DNA of 64,000 bases from Agromyces terreus (GTDB lineage Bacteria > Actinomycetota > Actinomycetes > Actinomycetales > Microbacteriaceae), in the NCBI RefSeq assembly GCF_009749465.1, contig NZ_WBIS01000003.1:186001-250000 (forward strand), given 5' to 3'. Positions 1 through 64,000 of this stretch are shown here, piece by piece; position 1 is the first letter of the stretch; the number at the start of each line of letters is the position of its first letter. Position numbers and translations under genes: made by a program. Below the pieces are notes generated by a model that was not told where the DNA came from, searched no databases, and saw nothing but the letters and a program-made list of their open reading frames with translations.

Positions 1-161
1 TCGCCGCCCTCGCCGCAGCCCACGTCGAGCGCGGTGCCGGGCGGCAGGGCGGATGCCTCGGCGACGAGCTGCGGGTTCGGCTCGCCGCTCCACACCTGCT
101 CGTCGCCCGAGTAGCGCTCGTTCCAGGCATCCGGTTCGAACATCTCGGCTGCGTCGTTCAT
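1..161 (-). CDS. Class I SAM-dependent methyltransferase, N-terminal fragment
   Basis: Only the first 53 codons are inside the window; the rest lies to the left. The fragment begins MNDAAEMFEPDAWNERY and contains the sequence ALDVGCGEGG at its inner end, which is motif I (the SAM-binding glycine-rich loop) of class I methyltransferases. The WxxRY-like segment before it is common in the SAM methyltransferases often annotated as tellurite-resistance TehB-like or thiopurine-type in actinobacteria. The substrate cannot be told from this fragment. The ATG is the first one in frame and is followed by a sensible protein, so the start is likely right. Confidence 0.75.
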   Translation of the reverse strand, partial: MNDAAEMFEPDAWNERYSGDEQVWSGEPNPQLVAEASALPPGTALDVGCGEGG

Positions 162-304
162 GTGGCGTCCTTCTGCTCGGGTCGGCTCGGCTCGGGTCGG
201 CTTCGAGCGTACGGTTCGGGCATCGATTCGGCGCCTCCGCTTGCGGTTCCGGCAACTTCTGCGGGGTCGCCGGTCGCGAGCGGGCGGGGGCTTCGGTTCG
301 GAAA

Positions 305-344
305 CGATGTAGCGATGTAGCGATGTAGCGATGTAGCGATGTAG
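305..344. repeat. Short tandem repeat, 5 x CGATGTAG
   Basis: Five perfect head-to-tail copies of the octamer CGATGTAG occupy these 40 bases with no interruptions. The array sits in the 288-bp non-coding stretch between the methyltransferase start and the DUF427 stop. Each unit contains TAG, so the array is closed to translation in one forward frame. No other copy was seen elsewhere in the window. Confidence 0.95.
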
Positions 345-449
345 CGCCGGTTTTCGAACCGACAACCCCGCATGGGCGGTCTGCGGCCGAGGCGCGATCG
401 GTGCCGCCCGGGGCGCGAGGCGCGACGCGCGATCGGCGCCGCCCGCGGC

Positions 450-1073
450 TCACCAGCCCGACGACCCCGGCACGCCTTTGAAGGGGCCGACGACGGTCGA
501 GGTGATCCAGCCGCCGTAGAAGCCGCCGGGCTGCGGCACGACGACCTCGCCGTCGACCATGCAGCGGTCGACCAGGCCGGCGTAGACCGCGATGCGCCCT
601 GCGAGCACTTCGTACCCGGGGGCGGGCGACGGGTACTCCCAACCGGCGCGCGCCGCGGTGCGGGCTCCGGCGACGAGATCGTAGTAGCGGGCGGCGCCCT
701 TGAACTCGCAGAACGACGAACCCTGCGCCGGGAGCAGCGATCCCGCGGTGAACGCCGCGATCGGCAGGTAGTAGACCGGCGGATGGCTCGTCTCGAGCAC
801 GCGGACCACGTCGTACGTCTGCACGACGACCTGCCCGTCGAGGGTGATCGACACCTCCGCGTCGACGGTCTCCACGCGGGGCGGGCGCGGGTAGTCCCAC
901 ACCGACTCCTGGCCGTCGTCCGTCGGCAGCGGCGCCGGATGCCGCGGCCCGCGTTCCGTCGTGAATCCCGCCGGGAGCCCCGTCGAAGCACCCGCGGAAA
1001 TCCCCGCCGAGAACGGATGCCTCCGGCCGGCATCCGCTCGGCTCGGATGGGTCTCGACTCGGCCGCGGGCCAT
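450..1073 (-). CDS. DUF427 domain-containing protein
   Basis: A 207-residue protein. From about residue 55 onward it shows the DUF427 fold signature: ESVWDYPRPPRVE, then the VEVxxDG-like strand (ITLDGQVVVQTYDVVRVLETSHPPVYYLP), an FCEFKGAARYYD strand, and a C-terminal YPGFYGGWITS-like end (QPGGFYGGWITSTVVGPFKG). DUF427 proteins are small beta-rich cytoplasmic proteins of unknown biochemical role, widespread in actinobacteria. The roughly 50 residues before the domain are low-complexity. The ATG was chosen because GGAG lies seven bases upstream; a much longer frame continues upstream but looks like antisense of the two-component operon. Confidence 0.8.
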   Translation of the reverse strand: MARGRVETHPSRADAGRRHPFSAGISAGASTGLPAGFTTERGPRHPAPLPTDDGQESVWDYPRPPRVETVDAEVSITLDGQVVVQTYDVVRVLETSHPPVYYLPIAAFTAGSLLPAQGSSFCEFKGAARYYDLVAGARTAARAGWEYPSPAPGYEVLAGRIAVYAGLVDRCMVDGEVVVPQPGGFYGGWITSTVVGPFKGVPGSSGW

Positions 1074-1375
1074 GATGCACTCCAGTTGTGATCGCGATGG
1101 ATCGCTCACCGTACGCCGCACGGATGCGAACCGCATGGGAATCGCGAGCCTCGTTTCCGACAGCCCGCTGGGACTTCGCTCGCAGTGCGCCGAACCCGCT
1201 CGCGGCGGGCGGCCGGTCGGCGTAGCGTCGCACCCACATCCGCGGCCGGTCAGGCCCCGGGTGAGGCGAGGTTCTCCCGCCGAACGAGCGCCCGGTTCTC
1301 GACGCACCCCCCACGCGCGGAGCCGGGCGCTCCCCGCGCGCACCCGAGCCGGGGCCGACCGGGGTCGACCGGGCC
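1074..1375. other. Intergenic region between DUF427 gene and response regulator
   Basis: About 300 bases without a convincing gene. The left end holds the ribosome-binding site of the DUF427 gene; the right end holds a hairpin (1286-1332) that follows the response regulator stop. No clear -35/-10 pair was recognised for the DUF427 gene. Confidence 0.6.
1286..1332 (-). terminator. Hairpin downstream of the two-component operon
   Basis: A perfect 10-bp inverted repeat, GAGCGCCCGG (1286-1295) and CCGGGCGCTC (1323-1332), with a 27-base loop, starts 44 bases past the response regulator stop codon. There is no U-tract, so it may work as a stabilising or Rho-assisted structure. Confidence 0.45.
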
Positions 1376-2062
1376 TCAACGCTCGCGCGACTCGATCGCC
1401 CAGATCGCGAGCTCGACGCGGTTGCGGGCGCCCACCTTCGCCATGACGCTCGCGAGGTGGGTCTTCACCGTGCTGAGCGAGATGTGCAGTTCGCGCCCGA
1501 TCTCCGCGTTGCCGAGGCCGCGGGCGACGGCGGCGAGCACATCCTGCTCGCGGTCCGTGAGCGGGGTCGCCGGGGTCGCCGGTCTCGCCGGGATGCCCGG
1601 CGCGCCCTCGGCTCCGCGCACGCCGCCGCGACCCGTGCCCGCGAACGCCTCGAGGAGGCGCACCGTCACGTTCGGGTCGATGAGCGCGTCGCCGCGTGCG
1701 GCCGCGTGCACCGCCTCGCGCAGCAGCGTCGGCCCGGCGTTCTTCAGCAGGAACCCCCGCGCACCCGATCGCAGCGCCTCGTAGACGTACTCGTCGAGGT
1801 CGAACGTCGTGACGACGACGACGGGCATCGGGTCGGCGACGCCGGGCCCCGCGAGCTCGCGGGTCGCGGCCAGGCCGTCGGCCCGCGGCATCCGGATGTC
1901 GAAGAGGCACACGTCTGGCCGCAGCCGCCGTGCCATCTCGATCGCCTCGACCCCGTCGCGCGCCTCGCCGACGACCTCGATGCCGGGCTGCGCGTCGAGG
2001 ATCATCCGCAGCCCGGCCCGTACGAGTTCCTGGTCGTCGGCGATCAGCACGCGAACGCTCAT
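1376..2062 (-). CDS. NarL/LuxR-family response regulator
   Basis: A 228-residue two-component response regulator. The receiver domain (about 1-120) has the acidic pair in IADDQE, the phospho-acceptor Asp55 in VCLFDIRMPR, the conserved T in VVVTTFD and the K in GFLLKNAG. A linker rich in Gly/Pro/Ala (about 140-170) leads to a C-terminal LuxR-type helix-turn-helix (LTDREQDVL...STVKTHLASVMAKV). Its ATG overlaps the kinase stop codon as ATGA, so the two are translationally coupled and form a cognate pair. Expected role: DNA-binding transcription factor activated by phosphorylation; target genes are not evident, although the linked membrane gene is an obvious candidate. Confidence 0.93.
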   Translation of the reverse strand: MSVRVLIADDQELVRAGLRMILDAQPGIEVVGEARDGVEAIEMARRLRPDVCLFDIRMPRADGLAATRELAGPGVADPMPVVVVTTFDLDEYVYEALRSGARGFLLKNAGPTLLREAVHAAARGDALIDPNVTVRLLEAFAGTGRGGVRGAEGAPGIPARPATPATPLTDREQDVLAAVARGLGNAEIGRELHISLSTVKTHLASVMAKVGARNRVELAIWAIESRER

Positions 2063-3243
2063 GACGCCACCCCGTCGCGGCCCGCGATCGGCAGGCCGTC
2101 GATCGGCAGCACGGCCGCCACGACCCAGCCCGCCTCGCCGCGGCCCGCCGGACCGGCCGTGCACGTGCCGCCGACGAGGGCGGCCCGCTCGGCCATGCCG
2201 GTGAGCCCGTAGCCGGCCCGTGGCGCCGACGCAGGGCCGGCGGATGCCTCGACTGCGCCGTCATCCCGGACCACGACCCGCACCCGCTCGCCGTCGACCT
2301 CGACCCGCACGTCGATCCGGGTCGAGTCGCGTGCGTGCCGTCGCGCGTTCGTCACCGCCTCCTGTGCGATGCGGAACACCGTCGCGCCGAGCGCGGGCGG
2401 GAGCGCGCCCGTGTCGCCGCGGACGTCGACCGCGACGATCGGGCCTGCGCCGCCCGGGGCCGTCGCGAGCGTCGCCACGTCGGATGCCGCGGGGGTCGGC
2501 CCGAGCTCGGCGGGCCCGCCCTCCCGGCGGAGCACCCGCACCATGGAGCGCATCTCGTCGAGCGTGCGGGAGGCCTCGACCTCGATGATCCGCAGCACGT
2601 CGGCCGCGGCATCCGGGTCCGTCTCGATGACCGAGGTGCCCGCCTGCGCCTGGATCGCGATCGCCGAGACGTGATGGGCGACGGTGTCGTGCAGGTCGCG
2701 CGCGAACCGCTCGCGCTCGACGAGGCGCAGCCGCTCGAGTTCGCGCGCGCGGGCGCCGGCTCGCCACCGGAAGGCGATGCCGAGGGCGCACACGGCGACC
2801 ACCACGGCGATGCCCCCGATCACGTCGCCGGGCGTCGGCGACTGGGAGACGAGGGAGAGCAGGGTTCCGGCGCCCACGAGGGCGACGCCGCCCAGCATCG
2901 CGCGGCCCGAGCCCCAGCGGAGCACGGCGTAGGCGAGCACGAGGAAGTAGGCCGTCGTGAACAGCTGCGGGTCGTCGCCGACGACGAGGCCGACCGCCGT
3001 GCCGACCGAGAACGCGACGGCGAGCATCGTGAACGGTCGCGTGCGTCGCCAGAGGAGGGTCGGCACGAGGGCGACGAGCACGACCGCCCAGAGCCAGCGC
3101 CACGGGACATCCGCTCGCAGCGCGGCCTCGACGAGGATGAGCGGCACGAGGACGCCGACCAGCACCCAGTCGCGCGGCACCCGCCGGGGCGGCGGCGGCA
3201 CGGCGGCCGGTGCGTTCCACAGCGACCGCACGGGGCTCGTCAT
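2059..3243 (-). CDS. Sensor histidine kinase, HisKA_3 type
   Basis: A 394-residue membrane sensor kinase. Residues ~25-160 hold about five to six hydrophobic spans with very short loops, so any signal is probably sensed in or at the membrane. The dimerisation/phospho-acceptor segment RDLHDTVAHHVS contains the predicted phosphorylated His185. The ATPase domain shows the N-box FRIAQEAVTNARRHA and the G-box GYGLTGMAERAALVGG. Start chosen at the ATG that overlaps the upstream DUF2306 stop (ATGA). The downstream response regulator is coupled in the same way, giving a three-gene operon. Confidence 0.92.
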   Translation of the reverse strand: MTSPVRSLWNAPAAVPPPPRRVPRDWVLVGVLVPLILVEAALRADVPWRWLWAVVLVALVPTLLWRRTRPFTMLAVAFSVGTAVGLVVGDDPQLFTTAYFLVLAYAVLRWGSGRAMLGGVALVGAGTLLSLVSQSPTPGDVIGGIAVVVAVCALGIAFRWRAGARARELERLRLVERERFARDLHDTVAHHVSAIAIQAQAGTSVIETDPDAAADVLRIIEVEASRTLDEMRSMVRVLRREGGPAELGPTPAASDVATLATAPGGAGPIVAVDVRGDTGALPPALGATVFRIAQEAVTNARRHARDSTRIDVRVEVDGERVRVVVRDDGAVEASAGPASAPRAGYGLTGMAERAALVGGTCTAGPAGRGEAGWVVAAVLPIDGLPIAGRDGVAS

Positions 3244-3968
3244 GCCCTCATGATAGGCGCGCGGCCGTGGCGGGCGCGGCGGCGGATGACGACCTCGGCG
3301 ACCGCGAGGTTGATCGCCCAGCCGAGCGCCATGAGGAGCGTGTACTCGAGTTCGCCCGGCTCGCCGACGAGGAGCGCCCACGGCATGATCGTGAGCACCT
3401 GCGTGCCCGCCCCGAGCCCGATCGCGTAGGCGCGGGTCATCCACGCGCTGTGCGTCGGGACGTCGCCGCGTCGGATCGCGAGGAACGCGAGTACGATCGC
3501 CGCGCCCATCGCGGGCGCCAGCACGACGCGGATCGCCATGAGCGCCGGCCCGCTGTTCGCCGGAAGGTCGTACGCGACCGCCATCCAGAGACCGGATGCC
3601 GCGGAGACGAGCCCCGCCGGCGCGACGACCCGCCCGGCGAGACGGTGCCAGCGGCGCCGACGCAGCGACGGCGCGAACTGGAGCGCGCCGAGCAGGAGGA
3701 ACACCGTGGAGCCGACGATGTGCGCGATCACCGGCACGGGGGAGTCGAAGAAGCGCGCGTTCTCGGCGGTCACGGTCGCTCCGGTGCCGAGCTGGGTGAG
3801 CCGGCTCGCCCCGGCGGCCATCGGCACGAGGGTGAGGGCGATGAGGCCGGCGGGGGCGAGCCATCCGACGAGCCGTCCGGGGCGGCGGGCGCCGGGGCGC
3901 AGGGCGCCGGGGCGCAGGTCGCGCGGGCGGCGGGAGCGGGTGGGTGCCGGGGTCTGCTGAGCGGTCAT
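3240..3968 (-). CDS. DUF2306 integral membrane protein
   Basis: A 242-residue polytopic membrane protein with about six to seven predicted helices after a basic, proline-rich N-terminus containing a short PGALRPGARRPG repeat. The sequence HIVGSTVFLLLGALQFAPSLRR followed by W-H-R-LAGR matches the DUF2306 family, whose biochemical role is unknown. It is the first gene of the operon with the histidine kinase and response regulator, overlapping the kinase start as ATGA. The conserved linkage suggests it is either an auxiliary sensor for the kinase or the output of the system; the sequence does not decide between these. Confidence 0.8.
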   Translation of the reverse strand: MTAQQTPAPTRSRRPRDLRPGALRPGARRPGRLVGWLAPAGLIALTLVPMAAGASRLTQLGTGATVTAENARFFDSPVPVIAHIVGSTVFLLLGALQFAPSLRRRRWHRLAGRVVAPAGLVSAASGLWMAVAYDLPANSGPALMAIRVVLAPAMGAAIVLAFLAIRRGDVPTHSAWMTRAYAIGLGAGTQVLTIMPWALLVGEPGELEYTLLMALGWAINLAVAEVVIRRRARHGRAPIMRA

Positions 3969-4046
3969 GACCCGATGGTGGCGCGGCGGCGGCCACGCGA
4001 CATCCGCCGTCCGGCTCGAATCAGGTCGGCCGATCGGCCGATGCGA

Positions 4047-4421
4047 TCAGTCGCCGTCCTCTTCGCCGCCGTGGAGTTCGAGCATGAGGCCGGCGATGTC
4101 GCGCACGAGATCGAGCGGCAACGGCTTGGAGTACGGCAGGTTCACGGTGTCCTTCGCGGCACGCCACGGCGCGATGCGCGCCTCGAGCTCGTCGTCGGCG
4201 CGCGGCACGGGGTAGAGGCCGATGTGCTGCTTCCAGCCGGCGAAGTGCAACCAGTACCGGCCGCGGATCGAGACGGCCGGGATGTCGTAGCGCAGCTTCT
4301 CCTCGGCGCCGGGCAGCACCTCGTGGATCGCGGCACGCACCGCCGCGAGGCGCTCGGCGGCCTCGCCGTCGAACGCGGCGAGGTACTCGTCGACGGTGGT
4401 CGGCTTGCCTTCGGCCGGCAT
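4047..4421 (-). CDS. DUF1801 (YdhG-like) small protein
   Basis: A 124-residue cytoplasmic protein with the DUF1801 pattern: TVDEYLAAFDGEAAERLAAVRAAIHEVLPGAEEKLRYDIPAVSIRG, then YWLHFAGWKQHIGLYP and a C-terminal DTVNLPYSKPLPLDLVRDI. Members include YdhG, sometimes called iron-chaperone-like on weak evidence; real function is unknown. A good ribosome-binding site (AAGGAG, seven bases upstream) supports the ATG. It stands alone between the two-component operon and the EEP gene, all on the minus strand. Confidence 0.85.
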   Translation of the reverse strand: MPAEGKPTTVDEYLAAFDGEAAERLAAVRAAIHEVLPGAEEKLRYDIPAVSIRGRYWLHFAGWKQHIGLYPVPRADDELEARIAPWRAAKDTVNLPYSKPLPLDLVRDIAGLMLELHGGEEDGD

Positions 4422-4492
4422 CTCATCTCCTTCTATCGGTCAGCGTTTCGGCGCGGTCGTGCTTCGGCGAGGTCGGCGTGCCGAGCGCCCGC

Positions 4493-5251
4493 TCAGGCCA
4501 CGTCGGCCGCGCCGGGGGAGCCGACCGGATGCTCGGCGTCGGCCTCGGCTTCGGCGTCGACCGCGGCGACCCCGGCATCGGGCTCGGCGTAGACCGCGTC
4601 GACGAGGATCGGCAGGTGGTCGCTCGACCCGCGCGGCAGCGTCTCGACCTTGCGGATATCGAAGCCCGCCGAGGTCGCGAGGTCGAAGTGGCCGCGGAAG
4701 AACTTGTACCTGGTGTAGGTGCGGCTGTCGCTGAGCGTGAGGTCGTAGCCGGCCTCGCGCACCTTCTCGGCCAGGTTGTCCTTGAAGATCGGGTAGTTGT
4801 AGTCGCCGACCATGAGCGTGGGCAGGTTGGGCCCGAGCAGCTGCAGTTCGGCGAGCGCGGCGTTGATCTGGTGGCGGCGCAGCGAGTTCAGCGCGGTGAG
4901 GGGCGCGGCGTGGAACGACGCGACGATCGCCTCGCGGTCGTGCTCGCGGTCGTAGAGCCGCGCGCCGAGCAGTCGCTCGTGCGCGGGCTTCGCGATGCGG
5001 TCGTGCAGCGACTTCTTGAGCGCGACGGTGCGAAGGCTGCGCACCTCGATGCGGTCGGGCCGGTAGTACACGGCGAGGCCGAGGCGGTTGCCCACCGTCG
5101 AGTGCGCGAGGCGCAGGCGCCCGACGTGCTCGGCGAGGTCTTGGGTGTCGCACTCCTGCAGGCACACGAGGTCGGGCGAGTAGCGCTCATCGAGCGCCGC
5201 GAGTTCGGAGATCGCGCGATGCTTGCGGAGGTTGTAGCTGATCACCAGCAT
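4493..5251 (-). CDS. Endonuclease/exonuclease/phosphatase (EEP) family protein
   Basis: A 252-residue EEP-fold enzyme without signal peptide. Motifs in order: ISYNLRK near the N-terminus (metal-binding Asn), LVCLQECD (catalytic Glu), the H in ASFHAAPLT, VGDYNYP (catalytic Asp-Asn) and the C-terminal SSDHLPILV (catalytic Asp-His). All expected active-site residues are therefore present. The last ~35 residues are Ala/Glu/Asp-rich and probably disordered. The fold covers DNases, phosphodiesterases and lipid phosphatases, so substrate is open; cytoplasmic location argues against a secreted nuclease. Confidence 0.85.
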   Translation of the reverse strand: MLVISYNLRKHRAISELAALDERYSPDLVCLQECDTQDLAEHVGRLRLAHSTVGNRLGLAVYYRPDRIEVRSLRTVALKKSLHDRIAKPAHERLLGARLYDREHDREAIVASFHAAPLTALNSLRRHQINAALAELQLLGPNLPTLMVGDYNYPIFKDNLAEKVREAGYDLTLSDSRTYTRYKFFRGHFDLATSAGFDIRKVETLPRGSSDHLPILVDAVYAEPDAGVAAVDAEAEADAEHPVGSPGAADVA

Positions 5252-5342
5252 TGCTCCAGCGTAGGCCTCGAGTGTGGGTTTCGGCTGGGGGTTGCGCTGC
5301 GAGTTCGCCGGGGATTCACCCCTGGATCGAGCGGCGGATGCC

Positions 5343-6341
5343 TCAGACCGGCGCCGTGGCGCTGCGCCGGGTTCCGGCAGCGGTCGCGGCGACGGCGGCG
5401 GCCACCTCGGCGGCGACGAGGTCGGCGTTGATCGCGGCGCCGGCCGCGTTGCCGGCGGCCATCGCGAACGGCACCGACGACCGGGGATCGGTCACGTTGC
5501 CCGCGGCCCAGACGCCGGGCACGCTCGTGCGGCCCATCGGGTCGACCGCGGTGAATTCGCCGCCCATGGGGTGCGGTGCGCGCACGGCGCCGAGCGCGCG
5601 CAGCAGGCCGTCGTCGGGCACCTGCTCGGGCGCGACGAAGAGGGCGTCCACGTCGAGTTCGTCGCCGTCGTCGAGCCGCACGCCGGTGAGCCGGCCGTCG
5701 GCGTCGGCGAGGATCGCGACGACGCGGCGTTGCTCGAGCGGGATGTCGCGGGCGAGCAGCCCGGCGCGGTCGGCCGCGGTGAGCTGGGCGCCCTCCGCGA
5801 ACACGCGCACGTGCGCCGAGAGCTGCCGCATGAGCTGCGCCTGGTGCATGCTGCCGGCGCCCGTCGCGAGCACGCCGATGCGCCGGTCGCGGTGCTCCCA
5901 ACCGTCGCAGTAGGGGCAGAGGAACGCGCCGCGCCCCCACTGTTCGGCGAGGCCCGCGATGTCGGGGAGCACGTCCTGCACGCCCGAGGCGACGAGCAGG
6001 CGGCGGGCGGCGTGCCGGGTGCCGTCGTCCAGCTCGACGAGAAGGCGGGGCCCGTCGCCGGTCGCGTCGTCATCGCGGTCGACGGATGCCGCGGCGACGG
6101 CGCCCTCGCGCACCTCGACGCCGTCGTAGCGGGCGAGCTCGACGCGGGCGTCGGCGAGCAGGTCGAGCGGCGAGGTGTGGTCGCGGCCGATGACGCCGTG
6201 CATGTGCCCGGCGAAGCGGTTGCGCGGCCGGCGCGCGTCGACGACGAGCACGCGCCGACGCGAACGGCCGAGCATGAGCGCGGCGCTGAGTCCGGCGCTG
6301 CCGCCGCCGACGATGATGACGTCCCACGAGTTCTGCTGCAT
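5343..6341 (-). CDS. Thioredoxin-reductase-like FAD/NAD(P) oxidoreductase
   Basis: A 332-residue flavoprotein. The N-terminal FAD-binding motif is VIIVGGGSAGLSAA, followed by R-R-P-RNRFA and a GVIG-type second contact. In place of the CxxC dithiol of classic thioredoxin reductase it has CPYCDGWE, a variant typical of actinobacterial TrxB-like oxidoreductases. A second Rossmann segment (IGVLATGAGSM) binds the pyridine nucleotide, and the C-terminal VPGVWAAGNVTDP is the FAD-closing ATG/D motif. It is divergently transcribed from an XRE-cupin regulator only 67 bases away with an operator-like repeat between them, so it is probably that regulator's target. Confidence 0.88.
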   Translation of the reverse strand: MQQNSWDVIIVGGGSAGLSAALMLGRSRRRVLVVDARRPRNRFAGHMHGVIGRDHTSPLDLLADARVELARYDGVEVREGAVAAASVDRDDDATGDGPRLLVELDDGTRHAARRLLVASGVQDVLPDIAGLAEQWGRGAFLCPYCDGWEHRDRRIGVLATGAGSMHQAQLMRQLSAHVRVFAEGAQLTAADRAGLLARDIPLEQRRVVAILADADGRLTGVRLDDGDELDVDALFVAPEQVPDDGLLRALGAVRAPHPMGGEFTAVDPMGRTSVPGVWAAGNVTDPRSSVPFAMAAGNAAGAAINADLVAAEVAAAVAATAAGTRRSATAPV

Positions 6342-6372
6342 GCATCCGAGTCTCTGGGCGCCGTGGGAGAAT

Positions 6373-6398
6373 GGCAACGACGCTTGCCGAAGCGGCAA
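6373..6398. promoter_or_regulatory. Candidate operator for the XRE-cupin regulator
   Basis: Three alternating half-sites lie between the divergent oxidoreductase and regulator genes: GGCAA (6373-6377), TTGCC (6384-6388) and GGCAA (6394-6398). They make two overlapping palindromes with 6- and 5-base spacers. The right half-site abuts the regulator's ribosome-binding site. This is the layout expected for autoregulation plus control of the divergent gene; binding is inferred. Confidence 0.5.
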
Positions 6399-6408
6399 AG
6401 GAGGCATC

Positions 6409-7080
6409 GTGACCCACTGGCACGCCGAGAACACGACCGGGCAATCGGGCGGGCAATCGACCGGGCACCCGGTCGAGTCAGACGACGCCGTCGACCGCAC
6501 GCTCGACGGCGTCGGGGCGAGGCTGCGCGCGCTGCGAGCCCGCCGCGGCCTCACGCTCGCCGAGCTCTCGGAGCAGACCGGCATCTCGGTCAGCACGCTC
6601 TCGCGCCTCGAGTCCGGCGGGCGGCGCCCCACCCTCGACCTGCTCATGCGCCTCGCCGCCGTGTACCGCGCGAGCCTCGACGACCTCGTGGGCGCCCCGC
6701 AGATCGCCGACCCGCGGGTGCACCCGAAGCCGTTCTACCGCGGCGGGCGTGCCATCATCCCGCTGACCCGGAGCAACCCCGACGTGCACGCGTTCAAGAT
6801 GGTGCTGCCGGGGCATCCGCTCGATGCGCCCGTCGAACAGCGCGCGCACGAGGGATACGACTGGATCTACGTGCTGAGCGGCCGGGTGCGCCTCGCGCTC
6901 GGCGACGAGGAGCTCGTGCTCGAGCCGGGCGAGGCGGCCGAGTTCGACACGCGCGTGCCGCACGGCCACGCGAGCGCCTCGGCGACCGAACCCGCCGAGG
7001 TGCTCAACCTGCTGAGCACGCAGGGCGAGCGCGTGCACCTCCGGGGCACGGGCGCGGGCTCGGCCGCCGACGCGTCCTGA
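6409..7080 (+). CDS. XRE-family transcriptional regulator with C-terminal cupin
   Basis: A 223-residue regulator starting at GTG, placed by an AAAGGAGG ribosome-binding site (6397-6404) four bases upstream. Residues ~30-85 form a Cro/CI-type helix-turn-helix (LRALRARRGLTLAELSEQTGISVSTLSRLESGGRRPTLD in two parts). Residues ~130-205 form a cupin_2 barrel (HEGYDWIYVLSGRVRL, EPGEAAEFDTRVPHG) that would sense a small ligand. This architecture is common in actinobacterial regulators of adjacent redox or amine-catabolic genes. The adjacent divergent FAD oxidoreductase is the obvious target. Confidence 0.9.
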   Translation: MTHWHAENTTGQSGGQSTGHPVESDDAVDRTLDGVGARLRALRARRGLTLAELSEQTGISVSTLSRLESGGRRPTLDLLMRLAAVYRASLDDLVGAPQIADPRVHPKPFYRGGRAIIPLTRSNPDVHAFKMVLPGHPLDAPVEQRAHEGYDWIYVLSGRVRLALGDEELVLEPGEAAEFDTRVPHGHASASATEPAEVLNLLSTQGERVHLRGTGAGSAADAS

Positions 7081-7151
7081 CGCATCCTGACGCGCGTGCG
7101 GCCGAGTGGCAGGATGGCAGACATGCTGCGTCGCGACGTCGGGAACCGCCC

Positions 7152-7853
7152 ATGACCGCCGTGGCCGACGCCCGGGCCGAGCTGGTCGCCCTCTGCGAAC
7201 GCGGCATCACCTGGCACACCGACCTTCCCCGGTGGGCGACGGATGCCTCGGCCAGGCGCCCGGCCGCCGTGCTCGTGCTCTTCGGGGTGCTCGACGACCT
7301 GCCCGCGCGGGCGGGCGGGCCGGGTGACGGCAGCGCACCGGTCGCGCGCGACCTCGACGTGCTGCTCCTCCGGAGGGCGTCGACGCTCGGCAGCCACCCG
7401 GGCCAGATCGCGTTCCCCGGCGGGCGCATCGAGGAGAGCGACGACGGGCCGATCGCGGGCGCGCTGCGCGAGGCGGTCGAGGAGACCGGGGTCGACCCGG
7501 CCGACGTCGAACCCCTCGGCACGCTCGCGCCCCTGCCGATCCCGGTCAGCAATCACCTCGTGACCCCCGTGCCGGCGTGGTGGACGAAGCCCTCCGAGGT
7601 CGCGGCGGTCGACCACGACGAATCCGTCGAGGTGTTCCGCGTGCCGGTGGCCGACCTGCTCGATCCGGCCAACCGCGGCAGCACCGAGATGACCTTCGGC
7701 GGCAGGGTCTACCGCGGGGCGGCGTTCACGGTCGGCGGCCGGGTCGTGTGGGGGTTCACCGCGCTCGTGCTCGCGCGCATGTTCGACGAGCTGGGCTGGA
7801 CCGAGCCGTGGAACCCCGACCGCATCGTCGAGCGCGACGACCTCGAGCAGTGA
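7152..7853 (+). CDS. Nudix hydrolase, CoA-pyrophosphatase (NudL) type
   Basis: A 233-residue Nudix enzyme. The sequence LLLRRASTLGSHPGQIAFPGG is the UPF0035 signature that marks CoA diphosphatases, and it runs directly into the Nudix box (GRIEESDDGPIAGALREAVEETGV; catalytic REAVEETG). As in other NudL proteins the spacing inside the box is one residue longer than the canonical GX5EX7REUXEE. Expected reaction: hydrolysis of CoA or acyl-CoA to 3',5'-ADP and phosphopantetheine. It is followed 32 bases later by an NmrA-like reductase on the same strand. Confidence 0.88.
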   Translation: MTAVADARAELVALCERGITWHTDLPRWATDASARRPAAVLVLFGVLDDLPARAGGPGDGSAPVARDLDVLLLRRASTLGSHPGQIAFPGGRIEESDDGPIAGALREAVEETGVDPADVEPLGTLAPLPIPVSNHLVTPVPAWWTKPSEVAAVDHDESVEVFRVPVADLLDPANRGSTEMTFGGRVYRGAAFTVGGRVVWGFTALVLARMFDELGWTEPWNPDRIVERDDLEQ

Positions 7854-7885
7854 CCCTGCCGACCGGTCGAGAAGAGGAGGAACCA

Positions 7886-8644
7886 ATGAGGATCGCCGTC
7901 GCCGGAGGAACCGGCACCGTCGGACACCGAATCGTCGAAGCCGCTCGCGCACGCGGGCACGAGGCCGTCGTGCTCACGCGGTCGAACGGGATCGACCTGA
8001 TCTCCGGCACCGGGGTCGCGGCGGCGCTCGAGGGCGTCGACGCCGTGATCGACGCCGCGAACGCGACCACCCTGTCGGCGGGCGCCTCGACGGCGTTCTT
8101 CTCGATGGTCTCGAAGACACTGCTCGACGCCGAGCGGGCGGCCGGCGTCGGCCATCACGTCGCGCTCTCGATCGTCGGCGTCGACCGGGCGCCCCACGGC
8201 TACTACGCCGGCAAGATCGCGCAGGAGCGCGCCGTCGAGGCCGGCACGGTGCCGTACACGATCATGCGGGCGACGCAGTTCCACGAGTTCGCCGAGCAGA
8301 TGCTCGGCTCGCTCTCGTTCGCGGGCCTGCACCTCGCGCCGAGGATCCCGTCGCAGCCGGTCGCCGCTCGTGAGGTGGGGGAGCGGCTCGTGCTCCTCGC
8401 CGAGCAGGGGCCCGCAGGGCGAAGCCCCGACTTCGCCGGCCCGCGGCGCGAGGACATCGGCGACATGGTGCGCCGCCTGGCCCACGCGCGCGGCCTGCGC
8501 GGCCCGGTCGTGCCCGTCACGCTGCCCGGCCGGCAGTTCGCCGCCATGCGCCGCGGCGACTCGCTGCCGGGCGCCGACGCCGTGCTCGGCGTGCAGACGT
8601 TCGACGACTGGCTGGGCGAGCACGCGGTTCGCGCCGTGGCGTGA
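7886..8644 (+). CDS. NmrA-like NAD(P)-binding reductase
   Basis: A 252-residue atypical short-chain dehydrogenase. It opens with the Rossmann motif MRIAVAGGTGTVGHRIVEAAR, has a nucleotide-ribose contact at VLTRSNGID, and a YAGKIAQERAVE segment where classic SDRs carry YxxxK, so the Lys is kept. Related proteins are quinone or flavin oxidoreductase-like sensors (NmrA/QOR2 type). The ATG is preceded by GAAGAGGAGG, an excellent ribosome-binding site. It probably forms a two-gene unit with the upstream Nudix gene and ends 16 bases before a large hairpin. Confidence 0.85.
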   Translation: MRIAVAGGTGTVGHRIVEAARARGHEAVVLTRSNGIDLISGTGVAAALEGVDAVIDAANATTLSAGASTAFFSMVSKTLLDAERAAGVGHHVALSIVGVDRAPHGYYAGKIAQERAVEAGTVPYTIMRATQFHEFAEQMLGSLSFAGLHLAPRIPSQPVAAREVGERLVLLAEQGPAGRSPDFAGPRREDIGDMVRRLAHARGLRGPVVPVTLPGRQFAAMRRGDSLPGADAVLGVQTFDDWLGEHAVRAVA

Positions 8645-8659
8645 GGCGCACCGTCGCGT

Positions 8660-8723
8660 CGGAATCCCGTTCGTGCGGCGGAATCCGGCCCTCGAGGGAC
8701 TCCACCGCACGAACGGGACTCCG
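8660..8723. terminator. Large bidirectional hairpin between convergent genes
   Basis: Arms of 19 bases (8660-8678 and 8705-8723) pair with one mismatch around CCCGTTCGTGCGG / CCGCACGAACGGG. The loop itself contains the palindrome CCCTCGAGGG (8689-8698), so a second hairpin can stack inside. It lies exactly between two convergent stop codons (8644 and 8741). No U-tract is seen on either side. The most likely job is termination or 3'-end protection of both transcripts. Confidence 0.7.
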
Positions 8724-8740
8724 CTGCGAATCGGCCCGCG

Positions 8741-9349
8741 CTACTTGGACATGTCGAACCCCGTGACGGCGGGGCCGGCGGGCGCGTAGACGAGCAGCGT
8801 CGCCCCGCTCGGGAAGGCGCGCGGCGGCTGCGCGAGCGCGAACGCCGCCGGCACGCCGAAGTCGCCGTCGAAGAGGCGCTTGCCCGAGCCGAGCGCGACC
8901 GGATACAGGTACAGGTTCAGCCGGTCGACGAGCCCCGCCGCGAGCAGCGAGCGTGCGAGGTCGCCGCTGCCGACCACGTGGATGTCGTCGAACCGCTCCT
9001 TCAGGGCGCCCACCTCGGCGACATCCGACAGCGCGGTCGTGCCCGCCCACCCGGGGGCGTCGAGCGTGCGCGAGACCACGAACTTCGGCATCGCGTTGAA
9101 CTTCACCGCGATCGGCTCCTCGCCCCGGTGCGGCCAGAACGACGCGAAGATCTCGTATGTGCGCCGGCCGAGCAGCAGGGCGTCCATGCGCTCGATGCCC
9201 TCGCCGATGGCCTCGCCGTTGGCCTCGTCGAGATAGGCGCCCTGCCAGCCGCCGTGCTCGAATCCGCCCGACTCGTCTTCGTCGGGGCCGCCCGGACCCT
9301 GGTAGACCCCGTCGAGCGTGACGAACAGATCGACCGAGACGGTGCCCAT
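8741..9349 (-). CDS. Dihydrofolate-reductase-like (RibD C-terminal) protein
   Basis: A 202-residue cytoplasmic protein of the DHFR / RibD_C superfamily: TVSVDLFVTLDGVYQGPG at the start, LLLGRRTYEIFASFWP in the middle and DIHVVGSGDLARSLLAAGLVDRLNLYLYPVALGSGKRLF near the end, which is the NADPH-binding and dimer segment. Stand-alone proteins of this type are numerous in actinobacteria and have no assigned substrate; folate or riboflavin reduction should not be assumed. A second, shorter member of the same family occurs at 43908-44486. It is read convergently with the NmrA-like gene across a large hairpin. Confidence 0.85.
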   Translation of the reverse strand: MGTVSVDLFVTLDGVYQGPGGPDEDESGGFEHGGWQGAYLDEANGEAIGEGIERMDALLLGRRTYEIFASFWPHRGEEPIAVKFNAMPKFVVSRTLDAPGWAGTTALSDVAEVGALKERFDDIHVVGSGDLARSLLAAGLVDRLNLYLYPVALGSGKRLFDGDFGVPAAFALAQPPRAFPSGATLLVYAPAGPAVTGFDMSK

Positions 9350-9436
9350 GGCATGCTCCTTCGCAATCGGATGCCGCGGCCGCCCGGTCTCGGCGCGACC
9401 ATCATAGGAACCCGGCGCGGATGCCGCGAGCCCGAG

Positions 9437-9904
9437 TCAGCGCATCAGGAAACGCCGCACGGCCTCGGCGGCCACCTCGTGGTCGATCACGTCGGGCTCG
9501 CCCGAGACCGTGACGGAGCCCACGAGCTCGCCATCGACGCGGATCGGCAGGGAGCCGCCGTGCGCGCGCAGCGCATCGTGGTCGATGTCGTCGCGCTCGC
9601 CGAAGGGCGTGCCCGCCTCCTCGTGGCGGCGGCGCACAAGCAGCGACGGCTCGCCGAAGCGTTCGACGACCGCGGCCTTCGCGGCGAGCCACTCGTCGTT
9701 GCCGGGGCCGGTGTCGCGCAGTTTCGCGAGGAAGACCTCGTCGCCGCGCAGCAGCACGCGTACGGCCAGGTTCAACCGCCGCGTGCGGATGACCTCGATG
9801 GCCGTCACGCCGAGGTCGACGGCATCGTCGTTGACGAACGACGCGACGTCGAGCTGCGGTTGCGCCTCGAGGTCGGCCACGGTGAAGACGGGAAGCTCGG
9901 ACAT
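9437..9904 (-). CDS. UPF0303 / heme-degrading-domain (GlcG/HbpS-like) protein
   Basis: A 155-residue protein beginning MSELPVFTVADLEAQP. The pattern A-V-EVIRTRRLNLAVRVLLRGDEVFLAKL, GPGNDEWLAAKAAVVERFGEPS and GGSLPIRV.GELVGSVTVSGEPDVIDHEVAAEAV is that of the UPF0303 family, related to GlcG/HbpS. HbpS binds heme and senses redox stress in Streptomyces; most members are uncharacterised. No signal peptide, so cytoplasmic. It is a single gene on the minus strand, divergent from ligB with only 79 bases between. Confidence 0.85.
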   Translation of the reverse strand: MSELPVFTVADLEAQPQLDVASFVNDDAVDLGVTAIEVIRTRRLNLAVRVLLRGDEVFLAKLRDTGPGNDEWLAAKAAVVERFGEPSLLVRRRHEEAGTPFGERDDIDHDALRAHGGSLPIRVDGELVGSVTVSGEPDVIDHEVAAEAVRRFLMR

Positions 9905-9983
9905 GTCGACTCCTCACGTGCGGTTCGCTCAGCGTAGCCGGACGCACGGGCGCCGCGTCGGTGGTCGGTGCCAGACTGGGCCC

Positions 9984-11513
9984 GTGCTGCTCGACGAACT
10001 CGTCACCGCAACCGACGCCGTCACCGCGACCCGCTCGCGACTGGCGAAGGTCGATGCGCTCGCCGCGCTGCTCGTCCGGCTCGAACCCGACGAGATCGAG
10101 CCCGCGATCGGGTTGCTCGTCGGCAAGCCGCGCCAGGGGCGCCTCGGCGTCGGCTGGCGCGGCATGCAGTCGGTGCTCGCCACGGCCGAGCCCGCCGAGG
10201 TCGCGACGCTCACGGTCGCCGCACTCGACGCCGCGCTCGAACGGCTCGCCGCGGCATCCGGCACTGGCTCGAACCTCGAGCGCGGTCGCGAACTGCACGA
10301 CCTCGTCGCCGCGGCCACGGCGCGCGAGCAGCAGTTCATCGCCCGCGCCGTGCTCGGCGAGATGCGCACGGGCGCGCTCGAGGGCGTGCTCGCCGACGCC
10401 ATCGCCTCGGCCGCCGACCGACCCGCCGCGAGCGTGCGCCGCGCGGCGATGCTGCAGGGCGACCTCGGCGCGACCGCCCGCCTCGCGCTCACCGGCACGC
10501 CCGACGAGCTCGACGCCGTCGGCCTCGTCGTCGGGCGTCCCGTGCAGCCCATGCTCGCGGCCACCGCCTCGAGCGCCGCCGCCGCGCTCGAGGTCACCGG
10601 CGAGGCCTCGGTCGAGCACAAGCTCGACGGCGCGCGCATCCAGGTGCACCGTCGCGGCGACGACGTGCGGGTCTTCACCCGCACCCTCGCCGACGTCACC
10701 CACCGGCTGCCCGAGGTCGTCGAGATCGTGCGCGGCCTGCCGGTGCACGACGTGATCCTCGACGGCGAGACCCTGGCGCTCGACGACGGCGGCGCGCCGC
10801 GCCCCTTCCAAGAGACGATGTCGCGGTTCGGCGCCGAGGTCGCGCGCGAGACGCTGCTGCATCCGTGGTTCTTCGACGTGCTGCACGTCGACGGGCGCGA
10901 CCTGCTCGATGAACCGCTTCGCGCACGCCTCGGCGAGCTCGAGCGCATCGCCGGACCGTACCGCATCCGCGGCGAGGTCACCGCCGATCCCGCGGTCGCC
11001 GAGCGGGTCTCGCGCGAGGCCCTCGCCGCGGGGCAGGAGGGCGTCGTCGTCAAGGCGATCGACGCGCCGTACGCAGCGGGGCGGCGGGGCAGGAGCTGGG
11101 TCAAGGTCAAGCCCGTGCACACCTACGACCTCGTGGTGCTCGCGTGCGAGTGGGGGTCGGGCCGGCGCACGGGGCTGCTGTCGAACCTGCACCTCGGCGC
11201 GCTCGACCCGGTCGGAGAGTTCGGCCCGCCGGGCGGCTTCGTCATGGTCGGCAAGACCTTCAAGGGGCTCACCGACGAGCTGCTCCGATGGCAGACCGAG
11301 CGGTTCCCGCAGATCGAGACCCGTCGCACCGCGGGCACCGTGTTCGTCGAGCCCGTGACCGTGGTCGAGATCGCGATCGACGGGGTGCAGCGCTCGAGCC
11401 GGTACCCGGGCGGCGTCGCCCTGCGCTTCGCGCGGGTCAAGGGGTATCGCGACGACAAGCCGCCCGCCGAGGCCGACACGATCCAGGCGCTGCGCGGGCT
11501 GCTGCGCGAGTAG
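9984..11513 (+). CDS. ligB: ATP-dependent DNA ligase LigB
   Basis: A 509-residue ATP-dependent ligase, nearly the size of mycobacterial LigB (507). The N-terminal DNA-binding domain (1-190) includes LGVGWRG and VRRAAMLQGDLGATA. The adenylation domain carries the nucleophile Lys213 in EHKLDGARIQ, then ILDGETLAL, WFFDVLHVDGRDLL, EGVVVKA and the SWVKVKP motif V. The OB-fold domain follows (VGKTFKGLTDELLRWQT, DGVQRSSRYPGGVALRFARV). Such ligases supplement NAD-dependent LigA in repair. The GTG start is the one giving the family N-terminus; there is no strong ribosome-binding site. Confidence 0.95.
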   Translation: MLLDELVTATDAVTATRSRLAKVDALAALLVRLEPDEIEPAIGLLVGKPRQGRLGVGWRGMQSVLATAEPAEVATLTVAALDAALERLAAASGTGSNLERGRELHDLVAAATAREQQFIARAVLGEMRTGALEGVLADAIASAADRPAASVRRAAMLQGDLGATARLALTGTPDELDAVGLVVGRPVQPMLAATASSAAAALEVTGEASVEHKLDGARIQVHRRGDDVRVFTRTLADVTHRLPEVVEIVRGLPVHDVILDGETLALDDGGAPRPFQETMSRFGAEVARETLLHPWFFDVLHVDGRDLLDEPLRARLGELERIAGPYRIRGEVTADPAVAERVSREALAAGQEGVVVKAIDAPYAAGRRGRSWVKVKPVHTYDLVVLACEWGSGRRTGLLSNLHLGALDPVGEFGPPGGFVMVGKTFKGLTDELLRWQTERFPQIETRRTAGTVFVEPVTVVEIAIDGVQRSSRYPGGVALRFARVKGYRDDKPPAEADTIQALRGLLRE

Positions 11514-11617
11514 CGGCCCGGGGTTCGTCCGCGAGGAGTCGCGAGGGTTCGGGCGGCGGGGTTTCCGCCGATTCGGGCGGCGGCACGGCCCGGGCGCGCC
11601 GATCGCATGGTCGGGAC

Positions 11618-11646
11618 TTGACGCGTCTGCGACCGGTCGCTATCTT
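11618..11646 (+). promoter_or_regulatory. Sigma-70-type promoter of the MFS/sulfatase operon
   Basis: TTGACG (11618-11623), a 17-base spacer and TATCTT (11641-11646) form one of the best housekeeping promoters in the window. The operator at 11656-11675 begins ten bases past the -10, covering the start point. A transcript from here would have a leader of about 60 bases before the ATG at 11716. Confidence 0.8.
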
Positions 11647-11655
11647 TGGTCAACA

Positions 11656-11675
11656 GATTTCAATCGATTGAAATC
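11656..11675. promoter_or_regulatory. Perfect 20-bp LacI-type operator
   Basis: GATTTCAATCGATTGAAATC is a perfect palindrome with a central CG, the form bound by LacI-family repressors. It overlaps the expected transcription start of the promoter at 11618-11646. The LacI gene at 14630-15673 in the same gene run is the likely cognate repressor; that pairing is inference from position. Confidence 0.85.
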
Positions 11676-11715
11676 GCCCGCCCCCTTCGAACGAACGACA
11701 TCAACGGAGATGAAC

Positions 11716-13020
11716 ATGACCACGGTGCACACAGCGAGCGGTGCCCCCGGCGGCACCCCCGCCGCGGGATCGACCCGCCCCGAACGCGTCGACTGGAAGC
11801 GCGTGATCCTCGCCTGCATGGCCGACTACCTCGACGCCGGCGCGATCGTCGCGGCATCCGCCGGACTCGTGTTCTGGACGGCGGCCTTCGGCTTCAGCCC
11901 GACCGTGCTCGGCCTGCTCGCGGCGCTCGGCGTGAACGCCGGCTCCTACGCCGTCGGCGCGCTCGTCGGCGGCTACCTCGGCGACAAGGTCGGCCGCAAG
12001 CGCGTCTACCAGTACGACCTCCTGCTTTACGTGCTCGGCGCCCTGCTCGTCGCGTTCGCCCCCGAGGGCTGGGTCATCTTCGTCGGCCTCATCATCCTGG
12101 GGCTCGCGGTCGGCGCCGACGTGCCCACGTCCTGGGCGCTCATCGGCGAGATCGCGCCCGCCAAGAAGCGCGGCAGCCTCATGGGCATGACCTCGATCTT
12201 CTGGAGCCTCGGTCCGGTGGTCGTGCTGCTGCTCGCGCTCGCCCTCGCCGACCTCGGGTTGCTCGGCATCCGCATCGTCTTCGCCCACCTGGCCCTCGTG
12301 GCGCTCATCACCTGGATCCTGCGCCGCAAGCTGAAGGAATCCGAGATGTGGGTGGCCGCCCGCGCGAAGTCGCAGATGTCGGCCGCGCAGCTCCGGATGC
12401 TGTTCAAGAACTACGGCGGTCGCCTCTTCTTCGTGTTCCTCGTGCACTCGCTCGGTGCGATCGCGCTCGGCACGTTCGGGTTCTTCCTGCCCTTCATCCT
12501 GAGCACCGTCGGCGCGCAGGGCCAGGCCGCGAGCGTGGGCTTCAACGCGCTCTACTTCGGACTCACCGGCATCGGCGTCGCCGTGCTCTTCATGCCCATG
12601 GTCGACCGGGTCAACCGCCGGTGGCTGTACGGCATCGCGGGTCTGTTCACGGCGCTCGCGCTGCTGATGATGATCTTCCTGCCCCTCGACAACCCGTGGG
12701 TCGTGCTCACCTTCGTCGTGGTCTTCGCCCTCTCCGCCTCGTGCGGTCAGGAGCAGCTCTACCGGGTCTGGTGCCAGGAGCTCTTCCCGACGATGGTCCG
12801 GTCGACCGCGCAGGGCGTCATCATCTTCGGCCAGAAGGTCGCGCTGGCCGTGTGGAGCCTGTTCGTGCCGCTCATCATCGCCGTCAGCTTCGACGCGTTC
12901 GCGTGGGTGCTCTTCGCCGCCGTCGCCTCGAGCGTGCTCATCGGCGTGATCTGGATGCCGAAGCGCCCCGACAGCCTCGAAGAGGTCGGCGAGAGCGAGC
13001 CCGTCGCGGTCGCGGCGTAG
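11716..13020 (+). CDS. MFS transporter, sugar-porter-like
   Basis: A 434-residue, 12-helix major facilitator. The loop between helices 2 and 3 shows GGYLGDKVGRKRVYQ, the MFS signature, and helix 4/5 carries LGLAVGADVPTSWALIGEIAPAKKRG, the sugar-porter/MHS motif. A QEQLYRVWCQELFPTMVRSTAQG segment matches the second half of the same family. The start is the ATG preceded by GGAG with six bases of spacing; an ATG two codons earlier is less likely. It is first in a transcript with a sulfatase (70 bases downstream) and a LacI regulator, so its cargo is probably a sulfated or sulfate-ester-linked compound; this is inference. Confidence 0.88.
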   Translation: MTTVHTASGAPGGTPAAGSTRPERVDWKRVILACMADYLDAGAIVAASAGLVFWTAAFGFSPTVLGLLAALGVNAGSYAVGALVGGYLGDKVGRKRVYQYDLLLYVLGALLVAFAPEGWVIFVGLIILGLAVGADVPTSWALIGEIAPAKKRGSLMGMTSIFWSLGPVVVLLLALALADLGLLGIRIVFAHLALVALITWILRRKLKESEMWVAARAKSQMSAAQLRMLFKNYGGRLFFVFLVHSLGAIALGTFGFFLPFILSTVGAQGQAASVGFNALYFGLTGIGVAVLFMPMVDRVNRRWLYGIAGLFTALALLMMIFLPLDNPWVVLTFVVVFALSASCGQEQLYRVWCQELFPTMVRSTAQGVIIFGQKVALAVWSLFVPLIIAVSFDAFAWVLFAAVASSVLIGVIWMPKRPDSLEEVGESEPVAVAA

Positions 13021-13090
13021 TCGCCGTCCCGACCCCCGGCCGCACGAGCACCGCCGGCAACACCGTCACCACCGCAAGAGGAGCAACACC

Positions 13091-14593
13091 GTGACCACCC
13101 CAGCGCGTCCGAACGTCCTGATCATCTTCGCCGACCAGCTGCGCGCGGATGCGCTGGGGTGCTACGGCAACACCATCGTCGCGACCCCCGCCCTCGACTC
13201 GCTCGCACGGCAGGGCACGGTGTTCGACTCGGCGTACACGCCGTCGCCGGTGTGCGTGCCGTCGCGTTCGGCGTTCATCACCGGGCTCGAGCCGCAGCAC
13301 GGCGACTGCTTCGAGAACGAGATGCCCACGGCATCCGCCTCGACCTTCATGGACGACCTGACGGCCGCCGGCTACCGCACCCACGGCATCGGCAAGATGC
13401 ACTTCACACCCGACATCACGGCGCTCCGCGGGTTCCAGAGCCGCGAGATCGGCGAGGAGTTCGGCACCGCCGAGACCGACGACTACCTGCGATTCGTCGA
13501 AGAGCACGGGTTCGAGTTCGTCGAGCACCCGCACGGGCTCCGCGACGAGATGTACTACGTGCCCCAGCTCTCGCCGGTGCCCGAGCACCTGCACCACTCG
13601 CACTGGGTGGCCGATCGCAGCGTGGCCTTCCTCGAGTCGCACGCCGGGGGAGCGGGGGAGCCGGGCGCGGCGGACGACGGCACGCCCTTCCTGCTCTGGT
13701 CGAGCTTCATCGCCCCGCATCCGCCGTTCGCCCCGCCGTCGCCCTGGCACCGCCGCTTCGAGCCGTCGACGATGCCAGATCCCTTCGTGCCGCAGGGCTC
13801 GGAGTCGCTCGAGACGATCTACAACCGGCTGCAGAACCGCTACAAGTACCGCGACGGCGGCCACGACCGGCGCCTCGAGCAGCTGCGCACGGCGTACTAC
13901 TACGCCTCGGTCAGCTACCTCGACACGCAGGTCGCCCGCATCCTCGCCGCGCTCGACGCGTCGGGCGAGCGCGAGAACACGATCGTCGTCGTCACGGCCG
14001 ACCACGGCGAGTTCCTCGGCGACTACGGGTTCTACGGCAAGCGGTCGTTCCTCGACGCGGCGGCGCGGGTTCCGCTCATCATCAGCGGACCGGGCTTCGA
14101 AGCCGAGCGGATGCCGCACCCGGTCAGCCTCGTCGACGTCCGGGCCACCCTGCTCGAGGCGACCGGCACCGCGGGGGATCCGCGCGACGGCCGCTCGGTG
14201 CTCGCCGGCGACGAGCCCGGACCCGTCTACGGCCAGTACCAGCAGGGCGATGCCGGACTCTACGCGGTGATCACCGAGGAGTGGAAGTACATCTGGTCGG
14301 CGTTCGACCGCCGCGAATTCCTCCTCGACCGCGTGCGCGACCCGCGCGAGAGCGCGAACCTCGCATACAACCCGCGCCGACGCGACACGCTCGTCGCGAT
14401 GCGCGACCTCGCCCGGACGCACTTCGCCGACCTGGCGGACGCGGACTTCGACACGGCCTCCTCGAACGTCTCGTTGCGGCTCGGCATGCGACCCGATGAC
14501 GAGACCCTGCGCAGCATGGCCGCGCTCGAGCTCGACGCCGAAGCGGCGACCCTGGTGGTCCGCGGCGGGCCGTGGTCTCCCGAACGGGACTGA
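13091..14593 (+). CDS. Type I sulfatase (Cys-type, alkaline phosphatase superfamily)
   Basis: A 500-residue arylsulfatase-family enzyme starting at GTG behind AGAGGAGC. Metal ligands appear at NVLIIFADQLRAD; the maturation motif CVPSR has Cys55, which must be converted to formylglycine. Further active-site segments are GIGKMHF (Lys/His), SSFIAPHPPF (His) and TADHGEFLGDYGFYGKR (Asp-His, Lys). There is no signal peptide, so it should act in the cytoplasm on substrate brought in by the adjacent MFS carrier. No formylglycine-generating enzyme gene is in the window. It most resembles S1-family carbohydrate sulfatases; the exact ester is unknown. Confidence 0.92.
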   Translation: MTTPARPNVLIIFADQLRADALGCYGNTIVATPALDSLARQGTVFDSAYTPSPVCVPSRSAFITGLEPQHGDCFENEMPTASASTFMDDLTAAGYRTHGIGKMHFTPDITALRGFQSREIGEEFGTAETDDYLRFVEEHGFEFVEHPHGLRDEMYYVPQLSPVPEHLHHSHWVADRSVAFLESHAGGAGEPGAADDGTPFLLWSSFIAPHPPFAPPSPWHRRFEPSTMPDPFVPQGSESLETIYNRLQNRYKYRDGGHDRRLEQLRTAYYYASVSYLDTQVARILAALDASGERENTIVVVTADHGEFLGDYGFYGKRSFLDAAARVPLIISGPGFEAERMPHPVSLVDVRATLLEATGTAGDPRDGRSVLAGDEPGPVYGQYQQGDAGLYAVITEEWKYIWSAFDRREFLLDRVRDPRESANLAYNPRRRDTLVAMRDLARTHFADLADADFDTASSNVSLRLGMRPDDETLRSMAALELDAEAATLVVRGGPWSPERD

Positions 14594-14602
14594 GACGCAC
14601 CG

Positions 14603-14621
14603 GCGCCCGGAAGACGGGCGC
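14603..14621 (+). other. Hairpin between sulfatase and lacI-type gene
   Basis: GCGCCCG and CGGGCGC (7 bp each) enclose a GAAGA loop and fill most of the 36-base gap. It could reduce read-through into the regulator gene or stabilise the upstream mRNA. There is no U-tract. Confidence 0.45.
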
Positions 14622-14629
14622 GTGACAAG

Positions 14630-15673
14630 ATGAGTACCGTGACGGATGCCGACCCCACCGCTCGTGAGGGCGCCGCGCAGACCATGCAGGACGTCGCCTC
14701 CTCGCTCGGGGTCTCCGTCTCGACCGTCTCGCTCGCGCTCCGCGGCAATCCGGTCGTGTCCGAGGCGACCAGGGCGCGCGTGCAGGCCGAGGCGCTCCGG
14801 CTCGGGTACGTCTACAACCGGTCCGCGGCGAACCTGCGCACCAAGCGCCGCCACCTCGTCGGCTTCGTCGTGCCCGACGTCGCGAACCCCTTCGTCGCGG
14901 AGTCCGCGCTCGGTCTCCAGGCCGCCATGAGCGAGGGTTCCCAGTTCGTGGTGCTCGCGAACACGCATGAAGACCTCGCCGTGCAGACCGGGATCATCCG
15001 CGAGCTCGCGGAGGAGCGGGCCGCCGGACTCGTGCTGATCCCCGCGATCGGCACGGGCCCCGACGAGCTCGACGCGCTGCGCGCGACGCAGATGCCCGCG
15101 GTCATCATGAACCGGCATCTGCCCGGCGACCGGTTCCCGTACGTCGGCGCCGACGACGAGGCGGTCGTCGACATCGCCTGCGACCACCTCTTCGGCGTGC
15201 ATGCGTCGCGCACGGTCGCCTACTTCGGCGGCATCGACGACGCCGTGCCGCATGTGCTCCGTCGGGCGCGCTTCTCCTCGAACGTGCGGGCCGCCGGGCT
15301 CGTCGAGGCGATGGAATGGGGAGTGCCCACGCGCCCGAACTCCGATTCCGCGTACGAGGTCGCCTCGCGCCTGATCGCCGAAGGCACGCGTCCGCCCGAG
15401 GCGGTCGTCTGCCACAGCGACATGATCGCGATCGGCGTGCTGAAGGCGCTGAACGACGCGGGCATCCCGCCCGCCGAATGCCGGGTCGTCGGCATCGACG
15501 GCATCCGGCTCGCTTCGATGACGACGCCCGGCCTCACCACCGTCTCGGTGCACGCGCCGAGCCTCGGACGGCTCGCCGGGGAGCTCCTGCTGCACGGCAC
15601 GGGTGACGACGAGACCGTGCGCTCGCTCGTGCCGCAACTCGTCGTGCGCGAGTCGTGCGGCTGCCGAACCTGA
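14630..15673 (+). CDS. LacI-family transcriptional regulator of the sulfatase module
   Basis: A 347-residue repressor. The N-terminal helix-turn-helix (TMQDVASSLGVSVSTVSLALRGNPVVSEATRARV, residues ~18-50) and the hinge (NLRTKRRHLVGFVVPDVANPF) are typical LacI. The periplasmic-binding-like core shows PAVIMNRHLPGDRFPYVGADDEA and VVGIDGIRLASMTTPGLTTVSVHAPSLGRLA. The protein ends VVRESCGCRT. Some 36 bases separate it from the sulfatase gene, so it is probably co-transcribed and self-regulated through the operator at 11656-11675. The ligand would be the imported substrate or its desulfated product. Confidence 0.92.
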   Translation: MSTVTDADPTAREGAAQTMQDVASSLGVSVSTVSLALRGNPVVSEATRARVQAEALRLGYVYNRSAANLRTKRRHLVGFVVPDVANPFVAESALGLQAAMSEGSQFVVLANTHEDLAVQTGIIRELAEERAAGLVLIPAIGTGPDELDALRATQMPAVIMNRHLPGDRFPYVGADDEAVVDIACDHLFGVHASRTVAYFGGIDDAVPHVLRRARFSSNVRAAGLVEAMEWGVPTRPNSDSAYEVASRLIAEGTRPPEAVVCHSDMIAIGVLKALNDAGIPPAECRVVGIDGIRLASMTTPGLTTVSVHAPSLGRLAGELLLHGTGDDETVRSLVPQLVVRESCGCRT

Positions 15674-15692
15674 CCGGAGGAGAGGGACCGAG

Positions 15693-16118
15693 ATGACCGA
15701 ACCGACCCAGCCGACCCAGCAGGCCCGAGGCGTGCGCCAACTGCGCCTCGTCGTGGAGGCCGAGGACTTCGAGGCGGCGCTGGCGTTCTACCGCGACGTG
15801 CTCGGCATGCCGACGCAGGAGGCGTACAGCGGCGACGACGGCGCCGAGGTCGTGATCCTCGACGCCGGGCGGGCCACGCTCGAGCTCTCCAACCCCGCCC
15901 AGGTGCGCTTCATCGACCGGGTCGAGGCCGAGGGTCGGCCGAGCGACCACCTGCGGGTCGCCCTCGAGGTCGACGACGCCGTCACGGTCACCGCGCGGCT
16001 CGTCGAGGCCGGGGCCGAGCTCATCGCCGAGCCCCGCGAGACGCCGTGGCGGTCGATGAACTCGCGCCTCCGCGGACCCGCGGCCGTGCAGCTCACCCTC
16101 TTCGAAGAGCTCGACTGA
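15693..16118 (+). CDS. VOC-superfamily (glyoxalase-like) protein
   Basis: A 141-residue protein with one VOC beta-alpha-beta-beta-beta pair: VRQLRLVVEAEDFEAALAFYRDVLGMPTQEAY, then AEVVILDAGRATLELSNP, and a second module DHLRVALEVDDAVTVTARLVEAGAELIAEPRETPWRSMNSRLRGPAAVQLTLFEE split over residues 90-141. The His and Glu positions used for metal in glyoxalase I are partly kept. It begins 19 bases after the LacI stop behind GGAGGAGAGG and may be read through from that operon. Function is unknown; bleomycin-resistance or dioxygenase roles cannot be assigned. Confidence 0.85.
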   Translation: MTEPTQPTQQARGVRQLRLVVEAEDFEAALAFYRDVLGMPTQEAYSGDDGAEVVILDAGRATLELSNPAQVRFIDRVEAEGRPSDHLRVALEVDDAVTVTARLVEAGAELIAEPRETPWRSMNSRLRGPAAVQLTLFEELD

Positions 16119-16251
16119 CCGGTCTGGCGCTCGGTCTGGCGGAGGTCGGAGGCGGCGGGTAGCCTGTGCCGCATCGGGCGCCGCCGCTCGCCGAGGCGGT
16201 CATGCACGCGGCATCCGATTCGCCGTCGTCCGCACGCATCAGGGGGAGATC

Positions 16252-16683
16252 ATGGCCAACCTCGTCGTCCACTTCGAGATCCACGCGACCGAGCCGCAGC
16301 GGCTCGTCGACTACTACACCGCGCTGTTCGGGTGGCGGTTCACGCAGTTCGGCGACGCGCCCTACTGGATGATCGACACGGGCGAGGGCGCCGTCGGCAA
16401 CGTCGACGGGCGGGCGGGGCACGGCATCAACGGCGGTCTGACCCAACGGCAGGGACCCCGGCCAGAGCCCGGCGCGCCCGTCAACGGCGCGAACTTCGTG
16501 GTCGGCGTCGACGACGTCGAGGCGTCCTTCGCGAGCGGCATCGAGCTCGGCGGCACCGTGGCATCGCCGCTCGAAGACATGGAGGGCGTCGGCCGCGGCG
16601 GCTACCTGCTCGACCCCGACGGCAACCTCTTCGGCATGCTCTCGCCGGTCATGTCCGACGGCACGGTCGCGATGGGCGGCTGA
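16252..16683 (+). CDS. VOC-superfamily protein
   Basis: A 143-residue VOC protein of the type seen many times per actinobacterial genome: VVHFEIHATEPQRLVDYYTALFGWRFTQFG, YWMIDTGEG, INGGLTQRQGP, then FVVGVDDVEASFASGIELGGTVASPLEDMEGVGRGGYLLDPDGNLFGML. The second-module ending DPDGNLFG is diagnostic. The ATG follows GGGGAGATC. It stands alone, separated from the previous VOC gene by 133 bases. No substrate can be proposed from the sequence. Confidence 0.87.
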   Translation: MANLVVHFEIHATEPQRLVDYYTALFGWRFTQFGDAPYWMIDTGEGAVGNVDGRAGHGINGGLTQRQGPRPEPGAPVNGANFVVGVDDVEASFASGIELGGTVASPLEDMEGVGRGGYLLDPDGNLFGMLSPVMSDGTVAMGG

Positions 16684-16765
16684 CCGCGCCGACGACGCTG
16701 CGAAGCCGCGTGCGACCGGCGGGTGGTGGGCGCCTTCCCAGCCGCGTCTGCCTAGGGTGGAGGTC

Positions 16766-17377
16766 ATGCTCGCGCTCATCCGCCACGGTCAGACCGATTG
16801 GAACGCTGCTGGCCGTCTTCAGGGCCGCACCGACATCCCGCTGAACGATGTGGGGCGGGCGCAGGCCCGCGCCGCGGCATCCGCCTTCTCCGGCGGCCTC
16901 TGGCAGAGCGTCGTGAGCTCCCCGTTGGGGCGCGCCCGCGAGACGGCCGAGATCCTCGCCGACGCGCTCGACCTGCCGATCGGCGGCACCTACGACGAAC
17001 TGCTCGAGCAGGAGTACGGCGAGGCCGAGGGCGTGCACGTCGCCGAGATCGCGTCGCGCTGGCCCGACCGTGCGATCCCGGGCAAGGAGCCCGAGGCCGA
17101 GGTCGCCAGGCGGGGGCTGCGCGGCCTCGAGCGCATCTCGGCCGACCACGGCGGCGCCCCGGTGCTCGCGGTCGCGCACGGCAGCTTCATCCGGTACACG
17201 CTCTCGGGCATCTCGGGGCACGACCCCCGGCACTACCCGCGGTTCGAGAACCTGTCGAGCTCGCATGTGCGCTTCGAGGATGCCGCGTGGCGCGTGCACA
17301 CCGTCGCGGGCGTCGAGTTCGCCGAGGTCCTGCTCGACCTCGAGGCCCGCGCGGCCGAAGACGAGCGCGCCGCGTAG
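16766..17377 (+). CDS. Histidine phosphatase (phosphoglycerate-mutase-like)
   Basis: A 203-residue member of the histidine phosphatase superfamily. The catalytic RHG motif is in LALIRHGQTDWNAAGRLQGRTDIPLND, followed by SSPLGRARETAEI (second Arg), the acid Glu region LLEQEYGEAEG, and the second catalytic His in VLAVAHGSFIRYTL. All four core residues are present, so it should be active. The family includes phosphoglycerate mutases, cobalamin-pathway phosphatases and broad-specificity sugar phosphatases. The ATG chosen overlaps a GGTGGAGG ribosome-binding site; an ATG three codons earlier falls inside that site. Confidence 0.9.
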   Translation: MLALIRHGQTDWNAAGRLQGRTDIPLNDVGRAQARAAASAFSGGLWQSVVSSPLGRARETAEILADALDLPIGGTYDELLEQEYGEAEGVHVAEIASRWPDRAIPGKEPEAEVARRGLRGLERISADHGGAPVLAVAHGSFIRYTLSGISGHDPRHYPRFENLSSSHVRFEDAAWRVHTVAGVEFAEVLLDLEARAAEDERAA

Positions 17378-17409
17378 TCCTCGGCGTCGTGCCGACGTAG
17401 ACTCCGAAA

Positions 17410-17949
17410 ATGGAGCCACCGGTCAGCACGACTCTGGTCGTGGTCGGCGACGAGGCGTCGCAGGCCATCCGCTCGCTCGAGCGGTTTCCGAACGTTCAGG
17501 CGGCGAGCCTCGCGGATGCCTCCGACGACGAGGTCGTGCGCTGGTCGGCCGGATCGAACGCCCCGTACGTGGTGCACGACCACGATCCGCTCGGCCACGT
17601 GGCCGCGGCGTGGGTGGAGTTCTTCGACGACCAGTCGACGTTCGGGGTGCTCGAGCTCGAGATCGAGCGGGCCCTCGACGCCGCCGGTCGCCGGGAGATG
17701 AACGTGCCCGACTACTACGTCGTGCTGCACCCCGAAGACCTGCCGGTCACCTGGAAGCACTGGTGGCTCGGCGTGCTCGCCGCGGAATCGCCCACCAGGG
17801 TCATTCCGTGGCCGGCGGCGGATGCCTCGCTCGCGGGGCTCCTGCGCCGCCTTCCGACCGGCCGGGCGTGGCCCGAGGTGGGTTCGTGGCTGCCGCGGGT
17901 GCCGATGTCGGTGCCAGACCGGGTCGGACTGCCGGGCTCCGACGCCTGA
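17410..17949 (+). CDS. Uncharacterised protein
   Basis: A 179-residue soluble protein that I do not recognise. Codon usage fits the genome, and the reading frame is clean, so it is probably a real gene. Visible features are a hydrophobic opening strand (TTLVVVGDEAS), an acidic middle, the aromatic segment VTWKHWWLGVLAAESPTRVIPWP and a Pro-rich end (LPRVPMSVPDRVGLPG). No signal peptide, membrane span or Cys cluster. Its stop codon touches the left arm of a dispersed palindromic element at 17951-18029. It may be co-transcribed with the phosphatase 32 bases upstream. Confidence 0.65.
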   Translation: MEPPVSTTLVVVGDEASQAIRSLERFPNVQAASLADASDDEVVRWSAGSNAPYVVHDHDPLGHVAAAWVEFFDDQSTFGVLELEIERALDAAGRREMNVPDYYVVLHPEDLPVTWKHWWLGVLAAESPTRVIPWPAADASLAGLLRRLPTGRAWPEVGSWLPRVPMSVPDRVGLPGSDA

Positions 17950-17950
17950 G

Positions 17951-18029
17951 CGCCGGTCGAGGAGGCGCGCCAGCGCCGTCTCGAGACCGTGGTGCGGTGG
18001 TCTCGAGACGCTGCGCTCCTCGACCGGCG
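17951..18029. repeat. Dispersed palindromic element, copy A
   Basis: A 79-bp inverted-repeat element. The outer arms are CGCCGGTCGAGGAG and its complement ending CGACCGGCG (18021-18029), and the inner arms are GTCTCGAGACC and GGTCTCGAGAC around a 10-base loop (17989-17998). It starts one base after the stop of the upstream gene. A diverged second copy is at 31582-31669. The sequence GGTCTCGAGACGCTGCGCTCC seen here (first 20 bases cited in part) is the kind of REP-like repeat common in Microbacteriaceae. Confidence 0.8.
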
Positions 18030-18187
18030 GGGACGCTGTGGCGATCTGTTGCACGCCCGACTCGCACCGCTCAGGCGGCGGCGCTATCGTCGAGGCATCC
18101 GTCGCCCCGCCGCGACCCGAACGTGATCGCCCCCAGCACCGTCGGCCCGCCGGGGTCGTCTGCCCTCCGGAAGGATTCCACCGCGCG

Positions 18188-19129
18188 ATGACCGAGACCG
18201 CCTCGAAGACCTCGCGCGCCGCCGAGTGGGTGAAGTCGCGTCGTCGACTCGTCGGCTGGACGACCCTCATCTCCGTCGTGGCGGTGGTCGTGATCGTGCT
18301 CGTCGCACGCTGGCTGCGGCAGAGCCCGGCCGGCGAAGACTTCATCGCGGCGTACCCCGGCATCGTGCCGCCGCCCGAGGGCACGCCCGTCGGCATCCCG
18401 GCCTGGCTCGGGTGGCAGCACTTCCTGAACACGTTCTTCCTGGTGCTCATCGTGCGCACCGGGTTCCAACTGCGCTCGAAGCAGCGCCCGCCGGGGTTCT
18501 TCACCCGCGACAACAGCCGCTGGCCGCGCACGAAGCGCGCCCCGCGCCGACTCGGCATCTTCCTCTGGCTGCACCTCTGGCTCGACGCGTTCTGGGTGCT
18601 CAACGGGGTGCTCTACCTCGTGCTGCTCTTCGCGACCGGCCAGTGGCTGCGCATCGTGCCGACCGACTGGGCGGTCGTGCCGAACGCGCTCTCGGCCGCG
18701 CTGCAGTACGCCTCGCTCGACTGGCCGACCGAGAACTCGTGGGTCGTCTACAACTCGCTGCAGCAGCTCGCGTACTTCGCGGTCGTGTTCGTCGCGGCGC
18801 CGCTCGCGATCCTCACCGGGCTGCGGCTCTCGTCGGTCTGGCCGCCCGAGGGCCGCCTCGCCCGCGCGGTGCCCGAACGCCTCGCGCGGGCCGTGCACTA
18901 CCCGGTGATGCTCTTCTTCCTCGTGTTCACCTTCGTGCACGTGGTGCTCGTGTTCACCACCGGCGCGCTCCGCAAGCTCAACCAGATGTACACCGCGCGC
19001 GACGCCGACGACTGGATCGGGCTCGTCGTGTTCGCGGCATCCGTCGCCGTCATCGCGGTCGCCTGGGTGCTTGCCAAGCCGCCGCTGCTGAAGCGCATCG
19101 CGGCGAAGGGCGGCACCGTCCGGGGCTGA
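18188..19129 (+). CDS. Cytochrome b/b6-domain-like integral membrane protein
   Basis: A 313-residue protein with a short basic N-terminus and about five to six membrane spans. Histidines lie in hydrophobic segments at GWQHFLNTFFLVLIV, LWLHLWLDAFW, VHYPVMLFFLVFTFVHVVLVF, which is the pattern of heme-b ligation in cytochrome b561/formate-dehydrogenase-gamma-like proteins. Two conserved-looking acidic-aromatic loops (GEDFIAAYPG, DWPTENSWVVYNS) face outside. Family placement is moderate. No partner molybdopterin or iron-sulfur subunit is adjacent, so the electron donor and acceptor are unknown. The start ATG follows AAGGATTCC; it is the first that gives the basic N-terminus. Confidence 0.7.
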   Translation: MTETASKTSRAAEWVKSRRRLVGWTTLISVVAVVVIVLVARWLRQSPAGEDFIAAYPGIVPPPEGTPVGIPAWLGWQHFLNTFFLVLIVRTGFQLRSKQRPPGFFTRDNSRWPRTKRAPRRLGIFLWLHLWLDAFWVLNGVLYLVLLFATGQWLRIVPTDWAVVPNALSAALQYASLDWPTENSWVVYNSLQQLAYFAVVFVAAPLAILTGLRLSSVWPPEGRLARAVPERLARAVHYPVMLFFLVFTFVHVVLVFTTGALRKLNQMYTARDADDWIGLVVFAASVAVIAVAWVLAKPPLLKRIAAKGGTVRG

Positions 19130-19200
19130 CCGAACGACCGGGCGTGCCGCGGATGCCTCGGGGCTGACGCCGTCGGCGCCCCCGGGTATCGTGGCCCGGC

Positions 19201-19782
19201 GTGGACGTGATCACGAACGACGACCTCGACGACCTCGAACGTGAGCTCATCGGCCGCGTGCGGGGCCGTGTGCTCGAGATCGGCGCGGGCGACGGCGAGA
19301 ACTTCGGCGCCTTCCATCCCGACGTCGTCTGGACGGGCCTCGAACCCGACGCCGGCCGCCGCGCCGAACTCGCGACGAGGGCGCGCGAGTGGCGGCACGC
19401 GTCGACGCCGCTCGGGGCGACGGCCGAGCACATCCCGTTGCCGGATGCCGCGGTCGATGCCGTCGTCGGCACCTACGTGCTCTGCTCGGTGCGAAACGTC
19501 GCCGTCGTGCTGGCCGAGCTGCGGCGGGTGCTCGTGCCCGGCGGGCGGGTCGTCTTCGTCGACCACGTGGCCGCGCCGCGCGGCACGTTCAAGCGGGCGG
19601 TCCAGAACGTCGCGACCCCGCTGTCGGCGAAGCTCGACCACGGCTGCCACTGGAACCGCGATCCGCAGCCGCTGCTCGAGGCCGCGGGGTTCGCGGGCGT
19701 CGACGTGCGTCGCCTCCGGGTGCGCTCGTTCCCGCTCGGCCCGGTGCCGGTGCTGCTCTACGAGGGCGTCGCGCCGCGCTGA
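19201..19782 (+). CDS. Class I SAM-dependent methyltransferase
   Basis: A 193-residue methyltransferase starting at GTG. Motif I is RVLEIGAGDGENFGAF, followed by the acidic ribose contact GLEPDAGRR, motif II/III around IPLPDAAVDAVVGTYVLCSV and ELRRVLVPGGRVVFVDHVAAPRG. The C-terminal SAKLDHGCHWNRDPQPLLEAAGFAGVDV resembles the METTL7/UbiE-like clade, which acts on small lipophilic or thiol substrates. Its last 25 bases overlap the 3' end of the convergent EI24 gene, so the two stops are interlocked. Confidence 0.88.
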   Translation: MDVITNDDLDDLERELIGRVRGRVLEIGAGDGENFGAFHPDVVWTGLEPDAGRRAELATRAREWRHASTPLGATAEHIPLPDAAVDAVVGTYVLCSVRNVAVVLAELRRVLVPGGRVVFVDHVAAPRGTFKRAVQNVATPLSAKLDHGCHWNRDPQPLLEAAGFAGVDVRRLRVRSFPLGPVPVLLYEGVAPR

Positions 19783-20537
19783 TCGACCGGCGGTGCGGGG
19801 CGCGCCGCGACATCATCGAGCACGCCGCGCGCGAGCATCGTCGCGCCCGCCACGGCCGCGGGCATCGTGAAGATCGCGCCGAGCGGAACCATGAAGCAGA
19901 GCTGGGTCGCGATGCCGAACCCGAGCAGCCGCGAACGATGCCCGCGCAGCAGCGCCGAGCGCTCGTCGGCCCCGATGCCGCGCGACTCGAAGGCGCGGCC
20001 GGTGAGCTCCCACGCGAGCAGCCGCCCCGAGAGCACGACGCCGAGCACGGGGGCGAGCACGCCGCCGACGATCGGCAGGAGCCCGCTCAGCGCGACCCCG
20101 ATCGAGACGAGCATGCCGAGCGCGATGAAGCCGGCCGCGTCGCCCGCCGAGCGCCAGAACCCGATGCCCTCGCCGGTGGGCTCGCCGCCGAGGTCGGCCT
20201 CGACGGCACGCCAGATGCGCTCGTAGAACGGGTCGCCGACCATGAGCGTGAGCCCCGTGAACGTGACCGCGGCGAGCACGATCGCGCCGCCGAGCACGAC
20301 GGCGCCGACGGCGGTGCGCACGATCGTCGCCCACGGCTCGACCCAGCCCGCCGCGAACGGCGTGGCCCAGACGGTGATGCCGGGCAGGCTGAAGCCGAGC
20401 GCGACCAGCGCCGTGAGCACCACGACCCAGACGATGGCGGCCGGCACGAGGCCGAGCATCATCGTGCCGGGCTGGCGGCGCCAGAAGCCGAATCCGCGCA
20501 GCAGCGTGCGCACCCCGAGCAGGAACCGTTGGATCAT
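19758..20537 (-). CDS. EI24/CysZ-like membrane protein
   Basis: A 259-residue polytopic protein with about six hydrophobic spans. The opening MIQRFLLGVRTLLRGFGFWRRQPGTMMLGLVPAAIVW and the later GDPFYERIWRAVEADLGG and LLPIVGGVLAPVLGVVLSGRLLAWELTGRAFESRGI segments fit the EI24 domain family that includes CysZ, a sulfate permease in enterics. In actinobacteria the substrate has not been shown, so sulfate uptake is only a possibility. The start is the ATG matching the family N-terminus. It is convergent with, and overlaps, the methyltransferase gene by 25 bases. Confidence 0.85.
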   Translation of the reverse strand: MIQRFLLGVRTLLRGFGFWRRQPGTMMLGLVPAAIVWVVVLTALVALGFSLPGITVWATPFAAGWVEPWATIVRTAVGAVVLGGAIVLAAVTFTGLTLMVGDPFYERIWRAVEADLGGEPTGEGIGFWRSAGDAAGFIALGMLVSIGVALSGLLPIVGGVLAPVLGVVLSGRLLAWELTGRAFESRGIGADERSALLRGHRSRLLGFGIATQLCFMVPLGAIFTMPAAVAGATMLARGVLDDVAARPAPPVDQRGATPS

Positions 20538-20615
20538 CGCCGTCCAGCCTAGGCTGGTGCTCCGCGGGACGCGCCGCCGGACGCGCCCGCGCCCGTGCCC
20601 GAAGGAGGAGCGCCC

Positions 20616-21452
20616 GTGCTCGCATCGATCGACGTGAACCTGCCCGGCGGGGGCGTGCTGCGTGCCCACGACGCGGGTACGGTGGCGGATGCCTCCTCCG
20701 GCCCGGTGCTGATGTGGCACCACGGCTCGCCGCAGACGGGTGCCCCGCTCGAGCCGGTCGCGGCCGCGGCGGCGGCACGCGGCATCCGGCTCATCTCCTA
20801 CGCACGCCCCTCGTACGGCGGCTCGAGCGCGAGGCCGGGGCGCGACGTGGGCTCCGCGGGCGACGACGCGACCGCCGTCGCCGACGCGTTCGGCGTCGAC
20901 CGGTTCGCCACGATGGGCGCCTCGGGCGGCGGGCCGCACGCGCTGGCGGTCGCGGCGCGGCATCCGCAGCGGGTGAGCGGCGTCGTGACGCTCGCCGCAC
21001 TCGCCCCGTTCACCGCGCGCTTCGACTGGTTCGGCGGCATGCGGGCCCCCGGTGGGCTGCGGTCCGCACGGGAGGGCGGCCGTGCCGCGAGGGCGCGGTT
21101 CGCCGAGGCGGACGAGTTCGACCCCGAGCAGTTCCTGCCCGCCGACTTCGCCGCGCTCGAGGGCGCCTGGTCGGATCTCGGGGCGGATGTCGCGAGGTCC
21201 GCCGAGTTCGGCGACGACGGGCTCATCGACGACGACGTCGCCTTCACCTCGGACTGGGGATTCGAGCTCGCCGAGGTCGTCGCGCCCGTGCTCGTCGTGC
21301 AGGGCGAGGGCGACCGCGTCGTCCCGCGCACGCACGCGTCGTGGCTGCTCGCGCACCTGCCCGATGCGACGCTCTGGATGCGCCTCGACGACGGGCACGT
21401 GTCGGTGCTCGACGTCGTGCCCGACGCGATGGACTGGCTGCTCGAGCACTGA
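20616..21452 (+). CDS. Alpha/beta hydrolase
   Basis: A 278-residue alpha/beta-hydrolase-fold enzyme. The oxyanion segment is MWHHGSPQTG, the nucleophile elbow GASGGGPHALAVA holds Ser in GxSxG, the acid is in VLVVQGEGDRVVP and the catalytic His is in LDDGHVSVL. A complete triad is therefore visible. The cap domain (about residues 130-205) is Asp/Phe-rich. The GTG start was chosen for the GAAGGAGG ribosome-binding site seven bases upstream; a GTG seven codons earlier is possible. Divergent from the EI24 gene, monocistronic; substrate unknown. Confidence 0.88.
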   Translation: MLASIDVNLPGGGVLRAHDAGTVADASSGPVLMWHHGSPQTGAPLEPVAAAAAARGIRLISYARPSYGGSSARPGRDVGSAGDDATAVADAFGVDRFATMGASGGGPHALAVAARHPQRVSGVVTLAALAPFTARFDWFGGMRAPGGLRSAREGGRAARARFAEADEFDPEQFLPADFAALEGAWSDLGADVARSAEFGDDGLIDDDVAFTSDWGFELAEVVAPVLVVQGEGDRVVPRTHASWLLAHLPDATLWMRLDDGHVSVLDVVPDAMDWLLEH

Positions 21453-21483
21453 CGCGGCGAGCCGGTTCAGGCGGCGCGCCGGG

Positions 21484-22620
21484 TCAGGCGCCCGGCGCGC
21501 TCGGGCCTGGGAGGGCCGATCCGCGGTCGTCGCCCGGATCCGAGAGCGAGTCGAGCGCGGCGACCAGGTCGCGGTGCAGGTCGTCGACGTGCTCGAGCCC
21601 GACCGAGAGGCGCACGAGCCCGTCGGGGATGGTCGGCTGCTCGAGCTGCCACCGGCGGCGGCGCTCGAACGTCGACTCGACGCCGCCGAGGCTCGTGGCG
21701 TGCACCCAGAGCGCGGTGCGCTGCACCAGCCGGTCGGCGGGTTCCTTGCCGCCGCGCACGACGATCGAGATGATCGCGCCGAACCCGGGGTAGCGCACCT
21801 CGTCGAGCTCGTCGTGCCCGGCCAGGCGCGTCGCGAGCTCGCGTGCCGTGGCCTGTGCGCGCTCGAGCCGAACGGGCAGGGTGCGCAGCCCGCGCAGCGC
21901 GAGGTAGGTCTCGAACGGGCCCGGGATCGCGCCGAACAGCGAGCGGTGCGCGACGATCTTCTCCGACAGCTCGTCGCTCGCCGTGATCACGGCGCCCATG
22001 AGCACGTCGCTGTGACCCGAGATGTACTTCGTGGCCGAGTGCACCACGAGGTCGGCGCCCGACTCGAGCGGCCGCTGCAGGAGCGGCGTCGCGAAGGTGT
22101 TGTCGACGGCGACGAGCGCGCCGTGCTCGTGCGCGGCCGCGACGAGCTCGGGGATCTCGGCGATCTCGAGCGCGGGGTTCGTGGGCGACTCGATCCACAC
22201 GAGCGCGGCGCCGGCGAGGGACGCCGCGACCGCTGCGGTGTCGCTGATGTCGACGTAGTCGACGCGGAGGCGGCCCTTCGACGCGAGCTGGTCGAGCTGC
22301 GCGACCGTGCCGGTGTACGAGTGACGGGGCGCGACGACGGTGCCGCCCTCGGGCACGAGGTCGAGCACGGCCGTGATCGCCGCCATGCCGGAGGCGAACG
22401 AGGTGCAGCGCCCGCCCTCGAGCCCTCCGAGCGCGTCTTCGAACGCCGTCCACGAGGGGTTGCCGTAGCGCGCGTACTCGAGGTCGCCGCCCGCGACGTA
22501 GGTCGAGGTGAGGTGCACGGGCACGTTCATGGGCTGGTCGGGCTCGTGGGGCGGCCGGCCGGCGATGATGAGGCGGGTCTCGGGGTGGAGCGCCGGCGCA
22601 GCCGAGGTCGAATCGGGCAC
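21484..22620 (-). CDS. Cys/Met-metabolism PLP enzyme (cystathionine gamma-synthase/lyase family)
   Basis: A 378-residue fold-type I PLP enzyme. It shows the PLP phosphate-binding [11 protein letters not shown], the Tyr in [20 protein letters not shown], the Asp in [13 protein letters not shown], the Schiff-base lysine in [16 protein letters not shown] and the C-terminal Arg-containing [14 protein letters not shown]. These features define the family covering cystathionine gamma-synthase, gamma-lyase and methionine gamma-lyase; which reaction it runs cannot be settled by motif. The [13 protein letters not shown] segment is the R-Y-x-R-x-x-N-P-T region of the neighbouring subunit with a changed residue. 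Single gene on the minus strand. Confidence 0.9.
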
Positions 22621-22826
22621 GGGGAACCTCCATGGGGCGAACGGATGCCGCGTGCCGCGCGCACGGGCCCAGCCAGCGTAACCCGCACGGCCGGGCGGCC
22701 CCGACGCCGTGACCGGTCGTGACGACGCCGGGCTCCGGCGCGGGGAGTCGGAGACCGCAGCGACCCCGCGCGTCCCCGTACGTCAAGGGGGGTGACAGGC
22801 GGGGGAGGGTCGCCTAGCGTCGGAGC

Positions 22827-23231
22827 ATGAGCGACGAACGCACCTCCACGGTTCCCCGCACGATCGGGCGCTGGCTGCTGGCCGGCCTGCTCGTGTTCGC
22901 CGGCATCAGCCACCTGACGTTCGCGCGCAAGGAGTTCCGTGCGCAGGTGCCGACGTGGGTCCCGATGGACGCCGACGGCGTCGTCGTCGCCTCGGGCGTG
23001 GTGGAGGTGGCGCTCGGCAAGGCGCTGGTCGTGCTCCCGAAGGAGCGCCGCCGCATCGGGTGGATCGTCGCGGCGTTCTTCGTCGCCGTGTTCCCGGGCA
23101 ACATCGCGCAATGGACCGAGGGCCGCGACGCGTTCGGGCTCACGAGCGATCGGGCCCGCCTCATGCGCCTGCTGTTCCAGCCGTTGCTCGTCGCGCTCGC
23201 GCTCTGGTCGACCGCGCCGCGCAAGCACTGA
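22827..23231 (+). CDS. DoxX-family membrane protein
   Basis: A 134-residue protein with four predicted transmembrane helices (RWLLAGLLVFAGISHLTF, VVASGVVEVALGKALVVLP, IGWIVAAFFVAVFPGNIAQW, LLFQPLLVALALWS). The HLTF.R.EFRAQVPTWVP pattern and NIAQW are typical of the DoxX/DUF4267-like group. Some DoxX proteins are linked to quinone/thiosulfate oxidation or redox homeostasis (the mycobacterial membrane-associated oxidoreductase complex), but most lack an assigned role. It converges on a 35-residue membrane peptide gene across a short GC-rich hairpin. Confidence 0.88.
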   Translation: MSDERTSTVPRTIGRWLLAGLLVFAGISHLTFARKEFRAQVPTWVPMDADGVVVASGVVEVALGKALVVLPKERRRIGWIVAAFFVAVFPGNIAQWTEGRDAFGLTSDRARLMRLLFQPLLVALALWSTAPRKH

Positions 23232-23233
23232 GC

Positions 23234-23249
23234 CGGCCCGACCGGGCCG
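23234..23249. terminator. Short convergent hairpin
   Basis: CGGCCCG and CGGGCCG are separated by only two bases and lie in the 29-base gap between two converging stop codons. It would fold as a six-base-pair stem with a four-base loop, without a U-tract. Confidence 0.4.
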
Positions 23250-23260
23250 ACCGCCCGGGA

Positions 23261-23368
23261 TCAGGCCTTGGGCGCCTTGACGAGCGACAGGATGGCGGCG
23301 ACGAGGCCGACCCCGCCGACGAGGGCGATGACTCCGAGCACCGACCAGATCACGGCTTCAATCGACAT
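23261..23368 (-). CDS. Small single-span membrane peptide (35 aa)
   Basis: The peptide MSIEAVIWSVLGVIALVGG... continues through LVAAILSLVKAPKA, giving one transmembrane helix and a short basic cytoplasmic tail. AAGGGG lies about seven bases before the ATG, which supports translation. Peptides of this kind are usually missed by gene callers. It shares no recognisable family. Length and composition would also suit a small regulatory or stress-induced membrane peptide, but that is speculation. Confidence 0.6.
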   Translation of the reverse strand: MSIEAVIWSVLGVIALVGGVGLVAAILSLVKAPKA

Positions 23369-23503
23369 GGTGAGACCCCTTCGCGGTTGTGCTCCCATTC
23401 TGGCCCGCGCGCCGCGGGGTGCCAACCGTCGGCCAAGGCGGATCGCTTCAGAGCGACGTTCGCGCAGATCGTTATGCCCTGCTCGTGGAGGTAGCCTCAC
23501 CTC

Positions 23504-23845
23504 ATGAGCGAGCTGCCGCCGGAGCGACGGGTCATCCGTCTCTTCCCGGACTACTCGCGGGACTGGCCGCTGTGGGAGAACTCGACGCCGACGTGGGACG
23601 TCGGCTACACGACGACGCCCGCCATGTATGGCCTGTCCGCGGATCTGACGACATCGATCGCGGCGTGGAACTCGTTCTGGGAAGCACATTTCAACGATGC
23701 AGATGGATGGGACGGCGTCGACGCCCGCGACCAATGGGGTGCCGACGGGGAAGAGATCGCTCGACGTCTGAGTGAGGAAGTCGCAGAGTTCGCCGACGTG
23801 CAGTACGAGCCCTGGCCCCTACGCGGCCCCATCCGGCCGGCCTAG
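23504..23845 (+). CDS. Uncharacterised small acidic protein
   Basis: A 113-residue protein of unknown family, rich in Trp, Asp and Glu (LFPDYSRDWPLWENSTPTWDVGYTTTPAMYGL, WNSFWEAHFNDADGWDG, ARRLSEEVAEFADVQYEPWPL). Third-position GC is clearly lower than in flanking genes, which marks the left part of the accessory segment. No signal peptide, membrane span or metal motif. The pattern of acidic and aromatic residues with a conserved-looking Trp series recalls immunity-type proteins, but there is no toxin gene beside it. A GAGGTAGCC ribosome-binding site precedes the ATG. Confidence 0.6.
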   Translation: MSELPPERRVIRLFPDYSRDWPLWENSTPTWDVGYTTTPAMYGLSADLTTSIAAWNSFWEAHFNDADGWDGVDARDQWGADGEEIARRLSEEVAEFADVQYEPWPLRGPIRPA

Positions 23846-23870
23846 ATCCTCCAGCGACTCCGTCGCCGAC

Positions 23871-24089
23871 TCAACCGATGATGAGTTGCGGCACGAAGAT
23901 GACGGCAACCACTACGACGGGAATGAGCGCAAGCATGAGAAGCGCTCCGTTGATCCTCCGCCGGCTGACGGTGCCCTTCTCAAATGACGAGTGGCTGAGC
24001 TTGTCGAAGTTCGGCAAGAGCGCCTGATAGGGCGGCTCTCGGTCCGCAACGTGTTCGGCCGGCGTGCTGGGGTCGACTTTGTCTCCCAT
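23871..24089 (-). CDS. Small C-tail-anchored membrane protein (72 aa)
   Basis: A polar N-terminal half (MGDKVDPSTPAEHVADREPPYQ...) is followed by one transmembrane helix at the extreme C-terminus (GALLMLALIPVVVVAVIFVPQLI). The topology is that of a tail-anchored protein facing the cytoplasm. No family recognised. The gene has few GC-ending codons for this genome, consistent with the accessory segment it lies in. It converges on the small acidic protein gene with a 25-base gap. Confidence 0.55.
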   Translation of the reverse strand: MGDKVDPSTPAEHVADREPPYQALLPNFDKLSHSSFEKGTVSRRRINGALLMLALIPVVVVAVIFVPQLIIG

Positions 24090-24219
24090 GAGACGACCGT
24101 AGCCCTGATACTCGCTCGATCAGGGGTCTTTCGTCAGATCCTTCGACAGCCCCCCTGAGGGGATCGCTGTGCGCAACGGGAAATCCGACCTGGTGCCGAA
24201 ATCTCGTCTATGACCGGCA

Positions 24220-24771
24220 CTACCGGCCAGTGAACGTCGCCTGCGTTGGGTCGGGTCGGCCGCTGAGTTCGCCTCGGAGTAGCTCGCGTGCACGCGCATA
24301 TCGCGACCGAGCCGTCGACGGCGATGTACCGGTCACGGCGGCCGCGTCTACGAGGCTGAACCCGTCCCAGTGGATCAGGCGTACGAGCTCTTGAAGTCGG
24401 GGTGGCAGCCTCGCGATCGCGGCGCGTACGTATTCGGCTTCTTCGAGGGATTCGACCTCGTTCGGTGCGACGAGATTCGCGCGGGTCAGCTCGTCGCGTA
24501 GCCGTTGGACGGCCTCGTGTCGACGACGCTTGGTCCGATGGGAGGCGAGGAGTACTCGTGCGGCGATGCCGAACATCCATCTGCGGGCCTCGCTGTCGTC
24601 GGCGGGAAGGCGGTCGACGCGCTTCCACGCGACGATCAGGGTCTCGCTGAGCAGGTCGGCCGCGTCCGCGCGTGGAAGGACTCGCCTTTCGAAGTAGACC
24701 AGGAGATCGGGAGCACTCGTTCGGATGATCTGCTCGAGTCTCGCCTCGCTCGCGAGGGCCGCCCGGGTCAT
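24220..24771 (-). CDS. ECF-like RNA polymerase sigma factor
   Basis: A 183-residue sigma-70-family protein. Region 2 is LLVYFERRVLPRADAADLLSETLIVAWKRVDRLP (core-binding and -10 recognition), and region 4 is AIARLPPRLQELVRLIHWDGFSLVDAAAVTGTSPSTARSRYARARELL, a clean helix-turn-helix. No region 1 or 3, so group IV. The start at ATG 24771 overlaps the stop of the upstream membrane gene as ATGA; an in-frame ATG five codons further upstream is possible. The upstream coupled gene is the likely anti-sigma partner, which would be the reverse of the usual sigma-then-anti-sigma order. Confidence 0.9.
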   Translation of the reverse strand: MTRAALASEARLEQIIRTSAPDLLVYFERRVLPRADAADLLSETLIVAWKRVDRLPADDSEARRWMFGIAARVLLASHRTKRRRHEAVQRLRDELTRANLVAPNEVESLEEAEYVRAAIARLPPRLQELVRLIHWDGFSLVDAAAVTGTSPSTARSRYARARELLRGELSGRPDPTQATFTGR

Positions 24772-25313
24772 CGTCGGCCTTCGCAAACGCCGCCCGACTC
24801 GATGGAGATATCCGAGGTGGGTAGGCCGAGCGCGGCGACGTGCGTGATCGTCATGTCGTAGATCAGCGTGCTGCGGGCAACCGACTCAGGGTTCCGGGAC
24901 CGGCTGCCGTCTTGAGCGTCTTCGGCAAGCTGGGCACTGAGGTCGATGGCATCGATATCGAGTGATGCGAGGTACTCGCGTGCGGCCTGCAACGAAGGCG
25001 AATCACCGTCGCTGCTCTCGGACGCTGGCACCACCCGAAACCCCTCGTCGCACCGTTCGTCACCGTGCGAGTAGGAGGTCGTGTTGTCGGTCCACCCGAA
25101 CCAGGCGAGCACTCCGGGCGCGGCTGCGGCAACCGAGGCGCCGCCCGCCAGCGCGAAGACGATGAAGCTTCCCGCGAGGACCGGTCGCCAACGCTGGCGT
25201 CGAGGCGGATGCGCTTCATCGAGAAGCCGGTCGAGGGCTTCGGTCAGCCCAGTGGATCTCTCGGCAACGTCGGGTTTCGAGCGAAGCAACAGCCTGTCGA
25301 GGTCATCATCCAC
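24768..25313 (-). CDS. Single-span membrane protein, probable partner of the sigma factor
   Basis: A 181-residue protein: ~45 cytoplasmic residues (MDDDLDRLLLRSKPDVAERS..., then basic RRQRWRP), one membrane helix (VLAGSFIVFALAGGASVAAAAPGVLAWFG) and an acidic ~110-residue extracytoplasmic domain with two cysteines (ERCDEGF and GGVCEGR) that could form a disulfide. The HxxxCxxC zinc motif of ZAS anti-sigma factors is absent. It precedes and overlaps the sigma gene, so it may sense an envelope signal and hold the sigma factor through its short cytoplasmic part. That role is inferred from context alone. Confidence 0.65.
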   Translation of the reverse strand: MDDDLDRLLLRSKPDVAERSTGLTEALDRLLDEAHPPRRQRWRPVLAGSFIVFALAGGASVAAAAPGVLAWFGWTDNTTSYSHGDERCDEGFRVVPASESSDGDSPSLQAAREYLASLDIDAIDLSAQLAEDAQDGSRSRNPESVARSTLIYDMTITHVAALGLPTSDISIESGGVCEGRR

Positions 25314-25493
25314 TGCCGACTCCGTTCCGTTCTTGTGCTTTCACACGTATATGTCCGCTCGCACCCGGAACGTCCATGATCATCGCGATTCGCACCGCGA
25401 ATTGTGCATCAGTCGTCGGCGCTCGTCGCGGTCGGCCTCCTGTTCGCCGCGGTGTTGGGATCAGGCCGCAGATGTCACGAGCTTCCGTTGTCG

Positions 25494-25697
25494 TCAGTCC
25501 TCGTAGTGCAGGAGATCTCCGGGCTGGCAGTCGAGGACTCGGCAGATCGCGGCGAGTGTGGAGAATCTCACTGCCTTCGCGCGGCCGTTCTTGAGCACGG
25601 CGACGTTTGCCGGCGTGATGCCGATCGCCTCGGCGAAGTCGCCGACGCTCATCCGGCGCTCGACGAGCATGCGGTCGATCGAGATGCGGATCGGCAT
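25494..25697 (-). CDS. Small XRE-type HTH regulator (YozG-like)
   Basis: A 67-residue protein that is essentially one Cro/CI helix-turn-helix: MPIRISIDRMLVERRMSVGDF, then AEAIGITPANVAVLKNGRAKAVRFSTLAAICRVLDCQPGDLLHYED. The ending CQPGDLL(E/H)Y is characteristic of the YozG/YazB group that is almost always paired with a DUF2975 membrane protein, as here. The start codon overlaps the DUF2975 stop as TGATG and is preceded by GGAGGTGAT. It probably represses its own operon through the site at 26215-26229. Confidence 0.92.
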   Translation of the reverse strand: MPIRISIDRMLVERRMSVGDFAEAIGITPANVAVLKNGRAKAVRFSTLAAICRVLDCQPGDLLHYED

Positions 25698-26191
25698 CAG
25701 ATCACCTCCTCCAGTTCGGCACGCATGAGCGTCGCGCGGCGAAGCAGCGATCGGAGCACGAGCGTGACGCAGCCCACTACGACGAGGACGAGAACGACCA
25801 TCACCTGAATGAGCGCGAGGAACGGACTCCCTGCCTGCCCGTTGCTGATCACCACGAAGCTCGTGACCACGAGCGCGACAGCGCACGCGAGGGAGGCGAT
25901 GAGGACGTCGACCCAGAGCAACGACGCTCGGGCCAGTACGGTTCCGCGGTAGATGCGGTGCACGAGCAACGAGATCATCGCCAGCGCGATGAGCGCGAGG
26001 GCAATGAAGGCGATCGCCAGAGCGAGGAGCGGTCCGCGCAGATCCGAGTACTCAGGCAAGCTCTCCGCGAGATCCGCACTGACGCCGGGCAGGACCACGA
26101 GGGCCCCGATACCAGCGAGGAACAGCACCCCAAGCAGCGCCTGAGTGATGATGACGAGACTGCGAGAGGGGCGCGGGAGGTCGAAATCCAT
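25697..26191 (-). CDS. DUF2975 membrane protein
   Basis: A 164-residue protein with four transmembrane helices (LVIITQALLGVLFLAGIGALVVLPG, LLALAIAFIALALIALAMISLLV, LLWVDVLIASLACAVALVVTSFVVI, LIQVMVVLVLVVVGCVTLVLRSLL) ending in a cytoplasmic RRATLMRAELEEVI. This is the DUF2975 pattern; the family is coupled to YozG-like regulators in many Gram-positives and has no proven activity. A natural reading is a membrane sensor that sequesters or modulates the small HTH protein. The ATG follows GGGAGGTCGAAATCC on the coding strand only weakly, but it gives the family N-terminus. Confidence 0.85.
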   Translation of the reverse strand: MDFDLPRPSRSLVIITQALLGVLFLAGIGALVVLPGVSADLAESLPEYSDLRGPLLALAIAFIALALIALAMISLLVHRIYRGTVLARASLLWVDVLIASLACAVALVVTSFVVISNGQAGSPFLALIQVMVVLVLVVVGCVTLVLRSLLRRATLMRAELEEVI

Positions 26192-26214
26192 GGATCGATT
26201 GTCGAGAGATCGCC

Positions 26215-26229
26215 TATCGAAAGTCAATA
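26215..26229 (-). promoter_or_regulatory. Candidate operator/promoter of the DUF2975-XRE operon
   Basis: TATCGAAAGTCAATA is an imperfect palindrome (TAT.GA...TC.ATA). On the minus strand it contains TTGACT, which with GACAAT 18 bases further on makes a plausible promoter about 25 to 30 bases before the DUF2975 ATG. The operator therefore covers the -35, the usual place for an autorepressor. Confidence 0.5.
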
Positions 26230-26502
26230 GATGGAGTGGCTCAGCGAGCATCGCCGGTCGGACTTCGCCCGGGTGTCGTCGTCGTAGTCGGGTTTGCCTT
26301 CGTTCTGAGCTGAGAGTCGAACCTTCAACTCCTCGTAGCGAGCCCGCACCAGCGAGTCTGCTCGGAGGAGATCCCGGAACGCGACCGCATATCGACCCCA
26401 TGGGGAATCGAGGCGGCGCACGTGAAGAATGACGTCTTCGTCGGGATGCACGAAGAGCGACTTCACCCAGACGTGCTCATCGACGACGTCCGATCTCGGC
26501 GG
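26224..26502 (-). pseudogene. GrpB-family remnant (C-terminal half only)
   Basis: The frame reads DVVDEHVWVKSLFVHPDEDVILHVRRLDSPWGRYAVAFRDLLRADSLVRARYEELKVRL (given here in family segments), then DYDDDTRAKSD. This matches the second half of GrpB/UPF0157 nucleotidyltransferase-like domains (WVKR.F, V.LHVR..GSP, FRDYLRA, EYE.LK, Y...K). The N-terminal ~90 residues with the active-site region are missing, with a TGA at 26503-26505, and the C-terminus runs into unrelated sequence. I take it as a decayed gene; a GTG at 26466 could still give an 80-residue product. Confidence 0.6.
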
Positions 26503-26521
26503 TCAGGTGAGGCTGGCCTAA
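26503..26521. promoter_or_regulatory. DtxR/IdeR-type iron box
   Basis: TCAGGTGAGGCTGGCCTAA matches the 19-bp iron-box pattern TTAGGNNAGNCTNACCTAA (read on the minus strand) at every fixed position except one. Such sites bind the iron-dependent repressors DtxR/IdeR in actinobacteria. It lies in an AT-richer pocket, 107 bases upstream of the DUF1540 gene and at the broken 5' end of the GrpB remnant. No siderophore or iron-uptake gene is near. Confidence 0.65.
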
Positions 26522-26627
26522 GAAGAAAATCAGCATTGATCTGGGGAAAAGCGGCCGGAATGCGTGGCGGTCTCCGGGGGCTCGGGCGTAGCATCGCGAT
26601 ACGCATCCGAGCCGCATGGAGGTCCCC

Positions 26628-26930
26628 ATGAGCATGACCCTCGACGAACTGCCCGCCGTCTCCGAGTGCTCGGTGGCCGGCTGTTCCTACAACGACCACT
26701 CCCACTGCCATGCCGCGGCCGTGACGATCGCGGGCGCCGTCGGCGACGCCGAATGCGCCACGTTCATCCCGCTCGGCACGCGCGGCGGGCTCGACAAGGT
26801 CGTCACGCACGTGGGCGCGTGCCAGCGCTCCGAGTGCGTGCACAACGACTCGCTCGAGTGCACCGCGGCATCCGTGCGCATCGGTGCCGGCGCCGACAGC
26901 GCCGACTGCCTGACGTACGAGGCCTCGTAG
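26628..26930 (+). CDS. Cys-rich DUF1540 protein with two repeats
   Basis: A 100-residue soluble protein made of two DUF1540 modules. Each has C-x4-C-x7-C-x15-C (Cys14, 19, 27, 43 and Cys65, 70, 78, 94), with the same CSYND / CVHND and CHAAAVTI / CTAASVRI signatures. Eight cysteines with identical spacing in both halves indicate an internal duplication and suggest a bound metal or disulfides. Function of DUF1540 is unknown. GGAGG lies five bases before the chosen ATG. A good iron box lies upstream, so iron-responsive expression is possible. Confidence 0.9.
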   Translation: MSMTLDELPAVSECSVAGCSYNDHSHCHAAAVTIAGAVGDAECATFIPLGTRGGLDKVVTHVGACQRSECVHNDSLECTAASVRIGAGADSADCLTYEAS

Positions 26931-26979
26931 GCCCTCCTCCACTCGACCTCGAGCCCGGCGCGCCCCGCGTGCGCCGGGC

Positions 26980-27813
26980 TCAGCCGTGCTCGCGCAGGTA
27001 GGCCAACTGGGCGCGCACGGAAGCCTCGGCGGCCGGCCGCACCGCGGCATCCGTCTCGGCGTAGACCGTGTCGACGACGCCCGCCACCGTCTCGGGATCG
27101 GCCGGGTCGGCGCCCAGGCCGCGCAGCACCGCCCGCACCTGTTCGAGGCGCTCGGCTCGGTGCGCGAGGTACTCGTCGCAGATGTCGCCGAGGTCCTGCA
27201 GCACGGGGCCGTGCCCGGGGAGCACCGCGACGTGACCCGACCGCGCGCGGCCGAGCTCGCGCAGGCGCTCGAGCGAACCGAGGTACGGCCCGAGCGCACC
27301 GTCGGGGTCGGCGATGATCGTCGTGCCGCGGCCGAGGATCGTGTCGCCCGTGAGCACCGAGCCGTGCGGCGCATCGTCGGGCAGCGAGAAGCACACCGAG
27401 TCGGCCGTGTGCCCCGGCGTCACGAGCACCTCGATCGCGAGCCCGGCCGCCGCGATGCGCTCGCCGTCGACGAGCGGCCCGGCGCCCACGCAGAACGCGG
27501 GGTCGACCGCGCGCACGGGAGCCCCGGTCAGCTCGGCGAAGCGCGCGAGGCCGTCGCGGTGGTCGCCGTGATGATGGGTGAGCAGCACGAGCTCGACCGT
27601 GCCGAACTCGGCCAGGCGCGCCAGATGCGCCTCGTCGAGCGGCCCCGGATCCACGACGACCACGCCGGCCGAATCCGGTGCCCGCAGCACGTACGAGTTC
27701 GTGCCGTCGAGGGTCATCGGGCCGGGGTTCGGCGCGAGCACGCAGGTGGCGAGCCGCGAGACGGCCGCCGGGGGAGTCAAGGCGCGAACATGGTGCCGTT
27801 GCCGATCGCTCAT
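26980..27813 (-). CDS. MBL-fold metallo-hydrolase
   Basis: A 277-residue metallo-beta-lactamase-fold enzyme of the glyoxalase II/LACTB2-like group. The metal-binding HxHxDH is present as LLTHHHGDHRDG, with later ligands in VTPGHTADSVCF, LTGDTILGRGTT and VLPGHGPVL. The N-terminal LAPNPGPMTLDGTNSYVL segment is typical of the LACTB2/RNase Z-like hydrolases in actinobacteria, and a C-terminal winged-helix-like helical tail completes it. The start MSDRQRHHVRALTPP was chosen over ATG four codons earlier. Divergent from a Nudix gene 75 bases away. Confidence 0.9.
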   Translation of the reverse strand: MSDRQRHHVRALTPPAAVSRLATCVLAPNPGPMTLDGTNSYVLRAPDSAGVVVVDPGPLDEAHLARLAEFGTVELVLLTHHHGDHRDGLARFAELTGAPVRAVDPAFCVGAGPLVDGERIAAAGLAIEVLVTPGHTADSVCFSLPDDAPHGSVLTGDTILGRGTTIIADPDGALGPYLGSLERLRELGRARSGHVAVLPGHGPVLQDLGDICDEYLAHRAERLEQVRAVLRGLGADPADPETVAGVVDTVYAETDAAVRPAAEASVRAQLAYLREHG

Positions 27814-27888
27814 GCTCCGAAGCATACGGCGGCCGGCCCGCTCGCGACACCGGGTGCGGATCGGCGCGGACCGTTCTACTGTGGGGAG

Positions 27889-28623
27889 ATGTCCGCAGAG
27901 CTCGACGCCCTCATGGACGACTCGGTCGACGGGTTCGCCGCCACCGTCGTGCTCCTGCGCGACGGCGAGCGCGGCGTCGAGGTGCTCCTCGCCGAGCGCC
28001 CGCACCGCGGCTCGTTCGCCGACGCCTGGGTGTTCCCGGGCGGGGCCGTCGATGCGGCGGATGCCTCCGACGGCGTGCTCGACGGCGAGGCGGCCGCGCG
28101 ACGCGCCGCCGTGCGCGAGACGTTCGAGGAGGTGGGCCTCGTGGTCGAGGCCGACGACCTCGTGGCGTTCTCGCACTGGACCCCGCCGCCCGGCTCCCCG
28201 AAGCGCCTGCGCACGTGGTTCTTCGCGGCGCGTGTTCCCGAGGGCGAACTGCGGCTCGCGCCCGACGAGGTCGTGGCCGTGCAGTGGATCCGACCGATCG
28301 ACGTGCTCGAACGGCATGCGACCGGCGGCATGACGCTCTGGCCGCCCACGTGGGTGACGGTGCACGGGCTCACCCGCGCGGCATCCGTCGACGAGGCGCT
28401 CGCCGAACTCGCCGCGGGCGAAATCCGTCCGTACGTCTCGCGCTACAGCGACGACCGCACCGCCGTGCTCTGGCAGGAGGACGAGGCGTTCGACGCCGAC
28501 GCCGAGCACGCCGCCTCGCACGCCGTGCCCGACGACGGGCCCGACGCCCGCGGCGATCGGCACCGCCTGGTGATGGACCGCCTGCCGTGGATCTACGTCA
28601 ACACGCTCGGCGCCGGGTTCTGA
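27889..28623 (+). CDS. Nudix hydrolase (NUDT19-like)
   Basis: A 244-residue Nudix protein. The core FADAWVFPGGAVDAADASDGVLDGEAAARRAAVRETFEEVGL (in pieces) has the Nudix box with an ~18-residue insertion between FPGG and the catalytic RETFEEVG, as in NUDT19/CoA-diphosphatase-like eukaryote-type Nudix proteins. The C-terminal part contains WPPTWVTVHGL and a final LPWIYVNTLGAGF tail. GGGGAG precedes the ATG. It is followed four bases later by the FAD oxidoreductase gene, so the two are probably co-transcribed. Confidence 0.85.
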   Translation: MSAELDALMDDSVDGFAATVVLLRDGERGVEVLLAERPHRGSFADAWVFPGGAVDAADASDGVLDGEAAARRAAVRETFEEVGLVVEADDLVAFSHWTPPPGSPKRLRTWFFAARVPEGELRLAPDEVVAVQWIRPIDVLERHATGGMTLWPPTWVTVHGLTRAASVDEALAELAAGEIRPYVSRYSDDRTAVLWQEDEAFDADAEHAASHAVPDDGPDARGDRHRLVMDRLPWIYVNTLGAGF

Positions 28624-28627
28624 GCCC

Positions 28628-30085
28628 GTGACCGACGTCACGGTCGTCGGCAGCGGCCCCAACGGTCTCGTCGCGGCCGTGGTCGCGGCGCGCGCCGGGC
28701 TGTCGGTGCGGGTGCTCGAGGCCGCTCCGACGCTCGGCGGGGGCGTGCGCACGGCCGAGCTCACGCTGCCCGGGTTCCGGCACGACGTCGGGTCGGCGGT
28801 GCATCCGGCCGGGCTCGCGTCGCCCGTGTTCCGGCGGCTCGGGCTGCTCGACCGCGTCGAGTGGGTCGTGCCGGAGGTCTCCTACGCGCACCCGCTCGAC
28901 GGCGGCCGCGCGGGCATCGCGTGGCGCGACCTCGACCGCACCGTCGACGGACTCGGCTCGGCCGGGCCTGCCTGGCGCCGCCTCGTCGCGCCGCTCCTCG
29001 CTCGCGAACGCGGCGTGGTGCAGCTCACCGGGTCGCAGCTGCTGCGGGTGCCGCGCGACCCCGTTGCCGCGCTGCGCTTCGGCCTGCGGGCCCTCGAGCA
29101 GGGTCTGCCGTGGCTGTGGGACCGCCGGTTCGCGGGCGCGGGCGCCGGCCCGGGCGGCGACGGCGAGGCCGCGGAAGCCCTGCTGGCCGGGGTCGTCGCG
29201 CACGCCGGCCCGATGCCCTCGCTCGCCTCCGCGGGGGCCGGGCTGCTGCTCGCCATGCACGGTCACGGCGTCGGCTGGGGGTTCCCGCGGGGCGGTTCGC
29301 AGGCCATCGCCGACGCGCTCCTCGACGAGTTGCGCGAACGCGGCGCCGAGATCGTGACGGATGCCCCGGTGCAGCGCCTCGCCGAGGTGCGCGACTCCCG
29401 CGCAGTGCTGCTCGACACGACCCCCGCGCTGCTGCTCCGCGAGCCCGACCTGCCCGCGGGCTACCGCCGCGCGCTCGAGCGCTACCGCTACGGCTCGGGG
29501 GTGGCGAAGGTCGACTTCGCCCTCGACGGGCCCGTGCCGTGGTCGAACCCGCTCGTCGGCCGTGCGCCGACCGTGCACCTCGGCGGCACCCGCGCCGAGA
29601 TCGCGGCCGCCGAGCGGGCCGTGCACGCCGGACGCCAGCCCGGGGTCGGCGGTGCGCCGCGGCATCCGTACGTGCTCGCGACCCAGCCGAGCGTGCTCGA
29701 CCCGACCCGTGCGCCCGCCGGCAAGCACGTGCTCTGGGCCTACACGCACGTCCCCGCCGGATCGACGTTCGACGCGACCGAGCTCATCACCGCCGAGATC
29801 GAACGGTTCGCGCCGGGGTTCCGCGACCTCGTGCTCGCGTCGGCGTCGAGCAGCGCCGCAGACATGGCGAGGCGCAACGCCAACCACGTCTGCGGCGACA
29901 TCTCGGCCGGGGCGCTCAGCCTCGCCCAGCTCGTGAAGCGGCCCGTGGTGTCGACGGCGCCCTGGCGCACGCCGATCCCGGGCGTGTACCTCTGCTCGAG
30001 CGCGACGCCGCCCGGCCCGGCCGTGCACGGCATGAACGGCTGGTGGGCCGCGCGGCTCGCCCTGCGCGAGCGGTTCGGGCGGTGA
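28628..30085 (+). CDS. Phytoene-desaturase-like FAD oxidoreductase
   Basis: A 485-residue flavoprotein of the CrtI/amine-oxidase-like superfamily. The N-terminal dinucleotide-binding motif is VTVVGSGPNGLVAAVVAARAG with the ribose-binding E in VLEAAPTLGGGVRT, and GFRHDVGSAVHP follows. The middle GFPRGGSQAIADALLDELRERGAEI and the C-terminal TPIPGVYLCSSATPPGPAVHGMNGWWAARLAL complete the FAD site. Similar to PYROXD2-type proteins. No carotenoid genes are near, so carotenoid desaturation is unlikely. GTG start; the next gene begins seven bases later. Confidence 0.88.
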   Translation: MTDVTVVGSGPNGLVAAVVAARAGLSVRVLEAAPTLGGGVRTAELTLPGFRHDVGSAVHPAGLASPVFRRLGLLDRVEWVVPEVSYAHPLDGGRAGIAWRDLDRTVDGLGSAGPAWRRLVAPLLARERGVVQLTGSQLLRVPRDPVAALRFGLRALEQGLPWLWDRRFAGAGAGPGGDGEAAEALLAGVVAHAGPMPSLASAGAGLLLAMHGHGVGWGFPRGGSQAIADALLDELRERGAEIVTDAPVQRLAEVRDSRAVLLDTTPALLLREPDLPAGYRRALERYRYGSGVAKVDFALDGPVPWSNPLVGRAPTVHLGGTRAEIAAAERAVHAGRQPGVGGAPRHPYVLATQPSVLDPTRAPAGKHVLWAYTHVPAGSTFDATELITAEIERFAPGFRDLVLASASSSAADMARRNANHVCGDISAGALSLAQLVKRPVVSTAPWRTPIPGVYLCSSATPPGPAVHGMNGWWAARLALRERFGR

Positions 30086-30092
30086 ACGGCCC

Positions 30093-31598
30093 ATGCCCTG
30101 GCAGGACTGGTTCGGCTGGTTCGACGCGACCGACTACGAGATCGCCCGCGAGGTGCTGCAACGCGGCGTCGCCGCACTCGCGCTCGTCGCCTTCGTCTCG
30201 ACGCTGAACCAGTTCCGCCCGCTGCTCGGCGAACACGGCCTCCTGCCGGTGCCCGAGCTGCTGAATGCCACCGGCGGGCGCCTGCGCGGTCCGAGCGTGT
30301 TCCGCTGGGGGTACACGGATCGCCGGCTCGTGGCCGTCGCGACGACGGGCATCGTGCTCGCGGCATCCGTCGTGCTCGGCCTGCCCCAGCTCGGACCCCC
30401 GTGGCTGCCGCTCGTCGTGCTGCTCGCGCTGTGGCTGCTGTACCTGTCGATCGTGAACGTGGGGCAGACCTTCTACGGCTTCGGCTGGGAGATGCTGCTC
30501 TGCGAGGCGCTCTTCACCGTCGCGTTCCTCGGCTCGCAGCAGGTGCCGCCGCCGCTCCTCGTGCTCATCGCCGTGCAGTGGCTGGTGTTCCGCCTCGAGT
30601 TCGGCGCCGGCATGATCAAGATCCGCGGCGGCCGCGAGTGGCGCGACCTCACCGCGCTCATGTACCACCACGAGACCCAGCCGATGCCTGGGCCGCTCAG
30701 CCGGCAGGCGCACCTGCTGCCGCCCTGGTTCCACCGGGGCGAGGTGATCGGCAACCACTTCGCGCAGCTCGTCGTGCCGTTCCTGCTGTTCGTGCCGTGG
30801 ATCGGGCCGGTGCCGGTCGGCGCGATCGCGGCCGCCGTCGTGATCCTCACGCAGCTCTGGCTCATCGCGACCGGCAACTTCGCCTGGCTCAACTGGATCA
30901 CCGTGGTGCTCGCCGCCGCCGCGATCCCCGACACCGTCTGGCACGCGGTGATCCCCGCGATCCCCGCCTCGTCGTGGGCCGGATCGGGGGCGGATGTCAC
31001 GACGAGCCCGCCGTGGTGGATCGCCGTCGTGCTCGCGGCATCCGCCCTGCTCCTCGTGCTCAGCTGGTGGCCGCTGCGCAACCTCGTCGCCCGCCGTCAG
31101 CTCATGAACGCGAGCTTCAACCGGTGGATGCTCGCGAACGCCTACGGCGCCTTCGGCACCGTCACGAAGCGGCGCATCGAGATCGTCGTCGAGGGCACCC
31201 TCGCCCGCTCGCCCGGCGACGGCGGCGCCGAACTCGACGAGGACTGGCACGAGTACGCGTTCAAGGGCAAGCCCGGCGACGTGCGCGCGGTGCCGCGGCA
31301 ATGGGCGCCCTACCACCTGCGGCTCGACTGGCTCATGTGGTTCCTCCCGCTCGGGCGCATGTGGGAGCCGTGGTTCGAGGTGTTCCTGCTGCGCCTGCTC
31401 GAAGCGGATGCCGCGACCCTGCGCCTGCTCGCGCGCGACCCGTTCGACGGCGCGCCGCCCGCGAGGGTGCGGGTCCGGGCCTACCGCTACCGGTTCGCCA
31501 CGCACCGCGAATACCGTGCCTCGCGCGTGCGATGGGTGCGGACCCTCGAGGGGGAGGTCCTCGCGCCCGCCTCGCTGGGATCGCCGGTCGAGGACTGA
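30093..31598 (+). CDS. Lipase maturation factor (LMF1-like) membrane protein
   Basis: A 501-residue protein homologous to eukaryotic lipase maturation factors: several membrane spans, with FGWEMLLCEALFTVAFLG, WLVFRLEFGAGMIKIRGGREWRDLTALMYHHETQPMPGPLS, PWFHR and a C-terminal soluble part (VEGTL..., WHEYAFKGKPGDVRAVPRQWAPYHLRLDWLMWFLPLG) that is the LMF signature block. In vertebrates the family folds secreted lipases in the ER; bacterial function is unknown. The last codons (SPVED, stop) lie inside the left arm of palindromic element copy B, so the native C-terminus may have been replaced by repeat sequence. Confidence 0.9.
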   Translation: MPWQDWFGWFDATDYEIAREVLQRGVAALALVAFVSTLNQFRPLLGEHGLLPVPELLNATGGRLRGPSVFRWGYTDRRLVAVATTGIVLAASVVLGLPQLGPPWLPLVVLLALWLLYLSIVNVGQTFYGFGWEMLLCEALFTVAFLGSQQVPPPLLVLIAVQWLVFRLEFGAGMIKIRGGREWRDLTALMYHHETQPMPGPLSRQAHLLPPWFHRGEVIGNHFAQLVVPFLLFVPWIGPVPVGAIAAAVVILTQLWLIATGNFAWLNWITVVLAAAAIPDTVWHAVIPAIPASSWAGSGADVTTSPPWWIAVVLAASALLLVLSWWPLRNLVARRQLMNASFNRWMLANAYGAFGTVTKRRIEIVVEGTLARSPGDGGAELDEDWHEYAFKGKPGDVRAVPRQWAPYHLRLDWLMWFLPLGRMWEPWFEVFLLRLLEADAATLRLLARDPFDGAPPARVRVRAYRYRFATHREYRASRVRWVRTLEGEVLAPASLGSPVED

Positions 31599-31669
31599 GC
31601 GCGGTGGACGTCTCGAGACCCTGGCGTCTCGATGCGCGCCCTCCTGCGTCGGGTGCTACTCGACCGGCG
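31582..31669. repeat. Dispersed palindromic element, copy B
   Basis: A diverged copy of the element at 17951-18029: outer arms CGCCGGTCGAGGA (from 31582) and CGACCGGCG (31661-31669), with an internal GTCTCGAGACC. Unlike copy A it reaches into both flanking genes: GGTCGAGGACTGA encodes the last residues and stop of the LMF1-like gene, and the complement of the right arm, CCGGTCGAGTAG, encodes the last residues and stop of the convergent MFS gene. Confidence 0.75.
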
Positions 31670-33101
31670 TCGTCGCCTCGGCAGGACGGTGCTCGACGTC
31701 GTCGACATGCGCGCGCGGCATGGCGATGCCGCCCGCGATCGTGACCACCGCGGCGACGAGCACCGCGACGAACACCGAGGTCGACGCCGCGTGGATCGCC
31801 ACGGGGGACTGCTCGCCGAGCCCCGAGCGGGCGATCACGCCGTTCGCGACCGCACCGAAGATCGCCACGCCCACGGCGCTGCCCATCGAGCGCAGGAACA
31901 TGTTCGCCCCGGTCACGACGCCGCGTTCCGACCACGGCACCGAGGACTGCGCGGCGATGAGCGTGGGCGACGCCACGAGGCCGAGACCGAGGCCGACGAC
32001 GAAGCACGCGATCGCCGTGGTCCAGACGTTCGGCTCGAGCGAGGCCGCCACGAGCGCGGCCGCGCCGAGCACCGTGATCGCGAGCCCGATGAGCGCCGTG
32101 CGGCGGAAGCCGATGCGCAGGAAGAGCCGCCCCGACTGGCTGGCCGCGATCGGCCAGCCGAGCGTCAGCGCCGCGACGGCGAGCCCCGACACGAGCGGGC
32201 TCGCCCCGGCCGTGGCCTCGAGGAACGTCGGAACGTAGGAGGTCAGCCCGATGAGCACCGCGCCCACCCCGAGGGAGATGAGCGAGGTCGTGACGATCAG
32301 GCGGCGCGAGAACACCCAGAGCGGCAGCACCGGCTCGGCCGCCCTCCGTTCGATGAACACGAACCCGACGAGGAGCAGCGCACCGACCGCGAACGCGCCG
32401 ATCGACTGCCACGACAGCCACGCCCAGGCCTGACCGCCCTCGAGCACGGCGAGGATGATCAGCGTCGACGCGATCGTCAGCGCGGTCGCGCCCGCGTAGT
32501 CGATGCGGTGCCGTTCGCGTGCGACGGACTCGTGGTAGCCGCGGATCAGCATGAACGCCGCGATGAGGCACAGCGGGATGTTGACGAAGAAGATCCACCG
32601 CCACGACGCGAACTCGGCGAACAACCCGCCGAGCGTGGGGCCGACGACGGAGGAGACCGCCCAGACGCTCGCGATGTAGCCCTGCACCCGCGCACGCTCG
32701 CGCACCGTGTAGATGTCGCCCGTGATCGTGATGGAGACCGGCAGCACGGCGCCCGCGCCGAGCCCCTGCACCGCACGGAACACGATGAGCGAGGTCATGT
32801 CCCACGCGAAGCCGCAGAGCACCGAGCCCACGAGGAACAGGCCGATGCCGATGAGCATGATCGGCTTGCGGCCCACGGTGTCGGAGAGCTTCGAGTACAC
32901 CGGGACCGAGACCGCCTGCGCGAGCAGGTAGATGGAGAACAGCCACGGGAACTGGGTGAAGCCGCCGAGATCCGCGACGATCGACGGCACGGCGGTCGCG
33001 AGGATCGTCGAGTCGATCGCGATGAGCCCCGTCGCCAGCATCACGGCGACGAGCACCGGGCCCCGCTCGGACCGGAACCCCACAGCAGCCGTCTCGGACA
33101 C
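31656..33101 (-). CDS. DHA2-family (EmrB/QacA) multidrug MFS transporter
   Basis: A 481-residue, 14-helix drug:H+ antiporter. Motif A is YSKLSDTVGRKPIMLIG, motif C-like VWAVSSVVGPTLGGLF lies in helix 5, and LDSTI.. is represented by IAIDSTILATAVPSIVADLGG at the first helix. These are hallmarks of DHA2 exporters. The start GTG at 33101 follows GAGGGGGAAC; a GTG four codons upstream is also open. The last residues (TTPVE) are encoded by the right arm of palindromic element copy B. No regulator gene is next to it, so the inducing drug or metabolite is unknown. Confidence 0.9.
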   Translation of the reverse strand: MSETAAVGFRSERGPVLVAVMLATGLIAIDSTILATAVPSIVADLGGFTQFPWLFSIYLLAQAVSVPVYSKLSDTVGRKPIMLIGIGLFLVGSVLCGFAWDMTSLIVFRAVQGLGAGAVLPVSITITGDIYTVRERARVQGYIASVWAVSSVVGPTLGGLFAEFASWRWIFFVNIPLCLIAAFMLIRGYHESVARERHRIDYAGATALTIASTLIILAVLEGGQAWAWLSWQSIGAFAVGALLLVGFVFIERRAAEPVLPLWVFSRRLIVTTSLISLGVGAVLIGLTSYVPTFLEATAGASPLVSGLAVAALTLGWPIAASQSGRLFLRIGFRRTALIGLAITVLGAAALVAASLEPNVWTTAIACFVVGLGLGLVASPTLIAAQSSVPWSERGVVTGANMFLRSMGSAVGVAIFGAVANGVIARSGLGEQSPVAIHAASTSVFVAVLVAAVVTIAGGIAMPRAHVDDVEHRPAEATTPVE

Positions 33102-33281
33102 GTTCCCCCTCACGTGCGGGCGCGTTGGACCGCCACAGAGGAGGACAACGCGCTCGCCGCGGATTCATTCCGCGCCGCGCTCGCCGCGCCGTGGCGCCGC
33201 ACCCTCCCGATGCCCGCCTGCCCGAAGATCACCGGCGCGGCAGGCTACCGCCCGGGCGCGTCACCGCGTAGCGTCGCATCC

Positions 33282-34406
33282 ATGTGGAGATCACCGCGAG
33301 CGCGCCAGGCGCCGCCGCCGGCCGCCCAGGTCACGACCGACAGCGCGTCGCGGGCACCCGAGGTGAAGATCCGCTCGTTCCGCATCGGCTTCGTCGGCGC
33401 GCTCGGCGTGCTGCTCGCGATCCTGCTCGGCGGCATCATCTCCCAGCTCGGCACCGTGCTGCTCTACGTCGCGCTCGCGCTCTTCCTCGCGCTCGGCCTC
33501 GACCCCGTGGTCAGCTGGCTGCAACGACGCGGGCTGCCCCGGTGGGGTGCGATCCTCATCGTGTTCGTCGCGGTCATCGGCCTCTTCGTCGGCCTCATCG
33601 CGGCCATCGTGCCGATCGTGGTCTCGCAGACGAAGCTCATCGTCGAGAACTGGGAGGACATCCGCGACAACGTCCTGAACAGCGACTTCGTCGCCTGGCT
33701 CAACGCCCTCGGCGGCGGAGATCACGCGATCGACGACGCGATCGCCTCGGCCGGTGACTGGCTCGCCGATCCGGCCAACCTCGGCGCCCTCGGCGGCGGC
33801 ATCCTCGCGGTCGGGGTCGGCATCGCCGGCGGCTTCACCGGCGCGACCATCGTGCTGATCCTGACGCTCTACTTCCTCGCCTCGCTCGACTCGATGAAGC
33901 GCTACTCCGAGCGGTTCGTGCCCGCCAGCTCCCGCCGCAGCTACCGCGACGTCACCGAGGAGATCACCGGATCCGTCGGCCGGTACGTCATCGGCCAGTT
34001 CTCGCTCGGCGCGATCAACGGCGTGCTGAGCCTGATCTTCCTGTCGATCATCGGGGCGCCCGCGCCCATCCTGCTCGCGTTCATCGCGTTCCTGCTCTCG
34101 CTCGTGCCGCTCGTCGGAACGCTCACGGGCGCGGTCATCATCTCGCTCGTCTGCCTCGCCGCCTCGCCGCTCACGGCACTCGTCGCGGCGATCTACTACC
34201 TCGTCTACATGCAGGTCGAGGCCTACGTGCTGAGCCCGCGCATCATGAGCCGCGCCGTGGCCGTGCCGGGCGCGCTCGTCGTGATCGCCGCCGTCGCGGG
34301 CGGAACCCTCGGCGGGGTGCTCGGCGCGCTCGTCGCGATCCCGGTGGCGGCGTCGCTCATCATCATCGTCGAGAAGGTCATCTTCCCGAGGCAGGATGCC
34401 CACTGA
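33282..34406 (+). CDS. AI-2E (YdiK/TqsA-like) family transporter
   Basis: A 374-residue permease of the AI-2E/UPF0118 family. About eight helices: an N-terminal pair, YVALALFLALGLDPVVSWLQRRGLPRWGAILIVFV, a long soluble loop (residues ~95-160), then GQFSLGAINGVLSLIFLSIIG, PAPILLAFIAFLLSLVPLVGTLTGAVI and YLVYMQVEAYVLSPRIMSRAV, which is the family signature. Members move quorum signals, Na+/H+ or unknown metabolites. The 3' end overlaps the SulP start by 11 bases, so the two genes are coupled. Confidence 0.9.
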   Translation: MWRSPRARQAPPPAAQVTTDSASRAPEVKIRSFRIGFVGALGVLLAILLGGIISQLGTVLLYVALALFLALGLDPVVSWLQRRGLPRWGAILIVFVAVIGLFVGLIAAIVPIVVSQTKLIVENWEDIRDNVLNSDFVAWLNALGGGDHAIDDAIASAGDWLADPANLGALGGGILAVGVGIAGGFTGATIVLILTLYFLASLDSMKRYSERFVPASSRRSYRDVTEEITGSVGRYVIGQFSLGAINGVLSLIFLSIIGAPAPILLAFIAFLLSLVPLVGTLTGAVIISLVCLAASPLTALVAAIYYLVYMQVEAYVLSPRIMSRAVAVPGALVVIAAVAGGTLGGVLGALVAIPVAASLIIIVEKVIFPRQDAH

Positions 34407-36156
34407 CGAGACCGGCACGCCCCGAGGCGGGTGGGCCGGCAACCTCTGGGCGGGTCTGCGCGGATCCGCCGCCGACGGCCTGCGCAGCATGCGGGGGCTC
34501 TTCGACCGTCGCACCCTGAAGTCGGATGTCTCGTCGGGACTCGTGCTCGGCCTCGAGAGCGTGCCCGACGGCCTCGCCTCGGGCCTGCTCGCGGGCGTCA
34601 ACCCGCTGGCCGGGCTCTACGGCTACATGTTCGGCATGGTGGGCGCCGCGTTCGCCACCGGCAGCGCGTTCATGGCCGTGCAGGCAACCGGCGCGATGGC
34701 CCTCGTCGTCTCCGACAGCGGGCTCGAGACCCGACCGGATCCCGACCGCGCGCTGTACACGCTCGCGATCCTCACGGGCGTGTTCATGATCATCGCGGGC
34801 GTGCTGCGCGCCGGCCGGCTGCTCCGCTTCGTGCCCACCGCCGTCATGACCGGGTTCATCACCGCCGTCGGCGTGAACATCATCCTCGGGCAGCTCTCGA
34901 ACTTCACCGGGTACGAGGCCGAGGGGTCCAACCGGGTCATCCGCACGTTCGACCTCATCACCCACTTCTGGCGCGTCGACCTCCCGACGACCGTCGTCGG
35001 GCTCGTCACCGTCGTGCTCATCGTGTGGCTCCAGCGCACCCGCCTGCGCTCGCTCGGCCTCGTCGTCGCCATCGTGCTCGGCTCCGCGCTCGCCGCGGCG
35101 TTCGACGCCTGGTTCGACGCCCCGGTCATGACGATCCAGCAGATGGTCGACGTGCCGCGCGGCCTGCCCGGCGCGGTGCTGCCCGTGATCGACGACATGA
35201 TCTTCCTGCTCGTGCCGGCCCTCTCGCTCTCGTTCGTCGGGCTCGTGCAGGGCGCGGCCGTCTCGACGGCGTTCCCCAACCCCGACGGCCGCCCGGTGCC
35301 GCCGTCGCGCGACTTCATCGGGCAGGGCGCGGGCAACCTCGTCGCCGGCCTCTTCCAGGGCATGCCGGTCGGCGGCTCGATGTCGGCCTCGGCGCTCGCC
35401 GTCGCGGGCGGTGCCAAGACCCGGCTCGCGATGTTCATCGCGGGGCTCGTGATGGCCGTCACCCTCCTGCTGCTCTCGGGGGTCGTCGGCTACGTCGCGA
35501 TGCCCGCCCTCGCGGCCCTGCTCATCGTGGTCGGGTTCGGCACGATCAAGCCCGCGCAGGTGTACTCGGTCGCCCGGTCCGGTGCGTTCCCGCTCACGAT
35601 CATGGCGGTGACGTTCACGCTGACGCTCGTGATCCCGCTCCAGTTCGCCGTGCTCGTCGGCGTGGCCCTCGGCATCGTGCTCTTCGTCGCCGACCAGTCG
35701 AACTCGGTGCGCGTGCGCCAGCTCGAGCTCATCGACGACGGACGCATGCGCGAGGTCGCGCCCGCCGAGCGCATCGGGCCGAAGCGCGTCGTCGTGCTCC
35801 AGCCGTACGGCAGTCTCTTCTTCGCCAGCGCGCCGAGGTTCGAGTCCCAGCTGCCCACGATCGACGAACGGACCCGCCGCGCCGTCGTCGTCATGCGCCT
35901 GCGCGGCATCGACCAGCTCGGGTTCGCCGCGATCGAGGTGCTGAAGCGCTACGGGCGCGACCTCGACGAGCACGGCTCGCGGCTCGTGCTCGTCGTCTCG
36001 AACGACCGCGTCATGACCCAGCTCGAGCTCGCGGGCCTCGCGGGCGAGCTCGGCGACGGCGGCATCGTGCGCGGCAACGAGTGGATCGGCGCCGGCGTGC
36101 GCGACGCCGTGCACGACGCCCGCACCTGGGTGCGGGCCGACCCCGACCGCGGCTGA
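34396..36156 (+). CDS. SulP-family anion transporter with STAS domain
   Basis: A 586-residue transporter. The N-terminal helices contain SDVSSGLVLGLESVPDGLASGLLAGVNPLAGLYGYMFG, the SLC26/SulP signature, and VGGSMSASALAVAGGAKTRLAMFIAG is the second conserved block. After ~11-12 membrane spans the soluble STAS domain begins near residue 455 (RVVVLQPYGSLFFASAPRFESQLP, RAVVVMRLRGIDQLGFAAIEVLKRYGRDL). Substrate could be sulfate, bicarbonate or another anion. It starts inside the end of the AI-2E gene; the protein has an unusual Gly-rich cytoplasmic N-terminus of ~45 residues. Confidence 0.92.
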   Translation: MPTDETGTPRGGWAGNLWAGLRGSAADGLRSMRGLFDRRTLKSDVSSGLVLGLESVPDGLASGLLAGVNPLAGLYGYMFGMVGAAFATGSAFMAVQATGAMALVVSDSGLETRPDPDRALYTLAILTGVFMIIAGVLRAGRLLRFVPTAVMTGFITAVGVNIILGQLSNFTGYEAEGSNRVIRTFDLITHFWRVDLPTTVVGLVTVVLIVWLQRTRLRSLGLVVAIVLGSALAAAFDAWFDAPVMTIQQMVDVPRGLPGAVLPVIDDMIFLLVPALSLSFVGLVQGAAVSTAFPNPDGRPVPPSRDFIGQGAGNLVAGLFQGMPVGGSMSASALAVAGGAKTRLAMFIAGLVMAVTLLLLSGVVGYVAMPALAALLIVVGFGTIKPAQVYSVARSGAFPLTIMAVTFTLTLVIPLQFAVLVGVALGIVLFVADQSNSVRVRQLELIDDGRMREVAPAERIGPKRVVVLQPYGSLFFASAPRFESQLPTIDERTRRAVVVMRLRGIDQLGFAAIEVLKRYGRDLDEHGSRLVLVVSNDRVMTQLELAGLAGELGDGGIVRGNEWIGAGVRDAVHDARTWVRADPDRG

Positions 36157-36166
36157 CGGCGCGTCC

Positions 36167-36196
36167 GCCGACGGCGCGCCCGCGCCTGCCGTCGGC
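36167..36196. terminator. Convergent hairpin after SulP gene
   Basis: GCCGACGGC (36167-36175) and GCCGTCGGC (36188-36196) form a nine-base-pair stem with a 12-base loop, inside the 55-base gap between the SulP stop and the converging acetyltransferase stop. It may serve both transcripts; no U-tract. Confidence 0.55.
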
Positions 36197-36211
36197 ACGC
36201 CCCGGCGGGCG

Positions 36212-37621
36212 TCAGAACCAGATGCTGAGGTGCGGGGTGCGGGGCGCGTGGAACAGGCGGTCGGCGACCGCGAGCGACCCCGGCGCGAGTTCGGCGAGGC
36301 GTCCGGCGCGGGCCAGCACCGACGGTCGGGTGCCGCCGAGGTAGATCGACGCGAGGTCGCGGGCGTCGATGCGCAGCCCGTGGGCGGCCTGCGCCCGGGA
36401 ACGTCGGCCCGAACGCGGGTGGCTGCTCGCGGCATCCGCCTGCGCATCGTGCCGTGCCTCGGGGCGCGCGCCGTTCGCGGCATCGGGACGGGCGTCGCCG
36501 GTGCGTCGCACCTCGGCGTGCCCGTCGCCCGAGACGTCGAGGACGAACGTGCCCTCGGCGTGGCCCAGGGGGTCGGCGATCTCGAGCGTGAGCGTGCCGG
36601 CCGTGCCGTAGTCGCGCGCGGAGAGGGCCGCGACGGGGTCGAGCACCCGCAGCCAGAGGTGGTCGGAGATCTCGTGCAGGCTCACCGCTCGCGGGTCTTC
36701 GAGAAGCCAGGGCAGCGGCTCGTCGACGCTGCGCAGGCGCACGCGCGCCTCGGTCACGAAGTCCTGCTCGACGAGGAAGCGCCAGAGCTCGCGCTCGGCG
36801 TCGTCGGTCGCCGCGACGAACACGTCGCACTCGAGCGCGCCCGGCTCGTCGGGCGCGCGAACCACGCGGAACGCGACGAACCCCTGGGCCTGCCCGGCGG
36901 CGTCGTCGTACCGTGCGACGCGCAGGGCGCGCGCGTCGGCGCTGCCGGGGTCGACGAGCCCGAAGTGCCGCTCGAGGAGCCCTGGCCAGCGGTCGATCTC
37001 GCCCGGGGTGCGCGCGACGGCGCGGCGGGCGATCGCGGGCGCCTTCCCGATCAGGTCGGCCGGTTCGACGAACTGGACGCGGCCGGGCGATTCCGGGCCG
37101 ATCCAGTGCGCGCGACGGCGATCGACGTGCACCGTCGCCGCGGATGCCGCGGGGCCGAAGCCGTAGCGGCCGTAGATCGTCGCCTCGGTCACCGTGAGCA
37201 TCGCGAGCGCGGCCCCCGCCGCCTTCGCGTAGCGCAGCTGGGCCTCGAGCAGCGCCCTCGCGATGCCGCGGCGGCGGTGGGTGGGGGAGACGGTCACCGA
37301 GCTCACGGCCCACGCGTCGACGCTTCGCCCGCCGGGAACGCTGAGCCCTGACGGCCATCCGTCGACGGTCGCGACCGGCACCTGCGGGTCGTGCGCCGTG
37401 GGGTCGTAGACGCCGCGGACGTTGCGCTGACGCGAGACCTGCAGCGCCCGCCGCAGCTCGGGGGCCTCGGGCCTCGCGTGGTGGAACCCGCGCGTCTCGG
37501 CCTGCACCCACGCCTGCAGGGCGGGTTCGTCGGCGGGGTCGACCCGCCGGTACTCGAGTCCGCGTGCGGCGAGGGCGCTCGTCGCGAGGGGATCGGCCGG
37601 AACGCTGTGCGGATCGAACAT
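36212..37621 (-). CDS. Eis-like GNAT acetyltransferase with SCP2-like C-terminal domain
   Basis: A 469-residue Eis-type N-acetyltransferase. The first GNAT domain has the acetyl-CoA-binding SVTVSPTHRRRGIARALLEAQLRYAK and TEATIYGRYGFGPA; a second GNAT-like domain and a sterol-carrier-like domain follow (RIDARDLASIYLGGTRPSVLARAGRL). The chain ends in Phe, as in mycobacterial Eis where the C-terminal carboxylate is catalytic. An Ala/Arg-rich insertion of ~43 residues (about 372-414) interrupts the C-terminal domain and makes it longer than usual family members (~400-420). Targets could be aminoglycosides or lysine side chains. Confidence 0.87.
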   Translation of the reverse strand: MFDPHSVPADPLATSALAARGLEYRRVDPADEPALQAWVQAETRGFHHARPEAPELRRALQVSRQRNVRGVYDPTAHDPQVPVATVDGWPSGLSVPGGRSVDAWAVSSVTVSPTHRRRGIARALLEAQLRYAKAAGAALAMLTVTEATIYGRYGFGPAASAATVHVDRRRAHWIGPESPGRVQFVEPADLIGKAPAIARRAVARTPGEIDRWPGLLERHFGLVDPGSADARALRVARYDDAAGQAQGFVAFRVVRAPDEPGALECDVFVAATDDAERELWRFLVEQDFVTEARVRLRSVDEPLPWLLEDPRAVSLHEISDHLWLRVLDPVAALSARDYGTAGTLTLEIADPLGHAEGTFVLDVSGDGHAEVRRTGDARPDAANGARPEARHDAQADAASSHPRSGRRSRAQAAHGLRIDARDLASIYLGGTRPSVLARAGRLAELAPGSLAVADRLFHAPRTPHLSIWF

Positions 37622-37683
37622 CACCCCAGCGTACCCAGCGGCGGGAGGAGTCCGCCGATCGCGACGGTCTCCTCCCACGGCGA

Positions 37684-38556
37684 CTACGCCGGCGCCCGCA
37701 GGTGGGGCGCGACGGCGGCCCCGAATGCCCGCGCGGTGCGCTCGACGACGTCGGGCCACGCGGCATCCCAGATCTCCTGGTTGAAGATCTCGACCTCGAT
37801 GTCGCGGTCGTAGCCCGTGGCCTCGACCGCGGCCGTGAGGCTTGCGAAATCGATTACGCCGTCGCCCGGCTCGTGCCGCGAGAGCAGCACGTCGGCGGCG
37901 AGCGGGGTGGCCCAGTCGCACACCTGGTAGGTCGCGATGCGTCCGGATGCCCCGGCGCGCGCGATCTGCGCGAGCACGTCGGGATCCCACCACACGTGGA
38001 ACGTGTCGACGGTGACGCCCACGACCTCGGGCGCGAACGGCTCCGCCAGGTCGAGCGCCTGCCCGAGCGTCGAGACCACCGCGCGGTCCGACGCGTACAT
38101 CGGGTGCAGCGGTTCGATCGCGAGCGTGACGCCGGCGGATGCCGCGTGCGGGGCGAGCTCGGCGAGGGCGTCGGCCACGCGCGAGCGCGCGCCGACGAGA
38201 TCGCTCGATCCGTCGGGGAGTCCGCCCGCGACGAGCACGAACACGGGCGTGCTGCCGGGTGCGCCCGCCGCCGCGAGGGTCGCCGTCTCGTCGATGCCGC
38301 GACGGTTGTCGTCGATCGACGCGCGCCGGTCGGGGCCCTCGGGCATGGTGAAGAACCCGCCGCGGCAGTACGTCGACAGGCGCAGGCCCGAATCGGCGAG
38401 GCGGCGGGCCGACTCGGCGAGCCCGACCTCGAGCACCGGCTCGCGCCAGAGCCCGATCGACGCGTAGCCGCCCTCGGCGGTGACCCGCAGGGCGTCGTCG
38501 AGCGACGCGTGCTTGATCGTCGCCTGGTTCATCGACAGGCGCGGATGGGCGCTCAC
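37684..38556 (-). CDS. Sugar phosphate isomerase/epimerase-like TIM-barrel protein
   Basis: A 290-residue AP-endonuclease-2-fold (xylose-isomerase-like) protein: HPRLSMNQATIKHASLDDALRVTAEGGYASIGLWREP, VTLAIEPLHPMYASD, VGVTVDTFHVWWDPDV, IATYQVCDWATP and DIEVEIFNQEIWDAAW. The Glu in AIEPLHP, the His in DTFHVWW, and the final Glu supply the usual metal site. Its GTG start overlaps the upstream DUF993 stop as GTGA, so it is the third gene of the Gfo/Idh - DUF993 operon. Probable role: isomerisation or lyase step on a keto-sugar made by the dehydrogenase; substrate unknown. Confidence 0.87.
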   Translation of the reverse strand: MSAHPRLSMNQATIKHASLDDALRVTAEGGYASIGLWREPVLEVGLAESARRLADSGLRLSTYCRGGFFTMPEGPDRRASIDDNRRGIDETATLAAAGAPGSTPVFVLVAGGLPDGSSDLVGARSRVADALAELAPHAASAGVTLAIEPLHPMYASDRAVVSTLGQALDLAEPFAPEVVGVTVDTFHVWWDPDVLAQIARAGASGRIATYQVCDWATPLAADVLLSRHEPGDGVIDFASLTAAVEATGYDRDIEVEIFNQEIWDAAWPDVVERTARAFGAAVAPHLRAPA

Positions 38557-39791
38557 GCAAGCACCTCCGCGCGGTCGTCGGCTGCGGCATCCGTCGGCTC
38601 GCCATCGGATGCCGCGGATGCCGCGGCGACAGCCGGGTCGAGTCCGTTGAGGGTGAGCATCGCGTGCCACCGCGCGGCCGCGAGCTCGGGGCGCTCGAGG
38701 GCGCCCGAGGCGTTCGCGAGCTCGACGATGCGGGACAGGTGCGGCAGGCTGCGGGCGGCGTGCAGGCCGCCCACCATCTGGAACGCGGCCTGGTGCCCGT
38801 TCAGCCAGGCGAGGAACGCGACGCCCGTCTTGTAGTAGTACGTGGGCGCGGCGAACACCTGCTGCGAGAGCGGTTCGGTCGGGGCGAGGATCGCGCGGTA
38901 GGCGTCGACGTCTCCGCGGTCGAGCGCCTGGATCGCGGCCGACGCGTTCGGCGCGAGGCACGAGAACGCGCCGAGCAGCGCATCGGAGTGCCCGACCTCG
39001 TCGCCCTCGATGAGCCCCACGTAGTGGAAGTCGTCGCCCGTGAACATGCGCGCTGACTCGGGCAGCCGGCGGCGCACCGAGATCTCGGCATCGGCGTCGA
39101 GCAGGCTCATCTTCACGCCCTGCACCCGGTCGGCGTGCTCGTCGATGATGGCGAGCAGCGTCTCGGCCGCGGCATCCGTCGCCTCCGAGCCGAAGTAGCC
39201 CGCGAGCAACGGATCGAACGCGGTGCCGAGCCAGTGCAGCACGACCGGCGTGCTCGCCGCGTCGAGCACCTCGCGGTACACGCGGCGGTAGTCGTCGGCG
39301 CTCTGCGCGGCGCGCGCCAGGTGGCGGCTCGCCATGAGCACGACGCCCGCGCCGGCGTCTTCGGTGTGGTGCAGCTGCTCCTTGTAGGCGTCGATCACCT
39401 CGTCGAGCGAGAGGTGCTCGGCCTCGACGTGGTCGGTGTTCACGCCGACGACGAGCGCGCCGCCCACGGATGCCGCTTCGGCGGCGCTCCGCGAGATCAG
39501 CTCTCGCGTGGCCGCGGCGTCGAGGCCCATGTTGCGCTGGGCGGTGTCCATGGCGTCGGCCACGCCGAGCCCCCACGACCACACGTGGTGGCGGAACGCG
39601 AGCGTCGCGTCCCAGTCGATCTCGGCCGGCTGCCCCGGCGTGTTGTCGGCGTGCCCCTTCGGCACCACGTGCGCGGCCGCGTACGCGACCCGGCTCTGCA
39701 GCGGCCGACGCGGCTTCGAGAACGTCGGGGCCTCGGCGAGCTGCACGGTGCGCAGTGCTCCGTCGGCGCCGACGAGCGTGAGCGAGGTCAT
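38553..39791 (-). CDS. DUF993 protein (dihydrodipicolinate-synthase-like TIM barrel)
   Basis: A 412-residue protein of the DUF993 family. Recognisable segments are RVAYAAAHVVPKG at the N-terminus, WDATLAFRHHVWSWGLGVADAMDTAQRNMGLD, TPVVLHWLGTAFDPLLAGYFG, VQGVKMSLLDADAEISVRRRLP with a Lys in the Schiff-base position of class I aldolases, and TYYYKTGVAFLAWLNGHQ. DUF993 is related to the DapA/NanA aldolase superfamily but no member is characterised as far as I know. It lies between a Gfo/Idh dehydrogenase (2-base gap) and a TIM-barrel isomerase (4-base overlap), so an aldol-cleavage or dehydratase step in sugar catabolism is the likeliest role. Confidence 0.85.
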   Translation of the reverse strand: MTSLTLVGADGALRTVQLAEAPTFSKPRRPLQSRVAYAAAHVVPKGHADNTPGQPAEIDWDATLAFRHHVWSWGLGVADAMDTAQRNMGLDAAATRELISRSAAEAASVGGALVVGVNTDHVEAEHLSLDEVIDAYKEQLHHTEDAGAGVVLMASRHLARAAQSADDYRRVYREVLDAASTPVVLHWLGTAFDPLLAGYFGSEATDAAAETLLAIIDEHADRVQGVKMSLLDADAEISVRRRLPESARMFTGDDFHYVGLIEGDEVGHSDALLGAFSCLAPNASAAIQALDRGDVDAYRAILAPTEPLSQQVFAAPTYYYKTGVAFLAWLNGHQAAFQMVGGLHAARSLPHLSRIVELANASGALERPELAAARWHAMLTLNGLDPAVAAASAASDGEPTDAAADDRAEVLA

Positions 39792-39793
39792 GG

Positions 39794-41044
39794 TCAGCGC
39801 GCTCCCGCGAACTCGGCCTCGGCGGCGGCGATCGCCGCGGTGTCGGATGCCGCAGCGTCGGATGCCGCGGCGCCCGCCTCGAGCGCGACGACCGGGATCT
39901 CGACGCGACGGCCCTCACGGCTCGACACGAGGCCCTGCTCGGCGAGGAGCACCCCGCGGGCGCCCGCGAGGAAGTCGAACTCGTTGGGCGCGTCCTCGAC
40001 GACGTGGCGGATGAACTCCTCCCACTGCGTCTTGAAGCCGTTCTCGAACTCGCGGTTGCCGGGGCTCTCGATCCAGTCGCCGGCGTAGTCGTGCTCGTCG
40101 GCGAGGTCGGGGTTCCAGACGGGCTTGGGCGTGGCGTTGCGCGGCTGGATCTTGCAGCCGAAGAGGCCCACGACGGCCGACCCGTGGGTGCCGTCGACCT
40201 GGAACTCGACGAGCTCGTCGCGGTTGACGCGCGTGGTCCAGCTCGAGTTGAGCTGGGCGACCACGCCGCCCTCGAGCTCGAAGATCGCGTAGGCCGCGTC
40301 ATCCGCCGTCGCGGGGTAACGATCGCCGCGCTCGTCGACGCGCTCGGGGATCTCGGTGACGGCCTTCGCGTAGACCGACTCGACGCGGCCGAAGAGGTTC
40401 TCGAGCACGTAGTTCCAGTGCGGGAACATGTCGACGATGATGCCGCCGCCGTCTTCGGCGCGGTAGTTCCAGCTCGGGCGCTGGGCGGGCTGCCAGTCGC
40501 CCTCGAACACCCAGTAGCCGAACTCGCCGCGCACGCTCAGGATGCGGCCGAAGAAGCCCGAGTCGATGAGGCGCTTGAGCTTCTGCAGGCCCGGCAGGTA
40601 GAGCTTGTCGTGCACCACGCCGTTCTTGATGCCGGCCTCATCGGCGAGGCGCGCGAGCTCGAGGGCCTCCTCGAAGGACTCGGCGGTGGGCTTCTCGGTG
40701 TAGATGGCCTTGCCGGCGGCGATCGCCTTCTTGATCGCGGCCGCGCGGGCCTTCGTCACGAGGAAGTCGGCGTAGATCTGCCAGCGGTCGTCGGCGAGCG
40801 CCTCGTCGAGGTTCGTCGTGTAGTGCTCGATGCCGTGCTTGGCGGCGAGGTCGGCGAGCTTCTTCTCGCTGCGGCCCACGAGGATCATCTCGACCTGCAC
40901 GCGGGTCTCGCCGTCGGCGAGGAGCACACCGCCCTGCTCGCGGATCGCGAGGATCGAGCGCACGAGGTGCTGGCGGTACCCCATGCGGCCCGAGGCGCCG
41001 TTCATGATGATGCCGATGGTCTGGGGAGCGACGGTGTCTGCCAC
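39794..41044 (-). CDS. Gfo/Idh/MocA-family oxidoreductase (operon copy)
   Basis: A 416-residue NAD(P)-dependent sugar dehydrogenase. The N-terminal Rossmann segment IGIIMNGASGRMGYRQHLVRSI is an unusual variant more like DapB than the usual GxGxxG. The catalytic EKP motif is present as AIYTEKPTAESFEEA, and IKNGVVHDKLYLPGLQKLKRLI with the later GGGIIVDMFPHWNYVLENLFG covers the active-site His/Asp region. The last ~25 residues are Ala/Asp-rich. It is first in the three-gene operon with DUF993 and the isomerase, behind the operator at 41097-41112. Confidence 0.9.
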   Translation of the reverse strand: MADTVAPQTIGIIMNGASGRMGYRQHLVRSILAIREQGGVLLADGETRVQVEMILVGRSEKKLADLAAKHGIEHYTTNLDEALADDRWQIYADFLVTKARAAAIKKAIAAGKAIYTEKPTAESFEEALELARLADEAGIKNGVVHDKLYLPGLQKLKRLIDSGFFGRILSVRGEFGYWVFEGDWQPAQRPSWNYRAEDGGGIIVDMFPHWNYVLENLFGRVESVYAKAVTEIPERVDERGDRYPATADDAAYAIFELEGGVVAQLNSSWTTRVNRDELVEFQVDGTHGSAVVGLFGCKIQPRNATPKPVWNPDLADEHDYAGDWIESPGNREFENGFKTQWEEFIRHVVEDAPNEFDFLAGARGVLLAEQGLVSSREGRRVEIPVVALEAGAAASDAAASDTAAIAAAEAEFAGAR

Positions 41045-41096
41045 GGTGATTCCTCTTCGAAACGGTCGAGCGGCGGTGCCGCCCGTGCGGGATAGC

Positions 41097-41112
41097 GGGA
41101 AAGCGTTTACCC
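41097..41112. promoter_or_regulatory. LacI-type operator upstream of the DUF993 operon
   Basis: GGGAAAGCGTTTACCC is a 16-bp imperfect palindrome with central CG (12 of 16 positions symmetrical), 53 bases before the dehydrogenase ATG. It lies between that gene and the 3' end of the LacI gene. A related site with the same GGGAAAGCG half occurs at 42421-42434. Confidence 0.75.
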
Positions 41113-41162
41113 GAGTGTGCCACAGGAATCACGGGGGCGCAACGGGTGCGTGCGTCCGCGCG

Positions 41163-42230
41163 TCAGGCGGCGGGGCCGGGGGTGCTCTCTCGGAGGACGA
41201 CCTCAGTCGAGACATCCGTCGACGAGGCGCGGGCGGACGCGGCATCCGCACCGTCTTCGAGGGCGAGCCGCAGGGCCTGCTCGCCGATGCGCTCGAGCGG
41301 CATGCGCACGCTCGTGAGGCGCGGTGTCACGTCGCGCACCGTGGGGATGTCGTCGAAGCCGGCGACGGCGAGGTCGCGGCCGGGCTCGAGGCCGGCGTCG
41401 CGGATCGCCGACATCGCGCCCATGGCCATCACGTCGTTGAGCGCGAACACGAGCTGCGTGTCGCCGATGCCCGCCTCGAGGAGGCGTCGCATGGCGTCGT
41501 AGCCGCCGTCGCGCGTGAACGAGCTGCGCACCAGGCGGTCGGCGGGCAGCTGGGCCCCGACCGAGGCGAGGCCCTCGGCGAATCCGGCGATGCGGTCGTG
41601 CGCGGTGCGCAGCGTCTCGGGCCCGGCGAGTGCGGTGAAGCGGCGGTAGCCGAGCTCGTGCAGCGCGACGGCGAGGTCGCGACCGCCGGCGCGGTTCGCG
41701 AGCGGCAGGGTGCGGAACGGCAGATCGCTCTCGCTGACGAACACGGCTCGCCCGCCGGTCTGCTCGTACGCGGTGAGCTCGGCCTCGAGCGCGGCGGCGT
41801 TCGGGTCGCCGATGTCGCGCGAGCCGGCGAGGATCATGACGCGCGGGCGCTGCCCGCGCATCGCACGCACGAGTTCGAGCTCGCGGGCGGAGTCGCGCTT
41901 GGTCTCGGCCATCGTGACGATGAGGCGGTCGTCGCCGGCGGCGCCGACGACGCCGGCCGCGAGCGAGGAGAAGTACGGGTCGGCGATGTCGGCGACGAGC
42001 AGGGCGACGGTGGTCGAGGTGCCCCTGGCCACGGCCTGCGCCGAGAGGTTGGGGGTGTAGCCGAGCTTCGCGGCGGCGGCGAGCACGCGTTCGCGGTACT
42101 CCTCGTTGACCTTGCGGGCGCTGCCGTTCAGCGAGCGCGAGGCGGTGGCGAGCGAGACGCCCGCCTCTCGGGCGACGTCGTGCAGAGTCGCCGGCGCGGT
42201 GCGGCGGGTGGGGGCGTCGCCCTCGATCAT
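41163..42230 (-). CDS. LacI-family regulator of the DUF993 module
   Basis: A 355-residue LacI protein. The HTH is ATLHDVAREAGVSLATASRSLNGSARKVNEEYRERV (residues ~15-50), the hinge is NLSAQAVARGTSTTVALLVADIADPYFSSLAAGV. The ligand domain has GGRAVFVSESDLPFRTLPLANRAGG and LAVAGFDDIPTVRDVTPRLTSVRMPLERIGEQAL. It is oriented with the operon (118 bases upstream of its first gene) and opposite to a second Gfo/Idh gene. Two matching operators flank it, so it probably controls both directions. Confidence 0.92.
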   Translation of the reverse strand: MIEGDAPTRRTAPATLHDVAREAGVSLATASRSLNGSARKVNEEYRERVLAAAAKLGYTPNLSAQAVARGTSTTVALLVADIADPYFSSLAAGVVGAAGDDRLIVTMAETKRDSARELELVRAMRGQRPRVMILAGSRDIGDPNAAALEAELTAYEQTGGRAVFVSESDLPFRTLPLANRAGGRDLAVALHELGYRRFTALAGPETLRTAHDRIAGFAEGLASVGAQLPADRLVRSSFTRDGGYDAMRRLLEAGIGDTQLVFALNDVMAMGAMSAIRDAGLEPGRDLAVAGFDDIPTVRDVTPRLTSVRMPLERIGEQALRLALEDGADAASARASSTDVSTEVVLRESTPGPAA

Positions 42231-42539
42231 CGATGTCCTCCTGCTGGCCGGATCCGCCGGTCGCTCCTTCGGGGGCGGGGCGGTTGCGTCGCGCTGGCGC
42301 GCGGGTCGGGTGCCGGTCGGCCGGGTGCCGCCCGCGACGGGCGCCTCACTTTACCGCGCGGCGTTCTCGGCGGGGGTTTTGCCGTGTGCCGTGTTTCTGA
42401 TAGACCTGTAACGAGCGTGAGATAGCGCTTTCCCGCAGGATTCCAGCGAGTCCTGCAGACTTCGGCGAGCCGACGGATGCCGCACCCGACGCGGTGCTCC
42501 GTCGTGCCGCCGCACACCCGCGAGGCGATGGAGCACAGC
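42231..42539. other. Divergent regulatory region between LacI and Gfo/Idh genes
   Basis: About 300 bases without a gene. The half nearest LacI is low-complexity G/C sequence. The half nearest the dehydrogenase is AT-richer around 42370-42435 and contains the operator at 42421-42434; a promoter for the dehydrogenase should lie here, but no convincing -35/-10 pair could be fixed by eye. Confidence 0.6.
42421..42434. promoter_or_regulatory. Second LacI-type operator of the DUF993 module
   Basis: GATAGCGCTTTCCC reads GGGAAAGCGCTATC on the other strand and shares the GGGAAAGCG half-site with 41097-41112. Its centre AGCGCT is palindromic. It lies between the divergent LacI and Gfo/Idh genes, about 105 bases before the latter. 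Confidence 0.65.
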
Positions 42540-43889
42540 ATGGCGCAGCACGGACGCGAACGGTACGCACTCATCGGCGCGGGCAGCCGCGCGGGCATGT
42601 ACATCGGGGCGATGTCCGGAACCGTGGTCGGCGCCGAGCACGTCGCCGACGTGGCCGAACTGGTGGCATGGTGCGACCCCAACCCGGGGCGGCTCGACGT
42701 CTACGAGCGGGAAGTGGTCGAGGCGGGGCATCCGGCGCCCGTCCGCTACGCGGTCGAGGACCTCGAGCGCATGATCGGCGCCGAGCGCATCGACCGCGTC
42801 GTCATCACCACGCCCGACTTCACGCATGCCGAGTACATCGTGCGCGCCCTGCGGGCCGGCGCCGACGTCGTGGTCGAGAAGCCGCTCACCATCGACGCCG
42901 AGAGCGTGCGCCGCATCGGCGAGGCCATCGCCGAGACGGGCCGCGAGGTGATCACGACCTTCAACTACCGCTACAGCCCCCGCAACTCGACGCTGCGGCA
43001 GGTCATCGCCGACGGGCGCATCGGCCGGGTCACGAGCGTGCACTTCGAGTGGGCGCTCGACACCGTGCACGGGGCCGACTACTTCCGCCGCTGGCACCGC
43101 CAGAAGCAGAACTCGGGCGGGCTGTTCATCCACAAGGCGTCGCACCACTTCGACCTCGTCAACTGGTGGATCGCCGCCGCCCCCGTGCGCGTGTTCGCGA
43201 GCGGCGGGCTGCGCTTCTACGGCGCAGAGAACGCCGCGGCCCGGGGGCTCGGCGAGCGACCCGCGCGTGGCACCGGAGCGTCGGGCGACCCGTTCGCCCT
43301 CGACCTCGCGGCCGATCCGCGGCTGAAGGCGCTCTACCTCGACCAGGAGCAGCACGACGGATACCTCCGCGATCGCGACGTCTTCGACGAGGGCATCACC
43401 ATCGAGGACAACCTCGCCGCGCTCGTCGACTACGACTCGGGCGCGACGCTCAGCTACTCCCTGAACGCCCACGCCCCCTGGGAGGGATACCGGGTGACCG
43501 TGAACGGCACCGAGGGCCGGGCCGAGCTCGAGGTCGTCGAGCGCGGATCGGTGCTCGTCGGCGCCCACGGAGAGGTCGTCGTCGACCCGAGCATGCACCC
43601 CGACGACGTCGTCGAGGACGACGTGCGCCCCCACTCCGAACGGCTGCTCGTGCAGCGGCACTGGGAGCAGGCCCGCGTCGTCGAGATCCCGCAGGGCATC
43701 GGCAGCCACGGCGGCGGCGACGCGTACCTGCTCGACCACCTGTTCCGACGGGTGACGGATGACGCGCCGCTCGGCCGTGTCTCCGGCTACGCCGACGGGG
43801 TGCGCGCCGTCTCGGTCGGCATCGCCGGCAACCGCTCGCTCGAGACCGGGCTGCCGGTGCTGATCGAGGAGCTCGAGCTCGGGGTCTGA
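42540..43889 (+). CDS. Gfo/Idh/MocA-family oxidoreductase (divergent copy)
   Basis: A 449-residue dehydrogenase. The Rossmann motif is YALIGAGSRAGMYIGAMSG, the nucleotide contact AWCDPNPGRLD, the EKP motif VVVEKPLTIDAESVRRI, and the active-site block is NSGGLFIHKASHHFDLVNWWIAA. It is longer than typical family members, with an insertion containing AENAAARGLGERPARGTGASGDPF and DQEQHDGYLRDRDVFDEGITIEDNLA. The ATG is preceded by GGAG at six bases. It shares regulator and operator half-site with the DUF993 operon, so both dehydrogenases may act on one substrate family. Confidence 0.9.
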   Translation: MAQHGRERYALIGAGSRAGMYIGAMSGTVVGAEHVADVAELVAWCDPNPGRLDVYEREVVEAGHPAPVRYAVEDLERMIGAERIDRVVITTPDFTHAEYIVRALRAGADVVVEKPLTIDAESVRRIGEAIAETGREVITTFNYRYSPRNSTLRQVIADGRIGRVTSVHFEWALDTVHGADYFRRWHRQKQNSGGLFIHKASHHFDLVNWWIAAAPVRVFASGGLRFYGAENAAARGLGERPARGTGASGDPFALDLAADPRLKALYLDQEQHDGYLRDRDVFDEGITIEDNLAALVDYDSGATLSYSLNAHAPWEGYRVTVNGTEGRAELEVVERGSVLVGAHGEVVVDPSMHPDDVVEDDVRPHSERLLVQRHWEQARVVEIPQGIGSHGGGDAYLLDHLFRRVTDDAPLGRVSGYADGVRAVSVGIAGNRSLETGLPVLIEELELGV

Positions 43890-43907
43890 GCTGGCTATTC
43901 TCAGCCC

Positions 43908-44486
43908 ATGAGAACGCTGCGGTACTCGATCAACGTGACCCTCGACGGCTGCTGCCACCACGAGGCCGGTCTCCCGCCCGACGAGGAGTCGATGCGGTAC
44001 TGGACCGGGCAGATCGAGCAGGCCGACGCCCTCCTGTTCGGACGCGTCGCCTACGGGATGATGGAGTCCGCTTGGCGCAAGCCCGCCACGGGCCAATGGC
44101 CCGACTGGGTCGCCCAGTGGCAGCTGCCGTTCGCCGAGGCGATCGACCGGGCGCCGAAGCACGTCGTCTCGAGCACGCTCGACGAGGTCGACTGGAACGC
44201 CGAGCTGCTGCGCGGCGACCTGCGCGCCGCGGTGATGCAGCTCAAGGAGCAGCCGGGCGGGAGCCTCTGGGTCGGCGGCGTTGCCCTGCCCACGGCGCTG
44301 GCGGAGCTCGGGCTCATCGACGAGTACGAGTTCGTCGTGCAGCCCGTGCTCGCCGGACACGGGCCGACGCTGTTGGCCGGCCTGAGCGAACGCATCGAGC
44401 TCGATCTCGTCGATCGACGGGAGTTCCGATCGGGGGCGGTCGCCGTGCGATACCGCCCCCGACCGGGCGACGCGAACGCCGGCTGA
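43908..44486 (+). CDS. Dihydrofolate-reductase-like (RibD C-terminal) protein
   Basis: A 192-residue member of the RibD_C/DHFR superfamily: LRYSINVTLDGCCHHEAG, ALLFGRVAYGMMESAW, APKHVVSSTLDEVDWNAELL, LKEQPGGSLWVGGVALPTALAELGLIDEYEFVVQPVLAGHGPTLLAGL. The NADPH-binding G-G motif is at WVGGVALP. These single-domain proteins have unknown substrates. The stop TGA (44484-44486) directly abuts the opposite-strand stop of the aldehyde dehydrogenase, forming TGATCA with no intergenic base. Confidence 0.87.
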   Translation: MRTLRYSINVTLDGCCHHEAGLPPDEESMRYWTGQIEQADALLFGRVAYGMMESAWRKPATGQWPDWVAQWQLPFAEAIDRAPKHVVSSTLDEVDWNAELLRGDLRAAVMQLKEQPGGSLWVGGVALPTALAELGLIDEYEFVVQPVLAGHGPTLLAGLSERIELDLVDRREFRSGAVAVRYRPRPGDANAG

Positions 44487-45992
44487 TCAGCCGACCTGCA
44501 GCACGCCGTCCACGCGGCGGGGGATGCCGAGCGGGTTCGCGTCGCGCAGCTCGAGCGGCAGGGCCGACTCGGGGGCGTCCTGGTAGGCGACCGGGCGCAG
44601 GAAGCGCCGCATCGCGGTGACCCCGACCGACGTGTGGATCGACGAGGACGACGGCCACGGGCCGCCGTGCTGCTGCGCCCAGCTCACGGCGACGCCCGTG
44701 GGCCAGCCGCCGAAGAGCACGCGGCCCGCGATCTCGCTGAGCACCGCCACGACGGCCGTCAGGTCCTCGCCCGGCTCGGCGTGCACGGTCGCGGTCAGCG
44801 TGCCGCCGACCGCGGCGATCGCCTCGAGCGCCTGGTCGACCGACTCGTACTCGACGACGAGCGTCGACGGGCCGAAGCACTCCGCGTACAGCGAGCTCGG
44901 GTCCGCGAGCACGGCCTCGGCGGTCGTGGTGAGCACGACGGCCGACCCGGTGCCGACGGCATCCGCGTCGACCCGGCCGCCGGCGACGCGCACGTCGTCG
45001 CGCTCGACGAGCTCGTCGACCCCCGCGGCCCAGGCAGCGGCGATGCCGTCGGTCAGCATCGGCACCGCGGCATCCGCATCGATGACCGCTGCGACCCGCT
45101 CGGCGAAGCCCGAGCCGACGGGCGCGAAGACCACGCCCGGATTCGTGCAGAACTGGCCGGCGCCGAGCGTGAACGAGCCCGCGAGTCCGGCGGCGAGCTC
45201 GTCGGCGCGGGCCGCCGCGGCATCCGGCGTCACGAGCACGGGGTTCACGGCGCTCAGCTCGCCGTAGAAGGGGATCGGGTCGGGCCGCGACGACGCGAGG
45301 TCGAAGAGCACGCGGCCGCCGTGCAGCGAACCCGTGAACCCGACCGCGCGGATGCCGGGGTGCTGCACGAGGGCCGTGCCGTTCTCGCGGCCCACGATGT
45401 GCGCGAACAGGCCCTCGGGGGCACCGGCGTCACGGAGTGCCTCGGCCACGATCTCGGCCGTGCGCAGCGACAGGCGCGGGTGCGCCGAGTGCCCCTTCAC
45501 GATCACCGGGCAGCCCGTTGCGAGCGCCGACGCCGTGTCGCCGCCCGCCACCGAGAACGCGAACGGGAAGTTCGACGCGCCGAACACGGCCACCGGCCCG
45601 AGCGGCCGCAGGATGCGACGCAGGTCGGGGCGCGGCGGTGTGGTCGTCGCGTCGGGGTGGTCGACCGTCGCCTCGAGGTAGGAGCCCTCGACGATCGCCG
45701 TCGCGAACAGGCGCAGCTGCGCGGTCGTGCGCGCCACCTCGCCGTTCAGGCGCGCCGGCCCGAGGTGCGTCTCGGCGTCGGCGATGGGCACGAGCTCGTC
45801 GCGCGCGGCATCCAGGGCGTCGGCGATCGCCGTGAGCCAGGTCGCGCGCTGCTCGGCCGATGACGCGACCGACACCGCGAACGCGGCTCGTGCGGCCGCG
45901 ATGACCTCGTCGAGGGAGGCGGCGGCTCCGGCGGAGGCGGCGGACGGCGACGCCGGGCCCGACGTCGATGCGGTGTCGATGGTGCTCGTCAT
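44487..45992 (-). CDS. 2,5-dioxovalerate (alpha-ketoglutarate semialdehyde) dehydrogenase
   Basis: A 501-residue NAD(P)-dependent aldehyde dehydrogenase. Lys166 in CPVIVKGHSAHP, Glu245 in PFYGELSAVNPV and nucleophile Cys282 in GAGQFCTNPG are the catalytic residues; these surrounding sequences are specific for the KGSADH clade. Reaction: alpha-ketoglutarate semialdehyde to 2-oxoglutarate, the last step of the oxidative hexarate/pentose pathway. It is the fourth gene of the 49.1-44.5 kb operon, 67 bases after the enolase-superfamily gene. An Ala/Ser-rich N-terminal extension of ~25 residues precedes the fold. Confidence 0.9.
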   Translation of the reverse strand: MTSTIDTASTSGPASPSAASAGAAASLDEVIAAARAAFAVSVASSAEQRATWLTAIADALDAARDELVPIADAETHLGPARLNGEVARTTAQLRLFATAIVEGSYLEATVDHPDATTTPPRPDLRRILRPLGPVAVFGASNFPFAFSVAGGDTASALATGCPVIVKGHSAHPRLSLRTAEIVAEALRDAGAPEGLFAHIVGRENGTALVQHPGIRAVGFTGSLHGGRVLFDLASSRPDPIPFYGELSAVNPVLVTPDAAAARADELAAGLAGSFTLGAGQFCTNPGVVFAPVGSGFAERVAAVIDADAAVPMLTDGIAAAWAAGVDELVERDDVRVAGGRVDADAVGTGSAVVLTTTAEAVLADPSSLYAECFGPSTLVVEYESVDQALEAIAAVGGTLTATVHAEPGEDLTAVVAVLSEIAGRVLFGGWPTGVAVSWAQQHGGPWPSSSSIHTSVGVTAMRRFLRPVAYQDAPESALPLELRDANPLGIPRRVDGVLQVG

Positions 45993-46059
45993 GGTTCCTC
46001 GGTTCGTGTGCGGTTCGTGGCGGTTCGTGGGCGGTTCGAGTGGGCGGTCGAGTCGCGGG

Positions 46060-47124
46060 TCAGCGGAAGGTCAGGCCGAGACCGGGTCGACCGGTGGTGT
46101 GCACGAGGCTGCCCTCGACGGCGATCGGCGGGGGAGCGTCGAGCGCGCCGAGCGCCTCGAACGAGGCGTCCTCGACCGCCTCGACGAGGTGCTCGCCGGG
46201 CAGGGCGAGCGCGAGCTGCGCCGAGAGCTCGAGCAGCAGGTGGGGGTGCAGGTCGGCGCCGTGCGACGCCGCGAGCGAGGCGATCTCGAGGAACGGCGTG
46301 ATGCCGCCCACGCGCACGATGTTCGGCTGCACGAGGTCGGCCGCGCCCGCGCCCAGGAACTCGGCGAACCGGTACCGGGTGTGCACGTTCTCGCCGAGCG
46401 CGATCGGCACCTCGATGCGCTCGTGCAGCGCGACGTGGCCTGGCAGGTCGTCGGCGCGCAGCGGCTCCTCGATCCAGGCGAGGTCGAACACGGCGAGCTC
46501 GGAGATCGCGCGCTCGGCCTGATCGAGGCTCCACCGCTGGTTGGCGTCGATCATGAGCCGGCGGTCGGGGCCGAGCACGTCGCGCACCGCCCCGATGCGT
46601 TCGACGTCGTCGGCGAGGTCGGGGCTGCCGACCTTGACCTTCACGGCGTCGAAGCCCGCCGCGACCCAGCGTTCGACCTGGGCGACGAGCTCGGGCAGCG
46701 GGTAGTGCAGGTTCACGCCGCTGCCGTAGACGGTCGTCGTCTCGTGCTGCCGGCCGAGGTGGTCGGTGATGCCCAGCCCCGCGCGGGTCGCCGCGAGATC
46801 CCAGAGGGCGAGGTCGAGGCCGGCCATCGCGATGGTCGTGATGCCGCCGCTGCCGCCCTCGTGCAGGTGCGCCCAGAGCGGATGCCACAGGGTCGCCGCG
46901 TCGGCGTCGCGGCCGAGCGCGAACGCGGTGATGTCGTTCGCGAGGTGCGCCTCGACGGCGGCGGCGCCGATCGACGGAGTCCACGAGAACCCGCGGCCCT
47001 GCGCGCCGTCGGAGTCCTCGACGACGACCTCGACGAGCGCGAGCGAGCGCACGTCGGGCCCCCACGGCCGCAGCAGCGGCAGTTCGAGCCGGCGCGTCGT
47101 GATGCCGGCGATGCTCGCGGTCAC
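46060..47124 (-). CDS. Enolase-superfamily (mandelate racemase/muconate cycloisomerase group) enzyme
   Basis: A 354-residue enzyme of the mandelate-racemase group. Active-site features: Lys162-x-Lys164 in AVKVKVGSP, metal ligands Asp193 (MIDANQRW), Glu219 (WIEEP) and Glu245 (LGENVHT), then Asp263 (ADLVQPNIVRVGGIT) and His293/His295 (GADLHPH). In the operon it fits a galactaro-/glucarolactone cycloisomerase (Gci) or hexarate dehydratase that feeds the next enzyme. Which of these cannot be decided from motifs. GTG start overlaps the kdgD stop as GTGA. Confidence 0.85.
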   Translation of the reverse strand: MTASIAGITTRRLELPLLRPWGPDVRSLALVEVVVEDSDGAQGRGFSWTPSIGAAAVEAHLANDITAFALGRDADAATLWHPLWAHLHEGGSGGITTIAMAGLDLALWDLAATRAGLGITDHLGRQHETTTVYGSGVNLHYPLPELVAQVERWVAAGFDAVKVKVGSPDLADDVERIGAVRDVLGPDRRLMIDANQRWSLDQAERAISELAVFDLAWIEEPLRADDLPGHVALHERIEVPIALGENVHTRYRFAEFLGAGAADLVQPNIVRVGGITPFLEIASLAASHGADLHPHLLLELSAQLALALPGEHLVEAVEDASFEALGALDAPPPIAVEGSLVHTTGRPGLGLTFR

Positions 47125-48113
47125 GGCGTCGGCACCGCCACGACGGTCGGCAGGGCGGGGGCGGCGTCGGCCGGGGCGTCGCCGCCCAGCTCGGCGGCGA
47201 GCTCGAGCCCGCGCTGGAGGATCGCGGCGAGGCGCTGCTCCTGCTCGGGCGTGGGGTCGACGAGGGGCGGCCGCACGGGTCCGACGGGCAGACCGCGCAG
47301 GCGCAGCCCCGCCTTCACGAGCGAGACGCCGAAGCCCGGGGTCTCGTCGCGCAGGTTCACGAGCGGCGTGTAGAACTCGCGCAGCAGGGTCATGCGGGTC
47401 TGCTCGTCGCCGTCGGTGTAGGCGCGGTAGTGCAGGGCGGCGAGCTCGGGGATCATCGCGAACGCGGCCGAGGAGTACAGCGGGATGCCGATGCCCCGGT
47501 AGGCGCCCTGGCTGAGCTCGGCCGTGAGCAGGCCGTTGAAGAAGGCGAAGTCGCGCCCCGTGGCATCCGCTGCGAGCACGATCTCCTGCGCGAGGCCGAT
47601 GTCGCCCGTGCCGTCCTTGAAGCCGACGACCTTGGGGTTCGCCGCGAGCTGCGTGATGGCGTCGGCCGTGTAGCGCGCGGTGCCGCGGTGGTAGACGATC
47701 ACGGGCAGGTCGGATGCCGCGGCGACCGCCTCGACCCACGCGACGAGCCCGCTCGTGGTGCCCGAGACGAGGTACGGGGGCAGCAGCAGCAGGCCGTCGG
47801 CGCCGGCCGCCGCGGCGCCGCGTGCGAGCTCGACGGCGTGGCCGAGGGGTCCGCCCGCGCCGGCGATGACGGACACGCGGCCGGCGACGACGTCGACGGT
47901 GGCGCGCACGACGTCGATCGCCTCGGAGGCCGAGAGCGCGTGGAACTCGCCCGTGCCGCACGCCGGGAACACGGCGCCCGGCCCGAACGGCAGCCGCGAC
48001 TCGACGTGCTCGGCGAGGAGCGCGAGGTCGGGCGTGCCGTCGGCGGCGAACGGCGTCACGGGGAAGAACAGCACGCCGTCGAAGGTGAGGGAGGCGGGTG
48101 CGGCAGCGGTCAT
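47121..48113 (-). CDS. kdgD: 5-dehydro-4-deoxyglucarate dehydratase
   Basis: A 330-residue DapA-superfamily TIM barrel. The family signature FPACGTGEFHALS replaces the GTTGE of dihydrodipicolinate synthase and marks KdgD. Tyr141 in VIVYHRGTA and the Schiff-base Lys166 in VVGFKDGTGD are the catalytic residues. Reaction: 5-dehydro-4-deoxy-D-glucarate to alpha-ketoglutarate semialdehyde, water and CO2. An ATGA overlap couples it to the dehydrogenase upstream and a GTGA overlap to the enolase-superfamily gene downstream. The next enzyme, KGSADH, is in the same operon. Confidence 0.92.
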   Translation of the reverse strand: MTAAAPASLTFDGVLFFPVTPFAADGTPDLALLAEHVESRLPFGPGAVFPACGTGEFHALSASEAIDVVRATVDVVAGRVSVIAGAGGPLGHAVELARGAAAAGADGLLLLPPYLVSGTTSGLVAWVEAVAAASDLPVIVYHRGTARYTADAITQLAANPKVVGFKDGTGDIGLAQEIVLAADATGRDFAFFNGLLTAELSQGAYRGIGIPLYSSAAFAMIPELAALHYRAYTDGDEQTRMTLLREFYTPLVNLRDETPGFGVSLVKAGLRLRGLPVGPVRPPLVDPTPEQEQRLAAILQRGLELAAELGGDAPADAAPALPTVVAVPTP

Positions 48114-49075
48114 CGGAGGCTCGATTCGGTGAGTCGGACGGTGGAACGGTCGGTCGGTCGGGCGGCCTGCTCGGATGCCGCGAGCAGGCGTTCGACGGCG
48201 GCGGGGTCGAGCTCGGTGCGCCAGGTGCGCTCGGGCACCCAGTCGAGCAGGCGTTCGGCCTTCTCGATCGAGAAGACCGGGCGGCCGTGGCCGAGCGCGT
48301 CGGCGCCCGGCCCGAGGGCGGGCGCGTACTCCCGCCAGAGGTCGGCGACCGGCAGCACCGCGAGCGCGTCGGCGGCGCCGGCGAAGAAGCCCTCGCCGTC
48401 GACGACCGTCGCGGGCGCGGCGAGCCAGGCGGCGACGAAGGTGGCGGCGTCGCGGGCGTCGAGGTAGTTGAAGAGGCTCACCGCGGCGAGAGCCGGGTCG
48501 GCGAGGCGCTGCTCGAGCGTGTGCCCCTGCTGGGTGGGGGCGCCGGCCCATTCCTCGGGGGAGAGCACGTAGCAGGGGCGGAAGAAGCCGTACGCGGTGC
48601 GCTCGGTGCGTGCGAACTGGCGCACGGTCTCCTCGATGACGAGCTTGGACAGCGCATACGCGTTCGCCGGCGCCGGGGGCGTCCGCTCGTCGAGCGGCAC
48701 CCGGTCGGCGCGCCAGTCGGGGCTGCTGTAGCCGAGCACCGTCGGGCTGCTGGCCGCGAGCACGCGTTCGGCGCCGACCTCGGCGGCCGCCGCGAGCACG
48801 GTGTGCACGAGGGCCGTGTTCGTCATCAGGATGCGTCGCTCGGGGGCGCTGAACGGCACGGCGATGCCGGCCAGGTGCACGACGGCCTCGGGGCGCACCT
48901 CGGCGAAGAGGCGCTGCGCGGCGAGCGCGTCGATCAGGTCGACGGTGCGCTCGTCGACGCCGGGGAGGCCGACGGCGACCCGATCGGCGCCGACGACCTG
49001 ATGGCCGGATGCCGCGAGCCCGGCGGCGACGCTGCGCCCGAGGCGCCCGGCCGATCCGGTGACGATGACCCGCAT
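48110..49075 (-). CDS. NAD-dependent epimerase/dehydrogenase, uronate-dehydrogenase-like
   Basis: A 321-residue extended SDR. The Rossmann motif is IVTGSAGRLGRSVAAGL (the GRLGR resembles bacterial uronate dehydrogenase), VVHLAGIAVPFS follows, catalytic Ser is in LAASSPTVLGYSS and the Tyr140-x3-Lys144 pair in YALSK. First gene of the hexarate operon; with KdgD and KGSADH downstream, oxidation of a hexuronate to its aldarolactone is the most economical proposal. It is longer than known uronate dehydrogenases (~265 residues), so another sugar or an epimerase step remains possible. GGAGG ribosome-binding site precedes the ATG. Confidence 0.75.
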   Translation of the reverse strand: MRVIVTGSAGRLGRSVAAGLAASGHQVVGADRVAVGLPGVDERTVDLIDALAAQRLFAEVRPEAVVHLAGIAVPFSAPERRILMTNTALVHTVLAAAAEVGAERVLAASSPTVLGYSSPDWRADRVPLDERTPPAPANAYALSKLVIEETVRQFARTERTAYGFFRPCYVLSPEEWAGAPTQQGHTLEQRLADPALAAVSLFNYLDARDAATFVAAWLAAPATVVDGEGFFAGAADALAVLPVADLWREYAPALGPGADALGHGRPVFSIEKAERLLDWVPERTWRTELDPAAVERLLAASEQAARPTDRSTVRLTESSLR

Positions 49076-49096
49076 GTCGATCCTCCGTTGCTTTGG

Positions 49097-49108
49097 GAAA
49101 CCGCTTTC
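49097..49108. promoter_or_regulatory. LacI-type operator of the hexarate operon, site 1
   Basis: GAAACCGCTTTC (GAAA-NCGN-TTTC) lies just downstream of the -10 at 49117-49122 on the minus strand, over the start region of the hexarate operon and 22 bases before its ATG. Confidence 0.75.
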
Positions 49109-49116
49109 TTGTCGCT

Positions 49117-49146
49117 ACCATAGGTCACGATCGAGGCCGCCGACAA
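49117..49146 (-). promoter_or_regulatory. Promoter of the hexarate operon
   Basis: On the minus strand TTGTCG (49146-49141), an 18-base spacer and TATGGT (49122-49117) make a plausible sigma-70 promoter. It fires towards the gene at 49075 and would start close to operator site 1. Confidence 0.55.
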
Positions 49147-49164
49147 CCCCGGCGGCGATGTCGG

Positions 49165-49176
49165 GGAATCGGTTTC
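49165..49176. promoter_or_regulatory. LacI-type operator of the hexarate operon, site 2
   Basis: GGAATCGGTTTC shares the G.AA.CG.TT.C pattern of site 1. The centre-to-centre distance between the two sites is 68 bases. It is 53 bases before the LacI ATG, so it could serve for autoregulation. Confidence 0.65.
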
Positions 49177-49229
49177 TCAGGTCGCCGCGGCGGCCGGCGC
49201 ACGCCTCGATCGCGAACGGGAGGATCAGC

Positions 49230-50249
49230 ATGGGCCAGCGCAGCCGGGCGACCACGATCGCCGACGTCGCCGCGCACGCCGGCGTCTCGCAGGCATCCGT
49301 CTCGCGTGTGCTCAACGGGCGGGCCAGCGTCGATCCCGAGATCGTGCAGCGCGTGCAGGCCTCCATCGCCGAGCTCGGCTACCGGCCGAGCCCCACCGCC
49401 CGCAGCCTCGTCAACGGACGCAACAACACCGTGGCGATGGTCGTCCCCGACCTCGAGAACCCGCTGTTCCAGGGCATCCTCAAGGGCCTCAGCCTCGCCG
49501 CCGCGCGCGACGGCTACCGCGTGCTCGTGGCCGACACCGCCGAGAACGTCGACGACGAGGAGGCGATCGCCCTCGAGGCCCGCCTGCGCTGCGACGCGCT
49601 CGTGCTCTGCGCGCCCCGCATGCCCGAGGCCGAGCTGCGCGCCCTCGTCGAGGCGGTCGCGCCCGTCGTCGTCGTGAACCGGCTGCTGCCGGGCGTCGAG
49701 GTGCCGGTCGTGGGCGTCGACTACGTGCGCGGCATCCGCGACCTCGTCGACCACCTGCACGCACTCGGCCACCGGCGCATCGCCTACGTCGGCGGACCGC
49801 CCACGAGCGCCTCGAACGCCGAACGCCGGAGGGGTCTGGCCGAGGCGCTCACGGCGCGCCCCGATGTGCGCATCGACGAGCTGCCCGCCGGCTCGAGGCT
49901 CGAAGACGGCTACGCGGCATCCGGCGCCGTGCTCGACGCGCACCGCGACGGCTGCACCGCCGTGATCGCCTTCAACGACCTCGTCGCCCTCGGCCTCATG
50001 ACGCGACTGCACGAACTCGGCGTCGAGGTGCCGCGCGACCTCTCCATCGCCGGATTCGACGACGTGCCGATGGCCGGCTTCGCGACGCCGAGCCTCACGA
50101 GCATGTCGGTGCCGCGCGGCGAGATCGGCGCGCAGACGTGGCTGCGGCTGCACGCCCTCATCGAGGGCGGGCCGGTCGAGCACTCGGTGCTGCACCGTCC
50201 GAGGCTCGAGGCGCGCGACAGCACCGCCGCGATCGGGGTTCGAGCATGA
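49230..50249 (+). CDS. LacI-family regulator of the hexarate operon
   Basis: A 339-residue repressor. HTH: TTIADVAAHAGVSQASVSRVLNGRASVDPEIVQRV (residues ~8-42); hinge: PTARSLVNGRNNTVAMVVPDLENPLFQGILKGLSLAA. Ligand domain with VVVNRLLPGVEVPVVGVDYVRG, GHRRIAYVGGP and ISIAGFDDVPMAGFATPSLTSMSVP-like sequence. Divergent from the hexarate operon across two GAAA-NCGN-TTTC-type sites. Its last codon overlaps the start of the M24-like gene as ATGA, so regulator and that gene are coupled. GGGAGG precedes the ATG. Confidence 0.93.
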   Translation: MGQRSRATTIADVAAHAGVSQASVSRVLNGRASVDPEIVQRVQASIAELGYRPSPTARSLVNGRNNTVAMVVPDLENPLFQGILKGLSLAAARDGYRVLVADTAENVDDEEAIALEARLRCDALVLCAPRMPEAELRALVEAVAPVVVVNRLLPGVEVPVVGVDYVRGIRDLVDHLHALGHRRIAYVGGPPTSASNAERRRGLAEALTARPDVRIDELPAGSRLEDGYAASGAVLDAHRDGCTAVIAFNDLVALGLMTRLHELGVEVPRDLSIAGFDDVPMAGFATPSLTSMSVPRGEIGAQTWLRLHALIEGGPVEHSVLHRPRLEARDSTAAIGVRA

Positions 50250-51400
50250 TCGCGGATGCCGCGGGCGCGGGCGTGCTCGACGCGTCGGGGGTCGGGGAGA
50301 ACGCGGCATCCGTCTCGGAGACATCCGGGCCCGAGGCATCCGCCGTCGAGGCATCCGTCATCGACCGTGCCGTCAAGCGCGACCGCGTGCTCGACCTGCT
50401 CGATCGGCGCGGTGCCGACTCGATCGTGCTGCGCTCGCACACCGCGGTGTCGTGGTACCTCGACGGCGCCCGCACGCATGTCTCGCTCGCGGGCGACCCC
50501 GTGGCCGCGGTGGTCGTGCGTCGCGACGGCGACGAGCTGCGCGTGTTCGCGAACGAGGCCGACCGCCTGCTCGCCGAGGAGCTCGTCTCGCGCGAGCGGC
50601 TCGACGTCGTGCGCGTGCCGTGGCACGAGGCGCTCGTCGAGCCCGACGCCGCCCGGCTCGAGGAGACGGAGGTCGCCGCCGAGCTGCGCGCCGCCCGCGC
50701 GAGCCTCCTGCCGGGCGAGCTCTCGCGGTATCGCGGGCTCTGTCGCGAGGTCGCCGAGGTGCTGACGGATGCCGCGACCGCCGCCGCCCCGACGGCGACC
50801 GAGCGGGGCCTCGCCGCCCGTCTCGCCGGCGCGCTGGCCGAGCGCGGCATCGACCCCCTCGTGACCCTCGTGGCCGGACGATCGCGGCTCGGCCACCGGC
50901 ATCCGCTGCCCACCGAGGCGCCCATCGGCGACCGGGCCATGCTCGTGGTCTGCGGGCGCCGCCACGGGCTCATCGCGAACGCGACGCGGTGGGTGCGGTT
51001 CGGGCCGGCCGACGAGGGCGAGGCCGACGCGATGCGGCGCATCCTCGACGTCGAGGCCGAGGTGCTCGCGGCGACTCGTCCGGGCGCGCCCCTCGGCGCG
51101 GTGTTCGAGGCGGGCGTCGCCGCGTACGCGCGGCACGGATTCGACGCCGAGGAGTGGCGGCGGCACCATCAGGGCGGGGCGGCGGGGTACGCCGGGCGCG
51201 ATCCCCGGGCGGTGCCGGGCATCGCCGACGTCGTGCACGAGGGGCAGGCGTTCGCGTGGAATCCGAGTGCTCCCGGCGCGAAGGTCGAGGACACCGTGCT
51301 CGTGGGGGCCGGTAGGCCCGAGGTGCTGACGGTCGACGCCCGCTGGCCGACGGTGTCGGTGACGGGCGTGGGGCGGCCGGTCGAACTCGACCTCGGCTGA
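50246..51400 (+). CDS. M24 (creatinase/prolidase-like) protein with degenerate metal site
   Basis: A 384-residue pita-bread-fold protein. An N-terminal creatinase-N-like domain (SHTAVSWYLDGARTHVSLAGDPVAAVVVRRDGDELRVFANEADRLL) is followed by the M24 catalytic-like domain. At the usual metal positions DxxxxDxxR.., H, E and E it shows VCGRRHGLIANATRWVRFG, HHQGGAAGYAG, FAWNPSAPGAKVEDTVLV, so both Asp and one Glu are lost while the His and the last Glu remain. As in creatinase, it may work without metal or be non-catalytic. It sits between LacI and a GH42 gene. Function unknown. Confidence 0.8.
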   Translation: MIADAAGAGVLDASGVGENAASVSETSGPEASAVEASVIDRAVKRDRVLDLLDRRGADSIVLRSHTAVSWYLDGARTHVSLAGDPVAAVVVRRDGDELRVFANEADRLLAEELVSRERLDVVRVPWHEALVEPDAARLEETEVAAELRAARASLLPGELSRYRGLCREVAEVLTDAATAAAPTATERGLAARLAGALAERGIDPLVTLVAGRSRLGHRHPLPTEAPIGDRAMLVVCGRRHGLIANATRWVRFGPADEGEADAMRRILDVEAEVLAATRPGAPLGAVFEAGVAAYARHGFDAEEWRRHHQGGAAGYAGRDPRAVPGIADVVHEGQAFAWNPSAPGAKVEDTVLVGAGRPEVLTVDARWPTVSVTGVGRPVELDLG

Positions 51401-51443
51401 CGCCCCGGGAATAGGCTTTGCGGACCGACGACGGAGGAACCAC

Positions 51444-53510
51444 GTGCACTACGGCGCCGACTACAACCCCGAGCAGTGGCCCGACGAGATCTGGCCCGAC
51501 GACGTGGCCCGCATGCGCGAGGCCGGCGTCACCATGGTCAGCCTCGGCATCTTCTCGTGGGCGCGCATCCAGCCGCGCGAGGGGGAGTTCGACTTCGACT
51601 GGCTCGACCGGGTGATCGACCTGCTGCACGAGGGCGGCATCGCCGTCGACCTCGCGACGGCCACCGCGTCGCCGCCGCCGTGGGCGAGCGCCGCGTATCC
51701 CGAGCTCCTGCCGCGCGATGAGGACGGCAGCGTGTTCTGGCCCGGATCCCGACAGGCGTACGCGCCCTCGTCGCCCGTGTACCGACGGCTCGCCGGGGAG
51801 CTCGTCACCGCGCTCGCCGAACGGTATGCGCGGCATCCGGCGGTCGTCATGTGGCACGTCAACAACGAGTACGGATGCCATCTGAATGCCGACTACTCGG
51901 ATGCCGCGCGCGACGCGTTCCGTCGCTGGCTGGCCGACCGGTACCCCGACATCGACGCGCTGAACGCGGCGTGGGGCACGAACTTCTGGTCGCAGCGCTA
52001 CGGCTCGTTCGACGAGATCCTGCCGCCGCGCAAGGCGCCCTACAGTCGCAACCCCGGCCAGATGCTCGACTTCCGGCGCTTCACGAGCGACATGCTGCTC
52101 GAGTGCTACCTGATGGAGCGCGAGATCATCCGCGCGGCCGGCGCGACGCAGCCGATCACGACGAACTTCATGGGCGCGTTCAAGCCCGCCGACTACCGGC
52201 GGTGGGCCGAGCACGTCGACGTCGTGAGCGACGACTGCTACCCCGACCCGAACGATCCCGAGGGCTTCCGCGCCGCGGCGTTCTCGCGCGACCTGATGCG
52301 CTCGCTGAAGCCGGGCGTGCCGTGGCTGCTCATGGAGCAGGCGACGAACGCCCTCAACTGGCGCCCGACGAACGCGCCCAAGGCGCCGGGGCAGATGGCT
52401 GCGCTCAGCGCCCAGGCGATCGGGCGCGGCGCCGACGGCATCCTGTTCTTCCAGTGGCGGCAGTCGCGCGCGGGCGCCGAGAAGTTCCACTCGGCGATGC
52501 TGCCGCAGGCGGGCACCGACACGCGCACGTGGCGCGAGGTCACCGCGCTCGGCGCCGACCTCGCCGCGCTGCCCGCATTGCCCGCACCGGCACCGGGCGA
52601 TGCCCGCGTCGCGATCGTGTTCGACTGGCAGAACTGGTGGGCCGTCGAGGCATCCGACCACCCCATGAACGGGCTCGACTACGTCGCCGTCGTGCAGCGG
52701 TGGCACCGCGCCCTGCACCGCCGCCACGTGCAGGTCGACCTCGTGCCCGCGCCGCGTGCGGGCGAGTACGACGTCGTGATCGCGCCCCTGCTGTACCTGC
52801 TGAGCGAGACGGATGCCGCGGCGCTGACCGCGTTCGTCGAGGCGGGCGGGCACCTGCTCACGGGGCCCTTCAGCGATCTCGTCGACGAGCACGACCGCTT
52901 CCGCGACGGCGGATTCATGACGCAGCTGCGCGGCGTGCTCGGCGTCGACGTCGAGGACTTCGGCGCGCTCGTCGCACCCGATGCGCCCGCGGGGGAGCCC
53001 GGTGAGCGGTTCGCGCCCTTCGCGGGTGTCGGCGGTGCCGGGGTCGGCGGTGCGGGCGCCGGCGGTGCTGGCAGCGGCTCGATCGGGCTCGGCGAGGCCG
53101 TCGGCACGCTGCTCGCCGAGGAGCTGCGCATCGCGGATGCTGCGGTCGAGGCGTCGTTCACCGGCGGACGTCTCGCCGGGCGGCCCGCGCTGACCGTGCG
53201 CGCGAGCGGGTCGGGCACGGCCCGCTACCTCGCGACGGTGCCCGACGAGGCCGGAACCCAGGCCGTCGTCGACCACCTGCTCGCGACGACCGGTGCCGAG
53301 CCCGTCGTCGCCGGGCTGCCCGCCACCGTCGAGGCGATGCGCCGCGGCGACGTCGTCACCGTGGTCAACCACGGCGACGCCGCCTTGTCCGTGCCGCTCG
53401 CGGGCACCGACCTCGTCGGGGGCTCGGCGGTCGACGGCGTCGACCTCGAGCCGTACGCCTGGGCGATCGTGCAGACGGCGGCGGGCAGCTCGACCGGGGC
53501 CGCTGCATGA
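51444..53510 (+). CDS. GH42 beta-galactosidase
   Basis: A 688-residue glycoside hydrolase of family 42, starting at GTG with the family opening HYGADYNPEQWP. The acid/base Glu142 is in WHVNNEYGCH and the nucleophile Glu298 in WLLMEQATN. The trimerisation domain (residues ~390-600) begins with VAIVFDWQNWWAVE and a small C-terminal domain ends the chain. A Gly-rich tract (about 530-545) is unusual. No signal peptide, so it acts in the cytoplasm on imported galactosides. ATGA overlap couples it to the glycerate kinase gene. Confidence 0.95.
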   Translation: MHYGADYNPEQWPDEIWPDDVARMREAGVTMVSLGIFSWARIQPREGEFDFDWLDRVIDLLHEGGIAVDLATATASPPPWASAAYPELLPRDEDGSVFWPGSRQAYAPSSPVYRRLAGELVTALAERYARHPAVVMWHVNNEYGCHLNADYSDAARDAFRRWLADRYPDIDALNAAWGTNFWSQRYGSFDEILPPRKAPYSRNPGQMLDFRRFTSDMLLECYLMEREIIRAAGATQPITTNFMGAFKPADYRRWAEHVDVVSDDCYPDPNDPEGFRAAAFSRDLMRSLKPGVPWLLMEQATNALNWRPTNAPKAPGQMAALSAQAIGRGADGILFFQWRQSRAGAEKFHSAMLPQAGTDTRTWREVTALGADLAALPALPAPAPGDARVAIVFDWQNWWAVEASDHPMNGLDYVAVVQRWHRALHRRHVQVDLVPAPRAGEYDVVIAPLLYLLSETDAAALTAFVEAGGHLLTGPFSDLVDEHDRFRDGGFMTQLRGVLGVDVEDFGALVAPDAPAGEPGERFAPFAGVGGAGVGGAGAGGAGSGSIGLGEAVGTLLAEELRIADAAVEASFTGGRLAGRPALTVRASGSGTARYLATVPDEAGTQAVVDHLLATTGAEPVVAGLPATVEAMRRGDVVTVVNHGDAALSVPLAGTDLVGGSAVDGVDLEPYAWAIVQTAAGSSTGAAA

Positions 53511-54604
53511 GCCGCCGCATCGTGCTCGCGCCCGACTCCTTCAAGGGCACCGCGACCGCCGCGCAGGCCGTCGACGCGCTCGCGCGCGGCTGGCGTTCGG
53601 TCGCACCCGACGACGTGCTCGTCGCGATGCCCATGGCCGACGGCGGGGAGGGCACCCTCGACGCGTTCGCCGCTGCCGTGCCCGGCGCCGAACGCGTGCC
53701 GGTTGCCGTGCAGGGGCCCGACGACCGCACGGTCGACGCCTGCTGGCTGCGCCTGCCAGACGGCACCGCGGTCGTCGAGCTCGCGCTCGCGAGCGGCATC
53801 ACGCTGCTCGATCCGCTGCGCCCGCTCGAGGCGCACACCCTCGGCTTCGGGCAGGCGATCGCCGCCGCCCTCGACGGCGGGGCGACGGGGCTGCTGCTCG
53901 CAATCGGGGGCAGCTCGTCGACCGACGGCGGCACGGGTGCGCTCGCGGCGCTCGGCGCGAAGTTCGCGGATGCCGCGGGCGAGCCGATCCCGCTCGGCGG
54001 TGGGGGCCTGGCGCGCGTGCGCCTCGTCGACCTCTCGGGGCTTCGCGCGCTGCCCGCCGGCGGCGCCCGCATCCTCTCCGACGTCACGAGCCCGCTGCTC
54101 GGGCCCACCGGCGCGGCCGCCGTGTTCGGACCGCAGAAGGGCGCGTCGCCCGCCGACGTCGCGCTGCTCGAGGCGAACCTCGGCGCGCTCGTCGACGCCG
54201 TGCCGGGCGTCGCGTCGATCGCGGCACGTGCCGGGTCGGGCGCCGCGGGCGGCACCGGGTTCGGGTTGCTGCTCTGGGGTGCCTCGATGGCCGCGGGCGC
54301 CGGCGCGGTCGCCGACGCGATCGACGTCGACGCCGCGCTGCGGGGCGCCGACCTCGTCGTCACCGGCGAGGGCCGCTTCGACGGCCAGTCCGCCGCGGGC
54401 AAGGTGCCGAGCGAGGTCGCCGCCCGCGCGGCCGCCGCCGGCGTGCCGGTCGCCCTCGTCGCCGGTGCGATCACCGCGGATGCCTCCGGCTTCGCCGCAT
54501 CCGCCTCGCTCACCGACCTCGCCGGGTCGGGGGCCGCCGCGATGTCCGATCCGCTGCGCTGGCTCGAGGCGGCGGGGGCCGCGCTCGCGCGCGATGCGGG
54601 CTGA
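53507..54604 (+). CDS. Glycerate kinase (GlxK/GarK type)
   Basis: A 365-residue class II-like glycerate kinase: RRIVLAPDSFKGTATAAQAVDALARGWRS at the N-terminus, MPMADGGEGTLDAF (substrate loop), LLLAIGGSSSTDGGTGALAALGAKFAD, RILSDVTSPLLGPTGAAAVFGPQKGASP and VTGEGRFDGQSAAGKVPSEVA are all family motifs. Reaction: ATP-dependent phosphorylation of D-glycerate. The classical hexarate route in enterics uses such a kinase (GarK) after aldol cleavage, but the operon next door encodes the other branch through KdgD, so its link to that pathway is uncertain. Coupled to the GH42 gene. Confidence 0.93.
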   Translation: MSRRIVLAPDSFKGTATAAQAVDALARGWRSVAPDDVLVAMPMADGGEGTLDAFAAAVPGAERVPVAVQGPDDRTVDACWLRLPDGTAVVELALASGITLLDPLRPLEAHTLGFGQAIAAALDGGATGLLLAIGGSSSTDGGTGALAALGAKFADAAGEPIPLGGGGLARVRLVDLSGLRALPAGGARILSDVTSPLLGPTGAAAVFGPQKGASPADVALLEANLGALVDAVPGVASIAARAGSGAAGGTGFGLLLWGASMAAGAGAVADAIDVDAALRGADLVVTGEGRFDGQSAAGKVPSEVAARAAAAGVPVALVAGAITADASGFAASASLTDLAGSGAAAMSDPLRWLEAAGAALARDAG

Positions 54605-54661
54605 GCACGGCGCCGCGGTCGCATGCTGGCCGCTGCGGCGTTCGACGGATACCCTGCGGGC

Positions 54662-55273
54662 ATGACCGCTTCAGAGCTGCGCGTCGGCACGGGTGCGCAC
54701 GTGATCAGGCCGCTCACCCCCGAGACCTTCCCGGCCTGGCTGGCCCTCGCGCAGAAGCACAACGGGGTCTGGGGCGGGTGCTACTGCTCGTACTTCCACG
54801 GCGACACCGAGCAGACCGCGAAGGACGACGTCGATCGGCCGACGTTCAAGCAACGGCTCGTCGCCGAGGGGGTCGCGCACGCCGCACTCGTCTTCGACGG
54901 CGACGCCGCGATCGCCTGGTGCGAGTACGGCAGCCCGACCGAACTGCCGAACATCTACCACCGCAAGCAGGTCGACGCGGGCGAGACCAGCCCCGCGCCG
55001 TGGCGCATCACGTGCTTCTTCGTCGACCGCGACCATCGGCGTTCGGGCGTGGCGCGCGAGGCCCTCGACGGCGCGCTCGAGCTGATCGCGCAGGCCGGCG
55101 GCGGCGAGGTCGTCTCGTTCCCCAACGAGCTGGTTCCCGGCAAGAAGACGTCGTCGTCGTTCCTGCACAACGGCACGCGGGCCATGTTCGAGCGGGCTGG
55201 GTTCACGTTCGAGCGCCATATCGGCAAGAGCAAGACGGTGATGCGCAAGACGGTGCCGCCCGCGCGCGGCTGA
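54662..55273 (+). CDS. GNAT-family acetyltransferase
   Basis: A 203-residue GNAT protein: IRPLTPETFPAWLALAQKHNGVWGGCYCSYFHGD at the N-terminus (a Cys-Tyr-Cys segment common in this subgroup), AIAWCEYGSPTELPNIYHRKQ, then ITCFFVDRDHRRSGVAREALDGALELIAQAGGGEV, which carries the acetyl-CoA-binding R-R-x-G-V-A motif, and NGTRAMFERAGFTFER. The start MTASELRVGTG was chosen because an upstream in-frame ATG lacks a ribosome-binding site. It precedes the GntR operator region by 17 bases. Acceptor substrate unknown. Confidence 0.85.
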   Translation: MTASELRVGTGAHVIRPLTPETFPAWLALAQKHNGVWGGCYCSYFHGDTEQTAKDDVDRPTFKQRLVAEGVAHAALVFDGDAAIAWCEYGSPTELPNIYHRKQVDAGETSPAPWRITCFFVDRDHRRSGVAREALDGALELIAQAGGGEVVSFPNELVPGKKTSSSFLHNGTRAMFERAGFTFERHIGKSKTVMRKTVPPARG

Positions 55274-55289
55274 CGGCGGTATCCGTAAT

Positions 55290-55319
55290 TTGACTTGTTC
55301 TAGTGGTAACTAGAACAAT
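55290..55319 (+). promoter_or_regulatory. Promoter and GntR/YtrA-type operator
   Basis: TTGACT (55290-55295), 18 bases, AACAAT (55314-55319). Embedded in it is a perfect 10-bp inverted repeat TTGTTCTAGT-GGTA-ACTAGAACAA (55295-55318). Six bases separate the -10 from the ATG at 55326, so the transcript is probably leaderless. The palindrome is the expected site for the GntR/YtrA protein encoded immediately downstream. Confidence 0.8.
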
Positions 55320-55325
55320 GGATCC

Positions 55326-55679
55326 ATGATCATCCGCATCGATCCCGCGTCGGGCGCGCCGATCTTCGAGCAACTCGTGCGCGCGGTGCGCTCCGAGATC
55401 CTCGCCGGCCGGCTCGCCTCAGGCGAGCGACTGCCGGCCGCGCGCGACCTCGCGACCTCGCTCGACGTGAACCCCCACACCGTGCTCCACGCCTACCAGG
55501 TGCTGCGCGACGAGGGGTTCGTCGAGCTGCGCCGCGGGCGCGGCGCCGTCGTCACCCACTCGGCGCCCGGCCTCGACGAGGTGCGCGCGCTCGTCGCCGC
55601 GCTCGCCGCATCCGCCCGCGCACACGACCTCGCCGCCGACACCGTGCTCGCCCTCGTCCGAGAGGAATTCCACGCATGA
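55326..55679 (+). CDS. GntR-family regulator, YtrA subfamily
   Basis: A 117-residue regulator: the winged helix-turn-helix IIRIDPASGAPIFEQLVRAVRSEILAGRLASGERLPAARDLATSLDVNPHTVLHAYQVLRDEGFVELRRGRGAVV in order, plus a short C-terminal helix pair typical of the YtrA subgroup, which controls adjacent transporter or membrane genes. No ribosome-binding site is seen and the promoter lies six bases before the ATG, so it is likely translated from a leaderless mRNA. It overlaps the next gene by ATGA. Confidence 0.93.
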   Translation: MIIRIDPASGAPIFEQLVRAVRSEILAGRLASGERLPAARDLATSLDVNPHTVLHAYQVLRDEGFVELRRGRGAVVTHSAPGLDEVRALVAALAASARAHDLAADTVLALVREEFHA

Positions 55680-56833
55680 CCGAACCCCGACCCGAGACCT
55701 CGCCCGAGTATCGACCCGAACCCCAGGCCTCGACCGCGGCATCCGGCCCCTCTGCGGCATCCGGTTCGGCAGACCGCCGCGCGCGCGACCGGCGGCTCGT
55801 GCTCGCCGTCACGGTGTGGGTGCCGCTTACGATCATCGCCGTCGGCGCCGGCATCCTGATGACCTGGCTGCCGCGCACGCCCGACCCGATGGTCACGCAC
55901 TGGGGCGCCGACGGCGAACCGAACGGGTGGATGTCGCCCGCCGGCAACCTCATCGCGTACCTCGTGATCTCGCTCGGCGTGCTCGTCGTCATGGCCGGAG
56001 CCGCCTGGCTTTCGACGCGAGTCGCGGCGAAGGCCCAAGCTGAGCTGCCCGATTCCGGCCGGCCCGATGCCGGGCAGACCGACACCGAGCAGGCGAACCC
56101 GTGGCGGTCGGCGCGCTCGGCCGCACTGTTCGCTCCCGCAGTGACCACCGCCGTGACGATCGTGTTCGTCGCCCTGACCGGGGTGCAGCTCGACGGCTCG
56201 GAGCCCGCCGACTGGGTGGTCCCCGTGATCGTCGCGGTCGGCCTCGGCCTCGGCGCGCTCGTCGGCGTCGTCACCTCCTTCGTGCTGCCCGCGCCCGAGC
56301 CGGGCGAGCACACCTCTGCCGAGACGATCGCGCATGCCCTGCGCGCCGCCGTGCGCCTCGCGCCGGGGGAGCGGGCCGTGTGGACGGCCGTCGCGCGGGC
56401 GCCCTGGCCCGTCACCGCGCTGCTCGTGCTCGCGCTTCTGCTCACGCTCGTGCCGGTCGCACTCGACCCGTCGCTGTGGGCGTTCTCGCTCGTGTTCCTC
56501 GTCGTCGTCGCCGTCCTCGCGACCACCACCGCGGCGCGGATCACCGTCGACACGACCGGGTTGCGGGTGCGCACGCTGCTCGGGCTGCCGATCGGGCGGG
56601 TACGACTCGACCAGGTCGTGGTCGCGCGTGCGGTCGACGTCCGCCCGTCGGAGTTCGGCGGTTGGGGGTTCCGGTTCGACGCTCGGGGGCGCCGCGGCAT
56701 CATCCTCCGCGGCGGCAGCGCCATCGAGATCGAGCGCATCGGGGCGCAGCCGTTCGTCGTCACCGTGCCCGACGCCGAGAACGGCGCGGCCCTGCTGAAC
56801 GGGCTCGTCGCCGAGGCGCGCGGCACGAACTGA
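55676..56833 (+). CDS. DUF1648-domain membrane protein
   Basis: A 385-residue membrane protein. The segment TWLPRTPDPMVTHWGADGEPNGWMSP is the DUF1648 signature. It has about seven membrane spans: WVPLTIIAVGAGILMTW, NLIAYLVISLGVLVVMAGAAWLS, AALFAPAVTTAVTIVFVALTGV, WVVPVIVAVGLGLGALVGVVTSFVL, and two more near residues 240-290; the C-terminal ~90 residues form a soluble domain (RITVDTTGLRVRTLLGLPIGRVRLDQVVVA), which resembles PH-domain-like DUF folds. Coupled to the YtrA-type regulator; SdpI-like proteins show the same arrangement in bacilli. Its own role is unknown. Confidence 0.85.
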   Translation: MTEPRPETSPEYRPEPQASTAASGPSAASGSADRRARDRRLVLAVTVWVPLTIIAVGAGILMTWLPRTPDPMVTHWGADGEPNGWMSPAGNLIAYLVISLGVLVVMAGAAWLSTRVAAKAQAELPDSGRPDAGQTDTEQANPWRSARSAALFAPAVTTAVTIVFVALTGVQLDGSEPADWVVPVIVAVGLGLGALVGVVTSFVLPAPEPGEHTSAETIAHALRAAVRLAPGERAVWTAVARAPWPVTALLVLALLLTLVPVALDPSLWAFSLVFLVVVAVLATTTAARITVDTTGLRVRTLLGLPIGRVRLDQVVVARAVDVRPSEFGGWGFRFDARGRRGIILRGGSAIEIERIGAQPFVVTVPDAENGAALLNGLVAEARGTN

Positions 56834-56854
56834 GCCGCGCGCCCCGACGGGCGA

Positions 56855-58150
56855 TCAGGTTCGCAGGATGCTGCCGCCGGCGCGCTTGCGCGAGACCGCG
56901 TCGATCGTGGCGGCGAGGATCAGCACCCCGCCCGTCACGGCGTAGTTCACGCCGGCCGGCAGGTTGAGCAGGCCGAGGCCGTTGGTGATGACGGCGATCA
57001 CGAGCGCGCCGATGGCCGCGTGGATCAGCCGGCCCCGACCGCCGAACAGGCTCACGCCGCCGACCACCGCTGCCGCCACACCGCTCAGCACGATCTCGCG
57101 CCCGGCCGCGGCATCCACCGATCCGACCTTGCTGATGCTGAACAGGCCGGACACGACCGCGAGCGAGGAGCACACGATGAACGCGCACCAGCGGATCATC
57201 GCGACCTTCACGCCCGAGCGTCGCGCGGCCTCGGCGTTGCCGCCCACCGCGTAGATGTAGCGGCCGAACTTCGTGCGATCGAGCACGAAGGTGCCGATCC
57301 AGAGGATCGCGAGCGTGATCGGCACCACGATCGGCACGCCCTCGATGGCCTTGAAGCCGGTGCCGCGGTTCTGGTTCAGGATGAGCACGACGCCGCCGCC
57401 GAGCACCGCGATCGCGATGAGCTTCGCCCACACGAGCGCGATGGTGCGGTTCGGCACCTCGGCGCGCGTGCGACGGGCCCGATCGATGAACGACATCGTC
57501 GCCGAGATCGCGAGCATGACCGCGACCATCACCCAGCCGCCCCACGTCGGCAGCGTGCTGTTCTGGATGGCGAGGATCTCGGGCGTCTCGACGCGGTACA
57601 GGCCGCCCGCGCCGATGATGATGAGCTCGAGGCCCTGGAACCCGAGGAACAGGCCCAGGGTCACGACGAACGACGGGATGCCGACCTTCGCGACGAAGAA
57701 CCCGATGAACGTGCCGATCGCGATGCCGGTGAGGAACGCGATCGCGAGCGCCAGGATCCAGTTCAGGTTCACCACCGCGATGAGCACCACGAAGATGACC
57801 ATCGTGAGGCCAGCCGTCACGCCCGCGGAGAGGTCGATCTCGCCGAGGAGCAGCACGAACACGAGCGCCATGCCGAGCATGACGAGGGTCGCGGCCTGGG
57901 TGAGCAGGTTCGCGAAGTTGCGCTCGGTGAAGAAGTACGGGCTGAGGATCGTGAACAGGATGCTGAGCACGATGAAGCCGGCGACGGCGGGCAGGGCGCC
58001 CATGTCGCCGCCGCGCACCCGCTGCACCCACGCGCGCACCTGGTCGAGCAGGCCGCCCTCCTGGCCGCTGCCGATGAGCTGCTCGGTGCTGAGCGCGGCG
58101 AGGGCGGTGGTGGACTCGGTCGGCGGCGTGCCGCTGTTCGGCGCGCTCAT
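56855..58150 (-). CDS. Sugar ABC transporter permease, XylH-like
   Basis: A 431-residue BPD-transporter-2-type permease with about ten to eleven membrane spans: PAVAGFIVLSILFTILSPYFFT, LVMLGMALVFVLLLGEIDLSAGVTAGLTMVIFVVL (the L-GEIDLS-G motif is conserved), and IYAVGGNAEAARRSGVKVAMIRW (the EAA-like loop contacting the ATPase). Longer than RbsC because of an extra loop at ~180-240, as in XylH. The ATG overlaps the ATPase stop as ATGA. Part of the xylose-type importer. Confidence 0.92.
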   Translation of the reverse strand: MSAPNSGTPPTESTTALAALSTEQLIGSGQEGGLLDQVRAWVQRVRGGDMGALPAVAGFIVLSILFTILSPYFFTERNFANLLTQAATLVMLGMALVFVLLLGEIDLSAGVTAGLTMVIFVVLIAVVNLNWILALAIAFLTGIAIGTFIGFFVAKVGIPSFVVTLGLFLGFQGLELIIIGAGGLYRVETPEILAIQNSTLPTWGGWVMVAVMLAISATMSFIDRARRTRAEVPNRTIALVWAKLIAIAVLGGGVVLILNQNRGTGFKAIEGVPIVVPITLAILWIGTFVLDRTKFGRYIYAVGGNAEAARRSGVKVAMIRWCAFIVCSSLAVVSGLFSISKVGSVDAAAGREIVLSGVAAAVVGGVSLFGGRGRLIHAAIGALVIAVITNGLGLLNLPAGVNYAVTGGVLILAATIDAVSRKRAGGSILRT

Positions 58151-58899
58151 GCGGGGGTCCCCTCGTAGGTCTTGGCTCCGGTGATGTAGCCGATGACGTC
58201 CTCGTTGTTCGTCTCGCTCGCCTTGACGGACGCCACCATCTGGCCGAGGTAGAGCACGCTGATGTAGTCGGCGACCTCGAACACGTCGACCAGGTTGTGG
58301 CTGATGAGGATCACCGACACGCCCTGCTCGGCGAGGCGCTTCACGAGGGCGAGCACCTGCGCCGTCTGCGCGACGCCGAGCGCCGCGGTCGGTTCGTCGA
58401 GGATGACGACCTTCGCCTTCTTCAGCACCGAGCGCGCGATCGCGACGGTCTGGCGTTGGCCGCCCGAGAGCGAGGAGACCTTCTGCCGCACGGACTTGAC
58501 CGTGCGCACCGAGAGCTGCCGGAGCGTCTCGGCGGCCTCGCGCTCCATGCGGCCCTCGTCGAACGTGCCGGCCGAGAGCTCCTCCCGGCCGAGGAACATG
58601 TTCTGCACGATGTCGAGGTTGTCGCAGAGCGCGAGGTCCTGGTACACGACCTCGATGCCGAGGTCGCCGGCATCGCGCGGGCTGTGCAGGGTCACGGGCG
58701 AGCCGTCGAAGAGCACCTGGCCGCCGTCGTAGGGCTGCACGCCGGCGAGCCCCTTGATGAGCGTCGACTTTCCGGCGCCGTTGTCGCCGACGAGGGCGGT
58801 GATCTTGCCCGGGTAGGCGGTGAAGTTCACGCCCTTCAGCACGTCGACGGGCCCGAAGCTCTTCACCACCCCCTTGAGCTCGATGATCGGCATGTCCAT
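58147..58899 (-). CDS. Sugar ABC transporter ATP-binding protein (single-domain)
   Basis: A 250-residue ATPase. Walker A is GDNGAGKST (residues 38-46), Q-loop VVYQDLALCDNL, signature LSGGQ (144-148), Walker B VVILDEPTAALG (from 164) and H-loop VILISHNL. Only one nucleotide-binding domain is present, whereas XylG/RbsA/MglA-type importers of this class normally carry two fused domains (~500 residues). The ATG at 58899 follows AAAGGA; an ATG two codons later is also possible. It would have to work as a homodimer, as in FrcA. Confidence 0.92.
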   Translation of the reverse strand: MDMPIIELKGVVKSFGPVDVLKGVNFTAYPGKITALVGDNGAGKSTLIKGLAGVQPYDGGQVLFDGSPVTLHSPRDAGDLGIEVVYQDLALCDNLDIVQNMFLGREELSAGTFDEGRMEREAAETLRQLSVRTVKSVRQKVSSLSGGQRQTVAIARSVLKKAKVVILDEPTAALGVAQTAQVLALVKRLAEQGVSVILISHNLVDVFEVADYISVLYLGQMVASVKASETNNEDVIGYITGAKTYEGTPA

Positions 58900-59009
58900 G
58901 CCGGGTCCTTTCTCTGGGGAACTGCGCTGTCCCGTGGGGGTGTTCATGCTGGGGCGGGAGGCCCCGGGGCGAGCGTGCGTCCCGGAGCCTCCCGTCGGTT
59001 CGGTCCGCG

Positions 59010-60074
59010 TTATCCGACGCCGTGGGCCGCGCAGGCGTCGGCCACGTCGTCGGTGCAGATCTCGGCCGCGTCGGCGTTGCCGTCGTCGACGACCTGCTGG
59101 ACGTCGTCGGGGCCGACGAGGATCGGCGTGACCGCGATGTACGGCGTGCCGTCGTCGAGCTGCTTGTCGACCGAGGGGGTCTCGCCGTTCAGGAGCTTGA
59201 TGGCGAGGTCGGATGCCGCGTCGGCTTCGAGTCCGAACGGCTTGTAGACCGTGGCGGTCTGCTTGCCGAGGAGCACGTTCTGGAGGCCGGCGACCGAGGC
59301 GTCCTGACCCGAGACGGGAACGGTGAGGCCGTTCTTGTCGAGGATCGTGATGACGCCGGCGGCGTTCGTGTCGTTCGCGACCCAAACGGCGTCGACCTTG
59401 CCGCCGAGGGCGGTGAGGGCCTGCTCGAAGTTGGTCGCGGACTTGTCGCCGTCCCAGACGCCCGGGGGCTCCTGGGCGGGGGTGATGCCGGCGGGCTCCA
59501 TGACGCTCACAGCACCGTCGTGGAACATCTTGGCGTTGCCGTCGGCGGGGTCGCCGCCCATGTAGACCACGGTCGCGGAGGCCGGGTCCTTGCCGGCGGC
59601 CGCGAGCCCGTCGAGGATCGACTGGCCCTCGAGCGCTCCGACCTCCTCGTTGTCGAACGAGACGTAGTAGTCGGCGCCCTCGATCGGACGGTCGTAGGCG
59701 ATGACCGGGATGCCCTGATCCTGCGCCTTCGTCGTGACCGCCACGGCCGCGCCGTTGTAGTCGACGAGGAGCATGACGCCGCAGCCCTTGCTGAGCTGCT
59801 GGTCGGCGATGGTGGCGTACTTGCTGGTGTCGCCCTGGGCGTTCTGGATGTCGGCCTCGAAGCCGGCGTCGGTGATCGCCTTCTCGAGGGCGGGGCGGTC
59901 GCCGTTCTCCCAGCGCGGCGATGATGCCGCATCGGGCAGGATGACGCAGGCACGCGTGGCGGCCTCTCCGCCGCCTCCGTCCCCTCCGTCGCCGCTGCCG
60001 CCGGAGCACCCCGCGAGCATCAGCATCGATGCTCCGGCGAGGGCTGTGATCGAGATCAATGAAGACGTCTTCAT
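59010..60074 (-). CDS. Sugar ABC transporter substrate-binding lipoprotein, XylF-like
   Basis: A 354-residue secreted lipoprotein. The signal peptide (MKTSSLISITALAGASMLM) ends in the lipobox LAGC with Cys23, followed by a Gly/Ser/Asp linker. The binding fold has IPVIAYDRPIEGADYYVSFDNEEVGALEGQ, which resembles XylF (YDR...DYYISFDN), plus YMGGDPADGNAKMFHDGA and VSGQDASVAGLQNVLLGKQ. D-xylose is the expected ligand given the neighbouring xylA and xylB. First gene of the three-gene transport operon; AAGGGGAG precedes the ATG. Confidence 0.9.
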   Translation of the reverse strand: MKTSSLISITALAGASMLMLAGCSGGSGDGGDGGGGEAATRACVILPDAASSPRWENGDRPALEKAITDAGFEADIQNAQGDTSKYATIADQQLSKGCGVMLLVDYNGAAVAVTTKAQDQGIPVIAYDRPIEGADYYVSFDNEEVGALEGQSILDGLAAAGKDPASATVVYMGGDPADGNAKMFHDGAVSVMEPAGITPAQEPPGVWDGDKSATNFEQALTALGGKVDAVWVANDTNAAGVITILDKNGLTVPVSGQDASVAGLQNVLLGKQTATVYKPFGLEADAASDLAIKLLNGETPSVDKQLDDGTPYIAVTPILVGPDDVQQVVDDGNADAAEICTDDVADACAAHGVG

Positions 60075-60211
60075 CGTTCTCCCCTTCTCGTGGTGAGTGT
60101 GCAGGACATTCACTGCTGCCGCGTCTGCACTGACGGCGGCATGAGGATACTGACTGCTCTGTAAGCAAATCGGTAGACCGGCGCGGGTAACGATCGAATA
60201 ACGCCGGACCG

Positions 60212-60229
60212 GATGTGACACGTCACATC
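60212..60229. promoter_or_regulatory. Palindrome GATGTGAC-AC-GTCACATC
   Basis: Eight-base perfect arms with a two-base centre, about 140 bases before the substrate-binding protein ATG. The TGTGA/TCACA halves are those of CRP/GlxR sites, but the spacing is shorter (4 instead of 6), nearer to FNR-type geometry. A carbon-catabolite or other global regulator is possible. Confidence 0.45.
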
Positions 60230-60309
60230 AAAGGCGGAAAACGGTTCTTCGCAGTGCTGGCCACGATGGCCCTGTCACATTCCGGAATCGACCCCCTCTG
60301 CAACCTCGT

Positions 60310-60326
60310 GACCCCATTTCGGGGTC
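60310..60326 (-). terminator. Hairpin downstream of xylB
   Basis: GACCCC-ATTTC-GGGGTC folds as a six-base-pair stem with a five-base loop about 47 bases past the xylulokinase stop. No U-tract follows on the minus strand. It probably separates the xylAB and transport transcripts. Confidence 0.45.
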
Positions 60327-60372
60327 GAATCGATTCGGCGAGCGGATGCCGCCGCCGAGAGGCCGATCGCGA

Positions 60373-61788
60373 TCATGACCGGCCCTCGGCCGCGGCCGCT
60401 CCGGCCGCCCGTGCATACCGTTCGCGGATGCGCGGACGGTGATCGCTCGGCAGGCTCGCGGCGATCTCGAGCGCCCACTCCGGGCGTCGGCCGGTGAGCG
60501 CCCACGCCGCCTGGCGGGCGGCGCCGTCGGCCACGTACTCGCCCGGCGCGGGCACCGTGATCGGGGCGTCGAACACCTGCGCCGCGATCGCGCGCACCGC
60601 CGGGTTCTGGGCCGCGCCGCCGATGAGCAGCACGCGGTCGGCGGCGACGCCGAGCGCGGTGACCGCGTCGAGCCCGTCGGCCAGGCCGCACAGCATGCCC
60701 TCGATCGCGGCGCGCGCGAGGTTCGGCGGCGTCGTGTTCGCGAGGGTCAGCCCCTCGATCCGGGCGGTCGCGTCGGGCAGGTTCGGCGTGCGCTCGCCCT
60801 CGAAGTAGGGCACGAGCACGGCGCCGGATGCCCCGGGCTCGGCGTCGAGCGCCAGGCGTCCGAGTCCGTCGTGGTCGACGCCCAGCACGCGGGCGAACGC
60901 GTCGAGCACGCGGGCCGCGTTGAGCGTGGCGACGAGGGGGAGCGACCGGCCGGAGGCGTCGGCGAACCCGGCCACGGTTCCGGATGCGTCGACGATCGCG
61001 GCATCCGTCACCGCGAAGACCGTGCCGCTCGTGCCGATCGAGACGACCACGTCGCCCGGCGCGGCGTCGAGCCCGAGCGCGGCCGCGGCGTTGTCGCCCG
61101 CGCCGGCGCCCACGACGATGCCGTCGGGTGTGCGCCCCGGCGACTCCGACGGGCCCAGCACGCGCGGCAGCACCGCGTCGTGGCCGAGCGCGCGCACGAA
61201 CAGCTCGCGGTCGTAGCCCGCCGGGCCCCAGTACGCGGTGCCGCTCGCGTCGGAACGGTCGGTCGTGAGCTCCTCGAGCACCGGCCCGAGCGGCGACTCG
61301 CCGGCCGGCCCGTAGCCGCGCAGGCGCCAGGTCAGCCAGTCGTGGGGGAGGGCGACCGCGGCGACGCGGGCCGCGGCATCCGGTTCGGCGTCGCGCAGCC
61401 AGCGCAGCTTCGTCGCCGTGAACGAGGCCACCGGCACGACCCCGGTGCGGCGCGCGTACGCGTCGGCGCCCACCTCGTCGATGAGGTCGAGCGCCGCCTG
61501 CGCCGAACGCGTGTCGTTCCAGAGCAGGGCGTCGCGGATGACGCGGCCGCCCTCGTCGAGCACGACCATGCCGTGCTGCTGCCCGCCGATCGCGATCGCC
61601 TCGACGCCGTCGAGCCCGCCCGCATCCGCGATGGCCGAGAGCAGCGCGCCCCACCACGCGGCCGGGTCGACCTCGGTGCCGTCGGGGTGGGGTGCGCGGC
61701 CGGAGCGCACGAGCGCCCCCGTCGCGGCATCCCGGATCACGATCTTGCAGGACTGGGTCGACGAGTCGACTCCGGCCACGAGCGTCAT
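60373..61788 (-). CDS. xylB: Xylulokinase
   Basis: A 471-residue FGGY-family kinase. [19 protein letters not shown] at the N-terminus is the phosphate-1 loop, [28 protein letters not shown] carries the xylulokinase-specific GQxHG and WNDxR, then [15 protein letters not shown] (phosphate-2) and [23 protein letters not shown] (adenosine motif). Reaction: D-xylulose + ATP to xylulose 5-phosphate. Lies 147 bases after xylA on the same strand, with a large structured element between. The ATG matches the family start. Confidence 0.95.
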
Positions 61789-61842
61789 GTGCACCTCTTC
61801 TGGGGTTCTCGTTCGGTCGTGCTCATGGGGTCGTCTCCGACC

Positions 61843-61919
61843 GGATGCAGGAACTTCTCGGATGCCGCGGGCGTGTCGCCGAGTCGCCGCGGGCGTGTCG
61901 CCGGGAAGTTCCTGCATCC
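61843..61919. repeat. Structured element between xylA and xylB
   Basis: A 15-bp perfect inverted repeat (GGATGCAGGAACTTC at 61843-61857 and its complement at 61905-61919) extendable to about 19 bp, enclosing two perfect 18-bp direct repeats, GCCGCGGGCGTGTCGCCG, at 61864-61881 and 61886-61903. The element fills the gap between xylA stop and xylB start and would form a large hairpin in the xylAB mRNA. Confidence 0.85.
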
Positions 61920-61935
61920 CGGGGCGACCGGAGGG

Positions 61936-63126
61936 TCAGCGGGCGCCGAGCAGGTGCTCGGTCGCGAGTTGCTGCAGGCGCACGAAGCCGCCGCCCTTGC
62001 CGCCGAGGTAGGCGTCGGCGTCGAAGTCCTCGTATGCCGAGCGGTCGGCGAGGAACTCGTCGTAGGACTCTCCGGGGTTCAGCGTCGGGGTCGACAGCTC
62101 GAACACCTTCGCGGCCTCGAGCGCCTCCTGCACCTCGGGGTCGGCGCGGAACGCCGCGGCGCGCTCCTTGAGGAGCAGGTAGGTGCGCATGTTCGCGGCG
62201 GCCGAGTCCCAGACGCCGGTCTCGTCTTCGGTGCGCGAGGGCTTGTAGTCGAAGTGGCGGGGGCCGTCGTAGGCGGGCACGCCGCCGGGGCCGCCGTTCT
62301 CGAGCAGGTCGACGAGCGCGAACGCGTTGTGCAGGTCGCCGTGGCCGAACACGAGGTCCTGGTCGTACTTGATGCCGCGCTGGCCGTTGAGGTCGATGTG
62401 GAAGAGCTTGCCGTGGTAGAGCGCCTGGGCGATGCCGGCGGCGAAGTTGAGCCCGGCCATCTGCTCGTGGCCGACCTCGGGGTTCAGGCCCACGAGTTCG
62501 GGGCGCTCGAGCGAGTCGATGAACGCGATCGCGTGGCCGAGCGTGGGCAGCAGGATGTCGCCGCGGGGCTCGTTGGGCTTGGGCTCGATCGCGAAGCGGA
62601 TGTCGTAGCCCTTGTCGGTGACGTAGTCGCCCAGCAGGTTCACGGCCTCGCGGTAGCGCTCGAGCGCCTGGCGGATGTCCTTCGCGGAGTCGTACTCGGC
62701 GCCCTCGCGGCCGCCCCACATGACGAAGGTCTTCGCGCCGAGCTCCGCGCCGAGGTCGAGCTGGCGGAACACCTTGCGCAGGGCGAAGCGGCGCACGTCG
62801 CGGTCGTTGGCCGTGAAGCCGCCGTCCTTGAAGACGGGGGCGCTGAAGAGGTTCGTGGTCACCATCGGCACGATCAGGCCGGTGTCGTCGAGCGCGCCCT
62901 TCAGGCGGTCGATCTGCGTCTGGCGCTCGGCATCGCTCGAGCCGAACGCGAAGAGGTCGTCGTCGTGGAAGGTGAGTCCGTACGCGCCGAGCTCGGCGAG
63001 CTTCTCGACGGCGTGCACGACGTCGAGGGGCTTGCGGGTCGGGCCGCCGAACGGGTCGGTGCCGTTGTAGCCGACCGTCCAGAGGCCGAAGGAGAACTTG
63101 TCGTCGCGGGTGGGCGCGCTGGCCAT
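61936..63126 (-). CDS. xylA: Xylose isomerase
   Basis: A 396-residue class I (Actinoplanes/Streptomyces-type) xylose isomerase. Active-site residues are His54 and Asp57 in [11 protein letters not shown], Glu181 and Lys183 in [13 protein letters not shown], Glu217 and His220 in [10 protein letters not shown], and Asp245 in HIDLNGQRG; the metal site is complete. Converts D-xylose to D-xylulose. First gene of the xylAB unit, divergent from a LacI-family gene with an operator between. AAAGGCGG precedes the ATG. Confidence 0.97.
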
Positions 63127-63156
63127 GGGTGATCCGCCTTTCAGCGTCATCGGTGA

Positions 63157-63179
63157 TTTGTTGGCAGGTACAACATAAA
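63157..63179. promoter_or_regulatory. Candidate XylR operator over the xylA -10
   Basis: TTTGTTGGCAGGTACAAC followed by ATAAA has the arms TGTTG and CAACA (63159-63163 and 63171-63175) with a seven-base spacer. It overlaps the -10 TATGTT of the xylA promoter (63172-63177), so a repressor here would block it. Confidence 0.6.
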
Positions 63180-63200
63180 CCCGGGGCTCGCGCGCCGCAA
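63172..63200 (-). promoter_or_regulatory. xylA promoter
   Basis: Minus strand TTGCGG (63200-63195), 17 bases, TATGTT (63177-63172). It reads towards xylA at 63126, leaving a leader of about 40 bases. Confidence 0.6.
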
Positions 63201-63203
63201 GTC

Positions 63204-63233
63204 TCGATACCGCGCAACTTTCGCGGATATGAT
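63204..63233 (+). promoter_or_regulatory. Leaderless promoter of the LacI-type xylose regulator
   Basis: TCGATA (63204-63209), 18 bases, TATGAT (63228-63233), seven bases before the ATG at 63241 and with no ribosome-binding site in between, indicating a leaderless transcript. Confidence 0.6.
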
Positions 63234-63240
63234 TCGAAAC

Positions 63241-64000
63241 ATGAAGACGGATGCCGCGGGCGAGCGAGTCACCCTCGCCGAGATCGCCGAGGAGACCGGC
63301 GCGAGCCTCTCGACCATCTCGAAGGTGCTGAACGGGCGCACGGACGTCTCGAAGGCCACGAGGGAGCGCGTCGAACGCGTGCTCCGCGACCGCGGCTACG
63401 TGCGCCGGGGCGCCGGCCGCTCGGAGTCGCGGCCCGAACTGCTCGAGCTCGTCTTCCACGGGCTCGACCCCATCTGGTCGATGGAGCTCATCGGCGGTGT
63501 CGAGGCCGTCGCGAAGGAGCACGGGCTCAGCGTCGTGCTCACCGTGAGCGGCGACCGGCACGCGCCCGACCCCGACTGGATCGAGGGCGTCATGCGCCGC
63601 CGCCCGGTGGGGGTCGTGCTCGTGTTCTCAGAGCTCTCGCCCGAGTACCGCGAGCGGCTGCGCGCACGCGCCATCTCGTTCGTGATCGTGGACCCCGCCG
63701 GCGACCCCTCGCCCGACGTGCCGAGCGTCGGCTCGGCGAACTGGTCGGGCGGCCTCGCGGCGACACGGCATCTCATCGAACTCGGGCACCGGCGCATCGC
63801 GACGATCACGGGCCCCGAAGACATGATGTGCTCACTCGCGCGCCTCGACGGCTACCGCAGCGCGATGAACTCCGCCGGGCTCCCGATCGACCCCGACTGG
63901 GTGCGGTTCGGCACGTTCGAGGTGGCTGGCGGCCGTGACCGCGCGCGCGGCATGCTCGCGCTGCCCGCCGACCGCCGGCCCACCGCGATCTTCGCCGGCA
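63241..64000 (+). CDS. LacI-family regulator of the xylose operon (partial)
   Basis: The first 253 codons of a LacI-type repressor; the rest is beyond the right edge. [42 protein letters not shown] (residues ~10-48). Ligand domain: [100 protein letters not shown]. Divergent from xylA with 114 bases between. The hinge has lost the usual LARG helix motif and reads [18 protein letters not shown]. Expected ligand is D-xylose or xylulose. Confidence 0.92.

Follow-up and report, generated by a model that had tools for sequence, protein, structure and literature searches.

We consider it fairly probable (roughly 0.6) that the gene row GfoA-DUF993-TIM, found in the window (the whole 64 kb stretch of DNA analysed), is an operon repressed by LacI that serves to break down a sugar or sugar acid of plant origin, by an oxidative route that includes a class I lyase. 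An oxidative catabolic route had been proposed by an earlier, sequence-only reading of this DNA. It remains the best reading, with the lyase step, although the second dehydrogenase that it included falls outside the core. The features discussed are listed in Table 1.

Table 1. Coordinates of the module, its operator-like sites and neighbouring genes in the window.
Feature	Position	Strand	Description
TIM	37684..38556	-	xylose-isomerase-like metal TIM barrel, gene 3 of core row
DUF993	38553..39791	-	predicted class I (Schiff-base) lyase, DapA-like fold
GfoA	39794..41044	-	Gfo/Idh/MocA dehydrogenase, gene 1 of core row; Pfam Gfo domains
Operator-like site 1	41097..41112		upstream of GfoA; GGGAAAGCGTTTACCC, 2 mismatches
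LacI-family regulator	41163..42230	-	PF00356, PF13377
Operator-like site 2	42419..42434		between LacI gene and GfoB; GAGATAGCGCTTTCCC, 2 mismatches
GfoB	42540..43889	+	second Gfo/Idh/MocA dehydrogenase; Pfam
Aldarate-type row	44487..49075	-	four genes neighbouring module
ALDH	44487-45992	-	aldarate-type row
MR dehydratase	46060-47226	-	aldarate-type row; NCBIfam closest talarate/galactarate dehydratase, under its cut-off
KdgD-like	47205-48113	-	aldarate-type row; over the PRK03620 subfamily cut-off of 278 with 385.5 bits
SDR/epimerase	48110-49075	-	aldarate-type row
GH42 glycoside hydrolase	51444-53510
Glycerate kinase	53507..54604	+	PF02595, 342 bits; possible distal partner

Gene arrangement and conservation of the core row

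How the genes are arranged, how well this order is conserved and where the operator-like sites lie are all read directly from the sequence. The genes and strands claimed earlier were all borne out by the gene coordinates, as were, from the junction letters, the 2-base gap between the end of GfoA (39794) and the ATG of DUF993 (39791) and the GTGA overlap (38553-38556) that holds the DUF993 stop and the GTG start of TIM. The three genes would be co-transcribed as one operon. For GfoB, comparison with a relative (L060) makes the start at 42540 (ATG, MAQHGRERY) likelier than one at 42477.

The triad is present in 57 of the 58 best-scoring loci (labelled families within 1.5 kb) and, by gene calls, in 75 of 79 loci from named genomes, in a sample of best-scoring matches (30 per search; best 80 of 588 candidates) that leans towards the window's subfamily. 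Six plasmids of alpha-proteobacteria carry it uninterrupted; they come from a set of 16 plasmid contexts hand-picked from 147 records, with the context-type labels likewise assigned by hand. A search of viral contigs found nothing. DUF993 itself occurs in 71 of the 249 genomes of the window's family and in 36 of 396 genomes of the phylum. GfoA is missing from the gene calls alongside DUF993 in 15 of 127 rows, and one row typed as another context (L206) may be a contig-end artefact. Within the family, 19 genomes with no GfoB match supplied 20 stretches around DUF993, and GfoA adjoins it in 15 of these. The remaining five (L215 and L224-L227), where it does not, count among the 15 rows lacking GfoA and encode distant DUF993 proteins (42-48% identical) that occupy other contexts. 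The conserved neighbourhood expected of DUF993 thus holds for the window's subfamily, but not for these distant proteins.

Of the 79 stretches, 17 carry a glycerate kinase gene, as do 7 of the 16 plasmid contexts. The one in the window is 66% identical to a counterpart near the triad in L059; it lies about 12 kb from GfoA and has no matching operator-like site, and its control by the same LacI was rejected, sites with up to 3 mismatches being absent nearby. The GH42 glycoside hydrolase and the glycerate kinase genes lie some 8-10 kb past the end of the interval 37684-43889. The transporters and glycosidases found beside the module differ among relatives, and therefore indicate no substrate.

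Operator-like sites and the second dehydrogenase

Operator-like sites had been proposed in both intergenic gaps, and we confirmed them, the second extending over 42419-42434 where 42421-42434 had been given. When up to 2 mismatches to the 16-base palindrome are allowed, these are the only two sites in the window and in the whole 3.7 Mb genome, and none of 100 dinucleotide shuffles of the window reached two sites (mean 0.00). With up to 3 mismatches, the palindrome precedes GfoA in 80 of 108 rows (the other 28 have no such site) against 100 of 1719 other genes, where the rows are kin to one another with duplicates kept (L069 and L228 have an identical site) and the control genes include divergent neighbours sharing a promoter. 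The divergent LacI-GfoB gaps have a match at this threshold in 7 of 8 cases, counting the window, the exception being L098. A LacI-family gene lies at most 3 genes from DUF993 in 57 of 79 loci. Given this conservation in relatives, both upstream of GfoA and in the LacI-GfoB gaps, the single regulon suggested earlier for the two sites is likely: the core row would be repressed by its LacI, and GfoB is probably under the same regulator. A site at 49095-49110 is probably not a further operator of the same regulon, as it has 3 mismatches and adjoins another LacI gene (49230-50249).

The sequence-only reading had counted GfoB in the core of the module. This did not hold: of the family's 71 genomes with DUF993, 36 have no GfoB at a threshold of E 1e-100, and of the 20 stretches where GfoB is separated from the triad, 17 place it beside KdgD and MR-dehydratase genes of an aldarate-type row. 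DUF993 is also found in 35 of the 41 genomes that carry GfoB (this genome count, the genus count of 20/23 and the distances are manual readings). In the window, GfoB is followed by the aldarate-type row, whose KdgD-like protein reaches only 272.6 bits on the equivalog TIGR03249 (cut-off 373.95). We did not retain the SDR of this row as a proven uronate dehydrogenase, as it has just weak generic matches.

Folds and active sites of the core proteins

DUF993 matches PF06187 over positions 2-382 of 382, with 562.7 bits for a cut-off of 24. Its closest solved relative is 4dnh (48% identity), and the Foldseek search places DapA-superfamily folds next: the 49 rows listed after 4dnh are DapA/NAL proteins with TM scores (target) of 0.66-0.83 and E-values of 6.2e-11 to 9.1e-9. 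The lysine of the motif VQGVKMS, to which the sequence-only reading had pointed, is Lys227; it falls within the predicted strand 223-229, the sixth of the barrel if 36-39 is counted as the first, and is a lysine in 127 of 127 DUF993 sequences. The claimed relatedness to DapA-type enzymes and the lysine at the Schiff-base position are thus upheld by the structure prediction, and the fold and the placement of Lys227 are supported by this model together with 4dnh. DUF993 has the barrel fold and the strand-6 lysine in common with the class I lyases of the DapA/NAL superfamily, but differs from them on strand 5 (183-188), where His186, equally invariant (127/127), replaces their tyrosine. It is also longer, with 412 residues against 289-310 in the listed solved relatives, and forms a Pfam family of its own: DUF993 is the sole family reported at E 0.001, with no match to the DHDPS family PF00701. 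A profile comparison with KdgD was insignificant (E 0.34); in that alignment, Lys227 stands opposite the invariant lysine of KdgD and His186 opposite its invariant Tyr141. DUF993 is predicted, from the modelled fold, to be a class I lyase forming a Schiff base through Lys227.

GfoA has a solved relative in 3oqb (E 4.8e-152), and its E117, K118, P119, D205 and H209 are kept in 97% or more of 115 rows. On the levoglucosan dehydrogenase model NF052479, GfoA scores 61.6 and GfoB 59.3 bits, and neither reaches the cut-off of 650. The TIM protein matches PF01261 (AP_endonuc_2) with 118.8 bits, has 7vpf, 3ju2 and 3qc0 as closest solved relatives, and keeps E148, D184, H187, D214 and E254 invariant across 26 rows (set A4). 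Outside its own group, its nearest fold neighbours are IolI, L-ribulose and ketose 3-epimerases, and the 3-keto-glucoside 4-epimerase YcjR. Identification by family model as a hydroxypyruvate or 2-oxo-tetronate isomerase was rejected at 32.7 and 27.3 bits, respectively, for cut-offs of 353 and 325.

A different use of these proteins, which we regard as unlikely, is an oxidation-elimination route for glycosides. GfoB would oxidise C3 of a glycoside or glucuronide, TIM would beta-eliminate or hydrate, GfoA would reduce the 3-keto sugar, and DUF993 would treat a side product. The best solved relative of GfoB is indeed a glucuronide-3-dehydrogenase (8tdi, partial match, E 6.2e-20), and YcjR is a fold neighbour of TIM. 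In the available sections of the reports on levoglucosan (LgdA-B1-B2-C; PMC7676230) and O-glucosides (A. tumefaciens GlycDH/OGE/HYD/Gfo; PMC10628242), the operons follow the same logic of Gfo-type dehydrogenases and proteins annotated as sugar-phosphate isomerases. However, those sections describe a pair of isomerase-like proteins and mention no enzyme resembling DUF993, whereas DUF993 is the constant core here. The many family genomes with DUF993 and no GfoB also argue against this route, as does the absence of a named glycoside eliminase among the six TIM sequence matches.

Candidate pathways and their relatives

For the preferred oxidative route, we infer each reaction, the order of the steps, the three-carbon product and the class of substrate. 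With NAD(P)+ as acceptor, GfoA would oxidise the substrate, giving a keto (or lactone) intermediate that TIM, as a metal-dependent keto-sugar isomerase or epimerase, would shift or invert. DUF993 would then form a Schiff base through Lys227 and split (or dehydrate) the keto acid, and the three-carbon product may enter metabolism as glycerate via glycerate kinase. GfoB, probably under the same LacI, would tie the module to the aldarate-type row, which would finish at 2-oxoglutarate. The histidine in place of tyrosine, the lack of a DHDPS match, the insignificant KdgD comparison and the minority occurrence of glycerate kinase all count against this pathway, as do the varying neighbours, the DUF993 rows lacking GfoA and the GfoA rows lacking an operator-like site.

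A more specific proposal, in our view improbable, is that DUF993 acts as a class I aldolase of a new kind, freeing the three-carbon unit hydroxypyruvate from varied 2-keto-polyhydroxy acids. TIM would convert the hydroxypyruvate to tartronate semialdehyde, and glycerate kinase would feed the product of its reduction into glycolysis. The remaining fragment would depend on the context: beside GfoA a sugar-type aldehyde, and in the other context an alkyl-type aldehyde handled by ALDH, CoA-transferase and beta-oxidation enzymes. A fixed release of hydroxypyruvate would account for the invariant DUF993 active site in both contexts despite the changing neighbours. Yet it requires a hydroxypyruvate isomerase activity of TIM, and the scores of TIM below the isomerase-model cut-offs thus count against it.

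The cluster on plasmid pAO1 of Paenarthrobacter nicotinovorans has a GfoA homologue (61% identical) directly before DUF993 (50.7%), plus a glycerate kinase. Unlike in the window, neither TIM nor LacI is listed alongside; the cluster holds instead a GntR regulator, a GMC oxidoreductase, an AldH and an ABC transporter. The ORF numbering of pAO1 agrees with the gene order read there. In 2013, Mihasan et al. reportedly proposed this carbohydrate cluster as a putative oxidative xylose pathway, and its dehydrogenase is said to prefer D-xylose. By analogy, GfoA would be a D-xylose dehydrogenase in a Weimberg/Dahms-like route, with DUF993 as 2-keto-3-deoxy-pentonate aldolase or dehydratase, a proposal favoured by the shared neighbourhood of GfoA, AldH, DUF993 and glycerate kinase on pAO1. 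We find it doubtful, as GfoA scores just 29.3 bits on the D-xylose dehydrogenase model Gfo6 (cut-off 350), no pentonate dehydratase was found among the recurrent neighbours scanned (a scan that left IlvD/EDD outside and met an MR-type gene in 6 of 79 stretches), and such a route needs neither an isomerase nor a glycerate kinase.

Whether the pathway is undescribed, as suggested earlier, has a divided answer: we found no paper naming the DUF993 family, but GfoA, DUF993 and glycerate kinase were already together on pAO1. Literature searches by family accessions and PDB codes returned one unrelated paper only, and those that used the product names of the gene set, and likewise those for DUF2264, found none. 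In Sinorhizobium meliloti, SMc04130 (3ju2, 3qc0) is the solved relative of TIM (44%) and SMc04132 (4dnh), close in locus number, that of DUF993; SMc04133 is listed as a putative oxidoreductase, and the likeness to the module is drawn from these locus numbers.

The solved relatives of all three core proteins (4dnh; 3ju2/3qc0; 3oqb) were deposited under names without a defined reaction, and reading them as one regulated row would make a testable pathway of these three orphan structures. A new class I lyase, if true, would be of use to enzyme engineers. DUF993 is common around the window's lineage, and our literature search found no paper that names it.

Conservation of the triad across genomes and plasmids

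PF06187, the family of the DUF993 protein, was found by profile search in 71 of 249 Microbacteriaceae genomes and 36 of 396 Actinomycetota genomes. In the window's subfamily its neighbours proved conserved, as the sequence-only reading of a coupled unit had implied. In 57 of the 58 best-scoring loci (the window's own included), the Gfo/Idh/MocA dehydrogenase gene GfoA upstream and the xylose-isomerase-like TIM-barrel gene TIM downstream are the next labelled genes on the same strand, L040 being the sole exception. The gene caller recovers the complete triad in 75 of 79 named genome loci (the best 80 of 588 candidates, minus L077). Of the remaining four, L109 and L129 do contain it according to tblastn although the gene calls are incomplete there, L113 has it in gapped form, and in L122 it is absent. 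A LacI-family gene lies at most three genes from DUF993 in 57 of these 79 loci, and a glycerate kinase inside the fetched stretch in 17. The locus left out of the counts, L077, is titled Vibrio cholerae strain 35D; its DUF993 is 70% identical to the window's, and the record is probably an actinobacterial contig, either mislabelled or contaminated.

Among 16 plasmid contexts, hand-picked out of 147 records, a Gfo gene immediately precedes DUF993 in 8 (with TIM next in 7 of those); in the remaining 8, a CoA-transferase and/or enoyl-CoA hydratase gene lies near DUF993 instead. Seven of the 16 carry a glycerate kinase. The pattern is not uniform: of 20 Microbacteriaceae stretches with DUF993 from genomes that have no GfoB, the second dehydrogenase, 5 lack GfoA, and the DUF993 proteins of these 5 share 42-48% identity with the window's. 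In L140, L142, L143, L146, L149, L150, L151, L153 and L225-L227 the context of DUF993 is a different one, with CoA-transferase, enoyl-CoA hydratase, acyl-CoA dehydrogenase or SDR genes; several of these loci retain TIM or glycerate kinase.

Operator-like sites and the second dehydrogenase

Features of the module and its surroundings (window G000:C21:186001-250000; genome size 3.71 Mb)
Feature	Window position	Strand	Remarks
TIM	37684-38556	minus	GTGA overlap with DUF993; Pfam
DUF993	38553-39791	minus	2 bases behind GfoA; Pfam
GfoA	39794-41044	minus	Pfam
Operator-like site	41097-41112		at most 2 mismatches
LacI gene	41163-42230		upstream of GfoA; Pfam
Operator-like site	42419-42434		at most 2 mismatches
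GfoB	42540 or 42477 to 43889		opposite direction to triad; Pfam
Aldarate-type row (ALDH, MR dehydratase, KdgD-like, SDR)	44487-49075		adjoins GfoB in many relatives
Operator-like site	49095-49110		at aldarate-type row/second LacI
Another LacI gene	49230-50249		beside aldarate-type row
GH42 gene, then glycerate kinase	51444-54604		without matching operator-like site

In many loci a CG-centred palindrome close to GGGAAAGCGCTTTCCC precedes GfoA. The proposed operator is conserved in relatives: a fixed 16-mer is matched with at most 3 mismatches in 80 of 108 GfoA upstream rows, while among regions upstream of other genes the figure is 100 of 1719; the rows are related to one another and the controls include shared promoters. 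At 2 mismatches or fewer, the organism's own genome contains only the first two sites of the table; 3 mismatches add three further sites, and the reversed pattern, used as control, also gives 3. Shuffles of the window yield on average 0.00 matches when 2 mismatches are allowed and 0.19 when 3 are. Seven of the eight divergent LacI-GfoB gaps (the window's included) have a match with at most 3 mismatches, L098 being without; in L097, where LacI and GfoB run in the same direction, the best match has 4. A single regulon, as proposed earlier, is likely; judging from the matches, joint control of GfoB is likely in close relatives and not general.

GfoB (E 1e-100) occurs in 41 of 249 Microbacteriaceae genomes, 35 of which also have DUF993 against 11.7 expected (P 6e-17). 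At genus level the overlap is 20 of 23 against 9.7 expected (P 2e-7). The counts were made by hand, and phylogeny was corrected no further than genus. The two genes lie at most 25 kb apart in 17 of the 35 shared genomes. Twenty stretches were fetched in which GfoB is distant from DUF993 or the genome has no DUF993. In 17 of them the immediate neighbours of GfoB are an SDR-KdgD-MR(-ALDH) row or the KdgD and MR genes of such a row (exceptions: L241, L246, L249), and many of them also carry a different LacI and genes for CUT1 transporters. GfoB is part of a second module. The KdgD-like protein scores above the subfamily cut-off but below that of the equivalog. For the MR protein the talarate/galactarate dehydratase model comes nearest, with a score under its cut-off; from these scores we infer that the route may be of aldarate type, leading to 2-oxoglutarate. 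Three Nocardiopsis loci (L095, L112, L125), with KdgD-like and MR genes immediately after TIM, further tie the two modules. DUF6807 proteins or Gfo-DUF6807 fusions occur near GfoB or CUT1 genes in L193-L201, L234-L237 and L243-L245.

The proteins of the triad

No NCBIfam model was reported for DUF993 at E 0.001, nor at or above its cut-off for GfoA, GfoB or TIM. The predicted DUF993 structure (mean pLDDT 89.4) has 4dnh (SMc04132, 48% identity) as first match, and DapA/NAL-type proteins fill the other 49 rows among the matches listed. Since the DUF993-KdgD profile-profile comparison was not significant (E 0.34), this kinship rests on the fold. The lysine of VQGVKMS, K227, lies in the barrel as anticipated, on predicted strand 223-229, the sixth if 36-39 is counted as first; H186, on predicted strand 183-188, is opposite the KdgD Tyr in the alignment. 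Both are invariant in 127 of 127 DUF993 sequences, 15 of which come from loci with no GfoA alongside, as are D82, T83, R86, W187, G189, D193, S229, E236 and G252-D254. One fixed reaction serving several pathways would be the simplest reading.

The TIM model (pLDDT 95.6) is nearest to 7vpf and SMc04130 (3ju2, 3qc0), followed by IolI, the dehydratase fusion 5hmq, L-ribulose and ketose 3-epimerases, and the 3-keto-glucoside 4-epimerase YcjR. Its likely metal ligands, as judged from the family, do not vary among 26 rows. For GfoA, 3oqb is a solved relative (E 4.8e-152); the protein retains the EKP and D..H residues, presumably catalytic.

Substrate and relation to known systems

As the sequence-only reading held, no transporter or glycoside hydrolase names the substrate: relatives' modules come with NMT1-type ABC, CUT1, TTT or TRAP transporters and bring GH95, GH38, GH42 or DUF2264 genes, and because these neighbours differ, sequence alone does not name it. 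NMT1/SsuA-like ABC genes lie near the triad in two phyla (L066, L075, L093, L094, L103, L108, L124, L130, L148); an anionic substrate would fit them. A DUF2264 protein is found near the triad in L059, L062, L063, L069, L070, L089 and L139; a link to glucuronate glycans is our guess. The window's glycerate kinase shares 66% identity with its counterpart near the L059 triad.

The Paenarthrobacter nicotinovorans plasmid pAO1 resembles the window in its GfoA (61%), DUF993 (50.7%) and glycerate kinase. Its dehydrogenase ORF40 was reportedly purified by Mihasan et al. in 2013 and preferred D-xylose. The title of that paper stands among the references of PMC6305408, and the portions consulted of the pAO1 papers PMC10494377 and PMC6214936 yielded nothing on a GfoA-DUF993 cluster. 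A full-text search of open PMC papers retrieved none that names DUF993, and one for its accessions and the PDB codes retrieved one unrelated paper only. PMC12542648, the one paper found to name SMc04132, SMc04133 and SMc04135, tabulates them as uncharacterised or putative proteins, and oxidation-elimination operons are described in PMC7676230 and PMC10628242. Taken together, the triad is a conserved, probably regulated catabolic module with a predicted core enzyme activity, and the route is most likely oxidative and includes a class I lyase step.
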